Source: Phenylobacterium sp. (lineage in GTDB: Bacteria > Pseudomonadota > Alphaproteobacteria > Caulobacterales > Caulobacteraceae). Taken from it: a stretch of DNA of 64,000 nt. The notes under the pieces were generated by a model, which did no database searches, was not told the DNA's origin, and saw only the letters and a list, made by a program, of their open reading frames with translations. The stretch lies in contig NZ_JACESE010000014.1 in the NCBI RefSeq assembly GCF_013911965.1, forward strand, positions 43,296 to 107,295, in the 5' to 3' direction. Position numbers and translations under genes: made by a program. Below are positions 1 to 64,000 of this stretch, one piece after another (position 1 is the stretch's first letter; each line of letters starts with the position of its first letter).

Positions 1-57
1 AAATTTCCCTTCGAGCACTTCCAGAGCGTCCGCGCGGCCCTGGCCTCGCAACTCTGA
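1..57 (+). CDS. C-terminal end of an unidentified protein (partial)
   Basis: An open frame enters from the left edge and ends at a TGA 99 bases before the ric start. The 18 visible residues read KFPFEHFQSVRAALASQL, an amphipathic tail that I cannot assign to a family. Codon choice is GC-rich at third positions, as in real genes here. It lies on the same strand as the RIC protein, so it may belong to a nitrosative-stress or respiratory neighbourhood, but that is only inference from position. Confidence 0.35.
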   Translation, partial: KFPFEHFQSVRAALASQL

Positions 58-73
58 GGCGAAGCGTCTCCGG

Positions 74-87
74 CTGACGAAGATCAA
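74..87 (+). promoter_or_regulatory. Fnr/NnrR-like half-palindrome upstream of ric
   Basis: CTGACGAAGATCAA fits the Fnr/FixK/Nnr consensus TTGAY-N4-RTCAA with one mismatch (first T is C). Its centre is 75 bases before the ric ATG. RIC genes are commonly controlled by Fnr- or Nnr-type regulators, so the placement makes biological sense. No good -10 element is visible at the ideal distance, hence the modest confidence. Confidence 0.4.
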
Positions 88-155
88 GGCCGCAAGCGGC
101 GGGCGCCAAGGCAGGTCGGACGCGGCGGGCCTACAGGAGTCCATCGGAGGTTCTC

Positions 156-800
156 ATGATTTCCCCAGACACCTGTGTTCGTGACATCGCCATCAGCCGC
201 CCCGGCGCCACGGCCGTCTTCCGGCGGCACAAGATCGACTTCTGCTGCAATGGCGCGGCTTCGCTGTCGCAGGCCGCGGCGCGGCGCGGTCTCCCGGTCG
301 TGCAGCTGCAGTCCGAGCTGGAGGCCCTTGGTCCTGATGAGGCGGGCCCGCCGAGCGATCCCAGCGCCCTGATCCCCCACATCCTGACGCGCTATCACGA
401 GGTTCATCGCGCAGAATTCCCCGAAGCGATCCGATTGGCGCGCCGCGTGGAGGCGGTCCACCGGGCCAAGGACGACTGTCCGCATGGCCTGGCCGATCAC
501 CTGGCGTTGATGTTCGACGATCTGGAAGGCCACCAGCAGAAGGAGGAAGCCGTGCTCTTCCCGATGATGCTGCGCGGCGGCGGGCCGATGATCGCCTTTC
601 CCATCGAGCGGATGGTGGCGGAGCACCTGGACGTGGGCGAGCAACTGGAGGAACTGGCGCGCCTGACCACCGACTTCGCGCCGCCGCCGGGCGCCTGCAC
701 GACCTGGCGAGCCCTCTACGAGATGTGCCGCAAGCTCGACGCCGACCTGCGTGAGCACATCCATCTGGAAAACAACGTGCTCTTTCCGCAGTTCGCCTGA
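156..800 (+). CDS. ric: Iron-sulfur cluster repair di-iron protein, RIC/YtfE/ScdA/DnrN family
   Basis: This 214-residue protein matches the length and layout of RIC (E. coli YtfE is about 220). The N-terminal ScdA_N (DUF542) domain has the Cys-Cys pair in FRRHKIDFCCNGAASLSQAA near residues 23-42. The C-terminal hemerythrin-like helical bundle supplies spaced His and Glu ligands: HEVH near 80, HLALMFDDLEGHQQKEE near 112-128, AEHLDVGEQLEEL, and REHIHLENNVLFP at the end. RIC proteins are cytoplasmic; their di-iron centre helps restore Fe-S clusters after NO or oxidative damage. The ATG follows a GGAGG about 8 bases upstream. An Fnr-like box lies before it. It is convergent with a 55-residue protein gene 32 bases beyond its stop. 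Confidence 0.94.
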   Translation: MISPDTCVRDIAISRPGATAVFRRHKIDFCCNGAASLSQAAARRGLPVVQLQSELEALGPDEAGPPSDPSALIPHILTRYHEVHRAEFPEAIRLARRVEAVHRAKDDCPHGLADHLALMFDDLEGHQQKEEAVLFPMMLRGGGPMIAFPIERMVAEHLDVGEQLEELARLTTDFAPPPGACTTWRALYEMCRKLDADLREHIHLENNVLFPQFA

Positions 801-832
801 AGCGGGCGACGCGCCGGCCGGACCTGCCGCGG

Positions 833-1000
833 CTATGTGTGTCGCCGGTCTTCCCCGGCGGCGGCGGCTGCGACGTTCCGCCGGCGCGCCTCAGCCAGCA
901 GGCCTTCCACCGTGGCGCGGGTCTGCGGGTCAAGATCGGCTCGCGCCAGAAGGCGCTGGAAGTGCTCGATGTTCAATTGCCGGATGCGGTCTTCGTCCAT
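833..1000 (-). CDS. Small conserved-type protein, 55 aa, charged amphipathic helix
   Basis: A short frame encodes 55 residues starting MDEDRIRQLNIEHFQRLLAR, then a helix with LDPQTRATVEGLLAEARR and an Ala-rich polar tail. The sequence resembles the short 'IRQLNIEHFRRLL...RQTIERLLAEE' proteins found across alphaproteobacteria, which have no assigned function. GGAG sits 5 bases before the ATG. It is soluble with no signal peptide or cysteines. It converges on ric and may be transcribed independently. The family resemblance is from memory. Confidence 0.75.
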   Translation of the reverse strand: MDEDRIRQLNIEHFQRLLARADLDPQTRATVEGLLAEARRRNVAAAAAGEDRRHT

Positions 1001-1171
1001 GTGGGCTCCGAAGCCGGGAAATCGCGCTTAGGTTGTCATGAAGACCCATGTTCGTCGAGCGGGCCGGCGCCCGTTTCGGTGATCCTCGTCCAGCGGCCTA
1101 GCGTCGCACCGAAGCTCGCCCCGGCGACCTCGTCCCGGGTCCCGCGCGGAGCACCCGCCGCCGGCGGCCTC

Positions 1172-1321
1172 CTACTTGTGCCGCAGAATGAGCCGCGCGG
1201 CGGCGAGACGCCGTCTGTCCAGCGGTGAGCGCCGAGCTTGATCCGCAAGGTTGGCGGCCAGGCGCTTCACCTCGCAGCGCCGGAGCGGCCCGACGATCGC
1301 CTTGGCCTCTTGCAGGTTCAC
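1172..1321 (-). CDS. Small basic protein, 49 aa, unknown function
   Basis: The frame begins with a GTG placed 7 bases after a textbook AGGAGG (in GGCAAAAGGAGGCCGCCCGTG read on the minus strand, split here for clarity as the SD and start). The protein begins VNLQEAKAIVGPLRRCEVKR and ends RRLAAARLILRHK. It is strongly basic and predicted helical, with one Cys. The SD quality and helical periodicity argue for a real gene; the reading frame stays open further upstream but that part looks like low-complexity GC coding noise. I do not recognise a family. It is in the same direction as the 55-residue gene, 171 bases before it. Confidence 0.62.
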   Translation of the reverse strand: MNLQEAKAIVGPLRRCEVKRLAANLADQARRSPLDRRRLAAARLILRHK

Positions 1322-1397
1322 GGGCGGCCTCCTTTTGCCGGCGGCCCATCTTCGCCCGGGCGCGGCCGAGGGGCCTGGGCGGAGGTCAAGCTGGCCC

Positions 1398-1411
1398 TTG
1401 ATCATCGGCAA
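1398..1411 (+). promoter_or_regulatory. Fnr/FixK-like box before the candidate sRNA
   Basis: TTGATCATCGGCAA matches TTGAT-N4-ATCAA at 8 of 10 positions (right arm GGCAA instead of ATCAA). If it acts as a class II site centred at -41.5, transcription to the right would start at about 1446, exactly where a stable RNA stem begins. GAGACT lies at the -10 position and keeps the key A2 and T6. It could equally serve the minus-strand 49-residue gene, whose start is 77 bases away. Confidence 0.4.
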
Positions 1412-1445
1412 TCGGATCGTCCTGCCGGTGCGCGAGACTGTGTCG

Positions 1446-1543
1446 AGGCGCGCAGGGTGGTCCACCCGGGGAAGGAGGATGGGCGGCGCGCCTGACTGCC
1501 AGCCTCCCACTTGGCCCCTCAGCCTGGCTGCGGGGCCATTTTT
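1446..1543 (+). ncRNA. Candidate small RNA of about 100 nt with intrinsic terminator
   Basis: No protein gene on the plus strand explains the terminator at its end. The segment folds well by eye: AGGCGCGC (1446-1453) pairs perfectly with GCGCGCCT (1486-1493), enclosing a GGGTG-GTC-CACCC hairpin (1455-1467) and a purine-rich single-stranded stretch containing GGAAGGAGGA. The terminator hairpin follows after 19 bases. An Fnr-like box sits 41.5 bases before the first stem. This arrangement recalls Fnr-activated sRNAs such as FnrS, but there is no sequence evidence of homology. It accounts for much of the otherwise gene-free 1322-1717 interval; I see nothing else there apart from the MCP ribosome site. 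Confidence 0.45.
1513..1543 (+). terminator. Intrinsic terminator (plus strand)
   Basis: GGCCCC (1513-1518) pairs with GGGGCC (1532-1537) around an inner CAG/CTG stem, followed by A and a run of five T (1539-1543). It is the only hairpin I found in the window with a proper T tract. The nearest upstream plus-strand protein gene (ric) ends more than 700 bases earlier. Confidence 0.8.
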
Positions 1544-1717
1544 CTTCATTCGGGCGTTCGTCGTGGCCTGGATGTCGCTAGCGGCAGCCCCCACAGGAGG
1601 CTCCAAGCGCCTTTTTTCTCACCGCTCAAGAATAGGGTCGCGGCGAGGCGGAAAATTAAGCGTGAATTAATCGCCGGAGATCACAGGTCTGCCCCGTCTC
1701 GGCAAAGGAATTCCTGC

Positions 1718-3640
1718 ATGCGCTTCTTCGAGGGTCTGGCGGTTTCAAAGAAACTCCTGGTTGCATTCAGCGTCGTGCTTGCAATTTCTTTGGGCGCCTC
1801 GGTGATCTCCTTCCAGCGTTCGCAGGCGGTTGAGGAGGCGACCCGCTGGAACACGCACACCTACAAGGTGCTGGCGGAGGCTGAAGCCGTCGGCTCCGCC
1901 ATGGTCGATCAGGAGACGGGGGTGAGAGGATACCTCGTGTCCGGCGATGAGAGCTTCCTTGAGCCCTATCATGCGGGGCTGAAGCGCTACGCGGCCGCAG
2001 TCGAGACGCTGGAGACCCTCACCGCAGACAACCCGCAGCAGCAGGAGCGGATCGCAGCCCTCAAAGGCTTCGCCGAGGAATGGCGCGTCGGCGTCGCCGA
2101 GGTCGAAATCCAGCAGATGAAGGATCCCTCGACCATCGAAGCGGCCCGCGCCCTCGAAGCTTCGGCGGCGGGCAAGAAGGCGATGGACGGCATCCGAGCC
2201 CTTCTGGACGAGATCCGCTCGACGGAGACCGCGTTGCTGGACGAGCGGTCCGCCCGCCGGGACCAGGACGCGGCCAATGCGCGCCTCTCGCTCCTCATCG
2301 GCGGGGTGCTGGCCGCCCTCGCTTCGGCGGTCATGTGGCTCCTGCTCTCGCGCACCATTGGAGCGCCGGTCTCCCGCCTGACGGAGGTGATGCGGCGGCT
2401 GGCTCAGGGGGACAACACGGTGGCTGTTCCCGCAGCCGACCGGTCCGACGAGATCGGCCAAATGGCCGCGGCGGTTCAGACGTTCAAGGACGCCGCCATC
2501 GAGAAGCTCCGGCTGGAGGGCCTTACCGCCGAGCAGGCCAAGGCGGCCGAGGAGGAGCGCCGGCGCGCCGAGGTGGCCAAGGCCGCCCTGGCGCAGCAGC
2601 AGGCTCTGGTGGTCGAATCGCTGGCGAGCGGACTGGGCAAGCTGGCGGCCGGCGACCTCACCTTCCGCCTGACCGAGGCCTTCGCGCCGGACTACGAGCA
2701 GCTCCGGTCCGACTTCAACGCCGCCATGGAGTCGCTCCAGGAGACGATGACCGTGATCGGCGGCGCGACCCAGGGCATTCACTCGGGATCGGGCGAAATC
2801 ACACAGGCTTCGGACGACCTCTCCAAGCGAACCGAGCAGCAGGCCGCCAGCCTGGAGGAGACCGCCGCCGCCCTCGACCAGATCACCGTCACCGTGCGCA
2901 AGACGGCCGAAGGCGCGAATGCTGCGCGGGACGTGGTGTCTGCGGCGAAGCGGGACGCCGAGCACTCGGGCAGCGTCGTGAGGGACGCGATCGCCGCCAT
3001 GGCCGAGATCGAAAAGTCATCGTCCGAGATCGGCAATATCATCGGGGTGATCGACGAGATCGCCTTCCAGACCAATCTGCTCGCCCTGAACGCCGGGGTG
3101 GAAGCCGCCCGGGCCGGCGACGCCGGCAAGGGCTTCGCTGTCGTGGCGTCCGAAGTCCGGGCGCTGGCCCAGCGTTCGGCGGAGGCGGCCAAGCAGATCA
3201 AGACCCTGATCTCCAACTCGAGCAATCAGGTCTCGCAGGGCGTTTCCCTCGTCGGACAGACGGGCGAAGCGCTCAACCGGATCGTGGCGCAAGTGGCCGA
3301 GATCAACGGCGTGGTCTCCGCGATCGCCTCCTCCGCCCAGGAGCAGGCCACGGGGCTTCATCAGGTGAACACGGCCGTCAATCAGATGGACCAGGTCACC
3401 CAGCAGAACGCTGCGATGGTCGAGGAATCCACCGCGGCCAGCCACAGTCTCGCTCAGGAAGCCCGCGAGCTGCAGCGTCTGATGGCCCGCTTCAAGACCG
3501 GACAGACCTCAGCTCAGCCGCCAGCGTCTTCCCGCCGCGCCCAGCCGGCGTTGAAGACCATCGCGCGTCATGCCGGCGGCGGCGGCGCGCTGCGGCGTGA
3601 GGAGATGGACGCCGAGTCCGAAGGTTGGGCGGAATTCTAG
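1718..3640 (+). CDS. Methyl-accepting chemotaxis protein with CHASE3 sensor
   Basis: A 640-residue inner-membrane chemoreceptor. TM1 covers about residues 12-34, a periplasmic CHASE3-like helical sensor 37-185 (with the typical MVDQETGVRGYLVSGDE motif near 62-78), TM2 190-211, HAMP 212-265, a second HAMP-like helical segment near 350-400 and a cytoplasmic signalling domain whose hairpin tip reads IDEIAFQTNLLALNAGVEAA. The C-terminus ends GWAEF, an xWxxF pentapeptide of the type that docks CheR/CheB. The frame is open back to 1511 but AAAGGAA at 1704-1710 selects the ATG at 1718. No che genes are nearby, so it is an orphan receptor whose ligand is unknown. Confidence 0.95.
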   Translation: MRFFEGLAVSKKLLVAFSVVLAISLGASVISFQRSQAVEEATRWNTHTYKVLAEAEAVGSAMVDQETGVRGYLVSGDESFLEPYHAGLKRYAAAVETLETLTADNPQQQERIAALKGFAEEWRVGVAEVEIQQMKDPSTIEAARALEASAAGKKAMDGIRALLDEIRSTETALLDERSARRDQDAANARLSLLIGGVLAALASAVMWLLLSRTIGAPVSRLTEVMRRLAQGDNTVAVPAADRSDEIGQMAAAVQTFKDAAIEKLRLEGLTAEQAKAAEEERRRAEVAKAALAQQQALVVESLASGLGKLAAGDLTFRLTEAFAPDYEQLRSDFNAAMESLQETMTVIGGATQGIHSGSGEITQASDDLSKRTEQQAASLEETAAALDQITVTVRKTAEGANAARDVVSAAKRDAEHSGSVVRDAIAAMAEIEKSSSEIGNIIGVIDEIAFQTNLLALNAGVEAARAGDAGKGFAVVASEVRALAQRSAEAAKQIKTLISNSSNQVSQGVSLVGQTGEALNRIVAQVAEINGVVSAIASSAQEQATGLHQVNTAVNQMDQVTQQNAAMVEESTAASHSLAQEARELQRLMARFKTGQTSAQPPASSRRAQPALKTIARHAGGGGALRREEMDAESEGWAEF

Positions 3641-3651
3641 AACGCGGTCCT

Positions 3652-3676
3652 CTCGCCGCCGATGACAGGCGGCGAG
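3652..3676 (+). terminator. Perfect 9-bp hairpin after the chemoreceptor
   Basis: CTCGCCGCC and GGCGGCGAG form a perfect 9-bp stem with a 7-base loop, starting 11 bases after the MCP stop. No T tract follows on either strand. It lies between the convergent MCP and TetR genes and may terminate or stabilise either transcript. Confidence 0.5.
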
Positions 3677-3770
3677 GCGCCGTGCGCGCTCTTGGGCGCG
3701 AACTCTCCAGGGACGAGGCGCTCACCGTCGTTCGCGTCGAACCGGGCCCCCTTGCGGCGCCGGCCGGAGC

Positions 3771-4518
3771 CTAGGCGCCGGCCCCGCCCTTGGGCTTGCA
3801 GATCGTCATGAAGCCGCCGGCCATGAAGGCGGCCATCCGTTCCTTCACCGCGACGAAGTCCTCGGAACTGCACACCCCGTTCGACAGCTTGTCGATGCGT
3901 CCGGTGCGCGCGAGCGTCAGCATCAGGGCGCCGGTGACGAAGTGGTAGCCCCAGAAGATGTCGGCCTCCGCGCAGTCGGGCAGGGCCTTCTTTAACAGGT
4001 CGATCAGGCGCAGCACCACGGGGTCGAAGTGCTGGTCCATCAGCTCGGCGCCCCATTCGGGCGTATTGGCCACCTGGGCGCTCAGAGCGCCGTAGTTCTT
4101 CCAAGGCTCGCCCCCCTGGGTGTAGAGGTCAAGGTCGGTGTCGAGGAAGGCGCGCAGGGCGCCCTCGACCGTGGGCTTGCCGCCTGTCTCGGCGTCGTAG
4201 CGGTCCAGGGCCGCCATCCGCAGATCGCGCGTCACGACCGCACGGCGGGCGAAGACCGCGTCGAACAGCTGCTTCTTGTCGTTGAAATAGTAGTTCAGGA
4301 GCGTGTGGTGGACGCCGACCTCCTTGGCCACGTCCTTCAGCGTCACCCCGTGCAGGCCGTGGCGCGAGAACAGGCGCTCGGCCGCGTCGAGGATCTGCTC
4401 CATCTTGTCGGCGCGCTGCTGCTCCTTGGTCGGGCGTGCGGTCTTGCGCGGGGGCGTGGCGGCCTTCTGGCGGGAGGGCGGCGCTGCGGCGGCTGTCAAT
4501 GCGATCTCGGGATGGGGC

Positions 4519-4532
<14 letters not shown>
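3771..4532 (-). CDS. TetR/AcrR family transcriptional regulator
   Basis: This 253-residue protein has a basic, disordered N-terminal extension of about 35 residues and then a TetR HTH at about 40-90 (ILDAAERLFSRHG ... VTLKDVAKEVGVHHTLLNYYF). The C-terminal helical domain is typical of regulators that sense acyl or aromatic ligands. It is the last gene of a five-gene operon and overlaps the end of the CoA ligase by 14 bases. A 22-bp palindrome in front of the first gene of the operon is the obvious candidate operator, so autoregulation together with the operon is inferred. The inducer may be the acyl-CoA or acid made by the upstream enzymes. Confidence 0.9.
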
Positions 4533-6092
<1,560 letters not shown>

Positions 6093-6102
<10 letters not shown>

Positions 6103-7727
6103 GGCGACCCTCCGGCCGGGAGCGCCGGCGCGACCACGCCGACATTCCAGTTCCAGGGGGTCTGCCCCTCCTGACGCCGGCGGCAAACCACCTCTTCGTG
6201 CAGCTCGAACATGCCCGGCATCAGGTTCTCGCCCGGCTTGGGCGCGTCGGCGAAGCGCATGAAGGCCTCAGTCTCTCCATAGGGGCGCCAGGCGGGCGCG
6301 CCGGCGGCGGCGGGCGCGCCGTCGCGGGCGAAGCTCGCCCAGTAGCGCGTCATGGCCGCCGACAGCGCCGCCTCGGCCGGCGTGTCCGGCGGCTTCGGCC
6401 ACTTCGTCGGCGTGCGGTCATGGGTTCCGAACACGTAGGGGATCTCCGCGGCGTGGAAGGCGTGGAGGTCCAGGGCCTGCGCCGCCGGATAGCCGTGGTC
6501 GAAGAGGTAGAGCCAGGCGCCCTGGCCGAGCGCTGTCTGGCGGCGGGCCAGGCGTTCGGCCGTCCAGCCATAGAGGGCGTCGCGCGGCGCGGCCAGGACG
6601 CTCTCGCCCGGATCGGCGGCCGGGTAGAGCGCCAGGAAGTCTTCGGCCAGGTCGCCGTATCGCGCCCGGATCAGCGCCTCGTAGGCCGAGGGGGTGTCGG
6701 GCGGGGGCGGCGCCAGGAAGCGGAGGGACCGGATCTCCCCCTGGTTGAAGCCGGCGAGGATGGGGACGGGCGCCTGCTCTCCGCGGTCGAAGGTCTCCAC
6801 CAGTTGGCGGGGCAGGACCTTGCCGTCGATCGCGCCCCAGGGCTGGAAGCCGGCGAGGGCGGCCTCGAGGATCAGCTTGTCGGCGTCCATGGCCCGCAGG
6901 CGCGCCAGGCTGCGGGCTTCGAGCCGACGGCCAAGCTCGAGGCCGGCGGCCTCGGCCGCCAGCGCGCCGTGGCGGGCGGCCTTCAGCTCCGGCGTCGAGA
7001 TCATGTAGGCGCTCTGGGCGACCGCCTTGTGGAAGAGGCCCCGCGCCGCCGGCGACGCCATCAGGTACATGACGCTGAGCGCGCCGGCTGATTCCCCCGC
7101 GGTGGTGACGTTGCCGGGATCGCCCCCGAAGGCGGCGATATTGTCCCGCACCCATTCCAGGGCCGCGATCTGGTCCAGCAGGCCGTAGTTGCCGGAGACG
7201 CCGTCGGGCGATTCGGCGCTGAGTTCCGGATGGGCGAGATAGCCGAGCACGCCCAGACGGTAGTTGAGCGTGACCACGACGAGACCCTCGGCGGCGAGGT
7301 TCGTCCCGTCGTACATGGCCTCGCTGCCGGCGCCGGTCACCAGCGAGCCGCCGTGGATCCACACGAAGACGGGCGCCTTCCGGGCGTCGGCCGGGGCCCA
7401 GATGTTGAGGAACAGGCAGTCCTCGCTGAGCGCGGCGTGGCGGGCGGCGTAGATGCTGCCGGGCCGCGACGGCGGCTGGGGACAGGCCGCGCCGAAGCGC
7501 GTGGCGTCGCGCACCTTCGTCCAGGCCGCCGGCGGGGCGGGCGGACGCCAGCGGGCCTGGCCGACCGGCGCGGCCGCGTAGGGCAGGCCCTTGAAGACGC
7601 GGACGCCGTCGGTGGTCTCGCCGGCCACGGGGCCGGAGGCGGTTTCGACGACGGGGCGCTCGGCCAGGGCCGCGGCCGGCAGGGCGAGGGCCGAGGCGGC
7701 CAGGAAGGCGACCAGACTCTGTCTCAT
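6093..7727 (-). CDS. Exported type-B carboxylesterase
   Basis: A 544-residue carboxylesterase family (COesterase) enzyme. Residues 1-22 are a Sec signal peptide ending in ALAERP. The oxyanion region is WIHGGSLVTG near 124, and the nucleophile elbow is GESAG with Ser213. A COesterase Cys is seen in SEDCLFLN. The catalytic Glu and His are expected near GFNQGEIR and the HAFHAAEIPYVFG segment. It should hydrolyse carboxylic esters in the periplasm. Its ATG overlaps the MFS stop by four bases (ATGA), which shows translational coupling. The true substrate is not evident; the operon setting suggests an ester taken up by the TonB receptor. Confidence 0.92.
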
Positions 7728-9049
7728 GCGGCCGTCTCCTGGCTCTCGCGGCGAATGGCGCGCGCCAGCCACAGGAAGGCCCCCACCGCCAGGGCGTAGA
7801 ACGGGACCAGGCTGTAGAAGGCCAGCTGCAGCGAATTGTCCGGATGGCTCGGCCGCAGCCAGTCGCTGACGAAGCCCAGATAGGTGGGGCCAAGGCCCAG
7901 CCCGATCAGGTTCATGACCAGCAGCAGGAGAGCGCCGGCCAGGGTCCGCTGGTCGGGACGGACCTCCTCCTGCACCAGGGTGACGGCAGGCGAGAGGTAG
8001 AAGTAGTTCAGGCCCGTGGGCAGGGCGAGGAAGACCAGCGCCAGGGGCCAGGTCGGCGCCCAGACGAAGCCCACGAACAGCGGCGCGGCCAGGGCCAGGC
8101 CGGCGGCCGGGATGTAGGCGTAGGCCGCCTTCCACCGCGGCGCGAACCGGTCGATCAGCCGCCCGGAGGCGAACATGCCGGCGCTGACGCCGATTCCGAT
8201 CAGCAGGGCGTACCAGACGGCCACCTGCTGCAGGGTCATGCCCTTTTCCCGCATCAGGAACAGGGTCGTGAAGTTCAGCACGGCATAGGTGATGAACTGG
8301 GTGGCCGCGCAGGCCAGGGCCGTCCGCAACAGGACCGGATGGGTGAAAAAGGTGCGGCAGGTGGACAAGAAGCCGGCCGGGGGAGGGGCCGCCGTGGTGG
8401 CGTCGACCACCTTGTCCGGCGGCGGCGTGTCCAGGGCGCCGCGCCGCGGTTCGCGTACGAAGAACCAGACGCCAAGCGCGGTGACCACCCCGACGGCGCC
8501 CACCCAGAGGAAGGCGAGCCGCCAGGAATAGGCTGCGGCGATCGAGGCCCCGAAGGCGATGCCGATGGCCTGGCCGATGGGCGGGCCCAGGTTGAACAGG
8601 CTGAGCGCCGTTCCTCGGGCGCCCGAGGGGAAGTAGTCGGAGATGATGGCGTAGGAGGGCGGCACGCCGCCGGCCTCGCCGACGCCCACCGCCATCCGCG
8701 CCGCCGCCAGCTGGGGATAGCTGCCGGCCAGGCCGCAGGCGGCGGTGGCCGCGCTCCACAGGCCGCAGGCGATCGACAGCACCTTCACCCGGTTCGTGCG
8801 ATCGGCCAGCCACCCCACCGGGATGGCCAGCACGCAATAGAAGAGGGCGAAGTAGAGGCCGCTGATCAGGCCGAGCTGCCCGTCGGTGACGCCCAGCTCG
8901 TCCTGGATCGGCTTGGCCAGGATCGACAGGAGCTGCCGGTCCAGGAAGTTGAGCACATAGATGAAGCACAGGGTCGCCAGCACCGCCCAGGCCGCAGGGC
9001 CTGGGCGGGCGGTGACGGCCGCGGCGGGGGAAGTCGCCTCGCCCGACAT
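7724..9049 (-). CDS. MFS transporter, spinster-like
   Basis: A 441-residue permease with about 12 hydrophobic segments. The N-terminal segment with FIYVLNFLDRQLLSILAKPI and the loop GWLADRTNRVKVL fit the spinster-like branch of the major facilitator superfamily, common in alphaproteobacteria beside esterases, CoA ligases and TonB receptors. It probably moves an organic acid or hydrophobic metabolite across the inner membrane. Its ATG overlaps the stop of the TonB receptor gene by one base (TGATG) and its stop overlaps the esterase start, so all are co-translated. Direction of transport is unknown; import fits the pathway best. Confidence 0.93.
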   Translation of the reverse strand: MSGEATSPAAAVTARPGPAAWAVLATLCFIYVLNFLDRQLLSILAKPIQDELGVTDGQLGLISGLYFALFYCVLAIPVGWLADRTNRVKVLSIACGLWSAATAACGLAGSYPQLAAARMAVGVGEAGGVPPSYAIISDYFPSGARGTALSLFNLGPPIGQAIGIAFGASIAAAYSWRLAFLWVGAVGVVTALGVWFFVREPRRGALDTPPPDKVVDATTAAPPPAGFLSTCRTFFTHPVLLRTALACAATQFITYAVLNFTTLFLMREKGMTLQQVAVWYALLIGIGVSAGMFASGRLIDRFAPRWKAAYAYIPAAGLALAAPLFVGFVWAPTWPLALVFLALPTGLNYFYLSPAVTLVQEEVRPDQRTLAGALLLLVMNLIGLGLGPTYLGFVSDWLRPSHPDNSLQLAFYSLVPFYALAVGAFLWLARAIRRESQETAA

Positions 9050-11304
9050 CAGTAGACGTACCGGACACGGACGCCGACGGTGCGCGGGCGCACGCGGGCG
9101 TAGCGGCTGGCCAGGAAGGCCTCGGGGTGGACGTAGGTCACCGACCGGTCGTCGAACAGGTTCTCCACATAGGCCCCGACGGTGAAGTGCTCGAAGGCGG
9201 CCGCCACATTGGCGTTGACCGTCGTGTAGGCGTCGGTGTGGTCGTAGGTGGGCATCGGGACCGCGGGGCGGCCCGGCGTGTTGGGGAAGGTGTTGGGGAA
9301 CGAGCCCACCCGCTGGATCGACAGCGAGGCGTTGCCCTCCGCCGTCTGGCCGACGGGAAAGCGATAGCTGGTCACCAGCGACCCCTGGAACTGGGGCCCG
9401 GAGAGGCGCACGCCCTCTTCGGCCCCCGAAATGGCCGCCTCCTGGGGCGACAGGTCGTCGACCTCGGAATCGTTGACCGAGCCGTTGAGCGCCACCGTCC
9501 AGTTCGGATGCGGGGCGGCGAGGAGTTCGAACTCCAGGCCCTGGCTGATGGCGCCCCCGATATTGGTGGCGAACTGGACGGAGTCGGACACCCGGTTGGC
9601 CTGGACCTGGATGTCGTTCCAGTCGATCCGGTAGAGGGCCAGATTGGCGCTCAGCCGGCCGTCCAGCCAGCGGCCTTTCAGCCCGACCTCGTAGTTGATC
9701 AGATTGTCGGACTCCGCGCCGGCCGGGATCACCAGGTCGGTCGGGTCGAGCAGGCTGACGCGCCCGGCGAAGGCGTTCACCACGGGCGCCCGGAAGCCGG
9801 TGGCCACCGCGCCGTAGACGGTCATGTTCGGCTGCGGACGCCAGGAGACGCTGAAGCGGTAGGACGGACCGGTCTCCTCCGCCTTGACCCCTTCGGCCTC
9901 GACGATCGGCGTCACCGTCAGCGGCCCGGAGCCGCCCGCCAGGGCGACGGCGAGATAGTTGCTGTTGTAGCCGCCTTCGGTGAAGGCCTGGGCGTCGATG
10001 GAGCCGTAGCGCAGGCCGGCGGTGACCCAGAAGTCGTCGGTGAAGCGGTAGGTCAGCTCGCCGAAGGCGGCGGCTTCGTGGGCGATGGTGTGGTTGTAAA
10101 GCCGCTGGTAGTACTCGTCCGGCAGGCCGGTGATGCCCCGCGCGGCCAGGAAGTCGGCCCGCGACCGATAGCCGAAGTCCACGTCGCGCCGACGCTCGAA
10201 ATAGAAGCCGCCCACCGACCAGTCGAACCGCCCGCCGGGGTCGGAGACCAGCCGCGTCTCCTGCACGAAGGTGTCGTCATAGGCGTCGGCGTCGAGCGCG
10301 AAGGCGATGGCCTGGGCGAAGGTGCCCGCCAGGTCGACATAGAAGGTCTGGTTGAACTCCGACCAGGTGGACGAGCTGGTCAGGCGGGCGCCGTCGAACT
10401 GGTACTCGACCGTGACGTTCTGGTTGGTCATCTCGCCGGTGAACAGGTCCGGGCGGTCGGAGATGCGCTTGTCGATCCCGAGCGAGGGGCTGGTGAGCGA
10501 GGAGTCCTTGGGGTCGCTGTCCTCGTGGGAGGCGGTCAGGCGCACCGAGAGCCGGTCGGTGGGCTCCCACAGCAGGCTGGCGCGAGCGCCCCAGGCGTCC
10601 AGGGCGTTTGAGCCTTCGATCCCGGTGCCGACATTGTCGATGTAGCCTTCCTCGTCGCGCAGGAAGCCGACGATGCGCAGGGCCAGCTTGTCCTCCTGCA
10701 GGGGGATGTTGACCATGGCGTTGTAGCGCTGGCGCAGGGCGTCGCCGTCGGTCATGCCGAGGTCGACCAGGGCCTCGGCTTCGAAGGCGGCGGGATTGGG
10801 CTTCTTGGTCAGGATGCGCAGGGCGCCCGCCAGGGAGCCCGAGCCGAAGAGGGTGCCCTGGGGCCCGCGCAGGAACTCGATCCGCTCCACGTCGAACAGG
10901 GTGGGATCGAGGATGGTCGAGTTGCCGTTCGCCGAGATCGGCAGCTCGTCGATATAGATCGCCACCGTGCTCTGCAGGTTGGCGTTGTAGCCGTTGGTGG
11001 AAATGCCGCGGGCGGTGAAGTTGTTGAAGTTGGCGCTGGCCCGGTTCAGCACCACGCCCGGCGTCTCGTAGGCGAGGCCCTCATAGCCCACGACGCCCTT
11101 GCGGGTGAGTTCCTCCTGCGACAGCGTCGTGATGCTGAGCGGAACGTCCTGAAGCCGCTCTTCGCGTCGGGTGGCGGTGACGATCACCTCCTCCACGACC
11201 GAGACCTCGCCTCTGGCGCTGGCCTGTGGCGCCTGCGCCATGGCCGTCGTCGAAGCCCCGGCGCACGCGACCGCGCACGCTGAGGCGAGAAGATACGCCC
11301 TCAT
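9049..11304 (-). CDS. TonB-dependent outer-membrane receptor (first gene of operon)
   Basis: A 751-residue receptor. A signal peptide covers residues 1-23 (ending TAMAQA); a TonB-box-like VEEVIVTATRREE lies near 35-47; the plug domain contains RGISTNGYNANLQSTVAIYI and the marker LRGPQGTLFGSGSLAGALRI; the rest is a 22-strand barrel ending in the terminal aromatic RVRYVY. AGGGAGGACAAGAG directly precedes the chosen ATG; longer in-frame starts upstream lack this site. It lacks an STN domain, so no FecR signalling. Loss of a dedicated plug-substrate motif means the ligand cannot be read from sequence; the linked esterase and CoA ligase suggest an ester or hydrophobic acid. Confidence 0.95.
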   Translation of the reverse strand: MRAYLLASACAVACAGASTTAMAQAPQASARGEVSVVEEVIVTATRREERLQDVPLSITTLSQEELTRKGVVGYEGLAYETPGVVLNRASANFNNFTARGISTNGYNANLQSTVAIYIDELPISANGNSTILDPTLFDVERIEFLRGPQGTLFGSGSLAGALRILTKKPNPAAFEAEALVDLGMTDGDALRQRYNAMVNIPLQEDKLALRIVGFLRDEEGYIDNVGTGIEGSNALDAWGARASLLWEPTDRLSVRLTASHEDSDPKDSSLTSPSLGIDKRISDRPDLFTGEMTNQNVTVEYQFDGARLTSSSTWSEFNQTFYVDLAGTFAQAIAFALDADAYDDTFVQETRLVSDPGGRFDWSVGGFYFERRRDVDFGYRSRADFLAARGITGLPDEYYQRLYNHTIAHEAAAFGELTYRFTDDFWVTAGLRYGSIDAQAFTEGGYNSNYLAVALAGGSGPLTVTPIVEAEGVKAEETGPSYRFSVSWRPQPNMTVYGAVATGFRAPVVNAFAGRVSLLDPTDLVIPAGAESDNLINYEVGLKGRWLDGRLSANLALYRIDWNDIQVQANRVSDSVQFATNIGGAISQGLEFELLAAPHPNWTVALNGSVNDSEVDDLSPQEAAISGAEEGVRLSGPQFQGSLVTSYRFPVGQTAEGNASLSIQRVGSFPNTFPNTPGRPAVPMPTYDHTDAYTTVNANVAAAFEHFTVGAYVENLFDDRSVTYVHPEAFLASRYARVRPRTVGVRVRYVY

Positions 11305-11381
11305 CTCTTGTCCTCCCTCGACGTCGGTCATCAGCGCCGACGTTCGCAGGGATGGGGACACGATCGGCCCGCGGAGTCAAC

Positions 11382-11403
11382 ATTCACTCTCATGAGGGTG
11401 AAT
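11382..11403. promoter_or_regulatory. 22-bp palindrome, probable TetR operator of the receptor operon
   Basis: Left arm ATTCACTCTCA and right arm TGAGGGTGAAT pair at 10 of 11 positions around the centre. It lies 78 bases before the receptor ATG on the minus strand. Size and symmetry suit a TetR dimer pair, and the TetR gene ends this operon. No second copy was noticed in the window. Confidence 0.5.
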
Positions 11404-11457
11404 AACTAGGTTCTGCCAATGTGCAGACGCGCCGGGCTCGTCCGCCGCCGGATCAGA

Positions 11458-11472
11458 GGAGCCGCAGGCTCC
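11458..11472 (-). terminator. Short hairpin 3 bases after the DUF5690 stop
   Basis: GGAGCC-GCA-GGCTCC is a perfect 6-bp stem with a 3-base loop immediately beyond the stop codon on the minus strand. It has no T tract, so it may be a transcript-end stabiliser rather than a strong terminator. Confidence 0.35.
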
Positions 11473-11475
11473 CGG

Positions 11476-12795
11476 TTACGGGGCGACGCTCGCCGGCGGG
11501 CCCGCCGGCGCCGCGGGCGAGGGGGCGGATCGGTCGCGCAGGAAGAGGGCGGCGGCCGCGGCGACGAGGCCGAGGCCGGCGAGGCTGGTGGCGTAGGCCG
11601 CGCCGACGAAGAAGGGCAGCCAGGGCAGGTCGATGGCGGCGAAGTTGCGCACCAGCAGCAGGGCGACGCTGCCGAGATAACCCGAGGCGTCGGCGACATA
11701 GATCAGGAAGCCGGCGGTGGCGACCGTGCCGGAATAGGCGATCATCCGGTCGAACAGCATGGCGTTGAACGGCGTGTAGGCGAGGTAGAGGCCCGCCCCG
11801 CTGGCGATCATCCAGGCGATGGGCGAGAGCAGACCGTTCTGGAAGGCGAGGGTCGAGGCGCCCAGCAGGGCGAAGCCGGCCAGAATGACGCCGTGCATGA
11901 AGAGCAGGGCGCGGCCGTTGTTCTTCACCGTGATCAGCACGCCCATGGCGACGAGGGACAGCACGGCCACCGGGCCCTCGCTGGCGGTGAAGACGGCGGC
12001 GGCGTCGCCATAGCCGAGGGCCCGCCAGATCTCGGCGGCGAAGTTGTCGCGCAGGTCGCGGAAGGCCGTCAGCAGCACATAGGCCGCCACCAGCAGCACG
12101 ACGACCGGCCAGTGGGCGGCCAGGAAGGCGGCGCGCTCCTTGGCCATCATCGGCCGCCGGGCCACGCGCTCGGCCTCGTCGGAGGGCGAGGGCGGGGGCA
12201 GGGCCGCAAGCGCCAGGACCGAAACGGCCAGCAGCGGCATGAAGACCACGCCCGTGGCCGCCGGCATCCAGAAGGGGCTGACCTGGGCGACCTCCATCAG
12301 CGCCTTGCCCACCGACTTCACCACCCCGGACGACAGGATGAAGCTGGCGCAGAGGATGGCGCCCAGGACCTCGCTGGTGCGCCGGCCCTCCATGAAGCCG
12401 AACACCAGACCCCAGATGAGCCCGAGGGGCAGGCCGTTCAGGAAGAGCGCCGCCACGTTCCAGGGCGCCGGGATGACGGCGAACAGCACCAGCGCGACCC
12501 AGGACAGGCCGATCAGCAGGACGATCGCTCCTGCGCGGCGCTCGGGCCGCATCTCGGAGATGATCTTGACGCCGGCCAGCTTGGAGAGGGCGTAGCCGGC
12601 GACCTGGGCCAGCACGAGGGCGATCTTGTAGTCGAGCGCGAAGTCCCAGCCGCCGACGTCGTCGAAGGTCGCCGCCGTGAACGGCTTGCGGAAGGCGTAC
12701 ATCGAGAAATAGGCGCAGAAGCCGGCCAGACCGGCGAACAGGACGAAGGCTGCGGGGTGCGCCCGCGCCAGCCGGAGGCGCAGCTGCTCGATCAC
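11476..12795 (-). CDS. DUF5690 family MFS-like membrane protein, candidate phosphonate transporter
   Basis: A 439-residue polytopic protein with about 12 hydrophobic helices. The N-terminal segment GFCAYFSMYAFRKPFTAATF, with its FRKPF motif after TM1, is the hallmark I associate with DUF5690, a family distantly related to the major facilitator superfamily and the UhpT/GlpT organophosphate transporters, which share an YxxRxxF-type motif after TM1. It is transcribed away from the FAD oxidoreductase and PhnX genes across a shared 119-base region that holds a perfect GntR-type palindrome. No ABC phosphonate transporter is present, so this protein is the best uptake candidate for the locus. Transport function is inference. 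Confidence 0.8.
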   Translation of the reverse strand: MIEQLRLRLARAHPAAFVLFAGLAGFCAYFSMYAFRKPFTAATFDDVGGWDFALDYKIALVLAQVAGYALSKLAGVKIISEMRPERRAGAIVLLIGLSWVALVLFAVIPAPWNVAALFLNGLPLGLIWGLVFGFMEGRRTSEVLGAILCASFILSSGVVKSVGKALMEVAQVSPFWMPAATGVVFMPLLAVSVLALAALPPPSPSDEAERVARRPMMAKERAAFLAAHWPVVVLLVAAYVLLTAFRDLRDNFAAEIWRALGYGDAAAVFTASEGPVAVLSLVAMGVLITVKNNGRALLFMHGVILAGFALLGASTLAFQNGLLSPIAWMIASGAGLYLAYTPFNAMLFDRMIAYSGTVATAGFLIYVADASGYLGSVALLLVRNFAAIDLPWLPFFVGAAYATSLAGLGLVAAAAALFLRDRSAPSPAAPAGPPASVAP

Positions 12796-12820
12796 TTGTC
12801 TTGCCCTTGTTGCACTCGCG

Positions 12821-12832
12821 TGGTCTAGACCA
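12821..12832. promoter_or_regulatory. Perfect GntR/PhnF-type palindrome, site 1
   Basis: TGGTCTAGACCA is a perfect 12-bp palindrome between the divergent DUF5690 and FAD oxidoreductase genes. It closely matches the TGGTATAGACCA-type sequences known for PhnF/PhnR-like GntR regulators of phosphonate genes. Two related sites occur at the other promoters of the locus. Confidence 0.7.
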
Positions 12833-12914
12833 ATCCTGCGACGACTGGATGACGGGGGGCGGGCTTGCGGCGCGTGAAGACGAGGTTCGAGGGCGGCCGG
12901 GGAGGGCGATCGGG

Positions 12915-14042
12915 ATGAAGGCGCGCTATGACCTCGCCGTGGTCGGCGCCGGGATCGTCGGGCTCGCCTGCGCCCTGGCCGCGGCGCGCCGCGGCCGCTC
13001 GGTGGTGGTGATCGATCGGGACGCTCAGGCCAACGGCGCGTCGGTCCGCAACTTCGGCTTCGTCACGGTCACCGGCCAGCCTCGCGGCGGGATCTGGGCG
13101 CGGGCGCGCCGCAGCCGCGAGGTCTGGGACGAGATCGCCGGCGAGGCGGGGATCGAGGTCCTGCAGCGCGGCCTCTGGCTGCCGGTGCGCCGGCCCGAGG
13201 CCGTGGCGGTGCTCGAAGCCTTCCTGCGCACCGAGATGGGCGAGGAATGCCGGCTGCTCTCTCCGCAGGCGGCGCGGGCGCGGGCGCCGGAGGCGACCGG
13301 GCCGGAGACGGCCGCCGTTCTGTGGAGCCCCCACGAGCGGCGCGTGGATTCCCGCACGGCGATTCCCCGCCTGGCGGCCTGGCTGACGGCGCGATTCGGC
13401 GTCGACGTCCTGCGCCAGACGGCGGTCCATGAGGTGGCGCCGCCGCGCATCGCCACCGCCCGAGGCGCGATCGAGGCCGAGGCGGCCGTGGTCTGCCCGG
13501 GCGATGATCTCGTCAGCCTCTATCCCGGCCTGCTGGCCGATGCGGGCCTGGTCCGCTGCAAGCTGCAGATGATGCGCCTGGCGCCGCCAGGCTTCGCCTT
13601 GCCGTCGCCGGTGATGTCGGACCTCGGCCTCGTCCGCTATGGCGGCTACGCGGCCCTGCCCGAGGCGGCGGCCCTGCGCGAACGGCTGCAGGCGGAGCAG
13701 GGCGAGGCGCTGGCCCATGGCGTCCATCTCATCGCCGTCCAGGACGGCGACGGCGCCTTGGTGGTGGGCGACAGCCACCACGACGCCCCCACGCCCGATC
13801 CGTTCGCCAGCGAGGCGGTCGACCGGCTGATCCTGGACGAATGGCGTGCGGCGACGGGCCGGGACGCGCCGCCCGTCCTGCAGCGCTGGACCGGAACCTA
13901 TGCCCGCGGACCGCAGGACAGCCTGATCGCTGCGCCGCACGAGCGCGTGCGGCTGGCCCTCGTCACCGCCGGCAACGGCGCCTCCACCGCCTTCGCCTTC
14001 GGGGAGGAGGTGATCGCCGATCTCTTCGAGGAGACCCCATGA
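12915..14042 (+). CDS. FAD-dependent oxidoreductase, TIGR03364 type, phosphonate-associated
   Basis: A 375-residue DAO-fold flavoenzyme. The Rossmann motif VVGAGIVGLACALAAARRG occupies residues 8-26 with an acidic VVVIDRD after strand 2; the segment SVRNFGFVTVTGQPRGGIW near 37-55 is typical of the TIGR03364 clade, which is found beside phosphonatase-like hydrolases. It ends with a second FAD-contact region GNGASTAFAFGEE. GGGAGGGCG precedes the chosen ATG. Its stop overlaps the PhnX start by four bases. It probably oxidatively deaminates or dealkylates an aminoalkylphosphonate to give phosphonoacetaldehyde for PhnX, since no PhnW transaminase is present. The substrate is inferred, not shown. 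Confidence 0.88.
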   Translation: MKARYDLAVVGAGIVGLACALAAARRGRSVVVIDRDAQANGASVRNFGFVTVTGQPRGGIWARARRSREVWDEIAGEAGIEVLQRGLWLPVRRPEAVAVLEAFLRTEMGEECRLLSPQAARARAPEATGPETAAVLWSPHERRVDSRTAIPRLAAWLTARFGVDVLRQTAVHEVAPPRIATARGAIEAEAAVVCPGDDLVSLYPGLLADAGLVRCKLQMMRLAPPGFALPSPVMSDLGLVRYGGYAALPEAAALRERLQAEQGEALAHGVHLIAVQDGDGALVVGDSHHDAPTPDPFASEAVDRLILDEWRAATGRDAPPVLQRWTGTYARGPQDSLIAAPHERVRLALVTAGNGASTAFAFGEEVIADLFEETP

Positions 14043-14839
14043 GCGGGATTCGCAAGCACTTCGACATGGTCGTGTTCGACTGGGCGGGCACCATGGTCGA
14101 CTTCGGCAGCCGCGCCCCCGTCCTGGCGCTGATGGAGGCCTTCGCCGGCCTCGGCGCGCCGGTGGACGAGGCCGAGGCGCGACGCGACATGGGCCGGGCC
14201 AAGGCCGACCACGTCCGGGCCATGTTCGAGCAGCCCCGCATCGCCGAGGCCTGGCGGGCGGCGCACGGCGCGGCGCCCGATCAGGCGGCGGTCGACCGGG
14301 TCATGGCCGACCTGCAGGCGCCGATGATCCGTCTGGCGGGCGAGACGGCGGACCTGATCCCCGGCGCGGCCGAGACAGTGGCCCGACTGCGGGCGCAGGG
14401 GCTGAAGATCGCCTCCTGCACGGGCTACACGCGCCAGATGATGCAGGCGATCCTCGACCGGGCCGCCGCCCAGGGCTACGCGCCCGACCTGACGGTCTGC
14501 GCCCATGAGACGCCCGAGGGCCGCCCCTCGCCGCTGATGGTCTACAAGGCCTGCGTCGATCTCGGCGTCTGGCCCCTGGCGCGCGTGGTCAAGGTGGACG
14601 ACGCCGAGGCGGGCGTCGCCGAGGGGCGCAACGCCGGCTGCTTCACCGTCGGCGTCGCGGCTTCGGGCAACGCGGTGGGGCTGGCCGCCGAGGCGCTGTC
14701 GGCCCTCGACGCCAAGGCTCGCGCCGACCTGCTGAAGGCCGCCGGCGAGCGCCTCCTGGCGGCGGGCGCCGACATCGTCGTCGATACGGTCGCCGACCTG
14801 ATCCCGGCCCTGGAGGCCGAGGCCGCCCGGCGCAGCTGA
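14039..14839 (+). CDS. phnX: Phosphonoacetaldehyde hydrolase (phosphonatase)
   Basis: A 266-residue HAD-superfamily enzyme that cleaves the C-P bond of phosphonoacetaldehyde to acetaldehyde and phosphate. The HAD nucleophile is Asp14 in VVFDWAGTMVDFG; the cap-domain Lys that forms the Schiff base is Lys57 in MGRAKADHVRAM, aligning with MGLLKIDHVRAL of the Bacillus enzyme. The motifs SCTGYTRQMM, GRPSPLMVYKACVDLGVWP and VVKVDDAEAGVAEGRNAG complete the phosphonatase pattern. Length is as expected (about 267). Translationally coupled to the FAD oxidoreductase. The next gene converges on it with no intervening base: the two stop codons abut. Confidence 0.95.
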   Translation: MSGIRKHFDMVVFDWAGTMVDFGSRAPVLALMEAFAGLGAPVDEAEARRDMGRAKADHVRAMFEQPRIAEAWRAAHGAAPDQAAVDRVMADLQAPMIRLAGETADLIPGAAETVARLRAQGLKIASCTGYTRQMMQAILDRAAAQGYAPDLTVCAHETPEGRPSPLMVYKACVDLGVWPLARVVKVDDAEAGVAEGRNAGCFTVGVAASGNAVGLAAEALSALDAKARADLLKAAGERLLAAGADIVVDTVADLIPALEAEAARRS

Positions 14840-15406
14840 TCAGCCGCGGCGGGCGAGTTCGATCAGCATCGGCCGATAGTCGGAAAACGGCGCGACGCTC
14901 ACCCCTTCGGCCTTGCCGCGCTCGTCGTAGCGGCGCAGCCGGATGGCGGCGTCGAAGGCCGGCAGCCGTTCGAACGCCTCGGCTTCGGCGGCGTCCATCG
15001 GACCGCCCTGCAGGCCCAGGCTCTGGCGCGAGGCGGGGCTCAGCGCTTCGAGATAGCCCGGCTCGCGCAGCGCCAGATAGCGTTTGGCGTCCACGTGCAG
15101 ACGCACCGGTTCGGTGACCTCCGTCCCGAAGCCCTGCGCCAGCCAGGCGGCGCCGATCCGCTCGTGCAGGGCGTCGACCCCGCGGTCGGCGGCGTCCTCG
15201 CCGTGCTTCTGCAGCAGGTGGCCGATGTCGTGCAGCAGGGCGGCGGCGACGAGGGCGTCGGCCTGGCCCTCGCTCCGGGCGTGATGGGCGGTCTGCAGGG
15301 CGTGGTCCAGCTGCGTCACGGCCTCGCCATAGTGGTCGCCGCCCCGGCGGGCGAAGAGGGCGAGGATCGTATCGACAAAGGTCTCGGGCGAGGGGCCGGC
15401 GGTCAT
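14840..15406 (-). CDS. phnZ: PhnZ-like HD-domain mixed-valent di-iron oxygenase
   Basis: A 188-residue HD protein. Aligning it by eye with the known PhnZ shows all metal ligands: His35, His59-Asp60 (LLHDIGH), His81 (HERIG), His104 (RLHVDAKRYL) and Asp161 (RRYDERGK), plus substrate-contact residues Lys108 and the lid Tyr26/Glu28 (DHYGEAVTQLDHAL). PhnZ oxidises 2-amino-1-hydroxyethylphosphonate to glycine and phosphate. Its usual partner, the dioxygenase PhnY, is not in the window, so this copy may act on another 1-hydroxyphosphonate. A GntR-type palindrome lies 25 bases upstream. Start ATG follows a GTG; either is possible. Confidence 0.87.
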   Translation of the reverse strand: MTAGPSPETFVDTILALFARRGGDHYGEAVTQLDHALQTAHHARSEGQADALVAAALLHDIGHLLQKHGEDAADRGVDALHERIGAAWLAQGFGTEVTEPVRLHVDAKRYLALREPGYLEALSPASRQSLGLQGGPMDAAEAEAFERLPAFDAAIRLRRYDERGKAEGVSVAPFSDYRPMLIELARRG

Positions 15407-15430
15407 GACGCGATCCGGTGTTGATGTTGC

Positions 15431-15442
15431 TGGACTATACCA
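15431..15442. promoter_or_regulatory. GntR/PhnF-type palindrome, site 2
   Basis: TGGACTATACCA (TGGTATAGTCCA on the minus strand), flanked by C and G so that the arms CTGG/CCAG pair. It is 25 bases before the phnZ-like start, a position that would block the promoter or ribosome. It differs from the PhnF-type TGGTATAGACCA by one base. Confidence 0.6.
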
Positions 15443-15480
15443 GAGGCCTGACCGCTCCGCCCAGGCCCCGCCGGCCCCCT

Positions 15481-17157
15481 TCAGCGGGGGCTCAGCAGGT
15501 TCGGGTCGATGAACTGGCGCGGGATGCCGGGACCTTCGAAATAGGCGCCGAGCCAGGCGCCGCCGCCATTGTTGAACCATTCCACCCGGAGGGCCCGCCG
15601 TCCCCGTTGCAGATAGGTCGAGCCCCGGGCGGTGATCACGCCGTGGTCGCCGTCATTGTCGACCACCGTCTTGCCGTCGATGTAGAGCTTGCTGCCGTCG
15701 TCCGAGGCGAGGGAGAAGCTGTAGAAGCCGTCCTTCGGGACATCGATCCGCCCCTCGAAGACCACGGCGACGCTGTCGCCGCGGGGAAGGGTGAGCCCGG
15801 TCAGGCTCGGCTCGTAGGTCCGGCCGGTCGCCACCGGCTGAAGCGGGCCGAAGTCCGGAAGTCGGACCGGTCCTTCCGGCAGCAGATAGACCGAATAGGT
15901 CAGGCCGCGCGCCTCCGCCGTCGCCGCGTCGAGGACGCGGAAATAGGCGATGGCCGGCACGCTGGCCGGCTGGCCGTCGACGAACAGGGTGGCGCGCACG
16001 ATGGTGTTGCGCGCGATCTCCACGGGCCCGGCATAGAGCGCCGACTGGGCGGTGGGGATCGTGTTGTCCAGGGTGTAGCGGATCTCCCCCACCTTGTTCG
16101 GATTGCGCAGCGTCATCTGCGCCGGGCCGCCGACGAACAGGCCGCCGGCCGGATCGTTGCCTTCGCCGGCCGGCTCGATCACCGGCGAGGCGTAGAAGCT
16201 GCTTGCCCGATAGGCCTGGTCCGGCGCCGTCTCGCCGGCGATGGCGGGGGCCACGGGCCGGCCGAGCCAGGCATAGGGGATCTTCACGCCGAGCAGCCGC
16301 GCCGCCGTCGCCGGCGTGTCGAAGGTGTTGATCGGCAGGTCCAGCGCCTGGCCGCGCTGGATCGACTTGCCGTAGGCGATCCAGGGAATCTCCAGCTCCG
16401 CCAGGCTCTCGCCCCCGTGGCCCTTGCCCACGCCGCCATGGTCGGAGGTGACCAGGATCGCCGTATCGTCGGCGATGCCGGCCTCGGCCACGGCCTGGCG
16501 GATCCGGGCGATCAGCCGGTCGGCCTTGGCGACCGACGCGTAGTATTTCGGCGTCCCGTGGCCGTAGGCATGGCCGGCGTGATCCACCAGGTCGAGATGG
16601 ACGAAGAGGAAGGCGGGCCGTTTGGCCTTGATGTAGTCCACCGCCAGGTCGGTGGTCGCATCCTCGCCCTCGCCATGGGCGTCGTAGTCCACGAAACGGT
16701 GGTCGTAGAGATTGCCGAAGCCGTCCCAGTCGTAGATCGAGCCCACCTCCCATTCGGGATGCTGGTCGGTGATGACCTGGAAGATGGAGGGGAAGAAGCC
16801 GCCCGAGCCGGTGACGGAGGTCGGGAAGTTGAATTCGCTCACCTGCCAGTCGTTGCTGGTCACGCCGTGCTGCTCGGGCCCCGCGCCGGTCAGGATCGAG
16901 GCCCAGTTGGCGCCGCTGGTGGTCGGCAGCACGCCGCGGGCGTGCAGGCTCCAGCTGCCGCCGGCCATCATCTCGTCGAGGGTGGGCGTATCGGCCTTCA
17001 GCACGCCGTCGGGACTCATGCCGTCCACCCCGATGATGATGACGTGGCCGGCCTTGGGCGCGGCGCCGGAACTCTGCGCGGCGGCCGGAGCGGCGGCGGA
17101 CAGGAGAAGGACGGCCAGCGCGGCCAGCGCGGGCAAGCTGCGGGAGGGGGCGGGCAT
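15481..17157 (-). CDS. Exported type I phosphodiesterase (alkaline phosphatase superfamily) with C-terminal PA14 domain
   Basis: A 558-residue secreted enzyme. Sec signal at 1-28 (ending APAAAQ). Residues 36-290 form a nucleotide pyrophosphatase/phosphodiesterase fold with metal site Asp45 (GVDGM), a nucleophile region LPTTSGANW in which Ser81 takes the place of the usual Thr, DLVDHAGHAYGHG and TSDHGGVGKGHGGE. A chitobiase-like beta domain (IRYTLDNTIPT...) follows at about 345-400, and a PA14 domain (FYSFSLASDDGSKLYIDGK) closes the protein, suggesting glycan or surface binding. GGAG 8 bases upstream selects this start. It is controlled from the promoter region shared with the GntR gene, so it may release phosphonates from macromolecules. 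Confidence 0.88.
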   Translation of the reverse strand: MPAPSRSLPALAALAVLLLSAAAPAAAQSSGAAPKAGHVIIIGVDGMSPDGVLKADTPTLDEMMAGGSWSLHARGVLPTTSGANWASILTGAGPEQHGVTSNDWQVSEFNFPTSVTGSGGFFPSIFQVITDQHPEWEVGSIYDWDGFGNLYDHRFVDYDAHGEGEDATTDLAVDYIKAKRPAFLFVHLDLVDHAGHAYGHGTPKYYASVAKADRLIARIRQAVAEAGIADDTAILVTSDHGGVGKGHGGESLAELEIPWIAYGKSIQRGQALDLPINTFDTPATAARLLGVKIPYAWLGRPVAPAIAGETAPDQAYRASSFYASPVIEPAGEGNDPAGGLFVGGPAQMTLRNPNKVGEIRYTLDNTIPTAQSALYAGPVEIARNTIVRATLFVDGQPASVPAIAYFRVLDAATAEARGLTYSVYLLPEGPVRLPDFGPLQPVATGRTYEPSLTGLTLPRGDSVAVVFEGRIDVPKDGFYSFSLASDDGSKLYIDGKTVVDNDGDHGVITARGSTYLQRGRRALRVEWFNNGGGAWLGAYFEGPGIPRQFIDPNLLSPR

Positions 17158-17223
17158 GACGAGCTCCATCGGGGCGGGCGCCCGCCGGACGCCCGGCGGA
17201 TCGTGACCTGTTCAAGCCTGATC

Positions 17224-17235
17224 TGGTATGTACCA
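17224..17235. promoter_or_regulatory. GntR/PhnF-type palindrome, site 3
   Basis: TGGTATGTACCA has perfect 5-base arms around TG. It lies between the divergent phosphodiesterase and GntR genes, 67 bases before the former and 115 before the latter, so it may control both. Confidence 0.6.
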
Positions 17236-17349
17236 AACGGAGCGGGGCGGGAGCGCGAAGCTTTCGTGAAATGCCGCGCCCGGACGCATGGCGCTTGACG
17301 GCGCACCGGCCTTGGCCGGATCACAGGGCCTGACAATGCTGGGAACCCA

Positions 17350-18087
17350 ATGGCCGACTCCGTGCCCGCTGCGAGGTCCGAGGGCCTGCACTATCTGAGC
17401 CTGCGCGACGAGATCGCCGCCCGGATCGCCCAGGGCGCGCTGCGGCCCGGCGACAAGCTGCCGTCGGAGCGGGGCCTGCAAGGCGAACTCGGCGTGGCGC
17501 GCGGCACCATCCGCGAAGCCCTTTTCCAGCTGGAGGCCGAGGGCCTGGTCTATCGGCGCGACCGCAGCGGCTGGTACGTCTCGCCGCCGCCGGTCGTCTA
17601 CGACCCCACGCGCTGGGAGGGCTTCCTCTCCTATGTGGAGGCGCAAGGCCGCCGTCCGCGCACCGAGACCATTTCCGCCGAAACCATCGCGGCCGATCCT
17701 CTGCTGGCCGAGGTGTTCGGACGGCCGCTCGGCGCTCCCCTCTACCTGATCCGCCGGCGGCGCTATGTGGACGAGCGTGCGGTGCTGGTGGAGCGTATCG
17801 TCGTGGACGCGGCGCTCGCCCCGGATCTCCTCCGCCACAGCCTCGACCAGTCGCTGACCGACATACTGAAGGGCGGCTACGGCCTGTCGGTGGCGCGCAA
17901 CCAGGTCAGCATGCAGCCCTGCGCCCTGACCGGCGAGCACGCCGCGGCGCTGCGGGTGAAGTCCGGCCTTCCGGGCCTGGCCGTCCAGCGCACCAGCTAT
18001 GACGCACAGGGGCGCGTGGTGGAGTTCGACCACGAATACTGGCGCCACGACGCGGTGCGCATCAGCGTCGACATCCGCGTGCGGTGA
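17350..18087 (+). CDS. GntR/UTRA family regulator of the phosphonate locus (PhnF/PhnR-like)
   Basis: A 245-residue HutC-subfamily regulator. The winged HTH spans about 14-78 (LRDEIAARIAQGALRPGDKL, LPSERGLQGELGVARGTIREAL, GLVYRRDRSGWYVSPP) and the UTRA ligand domain about 95-240 (LYLIRRRRYVDERAVLVERI, VEFDHEYWRHDAVRI). UTRA regulators linked to phosphonate genes sense phosphonate intermediates or phosphate. Three TGG...CCA palindromes at the three promoters of the locus suit its dimeric HTH. Repression relieved by a phosphonate is the natural model, but the effector cannot be read from the sequence. It ends 22 bases from the convergent phospholipase gene. Confidence 0.92.
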   Translation: MADSVPAARSEGLHYLSLRDEIAARIAQGALRPGDKLPSERGLQGELGVARGTIREALFQLEAEGLVYRRDRSGWYVSPPPVVYDPTRWEGFLSYVEAQGRRPRTETISAETIAADPLLAEVFGRPLGAPLYLIRRRRYVDERAVLVERIVVDAALAPDLLRHSLDQSLTDILKGGYGLSVARNQVSMQPCALTGEHAAALRVKSGLPGLAVQRTSYDAQGRVVEFDHEYWRHDAVRISVDIRVR

Positions 18088-18109
18088 GGCCGGCCCTGCC
18101 TGCGGGTCT

Positions 18110-20203
18110 TCAGGCCGCCGTGGCGAGCCGAAGGGGCCCCGGGCCGCCGCCGGCCGGATCGGAATAGGACGGCGCGCCGTCCTCGACGTGGCCGGCGATC
18201 CTCCAGGTCTGTCCCGCCGCCGAGAAGCTCCGGTCATACCAGCCATGGCTTTCGGCCAGGTCCAGCCGATGGGCGCGCACCTCCCCCGGGGCCAGGGCGA
18301 TCACCTCCGGGGGCGCGCCATAGGACATATCCGACATGGCGAGGGTCAGGTTGTCTGGCGACAGGTTGGTCAGGCGCAGGACCGGACGGTCGCCGGAAGT
18401 CTCGTCGAGGGCGGCGGAGAAGAGGTCGCCCCGGCCGACCAGCCGCCGGTGAAAACCGTTGGGCGCCAGCACAAAGAGGTCGAGCGGCTCCCCGGCCGGC
18501 AGCGGGTGGGCGAGCGACTGGCCGGCGCCGACGGTGTAGCGCGCCGGGGTCTGGTCTGGCCGGGCGACGTCATAGACGTGGAACACCGCCGCCCGTTCGG
18601 CCGAGCGGTTGACGAAGCGCAGCGCGCCGCGGCCGTCCTCGACCTGCAGCACGGCGTCGAGCCGGTAGGGCGTGGGGCGCCGGCGGCGCAGACCGGTCTC
18701 CTGCTCGGGCGCCTGCAGACGGTCGGGGAGGGGCGGCTTCACCTCGTCCAGGCGGCCGGCGCGCTCCGACAGGGCCGCCGTGGCCGGCAGCGCCGGCATG
18801 AAGTCCACGTCGTCGGGCGCGGCGAAGTCGAAACAGGAGGTCAGGTCGCCGCACACGGCGCGCCGCCAGGCGCTGATGTTCGGCTCGCGCACGCCGAACC
18901 GCGCTTCGAGGAAGCGCAGGATGCTGGTGTGGTCGAAGACCTCGGAGGCGACGTGCCCGCCCCGGCTCCAGGGGGAGACGACGTACATCGGCACCCGCAT
19001 GCCCAGCCCGTAGGGGCGACCCTGATAAGGCGCGTCGGCGTCGCCCTGCACATGGGCATGATACTCGTCCTCGGCCGGGATGGTGGTCGCGCCCAGCGTG
19101 CGGCCTCCCTCGCGCGCCGGCGGGGCGGGCGGCGGCGCGTGATCGAACAGGCCGTCGTTCTCGTCGAAATTGATGAACAGCGCCGTGCGCGCCCAGACGG
19201 CCGGATTGGCGGTGAGCGCCTCCAGCACCTGCGCCGCATAGTCGGCGCCCTGCAGCGGCGTGGAGACGCTCGGATGCTCGGACAGGGCGGCCGGGGCGAT
19301 GATCCAGGAAACCTCCGGCAGGCGACCGGCCAGCACGTCCTGCTTGAGGTCGTCCAGGGTGCGCGTTGTCGTGGTCCGGCGCGCCAGCAGGGCCGCCGCC
19401 GCCCCGGCGGCGCCTTGCGCCCGGCGGTAGGACTGGAAGCCGACCAGGGGGTTGTCGGTGAAGTTGTCGGCCATGTCCTGATAGATCTGGAAGCCGACGC
19501 CGGCGGCCAGCAGGCGCTCCGGATAGGTCGCCCAGAGATAGCCGCCGTGCTTCAGCGGATCGCCCTCGAGCGTGTCGTAGCCGTTGTCGATGGCCGGCCC
19601 GTTCGCCTGGCCCAGGGGATCGTGCGTCCCGCTCCAGATGAACAGGCGGTTCGGGTTGGTGCTGGTGTGCAGGGCGCAGTGATAGGCGTCGCAGAGGGTG
19701 AAGGCCTCGGCCAGGGCGAACTGGAAGGGCAGGTCCTCGCGCGCGAAGTGGGCCATCGCATGGTTCTGCTTGAAGCGCGGCCACTCGCCCATGCGGCCAT
19801 TGTCCCAGGCGGCCTGGCTGTCGCCGAAACCGTGCGGCGTGCCGAGCGGCCGGTAGAGGCGGAAGTCGGCGGCCGTATCCAGCCGGAACGGCGCCAGCAG
19901 GGCGGGCTCGGCCCCGGCCTGCGCATTGGGCTGGACGAAGACCGTCCGATCCGGCGCGCCCGGCAGGGGCGGGGCGGGAATCGCAAAGCGGTCGCCGAAG
20001 CCGCGAACGCCCCGCATGGTGCCGAAGTAGTGGTCGAAGGAGCGGTTCTCCTGGGTGAGTATGACCACGTGGCCGACATCGGCGATCGTGCCGGTCCGGC
20101 GATCGGGCCCGATCTCCAGGGCGCGGGCGATGGCGGGGGTGAAGGCGCCGGCGGCGCCGGCCGTCGCCATCATGGCGCGGATGAAGCTGCGGCGATCCTG
20201 CAT
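18110..20203 (-). CDS. plcN: Tat-exported phospholipase C, phosphocholine-specific type
   Basis: A 697-residue enzyme of the acid phosphatase/PLC superfamily. A twin-arginine signal MQDRRSFIRAMMATAGAAGA leads to the conserved segment VVILTQENRSFDHYFGTMRG (about 43-62) and further metal/catalytic motifs (WIIAPAALSEHPS, FINFDENDGLFDH, RVPMYVVSPWSRGG). Two C-terminal beta domains (DUF756) follow from about 480. Length and order match Pseudomonas PlcN/PlcH. It cleaves phosphatidylcholine and related lipids outside the cytoplasm, freeing the head group. Of two ATGs in the frame, the second is better spaced from GAGGGA. It is beside the phosphonate locus, so phosphonolipids are possible substrates; this is inference. 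Confidence 0.92.
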   Translation of the reverse strand: MQDRRSFIRAMMATAGAAGAFTPAIARALEIGPDRRTGTIADVGHVVILTQENRSFDHYFGTMRGVRGFGDRFAIPAPPLPGAPDRTVFVQPNAQAGAEPALLAPFRLDTAADFRLYRPLGTPHGFGDSQAAWDNGRMGEWPRFKQNHAMAHFAREDLPFQFALAEAFTLCDAYHCALHTSTNPNRLFIWSGTHDPLGQANGPAIDNGYDTLEGDPLKHGGYLWATYPERLLAAGVGFQIYQDMADNFTDNPLVGFQSYRRAQGAAGAAAALLARRTTTTRTLDDLKQDVLAGRLPEVSWIIAPAALSEHPSVSTPLQGADYAAQVLEALTANPAVWARTALFINFDENDGLFDHAPPPAPPAREGGRTLGATTIPAEDEYHAHVQGDADAPYQGRPYGLGMRVPMYVVSPWSRGGHVASEVFDHTSILRFLEARFGVREPNISAWRRAVCGDLTSCFDFAAPDDVDFMPALPATAALSERAGRLDEVKPPLPDRLQAPEQETGLRRRRPTPYRLDAVLQVEDGRGALRFVNRSAERAAVFHVYDVARPDQTPARYTVGAGQSLAHPLPAGEPLDLFVLAPNGFHRRLVGRGDLFSAALDETSGDRPVLRLTNLSPDNLTLAMSDMSYGAPPEVIALAPGEVRAHRLDLAESHGWYDRSFSAAGQTWRIAGHVEDGAPSYSDPAGGGPGPLRLATAA

Positions 20204-20239
20204 CGTCATTCCCTCAAACGCTCCGGCGCGGGCCTGCGC

Positions 20240-21088
20240 CTATCCCCCGGCGCGGGCCAGGCTGACGCCGGTCTGCGGCAGGTCGTTGCTTTCGCCCTCG
20301 GCGATGTGGATGCGCGTGCCCGCCTCGGCGCAGGCCTGCCGCAAGGCGGCGGGCGGCTCCTTGTCGGTGACCAGATCCTGCACGTCGCGGAAGGCGGCCA
20401 CCTGGATGAAGCCCGACTTGGTGAACTTGGAATGGTCGGCCAGCACCACGATGCGCCGCGCCTGGCCGAGCAGGCTCTGCTTGAACGCGGCCTCGTCGGC
20501 GTCGAAGTCCAGCAGACCGCGCTCGGCGTCCACCGCGCCCATCGACAGGATGGTCAGATCCGGGGCGAAGCGCTGGCAGAAGGCCTGCGCCTCCGGGCCG
20601 AACGCGGCGTTGTGAATGGGGTTGATCTGGCCGCCGGCCAGCAGAAGCCGCTGGCCCGGATTGCCGAGCACCTCGTGGGCGATCTCGACGCTGTTGGTGA
20701 CGATGGTCAGGTTGCGCGTCGAGGCCAGGTTGCGGGCGAGCCAGTGACAGCTCGTGCCCGAGTCGATCAGGAGCGTCATCCCGTCGCTCACCAGCTCGGC
20801 CGCCTTGCGGGCGATGTGCTGCTTGGCGGCCGCGTTCTCGCGCAGGCGGATCCGGTAGGGCGCCTCGATCTTGTTGCTGGTCGCCGAAAGTCCGCCATGG
20901 ACCTTCTGGACGACGCCGCTCTGCTCGAGCTGACGGGCGTCGCGGCGGATGGTCTCCTCGGACACCTCGAACCGTTGGGCCAGTTCCGAAACGGTCCAGA
21001 ACGCCCGCTCGTCCAGCAGCCGAAGGATCTCGGCCAGCCGCGGGCCCTGGTTCAACTGCTTCATATCCTTGGGATTCGCGCTACGCAT
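20240..21088 (-). CDS. DeoR family transcriptional regulator
   Basis: A 282-residue regulator with a DeoR-type HTH at about 15-70 (AEILRLLDERAFWTVSELAQ, RFEVSEETIRRDARQLEQSG, VQKVHGGLS) and a sugar-phosphate-sensing domain with DSGTSCHWLARNL and IVTNSVEIAHEVL, then VVLADHSKFTKSGF. DeoR/GlpR relatives usually respond to phosphorylated sugars or glycerol phosphate. The gene is divergent from the TonB receptor at 21349; the 260-base region between them carries two 25-base direct repeats that are good candidate operators. It could also control the phospholipase gene 36 bases downstream, in the same direction. Confidence 0.92.
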   Translation of the reverse strand: MRSANPKDMKQLNQGPRLAEILRLLDERAFWTVSELAQRFEVSEETIRRDARQLEQSGVVQKVHGGLSATSNKIEAPYRIRLRENAAAKQHIARKAAELVSDGMTLLIDSGTSCHWLARNLASTRNLTIVTNSVEIAHEVLGNPGQRLLLAGGQINPIHNAAFGPEAQAFCQRFAPDLTILSMGAVDAERGLLDFDADEAAFKQSLLGQARRIVVLADHSKFTKSGFIQVAAFRDVQDLVTDKEPPAALRQACAEAGTRIHIAEGESNDLPQTGVSLARAGG

Positions 21089-21115
21089 CACGGACCCTCG
21101 CTATCAGGGCCAATT

Positions 21116-21213
21116 CCCACAAACAACCACATATTTCAACGTCGCCCGGCGGAGGATTTCGCGGCCCAGCGGGCCGATGTTGGGCAAACCCACAAGAACC
21201 CACACATTTCAAC
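21116..21213. repeat. Two 25-base imperfect direct repeats, probable DeoR operators
   Basis: Copies at 21116-21140 and 21189-21213 agree at 21 of 25 bases and are 73 bases apart (about seven helical turns). Shared core: CCCACAA, then ACC-ACA, then ATTTCAAC. They are AT-richer than anything around them. They lie between the DeoR gene and the divergent receptor, as expected for a DNA-looping repressor. Confidence 0.6.
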
Positions 21214-21348
21214 ATAAACCCCTCAAACCGTCACACGACTGAGACGGTCCGCGCCTAATCGGTCTGCGGCTCGCAAAGGGACCGGCCTCAGACGCCGCGT
21301 CCCGCGAGCCAGCGATTTGGGTCACACCAGTCTCTCGGGGGATAATTC

Positions 21349-24135
21349 ATGTTGAAGCGACATGCCGGCCGCGCCGCGCGCCCGGACTTCAAGACGCTCT
21401 TGCTCGCCACCGCCTCGGTCGTCGCGGCCGGGGCCTGCTCGACCGATGCGCTTGCGCAGGACGCCGCCGGCAACGAGGTGGACGAGCTGGTGGTCACCGG
21501 CTACCGCAAGTCGCTCGGCGAGGCTCGTGACATCAAGCAGGAGTCGGTCATCCAGGTGGACGCCATCGTCGCCGAGGACATGGCCAAGTTCCCGGACCTG
21601 AACCTGGCGGAATCCCTGCAGCGGCTGCCCGGCGTGCAGATCACGCGCGAAGCCGGCGAGGGCCGGCGCATCTCGCTGCGCGGTCTCGGCCCCGACTTCG
21701 CCCGCGTGCAGCTCAACGGCATGGAAGTGCTGGGCAATGTCGACTCCGCCCAGGACAGCCGCGGCCAGCGGTCCCGTGACCGCGCCTTCGACTTCAACAT
21801 CTTCGCTTCGGAGCTGTTCTCGCGCGTGGAGGTCGAGAAGACCTATCAGGCGGCTCAGAAGGAAGGCGGCATGGCCGGCACGGTCGGCCTCTTCACCGGC
21901 AAGCCCTTCGACTATGGCGTGGGCAGCAAGGGCGCGGTGACCTTCAAGCTCGGCACCAACGAATACACCGAGGACGCCCAGCCGCGCATCGCCGCCCTCT
22001 TCAGCCACAACTGGGACGACACCTTCGGCGTCGCCTTCTCGGTCGCCTACAGCAAGCGCGAGACCACCGAGCAGGGCCACAACACCTACAACTACACCAA
22101 GCCCAGCGCCTCGACGATGCAGTCGCTGGTCACCCGCGGCCTCGACATCTCGGGCCTGAGCGCCGACGAGCGGGCCAAGTTCCTGTCGGGCGACCTCTAC
22201 TTCGCCGACGGCAACCGCATCTCGTCCTGGAACGCCGAGCAGGAGCGCCTGGGCCTGACGGCGGCGGTCCAGTGGCGGCCGGCCGACAATGTGGAACTGA
22301 CGCTCGACGTGCTGCGCGGCGAGTTCACCACCCAGCGCGAAGAGCTGCACCTGGCCACGCGGCCGCTGGCCTCGTCCGGCTCGGTTTCCTTCGACACCCC
22401 GGCCGGCGGCGTCTGGCCATCCATGTTCCAGACCGCCTCGGTCATCAACGACATCGCCTGGGACGCCGACAACTACGTCACCATGACCGACGTGACCGGC
22501 ACGACCTTCGGCAGCGAACACCGCCGCTCGCTGAACGAGAACCGTTTCAACCAGGTCGTCCTGACCGGGGAGTGGGGGCTCACCGACCGCCTGACCCTGG
22601 ACGGCCACGTGGGCTGGGAGAAGTCCACCTACGACACGCCCTATGACGACAAGCTCTACATGCGGGCCAAGGGCAACCAGATCGCCAACTACGGCGCCGA
22701 CGGCCGCTCCGCCGCGTTCTCCACGCCCGGCTGGGACCCCACGGACGCGTCCACCTACGCGATGGACTCCTTCTACTACCGCGGCTTCAACAATGAATCG
22801 GAGCTGCACGAGGCCGAGCTGAACGCCCGCTACGAGCTGAACGACGTCTGGACCCTCCGGGCGGGCGTCGCCTACCACAAGTTCCGTCAGCAGGGCATCG
22901 ACATGTTCTACGACGACAACGTCAACGGAACGCGCGACAAGACCCGCGGCACCTCGGTGGGCGACATCACCTACGTCTTCTCCAACGAGTTCGGCTCGTG
23001 GCTGGTCGGCGACTACGGCAAGGCCTTCGAGAAGTACAACGAGTACCACCGCTTCGGGCCGAACGCCGACGGCACGGGCGGGGCGCTGCAGGACATCGAG
23101 AACGTCTACGAGACGACCGAGGAGACCTATTCCGGCTTCGTGCAGGCCGATTGGGACAGCGATCTGTTCGGCAAGCGCTTCCGCGGCAATGTCGGCCTGC
23201 GCGGCTACAGCACCGACACCCGCAGCGTCGGCTGGATCCAGGGCGACAGCTACGCCTATCTGGGCACGGCGGACGTCGAGGGCGGCTACGAAGGCGTCCT
23301 GCCGGCGATGAACACCGTGCTGGAGCTGACGCCCGAAGTGCTGGTCCGCTTCTCCGCCACCCAGAACCTCAACCGTCCGGGCCTGAGCTCCATGGCGGCC
23401 GAGGGCAGCGCCTTCCAGGATCCGGACACCGGCGAGATCACCGCCTCGCGCGGCAACCCCGACCTGAAGCCCTACAAGGACCTCACGCTGGACCTCGCCG
23501 TCGAGTACTACTTCGCCCAGACGGGTCTGCTGTCGGCCAGCGTCTTCCACAAGAAGATCGAGAACTTCATCGGGACCGAGCGGCTGGAGAACGTGCCCTT
23601 CAGCGAAACCGGCGTTCCCTACACCACCATTCCCGGCGCGACCGCCAATTCGATCGTCTCCGAGTTCTCGATGCCGACCAATATCGAGGGCACGAAGCGG
23701 CTGACCGGGGTGGAGCTGGCCGCCCAGAGCCAGCTCACCTTCCTGCCGGCGCCGTTCAACGGCCTGGGCGTGGTGGCCAACTATACCTATGTCGACGCCG
23801 ACGAGGCGCTGACGGGCATCTCGAAGACCAGCTACAACGCCACCGTCTTCTACGAGACCGCCCGGTGGGGCGCGCGCGCCTCGCTCAACCACCGCGACAA
23901 GTGGTACACGGGCCGCAATGACAGCGTGATGAGCGCCAGCACCCGCGGCTTCGAAGGCGGCGCCTATGTGGACGCCGCGGCCTTCTACAACGTCACCGAC
24001 GACCTCCAGATCACCTTCGACGCGGTCAACCTGACCAACGAGAAGGACACCCAGTTCTGGGGCCAGAACCGCTACCTCTATAACCAGAACCAGAGCGGCA
24101 CGACCTACATGGTCGGGGCCAGCTACAGGTTCTGA
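21349..24135 (+). CDS. TonB-dependent receptor, TonB-Xanth-Caul (TIGR01782-like) type
   Basis: A 928-residue receptor. A signal segment spans roughly 1-36 (ending DALAQDAAG); a TonB-box-like VDELVVTGYRKSL follows; the plug shows FPDLNLAESLQRLPGVQITR and the phrase EGRRISLRGLGPDFARVQLN that typifies the TonB-Xanth-Caul group, many of which import oligosaccharides or their derivatives. The barrel ends ...GTTYMVGASYRF with terminal Phe. GGGGG 7 bases before ATG sets the start. Regulation by the divergent DeoR protein is likely. A hairpin follows the stop, then the sulfotransferase/hydroxylase genes. Confidence 0.95.
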   Translation: MLKRHAGRAARPDFKTLLLATASVVAAGACSTDALAQDAAGNEVDELVVTGYRKSLGEARDIKQESVIQVDAIVAEDMAKFPDLNLAESLQRLPGVQITREAGEGRRISLRGLGPDFARVQLNGMEVLGNVDSAQDSRGQRSRDRAFDFNIFASELFSRVEVEKTYQAAQKEGGMAGTVGLFTGKPFDYGVGSKGAVTFKLGTNEYTEDAQPRIAALFSHNWDDTFGVAFSVAYSKRETTEQGHNTYNYTKPSASTMQSLVTRGLDISGLSADERAKFLSGDLYFADGNRISSWNAEQERLGLTAAVQWRPADNVELTLDVLRGEFTTQREELHLATRPLASSGSVSFDTPAGGVWPSMFQTASVINDIAWDADNYVTMTDVTGTTFGSEHRRSLNENRFNQVVLTGEWGLTDRLTLDGHVGWEKSTYDTPYDDKLYMRAKGNQIANYGADGRSAAFSTPGWDPTDASTYAMDSFYYRGFNNESELHEAELNARYELNDVWTLRAGVAYHKFRQQGIDMFYDDNVNGTRDKTRGTSVGDITYVFSNEFGSWLVGDYGKAFEKYNEYHRFGPNADGTGGALQDIENVYETTEETYSGFVQADWDSDLFGKRFRGNVGLRGYSTDTRSVGWIQGDSYAYLGTADVEGGYEGVLPAMNTVLELTPEVLVRFSATQNLNRPGLSSMAAEGSAFQDPDTGEITASRGNPDLKPYKDLTLDLAVEYYFAQTGLLSASVFHKKIENFIGTERLENVPFSETGVPYTTIPGATANSIVSEFSMPTNIEGTKRLTGVELAAQSQLTFLPAPFNGLGVVANYTYVDADEALTGISKTSYNATVFYETARWGARASLNHRDKWYTGRNDSVMSASTRGFEGGAYVDAAAFYNVTDDLQITFDAVNLTNEKDTQFWGQNRYLYNQNQSGTTYMVGASYRF

Positions 24136-24155
24136 CACGAACCCACGCTAGGCTC

Positions 24156-24185
24156 GGCGCCCGTCTCGATCCGGAGGCGGGCGCC
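24156..24185 (+). terminator. 12-bp hairpin between receptor and sulfotransferase genes
   Basis: GGCGCCCG pairs with CGGGCGCC; a T-G wobble and CTC/GAG extend the stem to about 12 bp around a GATCCG loop. No T run follows (CCCTTCG). It is 21 bases after the receptor stop and 20 before the next start, so it probably lowers read-through or protects receptor mRNA from 3' decay rather than ending transcription fully. Confidence 0.5.
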
Positions 24186-24205
24186 CCCTTCGTGTCCCGA
24201 AGCCC

Positions 24206-24844
24206 ATGATCATCTCCCACCGGCGCCGCTTCGTCTTCGCCGCCGTGCCCAAGACCGGCACCCACGCGGTGCGCCAGGCCCTGCGCGAACAGCTGGGGGA
24301 GGAGGATCTCGAACAGGTGGGCCTGTTCGTCGACAAGCGCTTCCCCTGGGCGGACCTGGCCGCCATCCGCCACGGTCACCTCGCCCTGCGCCAGGTGCGG
24401 CCCTATCTCGGCGAGGCGGCCTTCGGCGGCTATCTGAAGTTCGCCTTCGTGCGCAATCCGTTCGACCGCTTCGTCTCCTACTGCGCCTTCATGCTGCGCG
24501 GCGGCGACCTCTTCCAGCAGCGGCCGAAAGAGATGATGCGCCACTTCCTGTTCCGCGACCCGCCCGAGCACCACGTCCTCTTCCAGCCCCAGGCCTCGCT
24601 GCTCGTGGACGAGGACGGCGAGACCCTGCTGACCGACATGATCGGCCGGGTGGAGGAGATGCAGGCCTCATACGAGGCGATCTGCGCCCGGATCGGCATA
24701 CCCGCGCGGCGGCTGGACCGCGTCAACGCCAGCCAGCACGGTGACTACCGCCGCTACTACGATCCCGCCCTGGTCGATGCGGTGGCCGCCCGCTACCGGC
24801 GGGACCTGGACCTGTTCGGCTACGATTTCGAGGGGCCGAGATGA
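24206..24844 (+). CDS. Sulfotransferase family protein
   Basis: A 212-residue PAPS-dependent sulfotransferase-like protein (Sulfotransfer_2 type). The 5'-phosphosulfate loop is PKTGT at residues 15-19 (FVFAAVPKTGTHAVRQALRE), and the 3'-phosphate motif is KFAFVRNPFDRFVSYC near 78-93. There is no signal peptide or membrane helix, so it should act in the cytoplasm. Short length and the Sulfotransfer_2 look suit carbohydrate or protein acceptors. Its stop overlaps the next start (ATGA). It is the first of four translationally packed genes after the TonB receptor. Confidence 0.9.
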   Translation: MIISHRRRFVFAAVPKTGTHAVRQALREQLGEEDLEQVGLFVDKRFPWADLAAIRHGHLALRQVRPYLGEAAFGGYLKFAFVRNPFDRFVSYCAFMLRGGDLFQQRPKEMMRHFLFRDPPEHHVLFQPQASLLVDEDGETLLTDMIGRVEEMQASYEAICARIGIPARRLDRVNASQHGDYRRYYDPALVDAVAARYRRDLDLFGYDFEGPR

Positions 24845-25470
24845 GCCCCCCGCCGCTGCAGCTTTCGGCCAATCCGCGCAAGACGGCCGGGGTCCGCAAC
24901 CTGGGGCCCGTCGACATCGAGGCCCTGCGGGCCGCGGTCCTGGCGATCCCAGAGGCGGTGTGGCGCACTGAGGATCAGGCCAAGCCCAACCGGTTCGGAG
25001 TGTTGGACGACACCCGCCACATCGTTTTCCGCTTCGTCGACAATCCCCTCGACTGGCGCGGCTCGCACGACCGCCCGGCCTGGCCGCAGTGGCGTCCCCT
25101 GCTGGCGCCGGTGCTGGACGCGGCGGTGCGCCCCTATGGCTATGGGCGGGGGGTCTTTCCCCGGGTCATGCTGGCCCGCATGCGGCCTGGCGGCGTGATC
25201 CACCCCCATGTCGACGCCAATCCCGCGGCCAGATGGCCTCACAAGATCCACGTGCCGCTGCTGACCAATGCCGGCGTGCTCTGCTTCTTCGGCGGCGAGG
25301 CGCGCCATTTCCCGCCGGGCGAGGCGGTGGAGGTCGACAATCTCGGTCCCCATTGGGTGAAGAACACCGGCGGGACCGACCGCATCCACCTGATCTTCGA
25401 GTACTACGACGCCGACCAGCCCGACCCCGACTGGCTGGCGCCCTTGCTGCGTCAGGCGGTGTCGCGGTGA
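24841..25470 (+). CDS. Aspartyl/asparaginyl beta-hydroxylase-like Fe(II)/2-oxoglutarate oxygenase
   Basis: A 209-residue double-stranded beta-helix oxygenase (Asp_Arg_Hydrox family). Iron ligands: His123 in GGVIHPHVDAN (with Asp125 close by) and His171 in NLGPHWVKN. Arg181 in the following DRIHLIFEY strand is placed to bind 2-oxoglutarate. No export signal. It overlaps both neighbours by four bases, so its product is made in step with the two sulfotransferases. The substrate could be a peptide or the receptor itself, but nothing in the sequence proves this. Confidence 0.88.
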   Translation: MSPPPLQLSANPRKTAGVRNLGPVDIEALRAAVLAIPEAVWRTEDQAKPNRFGVLDDTRHIVFRFVDNPLDWRGSHDRPAWPQWRPLLAPVLDAAVRPYGYGRGVFPRVMLARMRPGGVIHPHVDANPAARWPHKIHVPLLTNAGVLCFFGGEARHFPPGEAVEVDNLGPHWVKNTGGTDRIHLIFEYYDADQPDPDWLAPLLRQAVSR

Positions 25471-27398
25471 ACGCCCCGGTCTCGCCGCGTCCCGGCGCGC
25501 CGGACCGCGAGGCGCTTCTCCAGGAGGCCCGGGCGCTGCGCGCCCGCCAGCGCCTGGCCGAGGCGCTCGAAGTCCTCGGACGGCTGCAGGACCTCCACCC
25601 CCGGTTCAGCCGCGGTTATCAGGAGCTTGGCCATTGCCACGTCCTGCGCGGGGATCTGCCGGCTGCGCTCGCCGCCCTGCAGACGGCGGTGCGCCTGAAC
25701 CCGACCCTGCCAGCCGCCTGGGACATGCTGGCGCAGCTGCACCGCCTGCGCGGCGACCCGGCCGCGGCGGCCGAGGCCGCTCAACGGCGGGCCCTGCTCG
25801 AGCAGCTTCCGCCGGAGGTGGTGGCGGCCAACAGCCTCTATGCCGACGGCGACCTGGCGCCGGCCGAGACGGTGATCCGGGCCTATCTGCGGAATGATCC
25901 GGCCAATGCCGGCGCCTGGCGCCTTCTGGCGCGTCTCCGGATCGAGCAGGACGGACTGGACGAGGCGGAAGCCCTGCTGCGCGCCCTGCTCCAACGGGCG
26001 CCCGACTATCATGAGGCGCGGCTGGACTACGCCATCGCGCTCCTGCAGGGGGGCAAGCCGCTGGAGGCGCGCCGGCAGGCCGAGCGCCTGCTCGCCCACG
26101 ACCCGGACGACCGCGATCACGTCAAGCAGTACGCCGCGGCCTGCGTCGCCCTGGGCGACCACGAGCCGGTGATCGACCTCTATGCCCGTCTGCTGGCGGC
26201 GGGATGCAAGACCCCGGCGGAGGCCGCCGACCTCCATCTGTGGCGGGCCAACGCGCTCAAGGTCGCCGGTCGTCAGGCCGAAGCGGTCGCCGACTACCGC
26301 GCATCCCTGGCGGCGCGGCCGGATAACGGCGTCGCCTGGTTCAGCCTCGCCAACCTGAAGACCTACCGCTTCACCGATGCGGAGATCGCCCGGATGCAGG
26401 CGGCGCAGGCAAGGCCGGACCTGCCGGACATGGACCACGTCTATCTCGCCTTCGCGCTCGGCAAGGCGCTGGAGGATCGCGGCGACTACGAAGCCTCCTG
26501 GCGCAACTACGAACGCGGCGCCGCCATCCGGCGCGCGGCCGGCCGCTATCGCGCCGAGACCGCCGAGGCCTGCGTCGACCGGCTGAAGCAGGTCTTCACC
26601 GCCCAGGTGTTCGCCGAGCGGAGCGGGTGGGGTGCGCCGGATCCGGCCCCGATCTTCGTCGTCGGCCTGCCGCGTTCGGGATCGACCCTCGTGGAGCAGA
26701 TCCTGGCCTCACATTCGGCCGTGGAAGGCACGCAGGAGCTGACCGAGATCGACCGCTACGCCGGCGAACTGTGCGGATACGACCCCGATTGCCGCCTGTC
26801 CCTCGATCCCGCCGCGATCCTGCGGCTGGACAGGGCGCAGGTGCGCGCCCTGGGGGAACGCTTCCTCGCCGACACGGCCGTGTATCGCCGGCTCGGCCGG
26901 CCCCGGTTCATCGACAAGGCGCCGAACAACTTCTGGCACATCGGCCTGATCCAGCTGATCCTCCCAGGGGCCACCATCATCGATGTGCGACGCGAGCCGA
27001 TGGCCTGCGGATTCAGTAACTTCAAGCAGCTTTTTGGGACGACGCATCAGGAGTTCAGCTACGGGCTCGAGGACATCGCGCGCCACTACCGAGCCTATCT
27101 CGACCTGATGGCGCACTGGGACCGGGTCCTGCCCGGGCGGGTCCTGCGGTTGAGCTACGAGAACCTCGTCGAGGATCTTGGGGCGAACGTCCGGCGCATG
27201 CTCGCCCACTGCGGCTTGGCCTTCGAACCCGCCTGCCTGGCCTTCCACGAAACCCGTCGCAGCGTCCGCACGCCCAGTTCCGAACAGGTGCGCCAGCCGA
27301 TCGGCCGGGAGGGCCTGACGCAGTGGAAGAACTATGCGGCGTGGCTGTCGCCCCTCAGGGACGCCCTCGGCGACGCCGTCACGAGATACAGGGACTGA
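25467..27398 (+). CDS. TPR-repeat sulfotransferase
   Basis: A 643-residue two-part protein that starts with GTG overlapping the previous stop (GTGA). Residues 15-365 carry about eight tetratricopeptide repeats (for example ALEVLGRLQDLHPRFSRGYQ and ALAALQTAVRLNPTLPAAWD), a scaffold for protein or peptide binding. Residues 393-640 form a Sulfotransfer_3 domain with GLPRSGSTLVEQILASH (PAPS loop 401-407) and DVRREPMACGFSNFKQLF for the 3'-phosphate. This organisation resembles protein tyrosine sulfotransferase-like enzymes widespread in alphaproteobacteria. No signal peptide. The TPR part suggests a protein substrate, which fits a modification cassette beside the receptor. Confidence 0.92.
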   Translation: MNAPVSPRPGAPDREALLQEARALRARQRLAEALEVLGRLQDLHPRFSRGYQELGHCHVLRGDLPAALAALQTAVRLNPTLPAAWDMLAQLHRLRGDPAAAAEAAQRRALLEQLPPEVVAANSLYADGDLAPAETVIRAYLRNDPANAGAWRLLARLRIEQDGLDEAEALLRALLQRAPDYHEARLDYAIALLQGGKPLEARRQAERLLAHDPDDRDHVKQYAAACVALGDHEPVIDLYARLLAAGCKTPAEAADLHLWRANALKVAGRQAEAVADYRASLAARPDNGVAWFSLANLKTYRFTDAEIARMQAAQARPDLPDMDHVYLAFALGKALEDRGDYEASWRNYERGAAIRRAAGRYRAETAEACVDRLKQVFTAQVFAERSGWGAPDPAPIFVVGLPRSGSTLVEQILASHSAVEGTQELTEIDRYAGELCGYDPDCRLSLDPAAILRLDRAQVRALGERFLADTAVYRRLGRPRFIDKAPNNFWHIGLIQLILPGATIIDVRREPMACGFSNFKQLFGTTHQEFSYGLEDIARHYRAYLDLMAHWDRVLPGRVLRLSYENLVEDLGANVRRMLAHCGLAFEPACLAFHETRRSVRTPSSEQVRQPIGREGLTQWKNYAAWLSPLRDALGDAVTRYRD

Positions 27399-27401
27399 GG
27401 C

Positions 27402-28349
27402 ATGCGTCTGTCGCGCCCCTTCTTCCAGCTTCCCGTCCTGTTCGACGTCGACCGCCTGCAGGCGGAGGTCGCGGCCCTGCCGCCGGAGGCCTGGGTTCCC
27501 CATCCCGACGGGTTGGCCGGCAACAGCGCGGCGCGCCTGATCAGCGCCGGCGGCGGAGAGACGGACTCGGTGCACGGCCAGATGCTGCCGACGCCCTGGC
27601 TCGCCGGCTCGCCCTATCTGCGCCAGGTCCTCGCCGGCTTCGGCGTGGTGTGGAGCCGTTCGCGGCTGATGCGCCTGGCGCCCGGCGTGGGCGTGCCGGA
27701 GCACGCCGACATCAACTACCACTGGCACACGCGGGTCAGGCTGCACATCCCGGTGTTCACGCGGCCGGAGGTGCGCTTCCACTGTGACGGACAGTCGGTC
27801 CACATGGCCGCGGGCGAGGCCTGGATCTTCGACAACTGGCGCCGGCACCATGTGGAGAACGGCGCCCAGGCTGACCGCATCCATCTGGTGGCCGACACCA
27901 CAGGCACCGCCGCCTTCTGGCGCTTCGCCTGCAGCGAGCCGCCGCCGCGCGACCAGTGGCGCACCGTGGCCTGGAATCCGGCGGCGCGGCCTCGACTGCT
28001 GACCGAGCGCAACGCGCGCTCGGCGGTGATGCCGGCCGCCGAGGTGGAGCTTCTGGTGGGCGACCTGCGCACGGAGATCGCCCTCGCCGCGGACACGCCC
28101 GAGCACCGGGCCCGCGCCGCCAGGTTCGAACGGCTTCTGGAGAGCTTCGTGCAGGACTGGCGTCAGCTGTGCGCCCTGCATGGCGTGGCCGGGGAGGGGC
28201 GTGAGGCCTTCCGGGAGCTGGCCGGCGCCGTGCGCGAGGCGGCGAGGCCCCTGGCCGAGGGGCTGGTCATGCGGACCAATAATGCTGGCGCGTTTCTGGT
28301 CCTCGAAAAGCGCGTTCTCCAGCACCTTGTGGCCGAGGAGGCGGTCTAG
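27402..28349 (+). CDS. Second aspartyl/asparaginyl beta-hydroxylase-like oxygenase with C-terminal helical extension
   Basis: A 315-residue relative of the 24841 gene product, from the same fold but only distantly similar. Residues 1-170 hold the oxygenase: His101/Asp103 in GVPEHADINYHWHTRVRLH and the second His pair in NWRRHHVENG (about 149-150), followed by Arg159 for 2-oxoglutarate. Residues 175-315 are a helical extension of unknown role (ERLLESFVQDWRQLCALHG...). It starts three bases after the TPR-sulfotransferase stop. Having two hydroxylases and two sulfotransferases in one run is the notable point. Confidence 0.88.
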   Translation: MRLSRPFFQLPVLFDVDRLQAEVAALPPEAWVPHPDGLAGNSAARLISAGGGETDSVHGQMLPTPWLAGSPYLRQVLAGFGVVWSRSRLMRLAPGVGVPEHADINYHWHTRVRLHIPVFTRPEVRFHCDGQSVHMAAGEAWIFDNWRRHHVENGAQADRIHLVADTTGTAAFWRFACSEPPPRDQWRTVAWNPAARPRLLTERNARSAVMPAAEVELLVGDLRTEIALAADTPEHRARAARFERLLESFVQDWRQLCALHGVAGEGREAFRELAGAVREAARPLAEGLVMRTNNAGAFLVLEKRVLQHLVAEEAV

Positions 28350-28398
28350 GCGCGCGCGCGGACAGCCGGCCTCGTTTCGACGGACGACGACGGCGGCC

Positions 28399-29967
28399 TC
28401 AGATCGCCCGGGCGCGGCCTTCCCAGTAGGGCGCGCGGACCCTGTTGCGCTGGATCTTGCCGGCTTCGCTGCGCGGCAGGCGCTCGACGAAGTCGACGCC
28501 GCGCGGAACCTTGTACTTGGCCACCGCCGTGCGCGCATAGGCCAGGATCTCGTCCTTCAGCGCTTCGGACGGAGCGTAACCCGGCGCGAGTTCGATGACG
28601 GCGCGCACCTCCTCGCCGTACTCCTCGTGCGGCACGCCGACGGTGCAGGAGTCGGCGACCGCCGGGTGCTTGATCAGCTCGTTGTCGATCTCCTGGGGGT
28701 AGATGTTCACGCCGCCGACGATGATCGTCTCGGCGCTGCGGCCGGTGAGGAAGAGATAGCCGTCCTCGTCGAAATAGCCGACGTCGCCCATGGTGAAGTA
28801 GCCGTCGCGGCGGCCGGCGTCGGTCTTGGCGCTGTCCTTGAAGTATTCGAAGCCGCCCTGGTCGGCGAGCCGCATGTAGATGGCGCCGGGGACGCCCGGC
28901 GGCAGTTCGTTCCCCGCCTCGTCGAGGATCTTGGCCGCCTCCGGATCGGGCCGCCTGCCGACCGTGCCCGGCTTCTTCAGCCAGTCCTGGGAGGTCACCC
29001 AGAAGCCGACGCCGCCCTCCGATCCGGCGTAGTATTCGAACAGCACCGGGCCCAGCCATTCGATCATGGCCTGCTTCACCTCCGGCGGGCAGGGCGCCGC
29101 CCCGTGGGAGATGCGTCGCAGGGAGCTGAGATCGTAGCGGGTCCGGACCTCCTCCGGCAGGCCGAGCAGGCGCTGGAACATGATCGGCACGAAATGGCTG
29201 CGGGTCACCCGGTGACGCGCGATGGCGGCCAGCACCTTCTCGTTGTCCCACCTGTCGAGCAGGACGGTGGGCACGCCATTGACCAGGGCCTTGCGCACGT
29301 CTCCGGCCATGGGCGAGGCGTGATAGGCCGGGCCGGTGCAGAAGTGGACGTCGTCGTCCTGATAGGCCGGGTCGTAGGTCGGGACCGGGGCGTTGGGCTT
29401 GTAGACGCCCTTGGGCCGTCCGGTCGTGCCCGACGAATAGAGCATGGTGTGGCCGCGCACCGGGTCGGCGATGTCCTCGCCGGACTGGGACGCCAGGGCG
29501 GCCTCATAGTCGAGGAAGTCCTCCAGGGGGCCGCCGATGGCCACCTTCACCTTCAGGTCCGGGCACTGGGCGGCCGCCTTGTCGAGGCCGGGGACGGCGG
29601 CGTCGGCGAACAGAGCCCTGGCCTCGCAGTTGTCGATCACATAGGCGATCTCGTCGGGCGTCATGTGCCAATTGACCGGCGTCATGCGCAGGCCGGCGCG
29701 CTGGCAGCCGAACAGCACGTCAGCGAACTCCGCGCGGTTCGGGCAGACGAGCGCCACCGCGTCGCCCGGCGCCAGGCCGTGCTCGCGCATCAGCCGGGCG
29801 ATGCGATTGGCGTTGGCGTTCAGGCCGCCGAACGTGCGGGTCGGCCCGGACATCTCGTAAACGGCCGTCTTGTCCGGCTGCCGCCGGGCCCAGAAGGCCG
29901 GCGCCATCCCCTCCATGGCCAGGGCGTGCAGTTCCGCCGCGGCCGTCTCGTCGAGCCGTCCCGCCAT
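28399..29967 (-). CDS. Acyl-CoA synthetase (AMP-forming)
   Basis: A 522-residue ANL ligase. The phosphate-binding motif is MLYSSGTTGRPKGVYK near 170-185; YAGSEGGVGFWV holds the adenine region; GDVGYFDEDGYLFLTGRS is the hinge; and the catalytic Lys is in PRSEAGKIQRNRVRAPYW. The family members closest by motif act on bile-acid, steroid or cyclic side-chain acids. It diverges from a TetR gene whose upstream region carries a palindrome, so it is probably TetR-controlled. Cytoplasmic. Substrate not determinable from sequence. Confidence 0.92.
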   Translation of the reverse strand: MAGRLDETAAAELHALAMEGMAPAFWARRQPDKTAVYEMSGPTRTFGGLNANANRIARLMREHGLAPGDAVALVCPNRAEFADVLFGCQRAGLRMTPVNWHMTPDEIAYVIDNCEARALFADAAVPGLDKAAAQCPDLKVKVAIGGPLEDFLDYEAALASQSGEDIADPVRGHTMLYSSGTTGRPKGVYKPNAPVPTYDPAYQDDDVHFCTGPAYHASPMAGDVRKALVNGVPTVLLDRWDNEKVLAAIARHRVTRSHFVPIMFQRLLGLPEEVRTRYDLSSLRRISHGAAPCPPEVKQAMIEWLGPVLFEYYAGSEGGVGFWVTSQDWLKKPGTVGRRPDPEAAKILDEAGNELPPGVPGAIYMRLADQGGFEYFKDSAKTDAGRRDGYFTMGDVGYFDEDGYLFLTGRSAETIIVGGVNIYPQEIDNELIKHPAVADSCTVGVPHEEYGEEVRAVIELAPGYAPSEALKDEILAYARTAVAKYKVPRGVDFVERLPRSEAGKIQRNRVRAPYWEGRARAI

Positions 29968-30107
29968 CGCGTCTCTCCCTGATCCGGGCGGGGCGCTCTT
30001 CAGCGGCGCCTTCCAGGGCCCGGACCCGATAAATGCTTCAAAGAAAGGCGGACGGGCGTCGGCATGGCCTGCGCCCGTCCGAATGGGTCACGTGCCGGGC
30101 CACTATG

Positions 30108-30117
30108 CCACTAGTGG
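30108..30117. promoter_or_regulatory. CCACTAGTGG palindrome with CACTA-G/T repeats in the ligase/TetR intergenic region
   Basis: The perfect 10-bp palindrome CCACTAGTGG is flanked by further CACTAT (30101-30106) and CACTAG (30127-30132) copies, so three related half-sites fall within about 32 bases. It is midway between the divergent CoA ligase and TetR starts, as expected for a TetR operator. Confidence 0.4.
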
Positions 30118-30191
30118 TGCCAATGTCACTAGCTTCGACGCCCAGGAGCGGCGGCTTGCGCCGGCCGCGCGCGGGGCGCACAAATCCGCAG

Positions 30192-30806
30192 ATGAACTCC
30201 GCAAGGGCGCAGACGACGGGGCGGGCGCGGCTTCCGCCGGAAGTTCGGCGCGCCCAGATCCTCGACGCCGCCGAAGCGCTCTTGCAGGTCCATGGCGGGC
30301 TGCCGCTGCCGCTGGACGAACTCGGCCGCGCCGCGGGGATCAGCAAGGCGCTGATCTACGCCTATTTTCCCGACCAGCACGCCTTGGCCAATGCGGTGCT
30401 GTCACGGCGGATGGAGGCGATGATGGCCGCAGGGCTGGCGCAGGCGGCGGCCGAGCCCGACCTTACGGCCGCGGCCCTGGCCTGCGCCGACCTCTATTTC
30501 CGCGACGTCGCAGCGGCCGGTCCGGTCGTCCACATCGTCCTTCGCGACCCCTTCATGGCCGGGCGCGTCGATGCGGAGACCGAGCGCCAGCGCGATCGGA
30601 TTTCGCGACGCCTGGCCCGCGCGGCCCGCCGGGACCTGCGCCTCTCCGCGAAGGAGGCGGTGGCCGCGCTCAGTCTCATGACCACGATCCCGGAGGAGGC
30701 CGGCCGAATGGCGAAGGCCGGCGATCTCAGCCTGGAGCGCGGCCGCGAGCTGACCGCCCGGCTGATCGGCTCTTCCCTGCGCGCCCTCAGTCCCGAGGAC
30801 GGCTGA
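30192..30806 (+). CDS. TetR/AcrR family transcriptional regulator
   Basis: A 204-residue TetR protein starting MNSARAQTTGRARLPPEVRR. The HTH is at about 20-65 (QILDAAEALLQVHG, PLDELGRAAGISKALIYAYF). The C-terminal part is helical, with FRDVAAAGPVVHIVLRDPFM. Longer in-frame starts exist upstream but would run through the palindromic region, and none has a clear ribosome site. It is divergent from the acyl-CoA ligase and probably represses it. The last 20 bases overlap the 3' end of the opposite-strand regulator gene. Confidence 0.87.
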   Translation: MNSARAQTTGRARLPPEVRRAQILDAAEALLQVHGGLPLPLDELGRAAGISKALIYAYFPDQHALANAVLSRRMEAMMAAGLAQAAAEPDLTAAALACADLYFRDVAAAGPVVHIVLRDPFMAGRVDAETERQRDRISRRLARAARRDLRLSAKEAVAALSLMTTIPEEAGRMAKAGDLSLERGRELTARLIGSSLRALSPEDG

Positions 30807-31689
30807 GCCCGGGCTCCCGCACGATTTCGCGGTTTCCGGCGGTGACGATGGCCAGGCTCAGCCGCTCGGCCATGGCCAGAGGGATCTTGCGCTCGGCCAG
30901 CAGGCGTCCGGCGCGCAGGCAGACCGCCGTCAGCACCACCGTGGCGCCGCGCGCCAGGTCGGCCTCGACGCCGTACTGCGTGGTCAGTCGATCGGTCATG
31001 CGCCGGCGGGAATAGCCTCTCTGCTGTTCCCGCTCGGCGCGCAGGCCGGCGCGCACCTCGGCGCTGTTCAGCAGGCGCTGGATGAGGGCGCCGCGCTGCT
31101 CGACCTGCCGCAGATAGGCCAGGGTCGACAGCGTCACCCGGGTGAGGTTGTCGTGCCCGCGCTCGATCTCGGCCTGCCGCTCGTCGTTCATCGCTGCGAG
31201 CTCGCGGCGCGCCAGGGCGACCAGCAGGTCGGTGCGGCGGGGAAAGTGATTGTGCGCCTGCGCCTCCGACAGACCGGCTTCGCGGGCGATGCGTTTCATC
31301 GTGGCCGCGTGCAGGCCCTCGCGGGCGATGACCGCGGCGGCCGTCTCCATCAGCTGCTCGCGGCGCGCCTCGGGCGACAGGCGCGTGCGCGCCCGCCTCG
31401 CGCGCCCGGCCGGCGCGGCGAGGTCGAGCCCCGCCTCGCCGCCCGCAGGCGCCGGCGGCAGGGGCGGCCGCTCGGCGCGGCGGGTGTTCCAGTAGCCCCG
31501 GCCGGGATAGGGCACCAGCAGCCGGTCGCAGATCTTGGCGAGCCCGTTGCGGCTCAGTCCCCACCGCTCGGCGAGGGTGGAGAGCGGCGTCGTCCAGACA
31601 AGCTCGTAGAGCGCCTCGCGCGTCAGCGCGGGCGGCGGGTCGTCGGCGGGGACGTCGGGGGGCGTGACGTCGGGGATCGGCGCGGCCAT
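30787..31689 (-). CDS. Double-HTH regulator: N-terminal HTH module fused to TetR
   Basis: A 300-residue protein with two DNA-binding-like parts. Residues 23-65 (LTREALYELVWTTPLSTLAE, RWGLSRNGLAKICDRLLVPY) match a short HTH-like module that I know from alphaproteobacterial hypothetical proteins ('REELYELVWSEPM...GLAK.C'). A Pro/Ala-rich linker leads to a standard TetR HTH at about 110-160 (ETAAAVIAREGLHAATMKRI, AREAGLSEAQAHNHF) and a helical ligand domain. It is the last gene of a run with the hotdog and amidohydrolase genes (40-base gap). The role of the extra module is unknown; it may widen the operator or bind a partner. Confidence 0.82.
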   Translation of the reverse strand: MAAPIPDVTPPDVPADDPPPALTREALYELVWTTPLSTLAERWGLSRNGLAKICDRLLVPYPGRGYWNTRRAERPPLPPAPAGGEAGLDLAAPAGRARRARTRLSPEARREQLMETAAAVIAREGLHAATMKRIAREAGLSEAQAHNHFPRRTDLLVALARRELAAMNDERQAEIERGHDNLTRVTLSTLAYLRQVEQRGALIQRLLNSAEVRAGLRAEREQQRGYSRRRMTDRLTTQYGVEADLARGATVVLTAVCLRAGRLLAERKIPLAMAERLSLAIVTAGNREIVREPGLSRPRD

Positions 31690-31729
31690 GGCGTCAGGCT
31701 AGGCCAGGGGCGCGCGCCGATCCAGCCGG

Positions 31730-32572
31730 TCAGGCGGCGGCCCAGAGCGGCGAGGAGGCCTTCATGAAGCGGATCATGAAGGTGACGGTCGCCACGTCCT
31801 CGCCCGTCGCGGCGTCGGCGATGTCGACGTCGTACCAGGCGTTCTCCGTTTTGGGGCTTTCGGTGAGCTTCAGCATGGTGGTCCGGCCGACATAGTCGTG
31901 GCCCGCCTTCAGCGGTCCCTTCGCGATCCGGATTTCCAGCGCGCCAAAGAGGCCCACGGACTGGTTCACCTTGGCCAGAACCGTGGGGCGGCTGATATGG
32001 GCCAGCCGCACGAGGTGAGAGGGGGGGAGGACCCCCTCGTCGTAAAGGGGCAGGCGCTCGGTGATGCGGCCGAGCGCCTTCTCCAGCGCCTCCCGCTCGA
32101 TGCGCATGGGGATGTCGGCGGTCGTGTCGCCCACGGCGTAGCCGGCCAGGATCCGCAGGGCGCCCGGGGCGGCCTGGCCCTGGGCGGCCATCCGGCGGGA
32201 GAGCTCGGAGATCGGATCGCGCGTCGCCGCGCCGGCGGTGCCGACGCAGATCTGCGCACCCTCGCGGTTGAACATGGTCAGGCGGGAGCGGGGTTCGGCG
32301 ACCTCCATCACCGCACGCACCTCCTCCCGATCGACCGTGGCCTGGGTGAAGTGCAGCGACATGTTCCCGCCGGCGAACCAGTCGGCGCCATAGGTCTCGA
32401 CCAGCATGGGCGCGAACTGATCCATATGGACCGAGCCTGGCACCGTGCCGCCCTTGAAGCCGAGCTTGGAGGCCACCTCGTCGTTGTGGATGGAGCCTGG
32501 AGCCTGCTGAAAGCCGTTGTGAGGCGTCCGGTAGTCGCCCTCGATCACGCGGCCCTGGATGACGTCGCCCAT
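31730..32572 (-). CDS. MaoC-like/hotdog-fold acyl-CoA protein
   Basis: A 280-residue protein with two hotdog-like halves. The start region IHNDEVASKLGFKGGTVPGSVHMDQFAPML resembles MaoC/hydratase and FAS1-type dehydratase segments (split here as a description: the GFKGGTVPGS turn and following His are the recognisable part). The C-terminal half contains TMLKLTESPKTENAWYDVDI. No canonical D-x5-H hydratase pair is obvious, so it could be a thioesterase-like or non-catalytic acyl binder. It lies 26 bases after the amidohydrolase gene in the same direction, within an acyl-CoA catabolic setting. Confidence 0.7.
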   Translation of the reverse strand: MGDVIQGRVIEGDYRTPHNGFQQAPGSIHNDEVASKLGFKGGTVPGSVHMDQFAPMLVETYGADWFAGGNMSLHFTQATVDREEVRAVMEVAEPRSRLTMFNREGAQICVGTAGAATRDPISELSRRMAAQGQAAPGALRILAGYAVGDTTADIPMRIEREALEKALGRITERLPLYDEGVLPPSHLVRLAHISRPTVLAKVNQSVGLFGALEIRIAKGPLKAGHDYVGRTTMLKLTESPKTENAWYDVDIADAATGEDVATVTFMIRFMKASSPLWAAA

Positions 32573-32598
32573 GGCGATCCTCCCCTGCTGCGGACGCT

Positions 32599-33738
32599 TC
32601 AGAAGGCGCCCATCATTTCTTCGAAGTTGCGGCTGTAGAAGCGCTCGCGCGCATCCTCGCCGATGTCGGCGAAGGTGCGCTCGAACCGTCCGATGGGGTC
32701 GTTCGTCCCCTCCGGATGGGGATAGTCGCTGGAGAAGAGGAACAGCTCTGCGCCCGCGTCCTTGATCAGATAGCCCGCGTCCTCGCCGGGGAACGGCGTG
32801 AACTTGACGTGCTTGCGCATGTATTCCGACGGCTTCAGCGCCAGGGCCTTCAGCTGCGGATCGGTCTTGGAGAAGCTGCGATAGCCGAGGTCGAGCTGGC
32901 GCAGGAAGCCCGGCACCCAGGCCGCGCCGAATTCGATCACCCCGCCCCGCAGGTCGGGCACGCGGTCGAAGAGGCCGTCATAGACGAGCGCCGCCAGGAA
33001 CATCTGGGCCGAGAAGGGCAGGACGACGAAGTCCTGGAAGCGCAGGTTCTCGCCGCCGCCGTGCAGATCCGGCGACCGCGGCTTGCCGTTGTTGTTGTAC
33101 TGCTTCGGCAGCACGCGGGAGCCTTGGCCGATGTGCAGCATGAAGGGCACGCGCCGCTCGGCCAGAAGGGTCCAGAACGGGTCGAGGTCCGGGTGGCTGG
33201 GCGAGCGGTCGCCGGCGGGCGTCGAGGGCACCCAGAGCGCGCCGCAGCCGAGATCGATGGCTTCGCGGGCCAGTTCGACCGCCTGATCCGGATCGTCCAG
33301 CGGCACGAAGCCGACGCCGATCAGGCGCTCGTCGGCGCAGAAGGCCGCCATGGCGCGATTGTGCGCCCGGGCGCCGGCGAGCTTCACCTCGGGCGCCTTG
33401 GCGTCGCGGAAGTGGGCGAGGGAGGAGGTGGCGAAGACCAGCTGGCGGGAGAAGCCGAGTTCGTCCAGGGCGCGCCTGCGCTCGGCCGCATCGAAGGCGC
33501 CGTAGGCGATCCACCCCTTGGGGCCGGCGATCAGGTTCTCGGCGGCCTGGCGGCCCGCCTCCGGGTCTTCGGCCCGTTTGCGTGCGGCGGCCACCTGGCT
33601 CTCGATCCGCTCGGCGGACCTGCGCTGCTTCAGGTGTTCCAGGAGGGGGCCGTCCGCATAGTTCACCAGCCAGTCGGCCGGCTCCATCACATGGCTGTCG
33701 GCGTCGTGGAACACGCGGCCGCTCGCATAGGGCGCCAT
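32599..33738 (-). CDS. Amidohydrolase family protein (amidohydrolase_2, decarboxylase/hydrolase type)
   Basis: A 379-residue TIM-barrel metal enzyme. The N-terminal metal motif is FHDADSHVMEPADW near residues 10-23 (DxDxH form, as in gamma-resorcylate decarboxylase relatives), with further candidates HIGQGSRVLPKQY mid-protein and LFLFSSDYPHPEGTNDP near the C-terminus (Asp/His). Members hydrolyse or decarboxylate cyclic and aromatic substrates. GGGAGGAG precedes the ATG. It is the first gene of a three-gene run and diverges from the acyl-CoA dehydrogenase across 200 bases. Exact reaction unknown. Confidence 0.87.
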   Translation of the reverse strand: MAPYASGRVFHDADSHVMEPADWLVNYADGPLLEHLKQRRSAERIESQVAAARKRAEDPEAGRQAAENLIAGPKGWIAYGAFDAAERRRALDELGFSRQLVFATSSLAHFRDAKAPEVKLAGARAHNRAMAAFCADERLIGVGFVPLDDPDQAVELAREAIDLGCGALWVPSTPAGDRSPSHPDLDPFWTLLAERRVPFMLHIGQGSRVLPKQYNNNGKPRSPDLHGGGENLRFQDFVVLPFSAQMFLAALVYDGLFDRVPDLRGGVIEFGAAWVPGFLRQLDLGYRSFSKTDPQLKALALKPSEYMRKHVKFTPFPGEDAGYLIKDAGAELFLFSSDYPHPEGTNDPIGRFERTFADIGEDARERFYSRNFEEMMGAF

Positions 33739-33869
33739 CTGAAACTCCTCCCGCCTGCTATTGACGATGACACCAATACATATGGACGCCCGGCTGGCAA
33801 CATCGGTTGCGCCGCCGGCTCCTTACCGCATCGCACCATCCACAACCTTGCGCCCGCCGGGTGTGATTG

Positions 33870-33897
33870 TTGACGGTCGCACCACTACCATCTAACC
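33870..33897 (+). promoter_or_regulatory. Caulobacter-type housekeeping promoter before the acyl-CoA dehydrogenase
   Basis: TTGACGG (-35) and CTAACC (-10 core) are 15 bases apart, matching the TTGACGS...GCTANAWC pattern of Caulobacter sigma-73 promoters. It is about 40 bases before the ATG. The related phrase CGCACCA occurs both inside it and at 33831-33838, possibly an operator. Confidence 0.4.
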
Positions 33898-33938
33898 GAA
33901 GGTGATCCGATGCGCCGTAAGACTGTGGGAGGGCCGCC

Positions 33939-35129
33939 ATGACGACCGAACTCGACGACCTCCGCGCAGAGGCTCGCGCCTGGGTCGAGGCGAACTTCCC
34001 CAAGCAGCTGGCGGGTCGGGCGCCCGTCATCGGCCAGCGTGATCCGGACGACACCGAGGCCTTCGAGATCTGGAAGCAGCGGCTCTGCGCCAAGGGGTGG
34101 GGCGTGCCGACCTGGCCGGCCGAATATGGCGGCGGCGGCCTCTCACCGGCGCAGGCGCGCGTGGTGCGCGAGGAGATCCGGTGGGCGGGCGGCTGGAACC
34201 CCATCGGCTGGAGCATGGGCGTGCGCATGTTCGGCCCCACCCTGCTCGAATATGGGACCGAGGCGCAGAAGCAGCGCCATATCCCGCCCATCGCGCGAGG
34301 CGAACTGCGCTGGTGCCAGGGCTATTCGGAACCGGGCGCGGGCTCCGACCTCGCCTCGCTCCAGACCCGCGCCGAGGACAGGGGCGACCACTTCCTGGTG
34401 AACGGCCAGAAGATCTGGACCTCCGGGGCGCAGTACGCCGACTGGTGCTTCTGCCTGGTGCGGACCGACACGACGAAGAAGCACGAAGGCATCAGCTTCC
34501 TGATGATCGACATGCGCTCGCCCGGGATCGAGGTGCGGCCCATCCGGCTGATTTCCGGCTCCTCGCCCTTCTGCGAAACCTTCTTCACCGACGTGAAGGT
34601 CCCCAAGGAGAACCTGCTTGGCCCCCTGAACGGCGGCTGGACGGTGGGCAAGCGGCTCCTGCAGTACGAGCGCCAGCGCAGCGAGGACGCTCCGGCGCGG
34701 CCGGGGGAGGGGCGGCCCCTGAACCAGGTGGCGGCCGAGGCGGTCGGTCTCGACGCTTCCGGTCGTCTGGCCGATCCGGACCTGCGCCGCCGGCTGACGG
34801 AGCACCTGATGGACAAGAAGCTGCTGCGCCTGACCATGGACCGGGCCGCAGCCGAGTCGAAGGGCGCCGGGCCGAGCGCCGCGACCTCCATCCTGAAGAA
34901 CGTGTCCTCGGTGGTGAACCAGACCCGCGCCGAGCTGCTGCTGGAGATCTACGGCTCGGGCGGCCTGGGCTGGGAGGGCGAGAGCTTCAGCGCCGAGGCG
35001 CTGGCCAACACGCGCGAATGGCTCTCGGGCAAGGCCTCGACCATCTATGCCGGCTCCTACGAGATCCAGAACAACATCATCGCCAAGCGCATCCTGGGCC
35101 TGCCCGACCCCGTGGGCGCAGCGGGCTGA
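33939..35129 (+). CDS. Acyl-CoA dehydrogenase family protein
   Basis: A 396-residue FAD flavoprotein that introduces an alpha,beta double bond into acyl-CoA. The N-terminal helical domain is followed by the FAD/substrate motif WCQGYSEPGAGSDLASLQT near 128-146 and FLVNGQKIWTSGAQYADW; the C-terminal part has QTRAELLLEIYGSGGL and the final STIYAGSYEIQNNIIAKRIL typical of the family. GGGAGGG precedes the ATG. It is followed after 29 bases by an alpha/beta hydrolase. It probably acts on the CoA ester produced by the neighbouring ligase; chain or ring specificity is not evident. Confidence 0.94.
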   Translation: MTTELDDLRAEARAWVEANFPKQLAGRAPVIGQRDPDDTEAFEIWKQRLCAKGWGVPTWPAEYGGGGLSPAQARVVREEIRWAGGWNPIGWSMGVRMFGPTLLEYGTEAQKQRHIPPIARGELRWCQGYSEPGAGSDLASLQTRAEDRGDHFLVNGQKIWTSGAQYADWCFCLVRTDTTKKHEGISFLMIDMRSPGIEVRPIRLISGSSPFCETFFTDVKVPKENLLGPLNGGWTVGKRLLQYERQRSEDAPARPGEGRPLNQVAAEAVGLDASGRLADPDLRRRLTEHLMDKKLLRLTMDRAAAESKGAGPSAATSILKNVSSVVNQTRAELLLEIYGSGGLGWEGESFSAEALANTREWLSGKASTIYAGSYEIQNNIIAKRILGLPDPVGAAG

Positions 35130-35158
35130 GCCGGACAAGAGCGAGCGGAGGAAACGGC

Positions 35159-35947
35159 ATGGACTTCATCGGCGAAAAGACCGAGGGCGGGGTGACGCGG
35201 CGGGAGTTCCGGCTGCAGGTCAACGGCGACACCGTGCCCGGCTGCGTCTGGGCCCCGGAGGGAGCGAAGGGCTCCCGGCCCCTGATCCTGCTGGGCCACG
35301 GCGGCTCACAGCACAAGAAGGCGCCCAATCTCTCGGCCGCGGCGGTCGCCCACGCCCGTGAACTCGGCTACGCCACGCTGGCCATCGACGCGCCCGGCCA
35401 CGGCGACCGCATCAGCCGCGAGGCGGCTCAGAAGGCCCGCGAGGCGGCGCTCGCCGCCGGCCGCGCCGCCCAGGAGGGCCGCGCCCTGCCGCAGGGCGAG
35501 CGGCCGAAGATCTCTCGCGACCCGGCGACGGTGGACAAGGTGGTGGCCGAATGGAAGGCCGCCCTGGACGCCGCCCAGGCTCTGGACTCCGTGGGGTCGG
35601 ACCACAAGGTCGGCTACTGGGGCGTCTCCATGGGGACCCGCTTCGGCGTGCCGTTCGTCGCCGCCGAGCCCCGGATCGCCTGCGCCATCTTCGGCCTGTT
35701 CGGCGTCTTCCCAGGGCTGGAGGATCACAAGGCGGCCGCCGAGCAGATCCGCATCCCCCTGATGTTCGTCTACCAGTGGGAGGACGAGCTGATGAAGCGC
35801 GAGCAGGGGATCGCCCTCTTCGACGCCTTCGGCTCGACCGAGAAGACGATGCACGTCAATCCCGGCCGTCACGTGGAGATCCCGGCCCACGAGCGCGACT
35901 CCTGGCTGGCCTTCTGGAAGCGCCACCTGGAGCCGGCCGCAGGCTGA
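35159..35947 (+). CDS. Alpha/beta hydrolase (dienelactone-hydrolase/peptidase-like)
   Basis: A 262-residue soluble hydrolase. The oxyanion turn is LLGHGGSQHKK near 45-55, the nucleophile elbow GVSMG places Ser157, an acidic candidate is in FVYQWEDELM, and the catalytic His is in PGRHVEIPAHE near the end. A charged helical cap (REAAQKAREAALAAGRAAQE) covers residues 87-120. GGAGG lies 7 bases before the ATG. It shares a transcript with the acyl-CoA dehydrogenase and converges on the carboxylesterase gene with 7 bases between stops. Substrate unknown. Confidence 0.88.
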   Translation: MDFIGEKTEGGVTRREFRLQVNGDTVPGCVWAPEGAKGSRPLILLGHGGSQHKKAPNLSAAAVAHARELGYATLAIDAPGHGDRISREAAQKAREAALAAGRAAQEGRALPQGERPKISRDPATVDKVVAEWKAALDAAQALDSVGSDHKVGYWGVSMGTRFGVPFVAAEPRIACAIFGLFGVFPGLEDHKAAAEQIRIPLMFVYQWEDELMKREQGIALFDAFGSTEKTMHVNPGRHVEIPAHERDSWLAFWKRHLEPAAG

Positions 35948-35954
35948 GGTCGGG

Positions 35955-37559
35955 TCAGGCGGCGCGCGCCGCCGCCCGCTTGGCCCAGTACTCCCGGAAG
36001 AAGCCGCGCGGATCCTTCTCCGCACGGGTCGGGTGGCCGAAGACGAGGGTCGTGCGATCGACCAGGTCATAGGCCGGCCAGTCCGGCGTCTTGGGATTGT
36101 TCGGATCGCCGGAGCCGGCCAGCGCCACCCAGCCGCTCGCGATCTCGTCGGCCAGCCGCAGGTTGTCCCGCGTCGGGCCGGCCAGGGGAAAGCGGATGTC
36201 GTGCATGGAATAGGCGACGTCGATCCCGTGCACCGCGCCATAGCGGCCGTCGAAGGCCGGACTGGGCGCCTCCCACAGATAGGCCCAGGTCGGCGCGCCG
36301 CCGGCGGCGACCCGGCGCTCCAGCATGGTGTTGGCGGCCAGGCGGAAATAGGTGTCGCTGGCGATGCGGGCGTTGATGATGAAGGGCGTCGCCGATGGCG
36401 TCTCGTCGCGATAGGCGTCCAGCAGCATCTGGGCGTCCTCGCCGACGCGCTTCTGCAGGGTGGCCAGAACCTCTTCCCAGCTCATGTCGAACCGGGTCTC
36501 ACGATAGGTCCGCTCGTCCAGGGCGGTGGAGACCACGAGCGGGATGTCCCGCGACTCCTCCGGCGCGCCCGGCGTGAACGGGTGGTGCGGGATGAGGTCG
36601 CCGAGCACGGGCGCGAAGGAGCGCGGCGCCTCGCCCCGGCGGCGCTCGTCGGCCTCCACATCGGCCTGGGCGGCCAGCAGGGTCGTGAAGGGCACGGCCT
36701 GCAGCGCCTTCACCTGGTCGCGGCGCAGGCCCAGGCGCTGCAGCAGCTGGGCCGAGGCCTTGTCCGCCTGCTCGCGGGTCATGGAGGTCAGGGCCGAGCC
36801 GCTCATGACGCCGGCGCTGGAGAACAGGCCCTTGGCCGCGGGCATGGCCATCAGGTGGCTCACCTTCGCCCCGCCGCCGGACTGGCCGACGATCATCACC
36901 CGCGCCGGGTCGCCGCCGAAGGCCTCCACATTGCGCGCCACCCACTGCAGCGAGGCGACCAGGTCGGCCATGCCCGCGGCGCCGGAGTCGGCGAAGGGGC
37001 CGTCGTCGCCCAGATAGAGATAGCCGAGCGCGCTCAGCCGGTGATTGACCGTCACCACCACGCAGTCGCCGAAGCGGGCCAGCATCTCGCCGTCGCCGCC
37101 GGGATTGTTGGACGAACCGCCATAGAAGCCGCCGCCGTGGAAGCGCACGATGACCGGCCGCTTGCGGTTGGCGTTGGGCTCCGGCGTCCACAGGTTCAGG
37201 ACCAGGCAGTCCTCGCCCATGCCGCCGGGCTGGAGGTCGTTCAGGATCAGGTCGGCATAGACGTGCCGCCGGTTGCCGGGGATCTGCGGGGCGATGTTGC
37301 CGTAGTCGAAGGCGTCGCGGACGCCGCTCCAGGGCTGGACCGGCTGCGGCGGCAGGAAGCGGTTGGCGCCGGAGGAGTCCGCGCCGTAGCGCAGGCCCTT
37401 GAAGACGGCGATCCCGCCGGAGCTGACACCGCGGACCTTGCCCTCGGCGGTTTCCACGATGGGGAAGAGCCTGTCCTCGGCGGCCCGGACGGGACCCGCG
37501 GCGGCGAGCCCCAGGGCGGCGCCGCCGGCGGCGATGAAGGATCGGCGATCGGTGGTCAT
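35955..37559 (-). CDS. Tat-exported type-B carboxylesterase
   Basis: A 534-residue COesterase. A twin-arginine signal MTTDRRSFIAAGGAALGLAA directs it to the periplasm in folded form. HGGGFYGGSS near 142 forms the oxyanion hole, and the elbow is GQSGG with Ser227 rather than the usual GESAG; the His lies near GAVHGIDVAYSMHDI. GGAGGAGA precedes the ATG. It follows a second, cytoplasmic carboxylesterase after 17 bases; the two share GQSGGG and so form a sub-branch. Likely hydrolyses an ester substrate of the same catabolic pathway. Confidence 0.92.
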   Translation of the reverse strand: MTTDRRSFIAAGGAALGLAAAGPVRAAEDRLFPIVETAEGKVRGVSSGGIAVFKGLRYGADSSGANRFLPPQPVQPWSGVRDAFDYGNIAPQIPGNRRHVYADLILNDLQPGGMGEDCLVLNLWTPEPNANRKRPVIVRFHGGGFYGGSSNNPGGDGEMLARFGDCVVVTVNHRLSALGYLYLGDDGPFADSGAAGMADLVASLQWVARNVEAFGGDPARVMIVGQSGGGAKVSHLMAMPAAKGLFSSAGVMSGSALTSMTREQADKASAQLLQRLGLRRDQVKALQAVPFTTLLAAQADVEADERRRGEAPRSFAPVLGDLIPHHPFTPGAPEESRDIPLVVSTALDERTYRETRFDMSWEEVLATLQKRVGEDAQMLLDAYRDETPSATPFIINARIASDTYFRLAANTMLERRVAAGGAPTWAYLWEAPSPAFDGRYGAVHGIDVAYSMHDIRFPLAGPTRDNLRLADEIASGWVALAGSGDPNNPKTPDWPAYDLVDRTTLVFGHPTRAEKDPRGFFREYWAKRAAARAA

Positions 37560-37576
37560 GGAAGGTCTCCTCCGGC

Positions 37577-39118
37577 TCAGCGGTGCAGGGTGCGACCCAT
37601 CTGCTGGGTCTCGTAGCGGCTCATGAATTCCCGTTCGGCGGCGCAGGGGTCGCTCGCCAGGCGCGGCGGGACCTCGAACAGCAGGGTCGGGCGATCGGTC
37701 AGGTCGTACGGCCGCCACTCGGGAATCGCGGCGTTGTTGGGGTCGCCGGTGCGGGCGAAGCTGATCCAGGTGTCGGCCATGGCGCGGGCCATGGCGCGCG
37801 TCTCCTCGCTCTCCGGCCCGGTCAGGTGGGTGGCGGCGGCGACATTGTCGAACATGAAGGGCAGGTCGAGCGTGTGCTGGCTGATGTGCTTGCCGCCGTC
37901 GGCCGGCGATCGCCAGGTGAGCTGGTAGAGATAGGTGGGCGCGGCGCCGGCGCGCACCCGCTGCTCGGCCATGATCGTCGCGTCCAGCACATAGCCGCGC
38001 GCCGAAGCGATGGTGAAATAGAGCTCCGAGGGCGACGCGCCGGGATTGGAGCCCCGGAAGGTGGCGATGGCGTCCTCGACGTCCTCAGAGGGGACGAAGC
38101 GGGCCAGCCGGCGACGGAGCTCGGCCATGTCCAGGTCGAAGGCGCCGTCCTCGTAGCCGAGCTGGTTGGAGAGCTCCGTGCGGGTCGTGCCGACCATCAT
38201 CGGCAGAGCGCTGGAGCGCGCGGGCGCCTGGGGCAGGAAGGGATGCTCGGTGAAGGCCAGGCCGTCGAGCACCGGCGAGAATCGCGAGCGGGTCTCGCGC
38301 ATCACCCGCAGCTGCGCCCGGGTGAGCGTCTCCACCGGGACCTCGAGCAGCTTGCCGATGTCGGCCGGGGCGATCTCGAGCTGAGCCAGGAGCGCGTCGG
38401 TCAGCCGCGTCGCCTGCTCGGGCGTCTGGATGCGCAGGTGGGAGCCGCTCTGCACGATGCCGCGGGCGAACAGGCCTTGGGCGTCGGCGCCGGCGTAGCA
38501 GAGGCTGACCTTCCGCCCGCCGCCGGACTGGCCGAAAATCGTCACCTTGTCCGGGTCGCCACCGAACGCGGCGATGTTCTCGCGCACCCAGCGCATGGCG
38601 GCGATCAGGTCGAGATAGCCGGCGTTGCCCGACCCGGCATAGGCCTCGCCCATCCTGTCGCCGAGATAGCAGTGGCCGTAGACGTTGAGGCGGTGGTTGA
38701 TCGTGACCACCACCACATCGCCGCGTAACGTCAGCCGCGTGCCGTCATAGACCTTCTGCGAGGCCGAGCCCGCCTCGAAGCCGCCGCCGTGGAACCACAG
38801 CATGACCGGCCGCCCGGCGGCGTCGGCGCCTGGAGTCCAGACGTTGACCCGCAGGCAGTCCTCGCTCATCGGCCCCTTGTCGGCCAGCATGCCGCGCATC
38901 TGCGGACACTGGTCGCCGAAGGCCAGGGCGTCCTGCACGCCGCTCCAGGGCGCGACCGGCTGCGGCGGACGAAAGCGATTGGGACCGCCCGTATCGGCGC
39001 CGTAGCGCATCCCCTTGAAGATGCTGACGCCGTCGCGGCGGCGGCCGCGGACCTTTCCCTGGGCGGTCTCGACGACCACGAGGTCCTCGGTGAGGTCGGG
39101 CGGGGTGAGGGGGCTCAT
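37577..39118 (-). CDS. Cytoplasmic type-B carboxylesterase
   Basis: A 513-residue COesterase without any signal peptide. Motifs: SEDCLRVNVWTPG, WFHGGGFEAGS, and GQSGGG with Ser198; the downstream acid and His are expected near VLDGLAFTEHPF and TLDLPFMFDN. It is a paralogue of the Tat-exported enzyme downstream (same motif order and elbow) but lacks the export sequence, suggesting sequential action on either side of the membrane or on different substrates. It lies 24 bases after the MmgE/PrpD gene in an IclR-led operon. Confidence 0.92.
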   Translation of the reverse strand: MSPLTPPDLTEDLVVVETAQGKVRGRRRDGVSIFKGMRYGADTGGPNRFRPPQPVAPWSGVQDALAFGDQCPQMRGMLADKGPMSEDCLRVNVWTPGADAAGRPVMLWFHGGGFEAGSASQKVYDGTRLTLRGDVVVVTINHRLNVYGHCYLGDRMGEAYAGSGNAGYLDLIAAMRWVRENIAAFGGDPDKVTIFGQSGGGRKVSLCYAGADAQGLFARGIVQSGSHLRIQTPEQATRLTDALLAQLEIAPADIGKLLEVPVETLTRAQLRVMRETRSRFSPVLDGLAFTEHPFLPQAPARSSALPMMVGTTRTELSNQLGYEDGAFDLDMAELRRRLARFVPSEDVEDAIATFRGSNPGASPSELYFTIASARGYVLDATIMAEQRVRAGAAPTYLYQLTWRSPADGGKHISQHTLDLPFMFDNVAAATHLTGPESEETRAMARAMADTWISFARTGDPNNAAIPEWRPYDLTDRPTLLFEVPPRLASDPCAAEREFMSRYETQQMGRTLHR

Positions 39119-39142
39119 CTCTCGACTCCTTTGGCGGTGCGG

Positions 39143-40525
39143 CTAGCGGGCGATCAGCTCGATCAGGTCGCGCGCCTCGGCCAGCTCCTCGATGGTCTCG
39201 ACCGCCGCGATGACCTGCCGGGCGCGGCCCTCGCCCAGACCCGGCGCCATCAGCTCCAGGGCCTTGGCCTCCACGTCGGCGGCGGCCATGGGATGGGAGG
39301 GAAAGCCCAGGACGTGGGGCGTGTAGGCGCTCTCCCGCCGGCCGCCTTCCAGGCGCACGGTGACCCTGGCGGACTCGGTGCGCGGCTCTCCGGGCGCGGC
39401 CTCCTGCGCCGGATCGTGCGCGATCTCCACCCGCTCCATCAGGGCGCGTACCGCGCCGTCGCCGGCCATCCGCGCCAGGCTCTGGGCCGAAACGAAGTCC
39501 AGATGGCCGTCGATCAGGATGATGGCCGTCAGATAGCGCAGGTTCAGGGCCGGCATGGCCGCGTCCCGGAACGCTTCCCAGCGGCCCGGCATCTCGATCC
39601 GCACCGCCTCGACCGGCGCGCCGCCGATCCGCGGCAGCAGCGACAGAAGCGCCTCGACCGCCGGCTGGGTGGGGCCGCCGACCGGATAGCGCTTGTAGGC
39701 CGTCAGCGGCAGTTCGGACCGTTCTCCCAAGGCGTCCGTCAGATAGGCCAGATCGCTGTCGCCGCCGGCGAAGGCGCCGCTTCGCAACCAGCCGGCCGGA
39801 TGGTCCAGCGCCTGGCGCACGCCTCTGAAGCCGCCTTCGACCATGAGGGCGGCGTGCAGGCCGTCCCGCGCGCCCATGCCGGCGAAGACGAAGGCTTTTT
39901 CGATGTGCTCCACATCCAGCAGCCACTGCCAGGAGCCGCCCGCCTGCTGGGCGCAGAAGGTCCAGACGTCGTCGATCTGCTCGGGGCTCAGACGCAGGAG
40001 GGCGGCCGCCGCGGCCGCCGAACCGAACAGCGGTCCGATCCCGTGGTTGGCGATCCCGGCCCGGCGGAGGTTGCCCAGCCCGAGCGCCTTGGGCACGCGG
40101 CCGGCCAGCTCGTAGCCCGCCATGACCGCGCGCAGCAGGGCCGCCCCGCTCGCCCCGCGCGTCTCGGCGACGGCGAGCGCGACCGACACGACCGCCGGTC
40201 CGGGCTGGACGAAGGCCGAGGGGATGAAGTCATTGATCTCGGCCGCGTGTCCCGTCATGGCGCTGGCGAAGGCGGCGTCGACCAGGCCGGCGCGCTGGCG
40301 CGTCGCCAGCAGGGTGGCCGCGCCGCAGCCGCCGCTGAGGGAGATGGCGTAGGTCCGCGCCAGGACGGCCGGCTCCAGATCGCGGCAGGCCACCATGGCG
40401 GCCAGGGTGTCGAGGAGGTGCAGGCGGGCCATCTCGCGATGGGCGGGCGGCGGTTGGCTCGTCAAGGCGCCGGCGACATAGGCGCTCAAGGTGGCGGTGA
40501 TGTCCTTGGGGGCGGGGCTGTTCAT
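39143..40525 (-). CDS. MmgE/PrpD family protein (2-methylcitrate dehydratase fold)
   Basis: A 460-residue MmgE/PrpD protein. Visible family features include HLLDTLAAMVACRDLE near 36-51, an Ala/Gly-rich core with MTGHAAEINDFIPS near 90-103 and YKRYPVGGPTQPAVEALLSL near 280. PrpD dehydrates 2-methylcitrate, but many relatives do other hydro-lyase or isomerase reactions, and no prpB/prpC genes are close by. Its ATG overlaps the IclR stop (ATGA). In this setting it may act on a tricarboxylic or hydroxy-acid product of ester degradation. Confidence 0.88.
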   Translation of the reverse strand: MNSPAPKDITATLSAYVAGALTSQPPPAHREMARLHLLDTLAAMVACRDLEPAVLARTYAISLSGGCGAATLLATRQRAGLVDAAFASAMTGHAAEINDFIPSAFVQPGPAVVSVALAVAETRGASGAALLRAVMAGYELAGRVPKALGLGNLRRAGIANHGIGPLFGSAAAAAALLRLSPEQIDDVWTFCAQQAGGSWQWLLDVEHIEKAFVFAGMGARDGLHAALMVEGGFRGVRQALDHPAGWLRSGAFAGGDSDLAYLTDALGERSELPLTAYKRYPVGGPTQPAVEALLSLLPRIGGAPVEAVRIEMPGRWEAFRDAAMPALNLRYLTAIILIDGHLDFVSAQSLARMAGDGAVRALMERVEIAHDPAQEAAPGEPRTESARVTVRLEGGRRESAYTPHVLGFPSHPMAAADVEAKALELMAPGLGEGRARQVIAAVETIEELAEARDLIELIAR

Positions 40526-41241
40526 GGTCGGGCCAGCGCCTCGCTCATCCGCGCCCCGGCCTCCAGAAGCGCCTCGATCACGCGATCGCGGGATTCGCCG
40601 GCCAGGCGTTCGCCGGGGGCGGAGACCGAGAGTCCCGCCTCGGCGGCTGCGCCCCCGGCTCCAACCGCGACGCCGATGCTCGAGACGCCGGGGCTGTAGC
40701 CGGAGAGCGCATATCCCCGCCGCCGGGCTTCATCCAACTCGGCCTCGACGGCGGCGATATCCAATCCCTGTTGTTCCGCCGATCGCCGGACCAGGTCGGG
40801 GCCATCGGGCCGCTGGCTCAGGATCGCCTTGCCGCTGGCGGTCAGCACGGCGGGGACGCGGCTGCCGACGCGGGTGCGAAACCGAACGGGCCGGGGGGCG
40901 ATGATCTTGTCCAGGTAGAGCACGTCGGTTCCCGACAGCAGGGTCAGGCTGACCGTCTCGCCGATGGTCCGGTGCAGGCCGTGGAGGAAACCGGCCGCAA
41001 TCCGCTTGATCGGGAGCTGAGCGGCCGAACGCGCCCCGAATTCCCAGGCCCGCAGCGTCGCGGCGTAGCGGCCCGAGGCCTCCTGCCGCGCATAGCCGAG
41101 CTCGACCAGGGTCGCCAGGATCCGGTGCGCCGTACTCTTCTGAAGGCCGGAAAGCTCGGCGATCTCGGTCAGGCGCAGCGGCTCGCTCGCGCTGGCGAGG
41201 ACTTCGAGCAAACAAAACGCGCGGGAAACCGCTCGATCCAC
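40522..41241 (-). CDS. IclR family transcriptional regulator
   Basis: A 239-residue IclR protein beginning at a GTG (VDRAVSRAFCLLEVLASA), chosen because GGAG sits 7 bases upstream and it matches the family start; the frame is open further but lacks a start. The HTH (LTEIAELSGLQKSTAHRILA) is at about 22-50, and the effector domain covers the rest. It heads an operon with MmgE/PrpD and two carboxylesterases. IclR proteins usually sense small acids and may activate or repress; autoregulation of this operon is inferred. Confidence 0.88.
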   Translation of the reverse strand: MDRAVSRAFCLLEVLASASEPLRLTEIAELSGLQKSTAHRILATLVELGYARQEASGRYAATLRAWEFGARSAAQLPIKRIAAGFLHGLHRTIGETVSLTLLSGTDVLYLDKIIAPRPVRFRTRVGSRVPAVLTASGKAILSQRPDGPDLVRRSAEQQGLDIAAVEAELDEARRRGYALSGYSPGVSSIGVAVGAGGAAAEAGLSVSAPGERLAGESRDRVIEALLEAGARMSEALARP

Positions 41242-41530
41242 AGAGTCGCTCCGACTGGCCGTCGCGGCCTCTATGCCATACCTCGCGCAAGAAGAACCAG
41301 TTTCGGAAAAGAATTCCGCCTGACGGAACAAGTGAAGCCGGGGCGCCCGTCCGGGGCGTTCCGGCCGGTTTCGACGGCTCGGAAGCGAGACGGCCTCGCG
41401 CGAGCAGGGCGGATTGATGCGGCTCAAGGCGGCCGGGTCGCGCGCCGGCGAACCTCGTCAACCGCAGACGAGGGAGCGCGGCCATGCCGATCGAAGACGC
41501 CCGAACCTTCGACGGCTCAAGGTGAGGCCG

Positions 41531-42676
41531 ATGACGCGTTCTCCATCCCCGTCGAGCGGGAGCTTCCGTCTCTTCGGCGTTCCGGTGCGCATCCACGTCA
41601 GCTGGATCCTTCTCGCCCTCTTCCTCGCCTGGTCGCTCGCCGCCGGCATGTTGCCGGCCGTGCACGAGGGACTGCCGCGCGGCGCCTACTGGGGCGCGGC
41701 GGTGCTCATCGTGCTGGGGCTGGGGGCGTCCATCGTCCTGCACGAACTGGCCCACACCCTCGTCGGGCGCGCCATGGGCGTGCGGGTCGACCGCATCACC
41801 CTCTTCCTGTTCGGCGGCGTGGCGGAACTCAGCGAGGAGCCGACCCGCCCGCGCGCCGAACTCGCCATGGCCGTGGCCGGGCCGGCCTTCAGCATGGTCT
41901 TCGGCCTGTCTCTCGCCGCTCTGGCGGGGCTGCTGGAGCAGCGGCCGGAATTCGCCGGAGCTCAGATGGCGCTCGACTATCTGGCCACGCTGAACCTTGT
42001 CCTGGCCGGCTTTAACATGGCGCCGGCCTATCCGCTCGACGGCGGGCGGGTCCTGCGGGCGCTGATCTGGATGGCGACCGGCGACCTGGACAGGGCCACC
42101 CGCATCGCCGCGCGCGCCGGCGAGGGGCTGGCCCTGCTGCTCATGGGGGTGGGCGGCCTCGTCCTCTTCACCCAGGGCGCGGCGGGCGGGCTCTGGTGGA
42201 TCCTCATCGGCCTCTTCCTGCACAGCGCCGCCCGCGGCGCCATCGCCGACCTCGACACCCGGCGGATGCTGGCCGGCCGTCCCATCGCCGAACTGATGGT
42301 CCGCGACGTGGAGACCGTGCCAGACCGCTTCACGCTCGACCGCTTCATCGACGAGCGTCTGCTGGGCAGCCGTCATGCCCTCTATCCCGTGGAACGCGAA
42401 GGGCGATGGATCGGCGTGGTCGCGCCGGAAGACGTCCTGGCGCAGCCGCGGGACCGCTGGGCCCAGATGACCGTGGGCGAGATCTGCCGCCCGGCCGCCG
42501 AGACTCCGGCCGCGACGCTGCTGGAAGACGCCGGGGCGGTCATGACGCGGATGCGCAGCCAGAACACCCCGCGCATGCCGGTCGTCCACGCCGGCGCGGT
42601 GGTCGGCATCGTCACGCTGCAGGACCTGCTGCGCAGCCTGGACCTGTCGCGGCGGTTCGGCCGAACGCCGGGCTGA
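41531..42676 (+). CDS. M50 site-2 protease family protein with CBS domains
   Basis: A 381-residue intramembrane metalloprotease-like protein. TM helices surround the zinc motif HELAH (His71-Glu72...His75) and a distal NMAPAYPLDGG with Asp170, the third ligand. About residues 245-375 hold two CBS modules (IAELMVRDVETVPDRF and MTRMRSQNTPRMPVVHAGAV), which bind adenine nucleotides and could gate activity. AGGTGAGG precedes the ATG. This compact CBS-fused form lacks a PDZ domain, so it is not RseP. Its substrates are unknown; no anti-sigma partner is next to it. Confidence 0.92.
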   Translation: MTRSPSPSSGSFRLFGVPVRIHVSWILLALFLAWSLAAGMLPAVHEGLPRGAYWGAAVLIVLGLGASIVLHELAHTLVGRAMGVRVDRITLFLFGGVAELSEEPTRPRAELAMAVAGPAFSMVFGLSLAALAGLLEQRPEFAGAQMALDYLATLNLVLAGFNMAPAYPLDGGRVLRALIWMATGDLDRATRIAARAGEGLALLLMGVGGLVLFTQGAAGGLWWILIGLFLHSAARGAIADLDTRRMLAGRPIAELMVRDVETVPDRFTLDRFIDERLLGSRHALYPVEREGRWIGVVAPEDVLAQPRDRWAQMTVGEICRPAAETPAATLLEDAGAVMTRMRSQNTPRMPVVHAGAVVGIVTLQDLLRSLDLSRRFGRTPG

Positions 42677-42682
42677 CGGTCG

Positions 42683-42708
42683 CGCTCCGGTCGCAAAGGC
42701 CGGGAGCG
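42683..42708. terminator. Hairpin between convergent M50 and carbamate kinase genes
   Basis: CGCTC-CGG pairs with CCG-(G)-GAGCG, about 8 bp with one bulged G and a 9-base loop. It fills the 38-base gap between two stops and could serve both directions, though it has no T tract. Confidence 0.3.
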
Positions 42709-42714
42709 ACGGCT

Positions 42715-43614
42715 TCAGGGGCGAACGCGCGTCCCGGCTCGCCCGGCGATGACCGCCTCGGCCTCGGCCAGGGCGCCGATGAAGGCCGCTCGTCCGGTCG
42801 CCTCGGCGAAGCGGCACGCCGCGGCCACCTTCGGGCCCATCGAGCCGGGCGCGAAGGTCAGGCTCCGCAACTCCTGCACGGAGGCGTTATCGAGCCGGCG
42901 AGCGTCGGGCGCGCCCCAGTCGAGATAGACCCCGTCCACATCGGTGAGAATGACGAGCCGCTCGGCCTCCAGCCGGAGGGCGAGAAGCGCTGCGGTCAGG
43001 TCCTTGTCGATCACCGCCTCAACCCCGACCAGGTCGCCCTGCGGCGTGCGGCGGACGGGGACCCCGCCGCCCCCGGCGCAGATCACCGTCACCCCCGCCG
43101 CAAGCATCTGGGCGATGATCGGCAGCTCGACCACATCCAGCGGCGCGGGGGAGGGGACCGTGCGCCGCACGCCCGCGCCGTCGGCTGCGAGGCTCCAGCC
43201 TCGCGCACGCAGCTGCGGGGCTTCCGAAGCGGCGTAGACGGGGCCGATCGGCTTGGTCGGGCTTTCAAAGGCGGGGTCGTCGGCGGACACCACGGTCTGG
43301 GTCAGCAGGGCCGCCGTCGCCTGTTGCGGGGCCGCGTTCCGCAGTTCCCGCGCGATGAGGTAGCCGATCATGCCCTGCGACTCGGCGCCCAGCACGTCGA
43401 GCGGCGTCGGCGGCGCGGCCTCATAGGCCGCCGTTTCGAGCGCCAGCAGTCCCACCTGCGGTCCGTTGCCGTGGACGATCGCCGTCTGACGCCCCTCGCA
43501 CGCGCGCGCCAGCGGCGCGGCCGCGGCGCGCATGTTCCGCTGCTGGGCCTCGGCGGAGAGCGGCTCGCCGCGCCTCAGGAGAGCGTTGCCGCCCAGGGCC
43601 AGGACGATCGGCAT
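42715..43614 (-). CDS. arcC: Carbamate kinase
   Basis: A 299-residue amino-acid-kinase fold enzyme. It begins with the conserved VLALGGNALLRRGEPLSAE, then AIVHGNGPQVGLLALE, CAGGGGVPV and VIDKDLTAALLA, ending GSMGPKVAAACRF. It transfers phosphate from carbamoyl phosphate to ADP, making ATP plus ammonia and CO2. It is the last gene of the agmatine operon and starts 5 bases after the agmatine deiminase stop. In agmatine-fermenting bacteria this gene is called aguC. Cytoplasmic. Confidence 0.95.
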   Translation of the reverse strand: MPIVLALGGNALLRRGEPLSAEAQQRNMRAAAAPLARACEGRQTAIVHGNGPQVGLLALETAAYEAAPPTPLDVLGAESQGMIGYLIARELRNAAPQQATAALLTQTVVSADDPAFESPTKPIGPVYAASEAPQLRARGWSLAADGAGVRRTVPSPAPLDVVELPIIAQMLAAGVTVICAGGGGVPVRRTPQGDLVGVEAVIDKDLTAALLALRLEAERLVILTDVDGVYLDWGAPDARRLDNASVQELRSLTFAPGSMGPKVAAACRFAEATGRAAFIGALAEAEAVIAGRAGTRVRP

Positions 43615-43619
43615 GGCTC

Positions 43620-44735
43620 TCAGGCCGAGGCGACGGGGCGACCCAGCGGCTGCTGCTGGGTGATGCAATGGATGCCGCCGCCGCCCAGCAGGATCTCCCG
43701 CCCGGGCGTCGTCAGGATGCGTCGGGTGGGAAAGAGTTCGGCCAGCTTGGCCTGAGCCCTGGCGTCGTGCGGATCGTCGAACCGGGGGGCGACCACCACG
43801 CCGTTGGCGATGTAGAAGTTGACGTAGGAGGCCGCCATGCGGTCGCCGGCCTGCCGCGGGAGCGTCCCGTGGACACGATCGACCCCGGCCGCCTCCTCGG
43901 CGGTGATCACGACGGGCCGGGCCGGCTGGTGCAGCCTGTGCACCTTCAGCGGCCGCCCGCGGGCGTCGCGAAAGCCCTCCAGCCGGCGCAGGGCGTCGGC
44001 CGAGATCTCGTACTGCGGGTCGGAACGATCGTCGGTCCAGGTCAGCACCACCTCGCCGGGGGCCACGAACCGGCAGAGATTGTCCACATGGCCGTCGGTT
44101 TCGTCGAGATGGACCCCTCGGCCCAGCCAGAGGACCGCCTCGACGCCCAGATAGTCGCGCAGCATCGTCTCGATCTCGGCGCGGTCCAGCTGGGGATTGC
44201 GATCGACGTTCAGCAGGCATTCCTCGGTGACCAGGACGCTGCCCTCGCCATCGACGTCGATCGAGCCTCCCTCCAGGACGAAATCGGGCGCGTAGCGGTC
44301 GTCTCGCTCCAGTTCGAGCACCTTCTCGCCCACCAGGTCGTCCTGATCCCAGGGGAAGTAGAGACCGTCCGCCAGACCGCCCCAGGCGTTGAACTTCCAG
44401 TCCACCCCGCGCACCAGTCCGCGATCGTTCACGACGAAGGTCGGCCCGCAGTCGCGAATCCAGCTGTCGTTGCTGGTCATCTCGACGACCCTCACGGCGG
44501 GGTCGAGCATTTCGCGGGCGACCGCGTACTCGCCCGGGGAGGCGCAGACGGTGACCGGTTCGCCCTCGGAAATCGCCGCCGCCACCGCGGCGAAGGCGTG
44601 CTGCGCCGGCTTGGCGCCGTTGCGCCAGTTGTCGGAGCGTTCCGGCCAGAGCATCCAGCAGCCGGCGTGGGGCTCCCACTCGGCGGGCATGCGGAACCCG
44701 TCCTGCCGCGGCGTCGAGGTCAACACCCTAGGCAT
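43620..44735 (-). CDS. aguA: Agmatine deiminase
   Basis: A 371-residue amidinotransferase-fold enzyme that converts agmatine to N-carbamoylputrescine plus ammonia. Motifs: [20 protein letters not shown] at the start, [15 protein letters not shown] (substrate Asp), [12 protein letters not shown] (catalytic His/Asp) and [13 protein letters not shown] near the C-terminus with the nucleophile Cys357. The length and Cys position match the Enterococcus enzyme. It overlaps the permease stop by 8 bases. In most proteobacteria AguA is paired with AguB hydrolase; here it is paired with a carbamoyltransferase and kinase instead. Confidence 0.96.
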
Positions 44736-46140
44736 CGGGGCGGCCCCTGCGGGCGAGGGCGGTCCGCACCAGGACTTCGCCGACGATCAGGGTGACGATC
44801 ACCCCGCCCCCGACGGCGACCGCATAGGCCGGGTCGAAAGCGCCGGGCGTGTAGATGAAGAAGACGATGGCCTGCAGGACGAAGGCCATGCAGAGCAGGC
44901 TCAGGGTCCACGCCACGCCTTCGCCCCCCGGCACGCGATAGGGGCGGACAAGGTCGGCGTCGATCCGCCGGAGCCTCAGGAAGGCGAGGAAGAGGAGGAT
45001 GTAAGGCAGCAGGAAGACGACCGAGGAGAAGGCGAAGGTGGTCCAGAAGAGATCCTCGGCGTTGGCGGCCAGGAGGCCGTAGAGGAGCAGTACGCCGGTC
45101 GCGATCAGCCCGCCGAGCACGGCGGCGTTGGCCGGCGTCTGGTGCTTCGGATGCAGGCGGCCGAAGATGGCGGGCAGGTCGCCCCGGCGGGCGGCCTCCG
45201 CCGCGGAGCGGTTCGCGCCCAGGGTCCAGGTCACCATGTTGGCCACGAAGGTGTAGAGGGCCATCGCGCCGAGCACGCCGACCACGACCTCGCCCGCGGG
45301 GCCCGCGCCGAACAGGCGACGGAAGGTGTCCGTCAGCCCTTCGATCAGCCCCACCTCGTCGGCGGGCAGGGCCAGCAGGATGCCGACCGTGGCGAAGACA
45401 TAGAAGAAGGCGATGATCACGCCCGCCCGCGTGATCGCCCACGGGACGTCGCGGGCCGGATCCTTCATCTCCTCGCCGGCCCCGGACATCAGCTCGAAGC
45501 CGAGGAAGTTGTAGAGAATGACCGGCAGGAAGGCGAGGCTGGCGCCCCATTGCGGCCGCAGGCTTTCAAGGCTGAACGAGTTGGCCACGCCATGGCGCAT
45601 GGCGTAGGCGACGCCGCCCGCGCCGATGGCCAGCATGATGATCGCCTTGAAGGCCGCCCCGAGGTTCGGGATCCATTTGCTGACGTCCAGGGCGACGATG
45701 TTCACCGCCACGGTGAGCCAGGTCAGGCCGAGGGTGAGCGCGATCTGCGTCCAGAGGCCCATGTCCGGGGCGACGAGCTCGGCCAGGACGCCGGCGAAGA
45801 GGATGTAGACGGACGGCATCCAGAGGGCGACGTTCACCCACCAGAGCCAGGCCGTGCGACCGGCCCAGAGCGGTCCGAAGGCGCGCCGCACCCAGGCGTA
45901 GATGCCCCCTTCCTGCGGATAGGTGCTGCCCAGTTCGGCGGTGATCAGGCCGTAGGGGATGAAGAAGAGGACGAGCGTCAGCAGCCACCAGAAGATCGAC
46001 TGCACGCCGATGGAGGCCGAGGCGGCCAGCTGGTCGATGACCAGAATGGCGCAGACCGTGAACAGCGTCATGTCCAGGCCATGCAGCACCCTTCGGAACC
46101 GTGGCGCCCCCGACGCGGGAGAAGATGCGACTGTGACCAT
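44728..46140 (-). CDS. aguD: APC family amino-acid/polyamine permease (agmatine/putrescine exchanger candidate)
   Basis: A 470-residue APC-superfamily transporter with about 12 hydrophobic helices (for example [20 protein letters not shown] and [17 protein letters not shown]). The TM1 region has [17 protein letters not shown], and the segment [20 protein letters not shown] is typical of polyamine/amino-acid antiporters. Its place between the carbamoyltransferase and deiminase genes equals that of aguD in Enterococcus and lactobacilli, supporting agmatine-in/putrescine-out exchange. AGGAG lies 8 bases before the ATG. The symbol is by gene order, not by proven activity. Confidence 0.85.
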
Positions 46141-46163
46141 CGGTGGGCTCCTGCGCTCGGCGG

Positions 46164-47171
46164 CTAGAGGACGTTCTCGATCAGCCCGCGGTGATGGGCG
46201 GCGAGCTCCGGCGACGGCCGCTTCAGCCGTGGGTGGATGAGGTGGACCAGGAGCGCCTTCTCGGTGTGCAGGCGGTTCTCGGACTGGTCGTAGACGATCG
46301 ATCGGGGGCCATCGATGACCGCATCGGTGACCTCCACGCCGCGGGAAGCGGGTAGGCAGTGCATGAACTTGGCGTGCGCCGGCGCCCGCGCCAGCAAGGC
46401 TTCCGTCACCTGATAGGCGGGCATGAAGGCGTCCCGGCGCGCTGGAATCTCGGCCTCCTGGCCGATCCACCACCAGAGGTCGGTATAGACGAAGTCGGCG
46501 TCGCGCACCGCCGTCGCCACGTCGTCGGTGATCGTCAGAGACCCGCCGGACGCCTCGGCGTTGGCCCGCGCGATGCGTCTCCAGGCCTCGGGCGCCTGGT
46601 AGCGTTCCGGCGCGGCGTGCGTGAACCGCATCCCCATCTGGGTGCAGATCATCATCAGCGAGGAGCAGACGTTCGTCGCGTCGCCGATGAAGGTGACCCG
46701 CAGCTCCTCCATCGGCTTTCCGGCCTCTCGATGCTCCAGCATCGTGAAGACGTCGCAGACCACCTGGGTCGGATGGTTGTAATCGGTCAGGCCGTTGATC
46801 ACCGGAACGGTGGCGTTGGCCGCCAGCTCCAGGACGGTGGCGTGCTTCAGCGTCCGCGCCTCGATGGCGTCGACCATGCGGCTGATGACCTGGGCGGTGT
46901 CGCGAATGTTCTCCCGCTCGCCGAGATGGATCTCGCCCGGCTTCAGGTAGAGGGCGTGGCCGCCGAGCTTGGTCATGGCGACCTCGAAGGAGATCCGCGT
47001 ACGCGTCGACGGCTCTTCGAAGATCATGCCCAGGGACGCCCCCGCCAGCAGCTTGGGGCAGGCGCCGTCCTTGTCGGCCGCCTTGAGCAGTCTGGTCAGC
47101 TCCAGGATCTGCAGCAGTTCCTCGCGCGAGACGTCCTGCGTGTCGATGAAGTGCCTGGGCGCAGGGATCAT
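46164..47171 (-). CDS. ptcA: Putrescine carbamoyltransferase (ornithine carbamoyltransferase family)
   Basis: A 335-residue transcarbamylase. Carbamoyl phosphate loop: FEEPSTRTRISFE (Ser55-Arg59); NHPTQ at 132-136; HCLPASRG at 270-277 with Cys271. The ornithine-enzyme SMG loop is absent: its place reads YTDLWWWIGQEAEIPARRDA, which points to putrescine-type substrate selection, and the family context (agmatine deiminase, permease, carbamate kinase) agrees. It phosphorolyses N-carbamoylputrescine to putrescine and carbamoyl phosphate. First gene of the operon, with a perfect TTGAC-N4-GTCAA box 60 bases upstream. A catabolic ArgF is the alternative name. Confidence 0.9.
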   Translation of the reverse strand: MIPAPRHFIDTQDVSREELLQILELTRLLKAADKDGACPKLLAGASLGMIFEEPSTRTRISFEVAMTKLGGHALYLKPGEIHLGERENIRDTAQVISRMVDAIEARTLKHATVLELAANATVPVINGLTDYNHPTQVVCDVFTMLEHREAGKPMEELRVTFIGDATNVCSSLMMICTQMGMRFTHAAPERYQAPEAWRRIARANAEASGGSLTITDDVATAVRDADFVYTDLWWWIGQEAEIPARRDAFMPAYQVTEALLARAPAHAKFMHCLPASRGVEVTDAVIDGPRSIVYDQSENRLHTEKALLVHLIHPRLKRPSPELAAHHRGLIENVL

Positions 47172-47230
47172 GAGGCGGTTCCGACTTGGCTCAACCGGCT
47201 CGCACCCTGTCAGTCCGGCCAGGGTCCGCC

Positions 47231-47244
47231 TTGACCGAGGTCAA
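47231..47244. promoter_or_regulatory. Perfect Fnr/Dnr/FixK-type palindrome before the agmatine operon
   Basis: TTGACCGAGGTCAA is a perfect inverted repeat in the TTGAY-N4-RTCAA format of Crp/Fnr-family low-oxygen or NO regulators. Its centre is 66.5 bases before the ptcA ATG, so a transcript start about 25 bases before the ATG would place it at -41.5, the class II activation position. The -10 (CAGGGT by eye) is weak, as expected for an activated promoter. Confidence 0.6.
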
Positions 47245-47305
47245 CCTTGAGCGGCGCCGGGCGCACCGATCGCCCCTGGGCCGATCAGCCGACCGTCTCG
47301 CCCGG

Positions 47306-47342
47306 CAGGGCGGCCGGGCGTGGCGAGGGACGGCCCGCCCTG
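47306..47342 (-). terminator. GC hairpin 5 bases after the TonB receptor stop
   Basis: CAGGGCGG (47306-47313) pairs with CCGCCCTG (47335-47342); CCG/CGG inside may extend the stem past a bulged C. It stands between the receptor gene and the agmatine operon on the same strand, so it would insulate them. No T tract. Confidence 0.45.
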
Positions 47343-47347
47343 GCCGC

Positions 47348-50122
47348 TCACCTCGACCAGCGCAGGGACAGGCCCATGGTCCGGGGCGGGCCGGCGGCGC
47401 TGGCGGAATAGCCCAGGGCCTCGCCGATGAAGCCGCCCTCCTGGATGTAGCGCTCGTCGAGGGCGTTCTTGACGAAGGCGCCCAGCGTCCACCCGCCGCC
47501 GGCCGGACGGTACTCCAGCCGCACGTCGAGTCGCCCGTAGGCGTCCTGCCATTCGTCCTGGACCAGGTCCGGCGCGAGGGCGCGGGAGAGTTCGGGCCGG
47601 TCGTTGTCGTCGGAGAAGAAGAACTTCGAACGCCAGCTGTAGGACGGACGCAGCCTCAGCTCCCCGCCGGGGGCGGGCCAGGCCAGGTCGAGGTAGAGCG
47701 AGGCCTGGTGGTCCGGGGCCAGCCGGAAGCGGTTGCCGGCCATGGCGCCCGACTGCAGCCGCGCGTGGCCATAGGCGTAGGTCGCGCCTGCCGTGGCGCC
47801 CGGTGCGACCACGACCGTGGCTTCGAGCTCGAGCCCATAGGCGCTCGCCTCGCCGGCGTTCACCGTGCGCAGCTGGCCCCCTTCGATCTGGGTGGTCTGG
47901 AAGTCGCGGTACTCATAGGCATAGGCGGCGGCGTCGAGAGCCAGCCGCCGGCCCGGCGGCCGGGCCTTCAGGCCCAGCTCCCAGGAATCCACCGTTTCGG
48001 CCGGCGCGACGCCGAACCTGGCCGGCCCCAGCGGCGTCGTCGGCGCCCCGGCCACCAGGACGGTGGGCCGCCGCCCGCGGGCGTAGGCGCCGTAGAGGCT
48101 ATAGCCGGCCCGGGGCTCATAGCGCGCCGTCAGCCGCCAGCTCCAACCGGAGTCCTCGAGATCGCTGGAGATCTTATCGCCATTCCCCGCCGTCGGCTGG
48201 AAGAGCAGGCCATAGGGCGGCCATTCCTCGACCCAGCGCCCCGCCTCGGGACCGGCCAGATGCTGCAGGAAGGCGCCGCGCCGGGTCTCGTCCATGGTCC
48301 CGGCGGCGATCACCCCGGCCAGGACCGAGGGCCCCAGCGGGACGGCCGGCGAGACGGCGCTCGTCTTGGCGTCGGTCCCGAAGCGAAGCCCGGCGGAGAC
48401 TTCCCACCGCGCCCCGAGCCGCCAGGCGACATCGGCGAAGAGGTCGAAGGCCTCGACGTCGCTGTAGTTCTGGGTGCGCTCCAGATGGGTCGGCTTGAGA
48501 TTGCCCGCTATGGCCAGGGCCGTCGTCCGGCTCAGCGCGTAGCCTCGACGGCTCGCCACCGCCTGCAGCTGGTCGGCCAGGACCGCCTGGCCGAGCAGGC
48601 TCTCGCTCGAGGCCGGCCAGGGCGCGGTGAGCCGGCCCGTCATGCGGGCCAGCTGCAGGCGCTCGTCGATCACCATCGGCACGCGCTGGGTGCCCGACTC
48701 GCGGAAGAGATTGATCCCCAAGAAGCCGCGCCAGGCGCCCCCCGCGTCGTAGGCCAGGCGGATCTCCTGATTGAGCTGGGCCCCCCGCGTCTCCTCCAGC
48801 AGGCTGACGATCGGCAGGGCCATTCCGTCGGCGTCCTGCTGGTCGTCGGCGGCGAAGCGCCGAAAGGAGCTGAGGCTCGACAGGACGAGGCCTTCGCCGA
48901 TTGGTCTTTCCAGCCCGACACTGGCCGAGAAGAGTTCGCGGTCGAGCCCGAGGGGGCGGGGCCGCCCCTGGGCGTCCTGGGCGGACAGGGCGGGCGGCGA
49001 AAAGCGGTCGAGATCGCCCAGCGGCCGGCCGGTCTCGGGATCGGCGGGGGCGAAGGTCAAGGATTTGAGCGCTGGGCCGCTCGGTTCGTCGTGCTGGTAA
49101 TTGACGATCAGGTCGGCCGAGCCCCAGGCGGGGCGCAGGCTCAGCACGATGCGGCCGGCGTCGGTCGAGACCGATTGCAGGTCCGCGCCCCCCAGCAGGT
49201 TCGGGGTGTCGCCGTCGCGCCGGCGGCTGACCACGGCCAGACGCAGGGCGGCGACCTCGCTCAGCGGCTGGTTGGCCGTCGCCTCAAGGCTGCGCCAGTC
49301 ATAGTCGCCGACCTCCAGGCGCAGGCTGATCGCCGGGCGATCCGGATCGGCCTTGTTCTGGATGACGTTGATGGCCCCGGTCATGGCGCTGCGGCCATAG
49401 AGGGTCGATTGCGGCCCCTTCACCACCTCCAGGCGTTCCAGGTCGTAGAGCTCGAAATAGGCGCCGCGCTCCTTCGAGGCCGGCACGCCGTCCTGGAAGA
49501 CCGAGACCCGCGGCTCGCGGGTGGCGTCGCCCGACGCCTGGGTTATGCCGCGCATGGAGAAGCCGGCGCTGGCCGGCGAGGCGGCGGCGATGGTCAGGCC
49601 GGGGGTGAGGGCGGCGACGGCCTCCATGTCTCTCAGGCCGAGCCGCTCGAGCCCCTCGCCGGAGAAGGTGGAGAGCGCCATGGGCGTCTCGGAGGCCAGT
49701 CCCGCCCGCCGCTCGGCCGTGACGACGACCTCCGGCAGGTCGGTGATCGTCGGCGCGGGGGCGGGCGCCGGAGGCGCCGCCGGCGCGGCCGCCGGGGCGG
49801 GGCCGATCATCAGGACGCCGCTCGGCGTCGGCGTGGGCGCAAGGCCGGTGCCGGCGAGAAGCTGAGCCAGCGCAGCCTTCGGCGTGCGGGCGTCCTTGAC
49901 CCGTCCGGAGCGGCGGCCGCGGGTGAGCCGCGGGTCGACGATCAGGGGCTGGCCGGTCGTCAGGCTGTACCAGACCAGGGCGCCGGCCAGGTCCCGCGGC
50001 GGGAGGTCGTAACTGGCCGACGGCGCGGCCTGGGCGAGGGCGGGGCGGGGGGCGGCGAGGCCCAGCGTCACGGCCAGGGCCGCCACGGCCCAGGCGGTCG
50101 TTCGTCGAAGGCGCGCCGCCAT
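47348..50122 (-). CDS. TonB-dependent receptor/transducer with N-terminal STN domain
   Basis: A 924-residue receptor. Signal peptide to about residue 31 (ALAQAAPS); STN signalling domain at about 38-105 (YDLPPRDLAGALVWYSLTTG, AALAQLLAGTGLAPTP); a Pro/Ala linker; TonB-box-like LPEVVVTAERR; plug with MRGITQASGD and VVKGPQSTLYGRSAMTGAIN; barrel ending LSLRWSR. The STN domain contacts FecR in the periplasm, and the fecI-fecR genes directly precede it, so ligand binding should switch on the sigma factor. Loss of iron-siderophore hallmarks is not decidable; the ligand could be a siderophore or another compound. Confidence 0.94.
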   Translation of the reverse strand: MAARLRRTTAWAVAALAVTLGLAAPRPALAQAAPSASYDLPPRDLAGALVWYSLTTGQPLIVDPRLTRGRRSGRVKDARTPKAALAQLLAGTGLAPTPTPSGVLMIGPAPAAAPAAPPAPAPAPTITDLPEVVVTAERRAGLASETPMALSTFSGEGLERLGLRDMEAVAALTPGLTIAAASPASAGFSMRGITQASGDATREPRVSVFQDGVPASKERGAYFELYDLERLEVVKGPQSTLYGRSAMTGAINVIQNKADPDRPAISLRLEVGDYDWRSLEATANQPLSEVAALRLAVVSRRRDGDTPNLLGGADLQSVSTDAGRIVLSLRPAWGSADLIVNYQHDEPSGPALKSLTFAPADPETGRPLGDLDRFSPPALSAQDAQGRPRPLGLDRELFSASVGLERPIGEGLVLSSLSSFRRFAADDQQDADGMALPIVSLLEETRGAQLNQEIRLAYDAGGAWRGFLGINLFRESGTQRVPMVIDERLQLARMTGRLTAPWPASSESLLGQAVLADQLQAVASRRGYALSRTTALAIAGNLKPTHLERTQNYSDVEAFDLFADVAWRLGARWEVSAGLRFGTDAKTSAVSPAVPLGPSVLAGVIAAGTMDETRRGAFLQHLAGPEAGRWVEEWPPYGLLFQPTAGNGDKISSDLEDSGWSWRLTARYEPRAGYSLYGAYARGRRPTVLVAGAPTTPLGPARFGVAPAETVDSWELGLKARPPGRRLALDAAAYAYEYRDFQTTQIEGGQLRTVNAGEASAYGLELEATVVVAPGATAGATYAYGHARLQSGAMAGNRFRLAPDHQASLYLDLAWPAPGGELRLRPSYSWRSKFFFSDDNDRPELSRALAPDLVQDEWQDAYGRLDVRLEYRPAGGGWTLGAFVKNALDERYIQEGGFIGEALGYSASAAGPPRTMGLSLRWSR

Positions 50123-50158
50123 CTTCCTACGAACCTCCGCCCTAAGCTGCGCCTGGCC

Positions 50159-51172
50159 TCACGGCGCGGCCGCGCCTCTGAGCCCGAGTTCGACCGAGCC
50201 GTCGGGCAGCCGCCTGGCGGCGACCGGCAGATAGAGGCTCACCGCCTCGATGAAGGCGTCCGGATCGCCGGCCGGGAAGACGCCGCTGACCCGCAGGTCG
50301 CGCGCATCCGGCGACACCCGGATCGGGCGCGACGGGGCGTAGCGGCTGACCCTGCGGGCGGCGGTTTCCAGCCGCTCGTCCTGGAAGACGATCTGCCCCT
50401 CCGTCCAGGCCTGGGCCTGGGTCACGTCGGCCCGGGAGATCAGGCGTCCGTCGCCGCCGGCCAGCAGATAGCCCTGGCCCGGCCGAAGGCGCGCGGCCAC
50501 CTGGCCCGTCCGGCGGGCGCGAATCTCGACCTGGCCCTCCAGGAGGGTGACCATCGACTGGGCGGCGTCCCGTTCGATGTTGAAGGCCGTCCCCGTGGCC
50601 ACGACCAGATGCTCGTCGACCGCCACGGCGAAGGGCCGCGCGGGGTCCTTGGCGACGTCGAAACGGGCCTGGCCGCGGCTTAAGACCAGGTCGCGGCGTC
50701 GACCGGTGAAGCGGACGCGGACCTCGGCGTCGCTGTCGAGGGTCAGGCGCGACCCGTCGGCGAGTTCGAAGCGGCGGCGCTCGCCGGGTTCGGTCCTGTA
50801 GGCGCGCCAGGACGCCTGCGGCCCGAGGGCGAAGACGCCCGCCGCCGCCACGCCGGCGGCGATCCCGCCGCCGACCAGGAGCCGCCGCGTCAAGGCCGGG
50901 CGCGGCTTCTGCGCCGGTTCCGCAGCCCGCAGCGCCTCGCGCCTCAATGCATCCAGTTCGAGCGCCTCGACCCTGTCGAACAGGCCCATCACCTCGCCCA
51001 CGTCGGCCCAGGCCTCGGCGTTCTCGGGACTCGTCGCGATCCAGGCCTGCAGGGCGGCCTCGTCGGCCGGCGTCCAGCGGTCGTCACTGCGGGCGAGCCA
51101 CAGGGCCGCCGCGGCTTCGGCGGCGTCCTCGGCCGTTGCGATGTCGTGGAAGACCGAATGCAAGGGGCTCAC
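50159..51172 (-). CDS. fecR: FecR family anti-sigma/signal transducer
   Basis: A 337-residue inner-membrane regulator. DUF4880-type N-terminus at 1-65 (AALWLARSDDRWTPADEAAL, SPENAEAWADVG) binds the sigma factor; one TM helix is at about 95-115 (LVGGGIAAGVAAAGVFALGP); the FecR domain follows (LDSDAEVRVRFTGRR, GQARFDVAKDPARPF, ATGTAFNIERD); the C-terminus resembles the STN-contact module (SGVFPAGDPDAFIEAVSLYL). It overlaps the sigma gene by four bases and precedes the STN receptor by 36 bases: a standard sigma/FecR/receptor signalling unit. Confidence 0.93.
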   Translation of the reverse strand: MSPLHSVFHDIATAEDAAEAAAALWLARSDDRWTPADEAALQAWIATSPENAEAWADVGEVMGLFDRVEALELDALRREALRAAEPAQKPRPALTRRLLVGGGIAAGVAAAGVFALGPQASWRAYRTEPGERRRFELADGSRLTLDSDAEVRVRFTGRRRDLVLSRGQARFDVAKDPARPFAVAVDEHLVVATGTAFNIERDAAQSMVTLLEGQVEIRARRTGQVAARLRPGQGYLLAGGDGRLISRADVTQAQAWTEGQIVFQDERLETAARRVSRYAPSRPIRVSPDARDLRVSGVFPAGDPDAFIEAVSLYLPVAARRLPDGSVELGLRGAAAP

Positions 51173-51720
51173 CTGATACGCCGCGCCAGGTGCGCCGCAG
51201 CTCGAACGACGTGCTTCTCCACCGCGCTGACGGAGATGCCCAACCGGTCCGCTATCTCCGCCTGGCGCATCTTCTCGACCCGAAAGAGAATGAAAACGTG
51301 CCGCGTCCGCTCCGGCAGTTCCTCGAGGGCGGCCAGCGCCAGGCGCAGACGCTCCCGATCTATAAGGACGCTCTCGGCCGAGGAATCCTCAGCGGGCAGA
51401 TCCAGGTGCGGGCCGCGCGGCGCCAGAGGGTCGAGGCTCACATGGCGGTTGGCGCTCCGCGCCGCCCGCCGGCGGGCCCGGTCGCGCATCAGGTTGGCGG
51501 CGATCGTGAAGACGTAGGCGTCGGCCGAGCGGACGTCGGTCTCGCCCTCTCGGCGCAGGGCGCGGATGAAGACCTCCTGGGTCAGGTCCTCGGCCTCGGC
51601 GGCGTCGGCCGTGCGGCGCCGGAAATAGGCCATCAACGGCTGCCGCAGCCGCGCGCTGAGCTCCGCCAGCCCGTCATCCGCCGCCGCCGGGGGCGCGGAC
51701 AGATCGCTCTTCAACGTCAC
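51169..51720 (-). CDS. fecI: ECF sigma factor, FecI-like
   Basis: A 183-residue ECF sigma factor starting VTLKSDLSAPP (GTG; upstream GTG and ATG in frame are also possible). Region 2 reads LMAYFRRRTADAAEAEDLTQ, EVFIRALRRE and FTIAANLMRDRARRR; region 4 reads LPERTRHVFILFRVEKMRQA, EIADRLGISVSAVEKHVVRA. It should direct RNA polymerase to the receptor promoter and be controlled by the FecR anti-sigma. It overlaps FecR by four bases. Divergent from the TonB receptor at 51919, so the same region may host both promoters. Confidence 0.93.
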   Translation of the reverse strand: MTLKSDLSAPPAAADDGLAELSARLRQPLMAYFRRRTADAAEAEDLTQEVFIRALRREGETDVRSADAYVFTIAANLMRDRARRRAARSANRHVSLDPLAPRGPHLDLPAEDSSAESVLIDRERLRLALAALEELPERTRHVFILFRVEKMRQAEIADRLGISVSAVEKHVVRAAAHLARRIR

Positions 51721-51918
51721 AGAAGCCACGCCCCAGCGTCTCGCCGCCGTCGGCCCGCCAATGGCCGCGGGGCGCCGGCGCCGCCCGCTCATTCCACTTC
51801 TGTGTGACAGTTTTCACCGCAGCCTGGCGAAAAATAGCCGGTGAGGATTTGGCGCGCCGCCGCGTCCTGCCCTGTGACGCCCCGAGATCCAGACGGGGCT
51901 CCAACGGGGGATATGACG

Positions 51919-54849
51919 ATGAAAGTCTGCCACGCGTCGCTGCTCTGCGCCGCTTCAACCCTGGCGGTCAGCTGGGCCGCCGCCGCCCACGCCCAGGAGG
52001 CCCCGGCCGCCACGCCGCCGGAGGAGATCGCGCAGATCGAGGAGGTGATCGTCACCGGCTCGCGCATCGTCCGGAAGGACTATGTGGCCGAGAGCCCGAT
52101 CGTGACCCTTCAGCGTGGCGCCCTGGAGGCCGCCGGACCGGTCTCGCTCGACATGACGTTGAACCAGCTGCCCCAGTTCGCCGCCAACGCCGGCGCCAAT
52201 TCCACCAGCCAGGCCCGCGGGGGCCGCGCCAACGCCAACCTGCGCGGCCTCGGCGCCGTGCGCACCCTGGTGCTGCAGGACGGCCGGCGGATGCAGCCCT
52301 CCGATCCCCTGGGCGCCATCGACCTCAACACCATCTCGGGCGCCCTGCTGGAGAATGTGGAGGTGATCACCGGCGGCGCTTCGGCGGTCTACGGCTCCGA
52401 CGCCATCGCCGGCGTCGTCAACTTCCGCCTGAACGAGGGTTTCTCGGGCCTGACGCTGGACGCCCAATATGGCGAGACGGAGCGCAAGGACGGCGGGACT
52501 CTCGACCTCAGCGTCGCCGCGGGCGGCGCCTTCGCCGAAGGCCGCGGCCACGCCATGTTCTCGGCCGGCTACATGGATCGCCAGAGGGTCAACCGGAACA
52601 GCCGCGACTTCTTCATCGACGGCGGCATCACCTCGGTGCTCCCCAGCGGCCTGATCTATCCCAACGCCGCCAACCTGCCGTCGCAGGCGGCGGTGAACGC
52701 GGTCTTCGCCTCCTACGGCGTGACCGGGCCGGTGCTGCGCAGCGCCGCCTTCAGCCGGAACACCGACGGCACCCTGTTCACCATCACCAACCCCATCCAG
52801 AACTTCCGCTTTCCGGAAGACGGCCTCTACACCATCACCAGCAACAATCAGGTCGCCCTGCCGATCGGCGAGTTCGCGCCGCTTCTGCAGCCCCTCGAGC
52901 GGGAGACCCTGTTCGGCCGCGTGAGCTATGAGCTGAACGAGGCGGTCGAGGCTTATGGCCAGCTCAACTACGCCCACTACGCCGCCGACCAGACCTGGTA
53001 CGGCCGCAATCAGGCGATCACCCGCGACGTCTACGTGCCGGTGACCAATCCCTTCCTGCCCGCGGGGCTGAAGGCCATCGCCGCCTCGCGGCCCAACCCG
53101 ACCGCGCCGCTGCTGCTCTATTTCAACACCGGCCGCTACTCTCCCGACATCGTCGAGAACACCTACAACGTCACCCAGGTCCTGGGCGGCCTGCGCGGCG
53201 ACCTCGACATCATCGACGGCGGCTGGGATGTCTATGCCAGCTTCGGCCGCACCGAGCAGAACACCAAGATGGGCGGCTATATCGACCGTGCCGCCTTCCT
53301 CTCCCTGGTGGAGGCGCCGGACGGGGGCGTGAGCCTCTGCGAGGGCGGGCTCGACCCGCTGGCCTTCGACCGCCCGTCCCAGGACTGCCTCGACCTTCTG
53401 CTGCGCGAGATGCACGAGTCCACCGAACTCGAGCAGTCGATCGTCGAGGGCACGCTGCAGGGCCGCCTGTTCGACCTGCCGGCGGGAGAGGTGCGCTTCG
53501 CCAGCGGCCTGAGCCACCGGAAGAACACCTACGCCTTCTCGCCCGACGCACAGCGGCAGACCGGCTCGGTCCTGGCCACCAGCCTCTCCAGCCCGACCGA
53601 CGGCGAGACCTCGTCGAAGGAGTTCTTCCTCGAGATCCTGGCGCCGATCGCGCGCGACCTGCCGCTCGTCCGCCGCCTCGACCTCGACCTGGCCTACCGC
53701 TATTCCGACTACGACTCCGTGGGCGGGGTGCACACCTACAAGGCCGGCGCCAACTGGGAGCTGGCCGAGGGCCTGAGCGTCCGCGGGGGCTACCAGCGCG
53801 CCATCCGCGCCCCCTCGGTGGGCGAACTCTTCCAGCCGACGGAGCAGAGCGGGACGACGGTCGGGCGGATCTCGGCGGGCCTGGGCGATCCCTGCGACGC
53901 CTCGAGCGCCTATCGCACGGGTCCCCAGGCGGCCCAGGTCAAGGCGCTGTGCCTGGCCACCGGCGTGCCCCAGACGGTGATCGACACCCACCGGTTCGCG
54001 GGCACCTCGGTCCAGTCGGAGGTCTCGGGCAACCGCAACCTCATCGAGGAGACGGCCGATTCCTACACCGCCGGCGTCGTCTGGCGCTCGGGCTTCGACC
54101 ACCCGCTGCTCAGCCGTCTGTCGGCCTCGCTGGACTATTATGAGATCAAGATCACCGACGCGATCGGCCTGATCACCGGCGACGTCATCGCCCAGCGCTG
54201 CTTCAACGGCGACGGCGCCTCCAACCCGACCTACGATCCGCAGAACTACTACTGCCAGCTGATCCATCGCGGCCCGTCCGGCGGCTTCTCGACCATCACC
54301 ACGCCGCTTCTGAACCTGGCCGGCTACGAGACCTCCGGCGTCGACCTGCAGGTCGACTGGGGCGCCGACCTGGAAGCCTTCGGCTGGGCCAACGCCCCCG
54401 GCGCCCTGGGGCTCAACCTGATCGTCTCCTACACCGACCGGTACGCGATCCAGACCCTGGCCGGCGGTCCCTTCGTCGACTACGCCGGCACCATCGGCAA
54501 CGCCCAGATCAGCGCCGACGCCATCTCCCATCCGGAGTGGAAGGTGAACACCAGCCTCGACTACCGGGTCGGGCCGGCGCGGCTGAACCTGCGCTGGCGC
54601 TGGATCGACGCCATGGACAACTCGGCCAATGTCGGCGCCGCCGTCGCCACCGCGCCGGGCGTCAAGGCCATGGACTATTTCGACCTGAGCGGCGTCTACC
54701 GCCTGAACGAACAGGTCGAGCTGCGGGGCGGGGTGCTCAACATCGCCGACCGCCAGCCGCCCGCCTGGACCGGCGAGGGGGCCACCGACCCGGCTCTCTA
54801 CGACGTGCTCGGCCGCCGCTTTTATGCGGGCGTCAAGCTCAGCTTCTAG
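51919..54849 (+). CDS. TonB-dependent receptor without STN domain
   Basis: A 976-residue receptor. Start: the second of two ATGs, 8 bases after GGGGG. Signal peptide to about residue 25 (AAAAHAQEAP); TonB-box-like IEEVIVTGSRIVRKDY; plug with RGGRANANLRGLGAVRTLVL and the marker ITGGASAVYGSDAIAGVVNF, a form common in the large Caulobacter/sphingomonad receptor group; barrel ends GRRFYAGVKLSF. It is divergent from the FecI/FecR genes but lacks an STN domain, so direct sigma signalling is unlikely. It is followed after 29 bases by a glycerophosphodiesterase gene, suggesting a phosphodiester nutrient. Confidence 0.94.
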   Translation: MKVCHASLLCAASTLAVSWAAAAHAQEAPAATPPEEIAQIEEVIVTGSRIVRKDYVAESPIVTLQRGALEAAGPVSLDMTLNQLPQFAANAGANSTSQARGGRANANLRGLGAVRTLVLQDGRRMQPSDPLGAIDLNTISGALLENVEVITGGASAVYGSDAIAGVVNFRLNEGFSGLTLDAQYGETERKDGGTLDLSVAAGGAFAEGRGHAMFSAGYMDRQRVNRNSRDFFIDGGITSVLPSGLIYPNAANLPSQAAVNAVFASYGVTGPVLRSAAFSRNTDGTLFTITNPIQNFRFPEDGLYTITSNNQVALPIGEFAPLLQPLERETLFGRVSYELNEAVEAYGQLNYAHYAADQTWYGRNQAITRDVYVPVTNPFLPAGLKAIAASRPNPTAPLLLYFNTGRYSPDIVENTYNVTQVLGGLRGDLDIIDGGWDVYASFGRTEQNTKMGGYIDRAAFLSLVEAPDGGVSLCEGGLDPLAFDRPSQDCLDLLLREMHESTELEQSIVEGTLQGRLFDLPAGEVRFASGLSHRKNTYAFSPDAQRQTGSVLATSLSSPTDGETSSKEFFLEILAPIARDLPLVRRLDLDLAYRYSDYDSVGGVHTYKAGANWELAEGLSVRGGYQRAIRAPSVGELFQPTEQSGTTVGRISAGLGDPCDASSAYRTGPQAAQVKALCLATGVPQTVIDTHRFAGTSVQSEVSGNRNLIEETADSYTAGVVWRSGFDHPLLSRLSASLDYYEIKITDAIGLITGDVIAQRCFNGDGASNPTYDPQNYYCQLIHRGPSGGFSTITTPLLNLAGYETSGVDLQVDWGADLEAFGWANAPGALGLNLIVSYTDRYAIQTLAGGPFVDYAGTIGNAQISADAISHPEWKVNTSLDYRVGPARLNLRWRWIDAMDNSANVGAAVATAPGVKAMDYFDLSGVYRLNEQVELRGGVLNIADRQPPAWTGEGATDPALYDVLGRRFYAGVKLSF

Positions 54850-54878
54850 CCTTCGAACAACGCCCGAGGAGACAGATC

Positions 54879-55835
54879 ATGACCCAACTGAAGCTGGGCG
54901 CCGCCATGGCCGGCGTCGCCCTTCTCGCCCTGGCGGGCGGCGGCCAGGCCGCCCCCGCCAAGGCGCCCACCGCCGCCGCGATCCTGAAGGCCGCCGACGG
55001 GCGGATCCCGGACCTTCTGGCCTGCCTGCGCGAGCAGAAGGTCGCCCTGGTCGGCGCCCATCGCGGCGGCCCGTTCGCCGAGCATCCGGAGAATGCGCTG
55101 GTCACCTTCGACTACACGACCTCGCTCGCGCCCGTGTTCATCGAGACCGACGTCCAGCAGACTTTCGACGGGGTGCTCTTCATGAACCACGACGCCGTCC
55201 TCGACCGGAACACCACCGGGCACGGGGTCATCGCCGAACAGCGGTGGGCGCAGGTCTCGCCGCTCAAGCAGCGCGATCCGACGGGCCAGCCGACGGCCTC
55301 TTCGCCGCCCACCCTGGCCGACGCCCTGAAGTGGGCCGACGGCCGCGTCCTGCTGCTGCTCGACGTCAAGCCGCAGACCGACGCCGATCTGCTGATGGCC
55401 GAGGTTGAGAAGGCCGGCGCCAAGGGCCGCGTCATGTTCCTGGCCTATACGGTGCGACAGGCCCAGGCCATGCGGGCGGCCAATCCGGAGGCCGTGCTGG
55501 CCATCCCGGTCTTCGACCGCAAGATGCTGGAGGAGGCCCGGGCCGCCGGGCTGATCGGACCGCGCACCGTGGCCATGGTGCGTCCGGCCGCCGTGGGCGC
55601 CGGCTTCATTCCCGAGCTCGAGGCCCTGGGCGCGACGGTGATGTCGGGAACCTATGGCGGACCGCAGACGCCGGACGCCGTCTACCGCACGCCAGCCGAC
55701 GCCGGCGCCTATCAGGCCCTGGCCGCCGCGGGGCCGCGCCTCATCGTCTCCAACCGGCCGCTGGCGGCGGCCGAGGCGATGCTGGCCGACCCCACCTATG
55801 CCCGGAGACTCGCCGCCTGCGGGGTGACGCCTTAG
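54879..55835 (+). CDS. Exported glycerophosphodiester phosphodiesterase
   Basis: A 318-residue periplasmic GDPD enzyme. Signal peptide 1-24 (ALLALAGGGQAAPA). Catalytic/metal motifs: VGAHRGGPFAEHPENALVTF, then IETDVQQTFDGVLFMNHDAV (Glu-Asp, His) and LLLDVKPQTDAD. It hydrolyses glycerophosphodiesters to glycerol phosphate and alcohols. GAGGAGA precedes the ATG. It is probably co-transcribed with the receptor upstream, giving a receptor plus periplasmic esterase unit. A distant second GDPD-like gene ends the window. Some family members act on other phosphodiesters. Confidence 0.9.
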   Translation: MTQLKLGAAMAGVALLALAGGGQAAPAKAPTAAAILKAADGRIPDLLACLREQKVALVGAHRGGPFAEHPENALVTFDYTTSLAPVFIETDVQQTFDGVLFMNHDAVLDRNTTGHGVIAEQRWAQVSPLKQRDPTGQPTASSPPTLADALKWADGRVLLLLDVKPQTDADLLMAEVEKAGAKGRVMFLAYTVRQAQAMRAANPEAVLAIPVFDRKMLEEARAAGLIGPRTVAMVRPAAVGAGFIPELEALGATVMSGTYGGPQTPDAVYRTPADAGAYQALAAAGPRLIVSNRPLAAAEAMLADPTYARRLAACGVTP

Positions 55836-55847
55836 GCCCGGGGCGCC

Positions 55848-57113
55848 TCAGGCCGGAGGGGCGCCGCCGCCTCCGGCCGGGTAGGGGCCGAAGACCGCCA
55901 GGACGCGATCGGCCTCGTCGGCGTTGTCGGTGATCACAACCTCGAACCGCCCGCCGCCAGGGGCGACCCGAACGACCACATGGCCGCCCTGGCTGGCCAG
56001 GCGTCCGCTCAGCCAGGGACTGGCCGCCGCCGTCGCCGGATCGACGCCGGTGGCGAAGACCGCCCGCGGGCCGGGATAGAGCCGGCCGTTGAACAGCCGG
56101 TCGAGGACCGACGGGCTGGGGTGCAGGGCGTGCCAGGCGCTGATGATCCACACCTGCGGCCTTAGAGCCGCCACGGCTCGCGCTCCCGTGGCGTCGAACA
56201 TGCCGTGGTGCGGGCTGACGGCGACCTCGACGGGGCCCGCGGCGAGGGCCGCGGCGCTCTCCACGTCGCGCCAGGGCAGGGCGCCTTCGAACGTGCTGCT
56301 CGTCAGGTCGCCGGCCGCGAAATAGTCGAAGGCGCCGTAGGAGAGGGCGATCGCGGCCGACCAGGCGTTCTCCTCCGGAACGTCGGTCGCGGGCAGCTCG
56401 GCCATCGGCGGGAAGAGGCGGCGCGCGCCTTCGCCCTGGCCGGTCCAGACCTCGCCATTGACCGCCAGGTTGCGGATGCGGAAGTCGTCGCGGGCCTGCG
56501 GGTCGCGCCGCAGCTGGTTCAGCGCCCCGGGCCTGAAGCGCTCGACGCTGCGGCCGGCGGCGCGCCGGGCCGCCACATAGGCCTCATAGTTCTGCTGGAA
56601 GGGCGCCTGGGACGGGGCCGGCTCGGCGTAGTCCGGGAAGCCGCGATCGACCAGGCGGCCGATGGGGGCCAGGGCGTCGACGTCGCTGACGCCGGTCAGC
56701 CGGTAGCCGCCGCCCGGCGCCGGCGGGCTTTCCGGACCGACGTCGCCGATGTGGTCCGGGTGCTGATGGGTGGCCAGGAAGACGTCGAGGCCGGCCTGGC
56801 CCGTGTCGCGCAGCCGCCGCCGGGCGTAGCGGCCGATCCACTCGCCCGGCCGCCGTCCGCCGTCGGGCCGCAGGGGCAGGGCCGGCGGGGCCGGCGTGCC
56901 CGCGGCGCCCGCGTCGATCATCAGGCTCGACCCGTCCGGACCGATAATGAGGGTGGAGTCGCCGCGCCCGGTGGCGATGTGATGGATGTCCAGGCCCCCC
57001 GGGCGCCAGGGCCGAAGCGGCCGGCCCGGCGCGTCCTGGTCGTCCGCGCGCGCGCCGCCCCCGGCGGCCAGGACGGCCGCCGCCAGCAGGGAGCGGCGCG
57101 TCAGCTGTCCCAT
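55848..57113 (-). CDS. Tat-exported metallo-beta-lactamase-fold hydrolase, ComEC-like
   Basis: A 421-residue protein with a twin-arginine leader (MGQLTRRSLLAAAVLAAGGG). The MBL metal motif is FLATHQHPDHIGDVG near 110-124, with VAVSPHHGMFDAT later (GxHHG, as in the ComEC MBL domain) and FAAGDLTSSTFEG for the metal Asp. The Thr-His-x-His-x-Asp-His order is intact in THQHPDH. It could hydrolyse nucleic acid, lactone or phosphoester substrates in the periplasm. Its start overlaps the stop of the TonB receptor by one base (TGATG), so it is part of that operon and of its FecI/FecR control. Confidence 0.88.
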   Translation of the reverse strand: MGQLTRRSLLAAAVLAAGGGARADDQDAPGRPLRPWRPGGLDIHHIATGRGDSTLIIGPDGSSLMIDAGAAGTPAPPALPLRPDGGRRPGEWIGRYARRRLRDTGQAGLDVFLATHQHPDHIGDVGPESPPAPGGGYRLTGVSDVDALAPIGRLVDRGFPDYAEPAPSQAPFQQNYEAYVAARRAAGRSVERFRPGALNQLRRDPQARDDFRIRNLAVNGEVWTGQGEGARRLFPPMAELPATDVPEENAWSAAIALSYGAFDYFAAGDLTSSTFEGALPWRDVESAAALAAGPVEVAVSPHHGMFDATGARAVAALRPQVWIISAWHALHPSPSVLDRLFNGRLYPGPRAVFATGVDPATAAASPWLSGRLASQGGHVVVRVAPGGGRFEVVITDNADEADRVLAVFGPYPAGGGGAPPA

Positions 57114-59470
57114 CAGTAGCGCGCCGAGAGGGTGACGCCCCAGGTGCGCGGCTCGCCCAGATACTCGGCCAGCACGCCCTGGGTGGAAGGAGTCAGCACG
57201 TAGTCGACGTCGCCGGCGTTCTTGACCCAGGCGGTCGCCCGCCAGCGCCGGCCCCGCGGTTCGAAGCCGACCATCAGATTGGTCAGGGCGTAGTCGTCGA
57301 TCTGCAGGTTGGGGTCGGCCGCCGCGCCGGTGTTGTAGGTGTCGGTGTAGGACCAGCTGGCCGTCCCGATCAGATAGCCCGCATCCGCCAGCGGCAGGTC
57401 CAGGTCGGCGGCGAGGGACGCCTTGTTTCTGGGGGAGGAGCCCAGGCTGTTGCCGGTGTAGGTCGCCCCGCCCGGAATGACGAACGCATCATAGACCGTG
57501 TCGAGATAGCCGTAGGTGGCCGAGAGCCCCAGCCACGGGGCCGGCCGGTAGGCCAGTTCGAACTCCGCGCCCTCCGCCGTCGCCTGGCTGGCGTTGGTGA
57601 TGGTCAGGATGCGGGTCAGGCTGTTGAAGAACAGCTCCTGCTTGTCCTCATAGTCCATGCGGAAGACGGCGGCGTTGAGGCGCAGGCGGTCGTCGAGCCA
57701 CTGCGTCTTCACGCCCAGCTCGTAGCTGGTGACGATTTCGGGATCGAAGGGCGTGGTCAGCGCGCTCAGCGTGGCCGCATCGGTGTTGAACCCGCCGGCG
57801 GTGTAGCCCTTCGTCACGCTGCCATAGGCCCGAAAGCCCGGGGTCGGCGACCAGGTCAGCACCGCCCGCGGGGTGATCTCGCTCCAGTCGGCCGAGAGGT
57901 CGCTCGCGGTGAAGCTGCCCGCGCTGTTGATCGCGTCGATCCGGCGGAGCGAGGCGCTCTTCTCGTCGAAGGTGTAGCGGGCGCCCAGCGTCAGGTCGAA
58001 ATGGGCCGGCAGGTGGACGACGCCGTCGGCGAAGATGGCGTAGCTCCGCGTGTCCACGGCCTGGTCGGTCAGCACGTCGGACGTCACGCCGCCGGTTCCG
58101 GCGGCCAGGTTGCGGACGCGCAGCTGGCGGCTGGCGTCCTCGCTGGACAGATAGACGCCGGCCACGAAGTCGCCCCAGCCCCATTTCGGGCTCGCAAAGC
58201 GGATCTCCTGCGACAGCAGGCCGACCTCGTCGACATCCCGGTTCACCGTCTGGACCCCGGCCGGAAGGAAGAGGTAGCTCGTCCCGGTTCCCGAATAGTC
58301 TTCGCCCGACTGCGACCAGCGGTAGCCGGTGATCGACGTCACCTGGCCGGCCGGCGAGTCCCAGTAGAGGCGGGCCGAAGCGCCCCATTGGTTGCGGTCG
58401 AAGGCCTGGGCGAGGCCGAGCTCGGAGGTGCGGCGGTCGCCGTCCGACCCCGCGGCCTTGGAGGAGAGCGTCCGTCCGCCGTTGTGATCGGCGCTGTAGT
58501 CGGCGCCGATCAGGGCCTCCAGGTCTTCCGACGGGCGCAGGCGCAGCTGGGCGCGGAGGTTCGTGCTGTCCGCATCGTCCTGCGCGCGGCCGGTCAGCCG
58601 GTCCTGGCCATAGCCGTCGCGCGTCTTGACCGAGGCGGCCAGGCGCAGCGCCGCATTCTCGCCCAGCGGTGCGTCGCCCGAGACGTCGAACTGGCGCAGG
58701 TCGTGCGAGCCGACGCCGGCGCGCACCGCGCCGGCCCAGTCGCCGAAGGCCGGCTTGCCGGTGTCGAGAACGATGACGCCGCCGGTGACATTACGGCCGA
58801 ACAGCGTCCCTTGCGGCCCCTTCAGCACCTGGATCGAGTTCAGGCCGTACAGCTCGAAGGTGGCGGCGCTGTTGCGCGGGATGAAGAGGTCGTCGATGAC
58901 CACGGCCACCGGCTTGTTGGCGCCGATCTGGGTGAAGGTGTTGGTCGCCCCGCGGACGGCGATGGTCGGGCTCGACTGGTTGAAGGCCGAGACCAGCAGG
59001 CCGGGCGTCAGGCGCGAGACGTCGCGCAGACTCTCCAGGCGAAAGCTCTCCACCGTCGAGGCGGAGAAGGCGGTGAGCGCGATGGGCACGTCCTGGGCGG
59101 CCTCGTCGCGCTTCTGGGCCGTCACGATGACGTCCTGCAGCGTGGTCGCCCGCGCCGGGTCCGCCGGGGCGGGGGCTCGGCGCAGGACGATCAGGTCGCC
59201 GCTGTCGGAGGCGATTTCCAGCCCCGTGCCGGCGATCAGCCGGCGCAGGGCGGCGCGGGCGTCCATGCGCCCCTGCACCGGCTGGCTGCGCACCTCGTCC
59301 TCGACCCCCGGCGCCACGATCTGCAGCCCGGACTGGCGTCCGAAGGCCGAGATCGCCTGGTCCACCGCCTGGGCCGGGATGTCGAACGTCCGCTCCTGCG
59401 CCGCGGCCGGCGCGGCGAGGCTGGCCACGGCCGCAGCGACGCCGCAGCCCAGCAGGTATTTCCGGTTCAT
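57113..59470 (-). CDS. TonB-dependent receptor/transducer with STN domain
   Basis: A 785-residue receptor. Signal peptide 1-24 (SLAAPAAAQE); STN domain at about 27-95 (FDIPAQAVDQAISAFGRQSG, LRRLIAGTGLEIASDSGD); TonB-box-like LQDVIVTAQKRDEA; plug with VRGATNTFTQIGANKPVAVV and VLKGPQGTLFGRNVTGGVIV; barrel ending WGVTLSARY. It is preceded by fecI and fecR genes and followed with overlap by the MBL-fold gene. It should thus sense its ligand and induce its own operon. The ligand is unknown; the linked hydrolase hints at a nutrient other than iron. Confidence 0.94.
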   Translation of the reverse strand: MNRKYLLGCGVAAAVASLAAPAAAQERTFDIPAQAVDQAISAFGRQSGLQIVAPGVEDEVRSQPVQGRMDARAALRRLIAGTGLEIASDSGDLIVLRRAPAPADPARATTLQDVIVTAQKRDEAAQDVPIALTAFSASTVESFRLESLRDVSRLTPGLLVSAFNQSSPTIAVRGATNTFTQIGANKPVAVVIDDLFIPRNSAATFELYGLNSIQVLKGPQGTLFGRNVTGGVIVLDTGKPAFGDWAGAVRAGVGSHDLRQFDVSGDAPLGENAALRLAASVKTRDGYGQDRLTGRAQDDADSTNLRAQLRLRPSEDLEALIGADYSADHNGGRTLSSKAAGSDGDRRTSELGLAQAFDRNQWGASARLYWDSPAGQVTSITGYRWSQSGEDYSGTGTSYLFLPAGVQTVNRDVDEVGLLSQEIRFASPKWGWGDFVAGVYLSSEDASRQLRVRNLAAGTGGVTSDVLTDQAVDTRSYAIFADGVVHLPAHFDLTLGARYTFDEKSASLRRIDAINSAGSFTASDLSADWSEITPRAVLTWSPTPGFRAYGSVTKGYTAGGFNTDAATLSALTTPFDPEIVTSYELGVKTQWLDDRLRLNAAVFRMDYEDKQELFFNSLTRILTITNASQATAEGAEFELAYRPAPWLGLSATYGYLDTVYDAFVIPGGATYTGNSLGSSPRNKASLAADLDLPLADAGYLIGTASWSYTDTYNTGAAADPNLQIDDYALTNLMVGFEPRGRRWRATAWVKNAGDVDYVLTPSTQGVLAEYLGEPRTWGVTLSARY

Positions 59471-59565
59471 ATTGGTCGCCCCCGTTCCGCCGACACCGCG
59501 CCGACGGCTTCACCGAGCTAGAGGCGGGTTGGGCCGGCTTCCCCCATTCCGGCGGCGTGAAACTT

Positions 59566-60555
59566 CTATGACGCCGCCGAGGCGCTGATGAGGACGCCCC
59601 CTGCGCCCGGCTCGGCGAACAGGCCCAGGCTCAGGGCGGCGGCGCGGGCGAAGCCCTCCGGATCGCTGATCGAATAGACCCCGGAGACCTCCAGCCGCCC
59701 CAGCGCCGGATCCTCGAAGCGGATCTCGTAGTCGGAATAGCGGGCGAACTCCGCCGCGGCCGCCGCCAGGGTCTTGCCGGTCAGGTCCAGACGGCCCTCA
59801 CGCCAGGCCATGGCCTTGTCCACCGCCTCGGGCGACAGGGCCTTGGCGAGAATGGGCTGGTCGGAGTCCACGCGCGAGGCGGTGGCCGCAGGCAGCCGCA
59901 CGCCCGAGGCGGCGCCCACGCGGCGGACGTCCACCAGGCCCTGGCGGACGATCACCTCCACCGCGCCGTCCTCGTGGCGACGGACGGTGAAGCTGGTGCC
60001 GATCGCCTCGACGCTCACGCCGTCGGCGACGACGCGGAAGGGGCGCGACGGATCGTGCGCCACGTCGAACAGCGCCTCGCCGCGCAGCAGTTCCACGCGC
60101 CGCTCGGAAGCGCTGAAGTCGGGCCGGATGGCGGTGTCGGTGTTGAGCGTCACCGCCGATCCCTCGGGCAGGGAGATCCGGCGCACGTCGCCCTTGGGCG
60201 TGGCGATGCGGCCGCGAGTCCACAGCAGGTTCGCGCCCACGACGCCGAAGAGGGAGGCGGCGACGGCGCCGCCCGCCGCCGCGAAGGTCCGGCGCCGCGT
60301 CCAGGCGGGCGCCGCGTCGGCGCGGAGGTTCGGGCCCAGCGCGGCGGCCTGGTCGAAATATGCGTTGGCCGCCATGGCGCGCGCATAGGCGCCGGCCCGC
60401 CGCGGGTCGGCGGCGGCCCAGGCGTCGAGCGCCGACTGCTCTTCGGGCGCCAGGGGGCCGCGATCGACGCGCGCCGCCCAGACCGCAGCCGCCGCCTCAA
60501 TTTCGGCGGCGCTCTCCCGAGGGAGGCGCGATGGACTCTGTGTCAGTGGGCTCAC
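59566..60555 (-). CDS. fecR: FecR family anti-sigma/signal transducer
   Basis: A protein of about 329 residues starting VSPLTQSPSRLPRESAA at a GTG; a second in-frame GTG 36 bases upstream is possible and neither has a convincing ribosome site. N-terminal DUF4880 (VWAARVDRGPLAPEEQSALD); TM at about 93-112 (FAAAGGAVAASLFGVVGANL); FecR domain (LNTDTAIRPDFSASERRVEL, GEALFDVAHDPSRPF, GTSFTVRRHEDGA); C-terminal STN-like part (LEVSGVYSISDPEGFARAAA). It overlaps the sigma gene by about 59 bases and precedes the STN receptor. Confidence 0.9.
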   Translation of the reverse strand: MSPLTQSPSRLPRESAAEIEAAAAVWAARVDRGPLAPEEQSALDAWAAADPRRAGAYARAMAANAYFDQAAALGPNLRADAAPAWTRRRTFAAAGGAVAASLFGVVGANLLWTRGRIATPKGDVRRISLPEGSAVTLNTDTAIRPDFSASERRVELLRGEALFDVAHDPSRPFRVVADGVSVEAIGTSFTVRRHEDGAVEVIVRQGLVDVRRVGAASGVRLPAATASRVDSDQPILAKALSPEAVDKAMAWREGRLDLTGKTLAAAAAEFARYSDYEIRFEDPALGRLEVSGVYSISDPEGFARAAALSLGLFAEPGAGGVLISASAAS

Positions 60556-61099
60556 GATCGGTAGATGACTCCAGCCGCCGGGTTCCGCCACGTCCGATTT
60601 TCGCCGTCAAGATGGCGAGCGCCTTGCCCACGTGCTTCTCGACGGTGCTTTCGGCCAGGTTCAGGCGTCCGGCGATCTCCTTCTGCGACAGGCCGTGCAC
60701 CTTTCGAAGGATGAAGACCTGGCGGCACTTGGGCGGCAGGGCCGAAATCAGCGCCGCCACCCGGCCCAGCTCCTGGCGATCGGCGGCGACGGTTTCCGGG
60801 GAAGGCTCGTTCGAGGGGGCCTGCAGCCCGTCGGCCTCGGCCAGGGCCTCGAAGGCGACCACGGGGGAGCGGCGCAGCCCCTGGCGCACGACCGACTTGG
60901 CCACTTCGAACATGTAGTTCCGCGGGGAGCGGATGTGGTCCACCTCGGCGAGGCCGGCCAGGATGGCGTAGGTCTCCTGGACGATGTCGTCGACCTCCAG
61001 TCCGGCCGCGCGGCGCGAGAGCCAGGCGCGCAGGGCCGGCTCATGCGGAAGAATCCGCTGAGCAAGCCAGACCGCGCGTTCCTTGGACACCAGCCCCAT
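60497..61099 (-). CDS. fecI: ECF sigma factor, FecI-like
   Basis: A 200-residue ECF sigma factor. Region 2: LRAWLSRRAAGLEVDDIVQE, TYAILAGLAEVDHIRSPRNY, MFEVAKSVVRQGLRRSP. Region 4: LPPKCRQVFILRKVHGLSQK, EIAGRLNLAESTVEKHVGKA. The C-terminus carries a charged tail of about 30 residues (after IGRGGTRRLES) that overlaps the fecR start region and may be non-essential. It is the second FecI in the window; the two differ enough in region 4 (FRVEKMRQAEIADRLG versus RKVHGLSQKEIAGRLN) to expect separate promoters. Confidence 0.92.
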   Translation of the reverse strand: MGLVSKERAVWLAQRILPHEPALRAWLSRRAAGLEVDDIVQETYAILAGLAEVDHIRSPRNYMFEVAKSVVRQGLRRSPVVAFEALAEADGLQAPSNEPSPETVAADRQELGRVAALISALPPKCRQVFILRKVHGLSQKEIAGRLNLAESTVEKHVGKALAILTAKIGRGGTRRLESSTDREPTDTESIAPPSGERRRN

Positions 61100-61246
61100 C
61101 GGCGTCCCCTAGCAGCGCCATGTGACGGATGATCGACGCGCCGGCCGAGGCCGAAAAGGTTGGCGGCCCCGGCCAGGGGGCCGAGGCCGCGCGGGCCGGC
61201 GACTGCGCCATGCCATGGCCGCCGGCGGAGGCGGAGCCTTACCGCT

Positions 61247-62866
61247 TCAGCGGGCCGCGACCTCGGGAGGCGCGGCCGACAGGCCGAAGTCCTCGATCAG
61301 TTCGCGGTTGGTGATCCCCGACGGGAGGCGCGGGGCGGCCGGCCGGGCCTCCGGGGGCTTCGCCGACCCCGACGGCTGGGGATAGAGGTTGACCGTCCAC
61401 CGGGCGCGCGCGTCGGCGTCGTGGCGCGCGGTGAGCACAAGCTCGGTTCCGTCGGGGCTCATGCCGATCACCTGGCCGTCGAGGGTCGACATGAAGGTGA
61501 CGTTCTCGCGCGGGAAGGCCTCGGCCGGCGGCGGGCCGGTCTCCAGCGGCGCCGAGGCCTGCCAGGTCTGATCCGCGCCCGGCGTCTCGGCGGCCGTGTC
61601 CATGATCAGGACCCCGCCGCGGTTGGTCAGGGCGAAGCCGGTGTTGACCGCGATCAGCCGGTAGTTGTTGAGGCCGAGATCCTCCACGGTCCAGAGATCG
61701 TCCGGGGCGGTGGGGTCATAGCGCTTCAGCGTCACCTTTCCGGGCGGCCTGGCGGTGAAGTCGTGCCACCAGCCGCGGGTTCCGTCCGGGGTGGCGAAGC
61801 CGTATTGCGCGAAGGTCTGCGCGCCGCGCTGGAAGGCCAGGAGGCTGGCCGTCGGCGAGGGCCTCCAGGCGTTGGTGACGCGGATCTGGCGCGCGCCGTC
61901 CGGGATCGCGACGGGCAGGTAGGCCTTGAGGAAGCGCCCGCTGGTGTCGCCTGGCGCGTCGAAGTCGATGGCGGGCTGCGCGAAGGCTCCGGCCGGCATC
62001 GCCTTGGCCATCACCGCGCCGCGTTCGCCGTCGGTGAGGACCTGGCCGAACATGCTGAGCCGCTGGAAGCCCGGCAGGGTCGGCGCGCCGAGGGCGGCGC
62101 CGTCCTGGCTCGCCCCCAGTACGAGGTTGGTGGCCGGCAGATAGGGCTTGGCCGCCATGCCGGCGGGATAGGTCTTCACCGGCCAGCCGGCGTCCAGCAG
62201 GCCGGCGCTCAGGCGGACAGGAGTGTCCGCCAGCGCCGGGGGCGGGGCCTGGTAGGCGCTGAGCAGCAGCTTGCCGTCGGCCTGCAGGTCGATGAACAGG
62301 GCCACCCAGCCCAGATCGTTGATGATCGGGGCAGGGTCCCAGAGGGGCTGCCAGTAGCCCTTGTCCGGTCCGTTCTGGCCGACGAGGAACTGGTTGTTCC
62401 GGAAGCCGATGGCGAAGGTCGTGGATTGCGACGTCCCCACATCGGCCAGGCTGACCAGGGCGTAGGTCTGGTCGGCGGCGAGGTAGCTCGGGTCGTAGTA
62501 GAAGAACACCGCGATCGTGGAGGACTCCGGCGGCGTCGGGATAGGGGACCCGTGGTTGGCCGGGATCACCACGGCCGGCAGGGTCTGCCCCACGCGCCGG
62601 GGCATGAGCACCGATCCATGGAGGGGGCGGCCGTCCATGCGGTACTCCGACGGCAGGGGAACCGTGATGTCCCGTTCCCCTTCGGCCGTCAGGCAGACGC
62701 CGCCGCCGCACGGGGGGCCCGAGGCGGCTTCGATGCTCAGCGTGTGGTGAGACATGGCGCTCTGGTAACAGGCCTCGAGCGTGTCGCAGGCGCTCTGCGC
62801 CCCGGCGGTCCCGGCGAGCGCCAGCACGGCGGCGCCGGCGGCGGCGGACAGGTTGTGGCGTTTCAT
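61247..62866 (-). CDS. Exported protein of unknown function, 539 aa
   Basis: A secreted or periplasmic protein with a clear signal peptide (MKRHNLSAAAGAAVLALAGT, cleavage after GAQ). After it comes a Cys-bearing segment (CDTLEACYQ and PPCGGGVCLTAEG, four Cys that could form two disulfides). The middle (about 100-300) is beta-rich with VFFYYDPSYLAADQTYALVS and looks like a jelly-roll or lectin-like fold; the region near 400-470 (NNYRLIAVNTGFALTNRGGV) recalls ricin-type beta-trefoil repeats. No catalytic motif is recognised. GAGGAG precedes the ATG. It starts 11 bases after the stop of the GDPD-like gene and is surely co-transcribed. Function unknown. Confidence 0.82.
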   Translation of the reverse strand: MKRHNLSAAAGAAVLALAGTAGAQSACDTLEACYQSAMSHHTLSIEAASGPPCGGGVCLTAEGERDITVPLPSEYRMDGRPLHGSVLMPRRVGQTLPAVVIPANHGSPIPTPPESSTIAVFFYYDPSYLAADQTYALVSLADVGTSQSTTFAIGFRNNQFLVGQNGPDKGYWQPLWDPAPIINDLGWVALFIDLQADGKLLLSAYQAPPPALADTPVRLSAGLLDAGWPVKTYPAGMAAKPYLPATNLVLGASQDGAALGAPTLPGFQRLSMFGQVLTDGERGAVMAKAMPAGAFAQPAIDFDAPGDTSGRFLKAYLPVAIPDGARQIRVTNAWRPSPTASLLAFQRGAQTFAQYGFATPDGTRGWWHDFTARPPGKVTLKRYDPTAPDDLWTVEDLGLNNYRLIAVNTGFALTNRGGVLIMDTAAETPGADQTWQASAPLETGPPPAEAFPRENVTFMSTLDGQVIGMSPDGTELVLTARHDADARARWTVNLYPQPSGSAKPPEARPAAPRLPSGITNRELIEDFGLSAAPPEVAAR

Positions 62867-62877
62867 GGCGGGGCTCC

Positions 62878-64000
62878 TCAGCGGATCTGGTCGAGGTCGC
62901 GCAGGCCGCGCGCTGCGAGGTAGTCGTTCAGGAAGGGCGCCGTGTCGGCGGTCAGCCAGTTCGCTCCGACCTGGAGGTGGAAGAGAAAGCTGCCGGAGTA
63001 GTCGAGCGGGCGCCTGTCGGTGACCTGGGTCGGCTCGGTGGTCCGGTAGACGCAGCAGAGCCCGTCGGAGGAGGCGACGCCTTCGGGATACTCGTTCCAG
63101 CTGGGGAAACCCGGAACGGTCCGGTCGGCCGCCTTGAGGTCGGCGATCCACTGGGTGGCGTTCGGCTGGCCGACATACTCCAGGACGGCCTCGAAACCGA
63201 CCATGTAGGGCTTGTCGAAGTAGGCCTGCAGGACCTTCTGGCCCGGTCCGGCGTTGCGCGGGTCCGGATGCAGGACGGCCATCAAGAGGAGGTCGTCGAA
63301 GCAGCCTGCAGCCTTCAGATCGGCTTCCAGGACCTCGGGCGAGGTGGGAATTTCACGGGCCTTGAGCTTGAAGATCACGCCGTCGCCCAAGGGCTTGCCC
63401 GTGCTGGCGATCTTGTCGGCCAGGACGCGGCAGGAGGCCTTCAGCGCTGCATAGGCCGAGGTGTTCGCGCCGTTGGGGTCGCTCGAGGCGGGGCTCTTCA
63501 GGTCGACCACGAGCATGAATCCGCCCACGCGGCCGTCCTCGACCGTCATCTCCGAGGCGTAGTAGTCGAGGGCCTCGGCGAAGGTGTTCAGTCCCAGCTC
63601 GGTGACCGTCCCATCCCGCTGACGCAGCCGGACCAGCTCGGACAGGGCCTCATCCTGCCAGGATGACAGATAGCCCGTGGCCGTCGTCAGCCGGTCGAGC
63701 ACGAAGTCGTGCATCAGCCAGGGCGTGCCCGAGCCGTTCAGACGGACATCGATCTCCACCGACTCGAACCCGGCCCGAACGGCGGCGTCCATGGCGGTGA
63801 TCGTGTTCTCCGGGGCGTCGCGCCACAGGCCGCGGTGGGCCGACAGGAGGACGAGATCGGGCTTGGGCGAGCGGGCGGCCGCGACCACCTTCTCGACGTC
63901 GAACTCGGCGGCCGCGGCGGTCGAACTCCACAGGCCGGCGCCGGCCGCGAGGCCTGCCAGCAGGGCGAGGCGCCTCCGCAGGCGGGGGGCGGGGCGGCGG
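62878..64000 (-). CDS. GDPD-like phosphodiesterase, exported (5' end outside the window)
   Basis: A glycerophosphodiester phosphodiesterase-fold protein cut by the right edge. At least 374 residues are visible. The upstream in-frame part reads LRRRLALLAGLAAGAGLWSS, then TAAAAEFDVEK, a Sec signal. Motifs: LLSAHRGLWRDAPENTITAM, then VEIDVRLNGSGTPWLMHDFV and LVVDLKSPAS. The middle insert is longer than in the standard GDPD at 54879 and it ends with FLNDYLAARGLRDLDQIR. Two GDPD-type genes and a phospholipase C in 64 kb suggest use of phospholipid-derived diesters. The true start is not in view. Confidence 0.85.
   Translation of the reverse strand, partial: RRPAPRLRRRLALLAGLAAGAGLWSSTAAAAEFDVEKVVAAARSPKPDLVLLSAHRGLWRDAPENTITAMDAAVRAGFESVEIDVRLNGSGTPWLMHDFVLDRLTTATGYLSSWQDEALSELVRLRQRDGTVTELGLNTFAEALDYYASEMTVEDGRVGGFMLVVDLKSPASSDPNGANTSAYAALKASCRVLADKIASTGKPLGDGVIFKLKAREIPTSPEVLEADLKAAGCFDDLLLMAVLHPDPRNAGPGQKVLQAYFDKPYMVGFEAVLEYVGQPNATQWIADLKAADRTVPGFPSWNEYPEGVASSDGLCCVYRTTEPTQVTDRRPLDYSGSFLFHLQVGANWLTADTAPFLNDYLAARGLRDLDQIR

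Follow-up and report, generated by a model that had tools for sequence, protein, structure and literature searches.

The 64-kb window, the whole stretch of Phenylobacterium sp. DNA that was analyzed, contains a phosphorus-scavenging island for carbon-bound phosphorus. In this island, the gene for a TonB-dependent outer-membrane receptor is clustered with four genes for enzymes that resemble the protein-sulfating and protein-hydroxylating enzymes of animals, a hint that uptake receptors may be chemically tailored in bacteria. The reading we favor, at a little under an even chance, is that this cassette modifies the receptor precursor, or an exported protein serving the receptor, before export by Sec.

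The receptor (21349..24135, forward strand) belongs to the TonB-Xanth-Caul family by both its family score (TIGR01782, 632 bits; cut-off 310) and its plug (PF07715, 56.5 bits) and beta-barrel (PF00593, 122.5 bits) domains. After a gap of 70 nt it is followed on the same strand by ST1, a sulfotransferase of the Sulfotransfer_2 family (24206..24844; PF03567, 47.1 bits; cut-off 22), AH1, an Asp/Asn hydroxylase-like 2OG oxygenase (24841..25470; PF05118, 38.9 bits; cut-off 22.6), TPR-ST, a sulfotransferase with TPRs (25467..27398; PF13469, 155.1 bits; cut-off 27) and AH2, a second Asp/Asn hydroxylase-like 2OG oxygenase (27402..28349; PF05118, 49.4 bits; cut-off 22.6). The order of receptor, sulfotransferase, oxygenase, TPR-sulfotransferase and second oxygenase had been read from the sequence in the initial annotation and is borne out by profile scores above the cut-offs. 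The same holds for its claim that three of the four junctions overlap or leave 3 bases: ST1/AH1 and AH1/TPR-ST each overlap by 4 nt, and 3 nt separate TPR-ST from AH2. The receptor-plus-cassette gene order far exceeds chance, by P values that ignore the kinship among loci.

A DeoR-family regulator (20240..21091, reverse strand; PF00455, 166.5 bits; PF08220, 57.2 bits) and two operator-like repeats of 25 nt (21116..21140 and 21189..21213; no strand given) lie ahead of the receptor, as had been proposed. The repeats are in direct orientation, 84% identical and spaced by 73 nt. Their 13-nt core (at most two mismatches) recurs upstream of the receptor in all seven other loci with an orthologous DeoR protein (76-80%), three of which have two copies spaced by 72-73 nt, and in just one of the 34 remaining scanned loci.

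Models for both phosphonate hydrolytic pathway enzymes exceed their cut-offs in the island. These are an FAD oxidase of the PbfD/HpnW type (12915..14042, forward; TIGR03364, 401 bits; cut-off 285), to which the conversion of N-methyl-aminoethylphosphonate to phosphonoacetaldehyde is assigned by family, and the phosphonoacetaldehyde hydrolase PhnX (14039..14839, forward; TIGR01422, 323 bits; cut-off 220). Phn-HD is a PhnZ/TmpB-like oxygenase (14840..15406, reverse; TIGR03276, 224.8 bits; cut-off 214.6) that scores 176 bits against the TmpB model, under the cut-off of 300. Furthermore, the island encodes a type I phosphodiesterase with a PA14 domain (15481..17169, reverse; PF01663, 109.5 bits; PF07691, 56.6 bits), a phosphocholine-type phospholipase C (18110..20209, reverse; TIGR03396, 773 bits; cut-off 580) and a GntR/UTRA regulator (17350..18087, forward) that is named PhnR-like only, because its TIGR03337 score of 260 bits is below the equivalog cut-off of 297. 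A DUF5690 membrane protein (11476..12795, reverse; PF18943, 516 bits) may, from its location, be an island transporter. Judged by eye rather than by a predictor, as all signal sequences here, the phosphodiesterase has a hydrophobic, signal-like N-terminus and the phospholipase C a twin-arginine-like one (RRSFIR). The initial annotation contained neither the minus-strand phospholipase C (18110-20209) nor the phosphonate genes (11476-18087). In the available text on aminoethylphosphonate catabolic clusters, a PbfD-type oxidase, PhnX and a PhnZ-type HD oxygenase are likewise described (PMC10590968, PMC10574752) and PbfD1 is annotated as TIGR03364 (PMC10590968), whereas the receptor, phospholipase C and modification cassette are additions of the present island; the word 'TonB' is absent from both main texts.

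TPR-ST consists of a TPR superhelix (residues ~11-360) and a sulfotransferase domain (~390-643) that is nearer to the TPST fold than to other sulfotransferases. In an alignment of a picked subset, comprising 42 of the 72 sequences found and the one of this window, P402, R403, G405, T407, E424 and R509 are present in 43/43 and S517 in 37/43. The PAPS-site motif and a putative catalytic Glu are kept, and by alignment with the TPST EE motif we take E424 to be this residue. Identity with animal TPSTs (PDB 5wri, 3ap1, 8w5z) is 18-21% across the aligned part, and unlike these TPR-ST is fused to TPRs and has no visible export or membrane signal. The corresponding ST1 alignment (23 of 44 found plus this window's) has P15, K16, T17, G18, T19, R83, R88 and S91 invariant in 24/24. 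AH1 and AH2 share Pfam family PF05118 with animal Asp/Asn beta-hydroxylase. H123, D125, H171 and R181 are invariant in 23/23 aligned AH1 sequences (a picked 21 of 40, that of locus L087 and this window's), as are H101, D103, H149 and R159 in 54/54 for AH2; presumably these residues bind the metal and 2OG. Human AspH is not known to have the acid of the metal triad, whereas AH1 and AH2 keep the full H-x-D...H triad and AH2 adds a helical C-terminal part. The AH2 fold matches animal Asp/Asn beta-hydroxylase and bacterial proline hydroxylases (PDB 5apa, 4p7w, 1e5r), while a PDB search with the ST1 and AH1 profiles gave no relevant match for either.

RaxST is a bacterial sulfotransferase that has been likened to animal TPST, and to our knowledge bacterial protein tyrosine sulfation is known only from the RaxX peptide. 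In the available text on tyrosine sulfation in Xanthomonas, RaxX is a 60-residue precursor of the raxX-raxSTAB cluster, so that there, as here, the sulfotransferase is encoded within a dedicated cluster (PMC6637879). Compared with that description, the present system has a fused TPR superhelix, added hydroxylases and a TonB receptor as constant partner, and a precursor was not found. Literature searches with most subscription papers outside their scope returned nothing on a sulfotransferase, TonB-dependent receptor and aspartyl hydroxylase in Caulobacter, and nothing relevant by title on a sulfotransferase, receptor and tetratricopeptide. Further searches found no tyrosine sulfation by a bacterial sulfotransferase tied to TonB-dependent proteins, only title-unrelated matches for sulfotransferase-dependent tyrosine sulfation of bacterial outer-membrane proteins, nothing on TonB-dependent uptake with phosphonate, phospholipase C and aminoethylphosphonate, and nothing joining three of receptor, tryptophan halogenase, SapC and Xanthomonas. 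Sulfotransferase and phosphonate are both absent as words from the main text of PMC7142613 and from that of PMC1790865.

The occurrence of the cassette was assessed in several partly overlapping samples, in which named and G-handle loci can coincide (for example L158/G283 and L124/G017). AH2-derived patterns found 169 loci, the best 80 of which are L108-L187, so that cassettes without AH2 are under-sampled among them; this is offset in part by searching the order sample with the receptor and ST1. The 54 'alpha' loci are those with AH2 identity above 62%, a few being titled without a class (L128, 'uncultured bacterium'), plus L156 and L179 (AH2 52%), which were included manually since matches were seen for their remaining genes; leaving out 14 with insufficient upstream DNA gives 40 cassette loci. 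Gene counts in these rest on tblastn and all-open-frame profiles, since codon-usage gene calling misses genes where a locus has lower GC. As handles recur among the five order-sample searches, these are treated as covering one set of 299 genomes. In a class-wide AH2 search of 385 genomes, 17 matched and only the own genome was close, followed by G060 (341 bits) and G409 (227 bits). In the order sample, ST1 (55-64% identity) turns up in another four genomes; it is accompanied by a receptor in L256, has one ~2 kb away in L087 and one 4 kb away in L254, and has none in L253. TPR-ST has no adjoining receptor in L229 and L231 and one a gene away in L232; AH2-sulfotransferase fusions sit apart from receptors in g12 genomes. 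Receptor-bearing phosphonate islands without the cassette also exist (L330, L331, L332, L335), and three of the 40 cassette loci (L126, L127, L142) have no phosphonate, phospholipase C or phosphodiesterase gene. Such occurrences of ST1, TPR-ST, the fusions, the islands and the cassette count against the favored reading.

The search for the modified target covered receptors and small frames. Acid-flanked tyrosines per 1000 residues number 3.44 in cassette receptors and 3.57 in other TPR-ST-linked receptors, against 2.80 in 28 of the 47 receptors encoded by this genome, taken as background, and 2.19 in near relatives without the cassette. Since gamma-linked receptors have 1.24, no enrichment is common to linked receptors, and acidic tyrosines are unsupported as a receptor signature over all of these. 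A comparison of 40 cassette receptors with the 9 of 11 non-cassette receptors of sufficient length yields many cassette-specific conserved positions, as in any ortholog group, and therefore no target site in the receptor can be named. A precursor peptide was sought in 41 stretches of 500 nt upstream and 52 of 800 nt downstream, where the 12 best-conserved small frames on each side are pieces of the flanking DeoR and Phn-HD genes or their antisense.

A somewhat improbable alternative is that the substrate is a small molecule or short peptide, imported or released via the receptor, instead of the receptor itself. A small-molecule target is possible for AH2, as enzymes that hydroxylate free amino acids or nucleoside antibiotics are among its best fold matches, and it resembles L-proline cis-4-hydroxylase, proline 3-hydroxylase and a nucleoside-antibiotic hydroxylase; the cassette enzymes adjoin an import operon and carry no visible export signal, and some gamma/beta loci adjoin peptidase-like genes (DUF885 in L161, S15 in L170) or an oligopeptide-type ABC transporter (L175). 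However, the TPST-like domain and TPR superhelix indicate protein substrates, related enzyme sets accompany different receptor families and neighbor genes, and no conserved small ORF was among the top frames on either side. It is less probable still that the enzymes sulfate and hydroxylate lipids or surface glycans, replacing phosphate groups as part of envelope remodeling under phosphate starvation. This would suit the phosphorus-scavenging context with its phospholipase C and Pho-box-like sites, and starved Caulobacter does replace phospholipids according to the available text of PMC11208175. Yet the match of AH2 to the LpxO equivalog is a trace (17.7 bits against a cut-off of 500), TPR-ST lies closest to TPST, gamma/beta loci lack phosphonate, phospholipase C and phosphodiesterase genes, and the word sulfotransferase is absent from the main text on the C. 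crescentus PhoB regulon (PMC11208175).

A reading in which AH1 or AH2 takes the role of PhnY/TmpA as the missing hydroxylase, supplying 1-hydroxy-aminophosphonate to Phn-HD, appears very unlikely. Both keep the 2OG-oxygenase residues, and the Pfam-scanned genes of the Phn-HD-containing island gave no PhyH- or TauD-type match. Nevertheless, Phn-HD is present in just 18 of the 40 cassette loci and also in 9 of 291 cassette-free genomes, and a search confined to AH-type hydroxylases found none near the cassette-free Phn-HD clusters L330-L333, which weakens this role. Moreover, AH proteins accompany sulfotransferases and receptors even where phosphonate genes are missing, and two sulfotransferases would be left unexplained. 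Vertical inheritance of the operon as a block without functional coupling is hardly credible: loci from related genera are not independent, but phosphonate genes change side, orientation and order relative to the cassette among genera, and related enzymes persist while the receptor family changes.

The proposal of the initial annotation that the cassette could modify the receptor, a secreted peptide or an imported glycan is supported in part. The sequences establish the gene content, the receptor linkage, the fold relations and the conserved active-site residues; modification itself was not observed. We infer that the target is a protein, that the receptor is this protein, and which kinds of residues are modified. 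In the favored reading, modification before Sec export, the exported phospholipase C and phosphodiesterase would, from their families, free phosphonate-bearing head groups or esters, and the linked receptor would import the phosphonate conjugate over the outer membrane. Phosphate would then be released by the PbfD-type oxidase with PhnX and by Phn-HD, families that are present here with substrates that are presumed. No export signal is visible by eye on ST1, AH1, TPR-ST or AH2, and cytosolic action is therefore expected. The most probable substrate of these four enzymes would be the receptor precursor, or some other exported protein that serves the receptor, with the TPR superhelix holding the unfolded chain, the predicted TPST-like domain sulfating tyrosine and the predicted AspH/proline-hydroxylase-like AH enzymes hydroxylating side chains. 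The modifications would tune ligand binding, assembly or recognition.

More tentatively, this may be one case of a proteobacterial protein-tailoring system dedicated to TonB-dependent receptors, in which TPR-guided TPST-like enzymes, often with Asp/Pro-hydroxylase-like oxygenases (some sulfotransferase-fused), act in the cytosol before export and have been recruited to various receptor families and nutrients, here to a phosphonate-conjugate receptor. A TPST-like enzyme that is widely conserved and tied to uptake receptors would account for an apparently undescribed gene theme beside receptors, point to a way for phosphonate conjugates across the outer membrane that is not described in the available texts, and open the post-translational tailoring of outer-membrane receptors to testing.

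The TonB receptor gene (21349-24135) and the four enzyme genes that the initial annotation described behind it, namely the sulfotransferase ST1, the Asp/Asn hydroxylase-like 2OG oxygenase AH1, the sulfotransferase TPR-ST and the second oxygenase AH2, are all present where it had put them, each above its family cut-off. The proposed tight coupling of the enzyme genes is seen in junctions of a 4-nt overlap, a second 4-nt overlap and a 3-nt gap. ST1 starts 70 nt after the receptor gene; this spacing was measured in 44 loci, and 40 of them fall between 64 and 83 nt. Absent from that annotation is a phosphonate-use island upstream of the receptor, on both strands, comprising DUF5690, a TIGR03364 (PbfD-type) oxidase, PhnX, the Phn-HD oxygenase, a phosphodiesterase (PDE) with PA14, a PhnR-like regulator and a phosphocholine-type phospholipase C (PLC). 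Judged by eye, the phospholipase N-terminus is twin-arginine-like and that of the phosphodiesterase signal-like. The phosphonoacetaldehyde from the PbfD step is the substrate hydrolysed by PhnX. Formation of this compound from N-methyl-aminoethylphosphonate, through oxidation by PbfD enzymes, is described in PMC10590968. Judged by this linkage, the receptor probably takes up a phosphonate conjugate.

Full-length AH2 occurs in 3 of 36 genomes of the same genus, its own genome counted. Receptors at least 70% identical are found in 8 of the 299 genomes of the order sample, the same 8 that encode a close AH2; all 8 also have ST1, which recurs at 55-64% identity in four more genomes (G172, G205, G236 and G329). 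PhnX is present in 8/8 cassette genomes versus 17/291 others (Fisher 8e-10, kinship ignored) and Phn-HD in 8/8 versus 9/291 (Fisher 2e-11, kinship likewise ignored), both lying in genome G293 on a contig other than that of the cassette. Searching named genomes, with the best 80 of 169 loci retained, gave 54 alpha-type loci from Caulobacter, Brevundimonas, Phenylobacterium, Asticcacaulis, Sphingomonas, Sphingobium, Novosphingobium, Altererythrobacter, Erythrobacter, a Rhizobiales bacterium and MAGs. Among the 40 alpha-type loci with enough upstream DNA, receptor, ST1 and TPR-ST are each found in 40 and AH1 in 39. Phosphonate genes accompany 29 of these 40, and phosphonate, PLC or PDE genes 37, all three kinds being absent from L126, L127 and L142. 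The phosphonate genes vary in side and order relative to the cassette, so the two are not tied together as a single frozen unit. In L144 (Sphingomonas) the receptor gene is called as three pieces, and this copy is possibly broken.

The two repeats that had been noted before the receptor (21116-21140 and 21189-21213) were confirmed and are good candidates for DeoR operators: their core lies upstream of the receptor in 7/7 other loci with an orthologous DeoR gene versus 1/34 other loci, and is paired at near-equal spacing in three of the seven (L112, L118 and L127). A Pho-box-like site occurs in 9 of 41 upstream regions (L120, L126, L128, L133, L135, L136, L140, L144 and L156; mean 1.24 and maximum 4 in 50 mononucleotide shuffles), all nine without a DeoR match, as if each control substituted for the other between loci. 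The Caulobacter crescentus PhoB regulon, according to PMC11208175, contains phospholipase C and TonB receptors thought to import alternative phosphate donors.

Phosphonate, PLC and PDE genes are found in 0 of 26 gamma- or betaproteobacterial loci (Steroidobacter, Peristeroidobacter, Ideonella, Rubrivivax, Nevskia, Hydrocarboniphaga and MAGs); a receptor and a TPR-ST-like gene are each present in 23, and AH2 is fused in frame to a sulfotransferase domain in 22, as Pfam confirmed for L161, which additionally holds a TPR-AspH gene and a 2OG-Fe(II) oxygenase. The L161 receptor is merely 29% identical to the window receptor over 189 aa, 16 other receptors of this group align lengthwise with it at 39-59%, and that of L170 is distinct again. 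L330, L331, L332 and L335 each combine a phosphonate island and phospholipase C with a different TonB receptor but carry no sulfotransferase or hydroxylase of the cassette families, so the cassette is not required for phosphonate use as such. At L334:6201-15016, phosphonate genes (HpnW 52%, DUF5690 58%) lie beside a different receptor and a TPR-ST that shares 52% identity with that of the window. L256 has ST1, AH1, two TPR-ST-like genes and AH2 surrounding a receptor distantly related to the gamma/beta ones. Eight Caulobacterales genomes contain 16 strong PF13469 matches, five being cassette genes and 11 lying in 10 other loci; a receptor directly adjoins in seven of these, is one gene off in L232 and is not close by in L229 or L231. 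Neighbours at L227 (amino-acid permease and amidohydrolase), L230 (nucleoside transporter) and L226 (Rieske oxygenase) in part indicate nutrients other than phosphonate.

The simplest factor shared by the enzyme loci is the receptor. Around the next-nearest receptors (38-50% identical, 11 loci), ST1, AH1, TPR-ST and AH2 were found in 0/11 (tblastn, about 1.5 kb around). ST1-AH1 occurs in L253 with no receptor within 18 kb and in L254 with the nearest 4 kb away. The g12 genomes (probably Brevundimonas) encode a 611-625 aa protein joining AH2 to a part with, by eye, the sulfotransferase PRSGST motif; to judge by reading, the genes around it encode RNase R, a NUDIX protein and glutathione reductase, with no receptor seen among them. 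Similar fusions lie off phosphonate genes at, for example, L075:10161-12005 (by eye) and L090:9421-11304 (sulfotransferase part Pfam-confirmed). Elsewhere in the window, a second TonB receptor (51913-55835, +), 34% identical to that of L256, is directly followed by a glycerophosphodiester phosphodiesterase gene, and TonB receptor-FecR-sigma factor modules occupy 47348-51720 (-) and 57113-61099 (-).

The four enzymes are likely to act on a protein, as their relations to animal tyrosylprotein sulfotransferase (TPST) and aspartyl beta-hydroxylase (AspH) and the TPRs suggest, and the receptor, being the constant partner, is the best candidate; the reading as a whole is tentative. Acid-flanked tyrosines number 3.44 per 1000 in cassette receptors, 2.19 in near relatives and 2.80 in the genome's other receptors; they are rarer (1.24) in gamma/beta-linked receptors, which counts against a classical TPST consensus. 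The papers searched gave no account of the enzyme combination, the receptor link across receptor families or the phosphonate-island setting. The individual parts are of known kinds, and the system would be categorically new only if the receptor proves to be modified.
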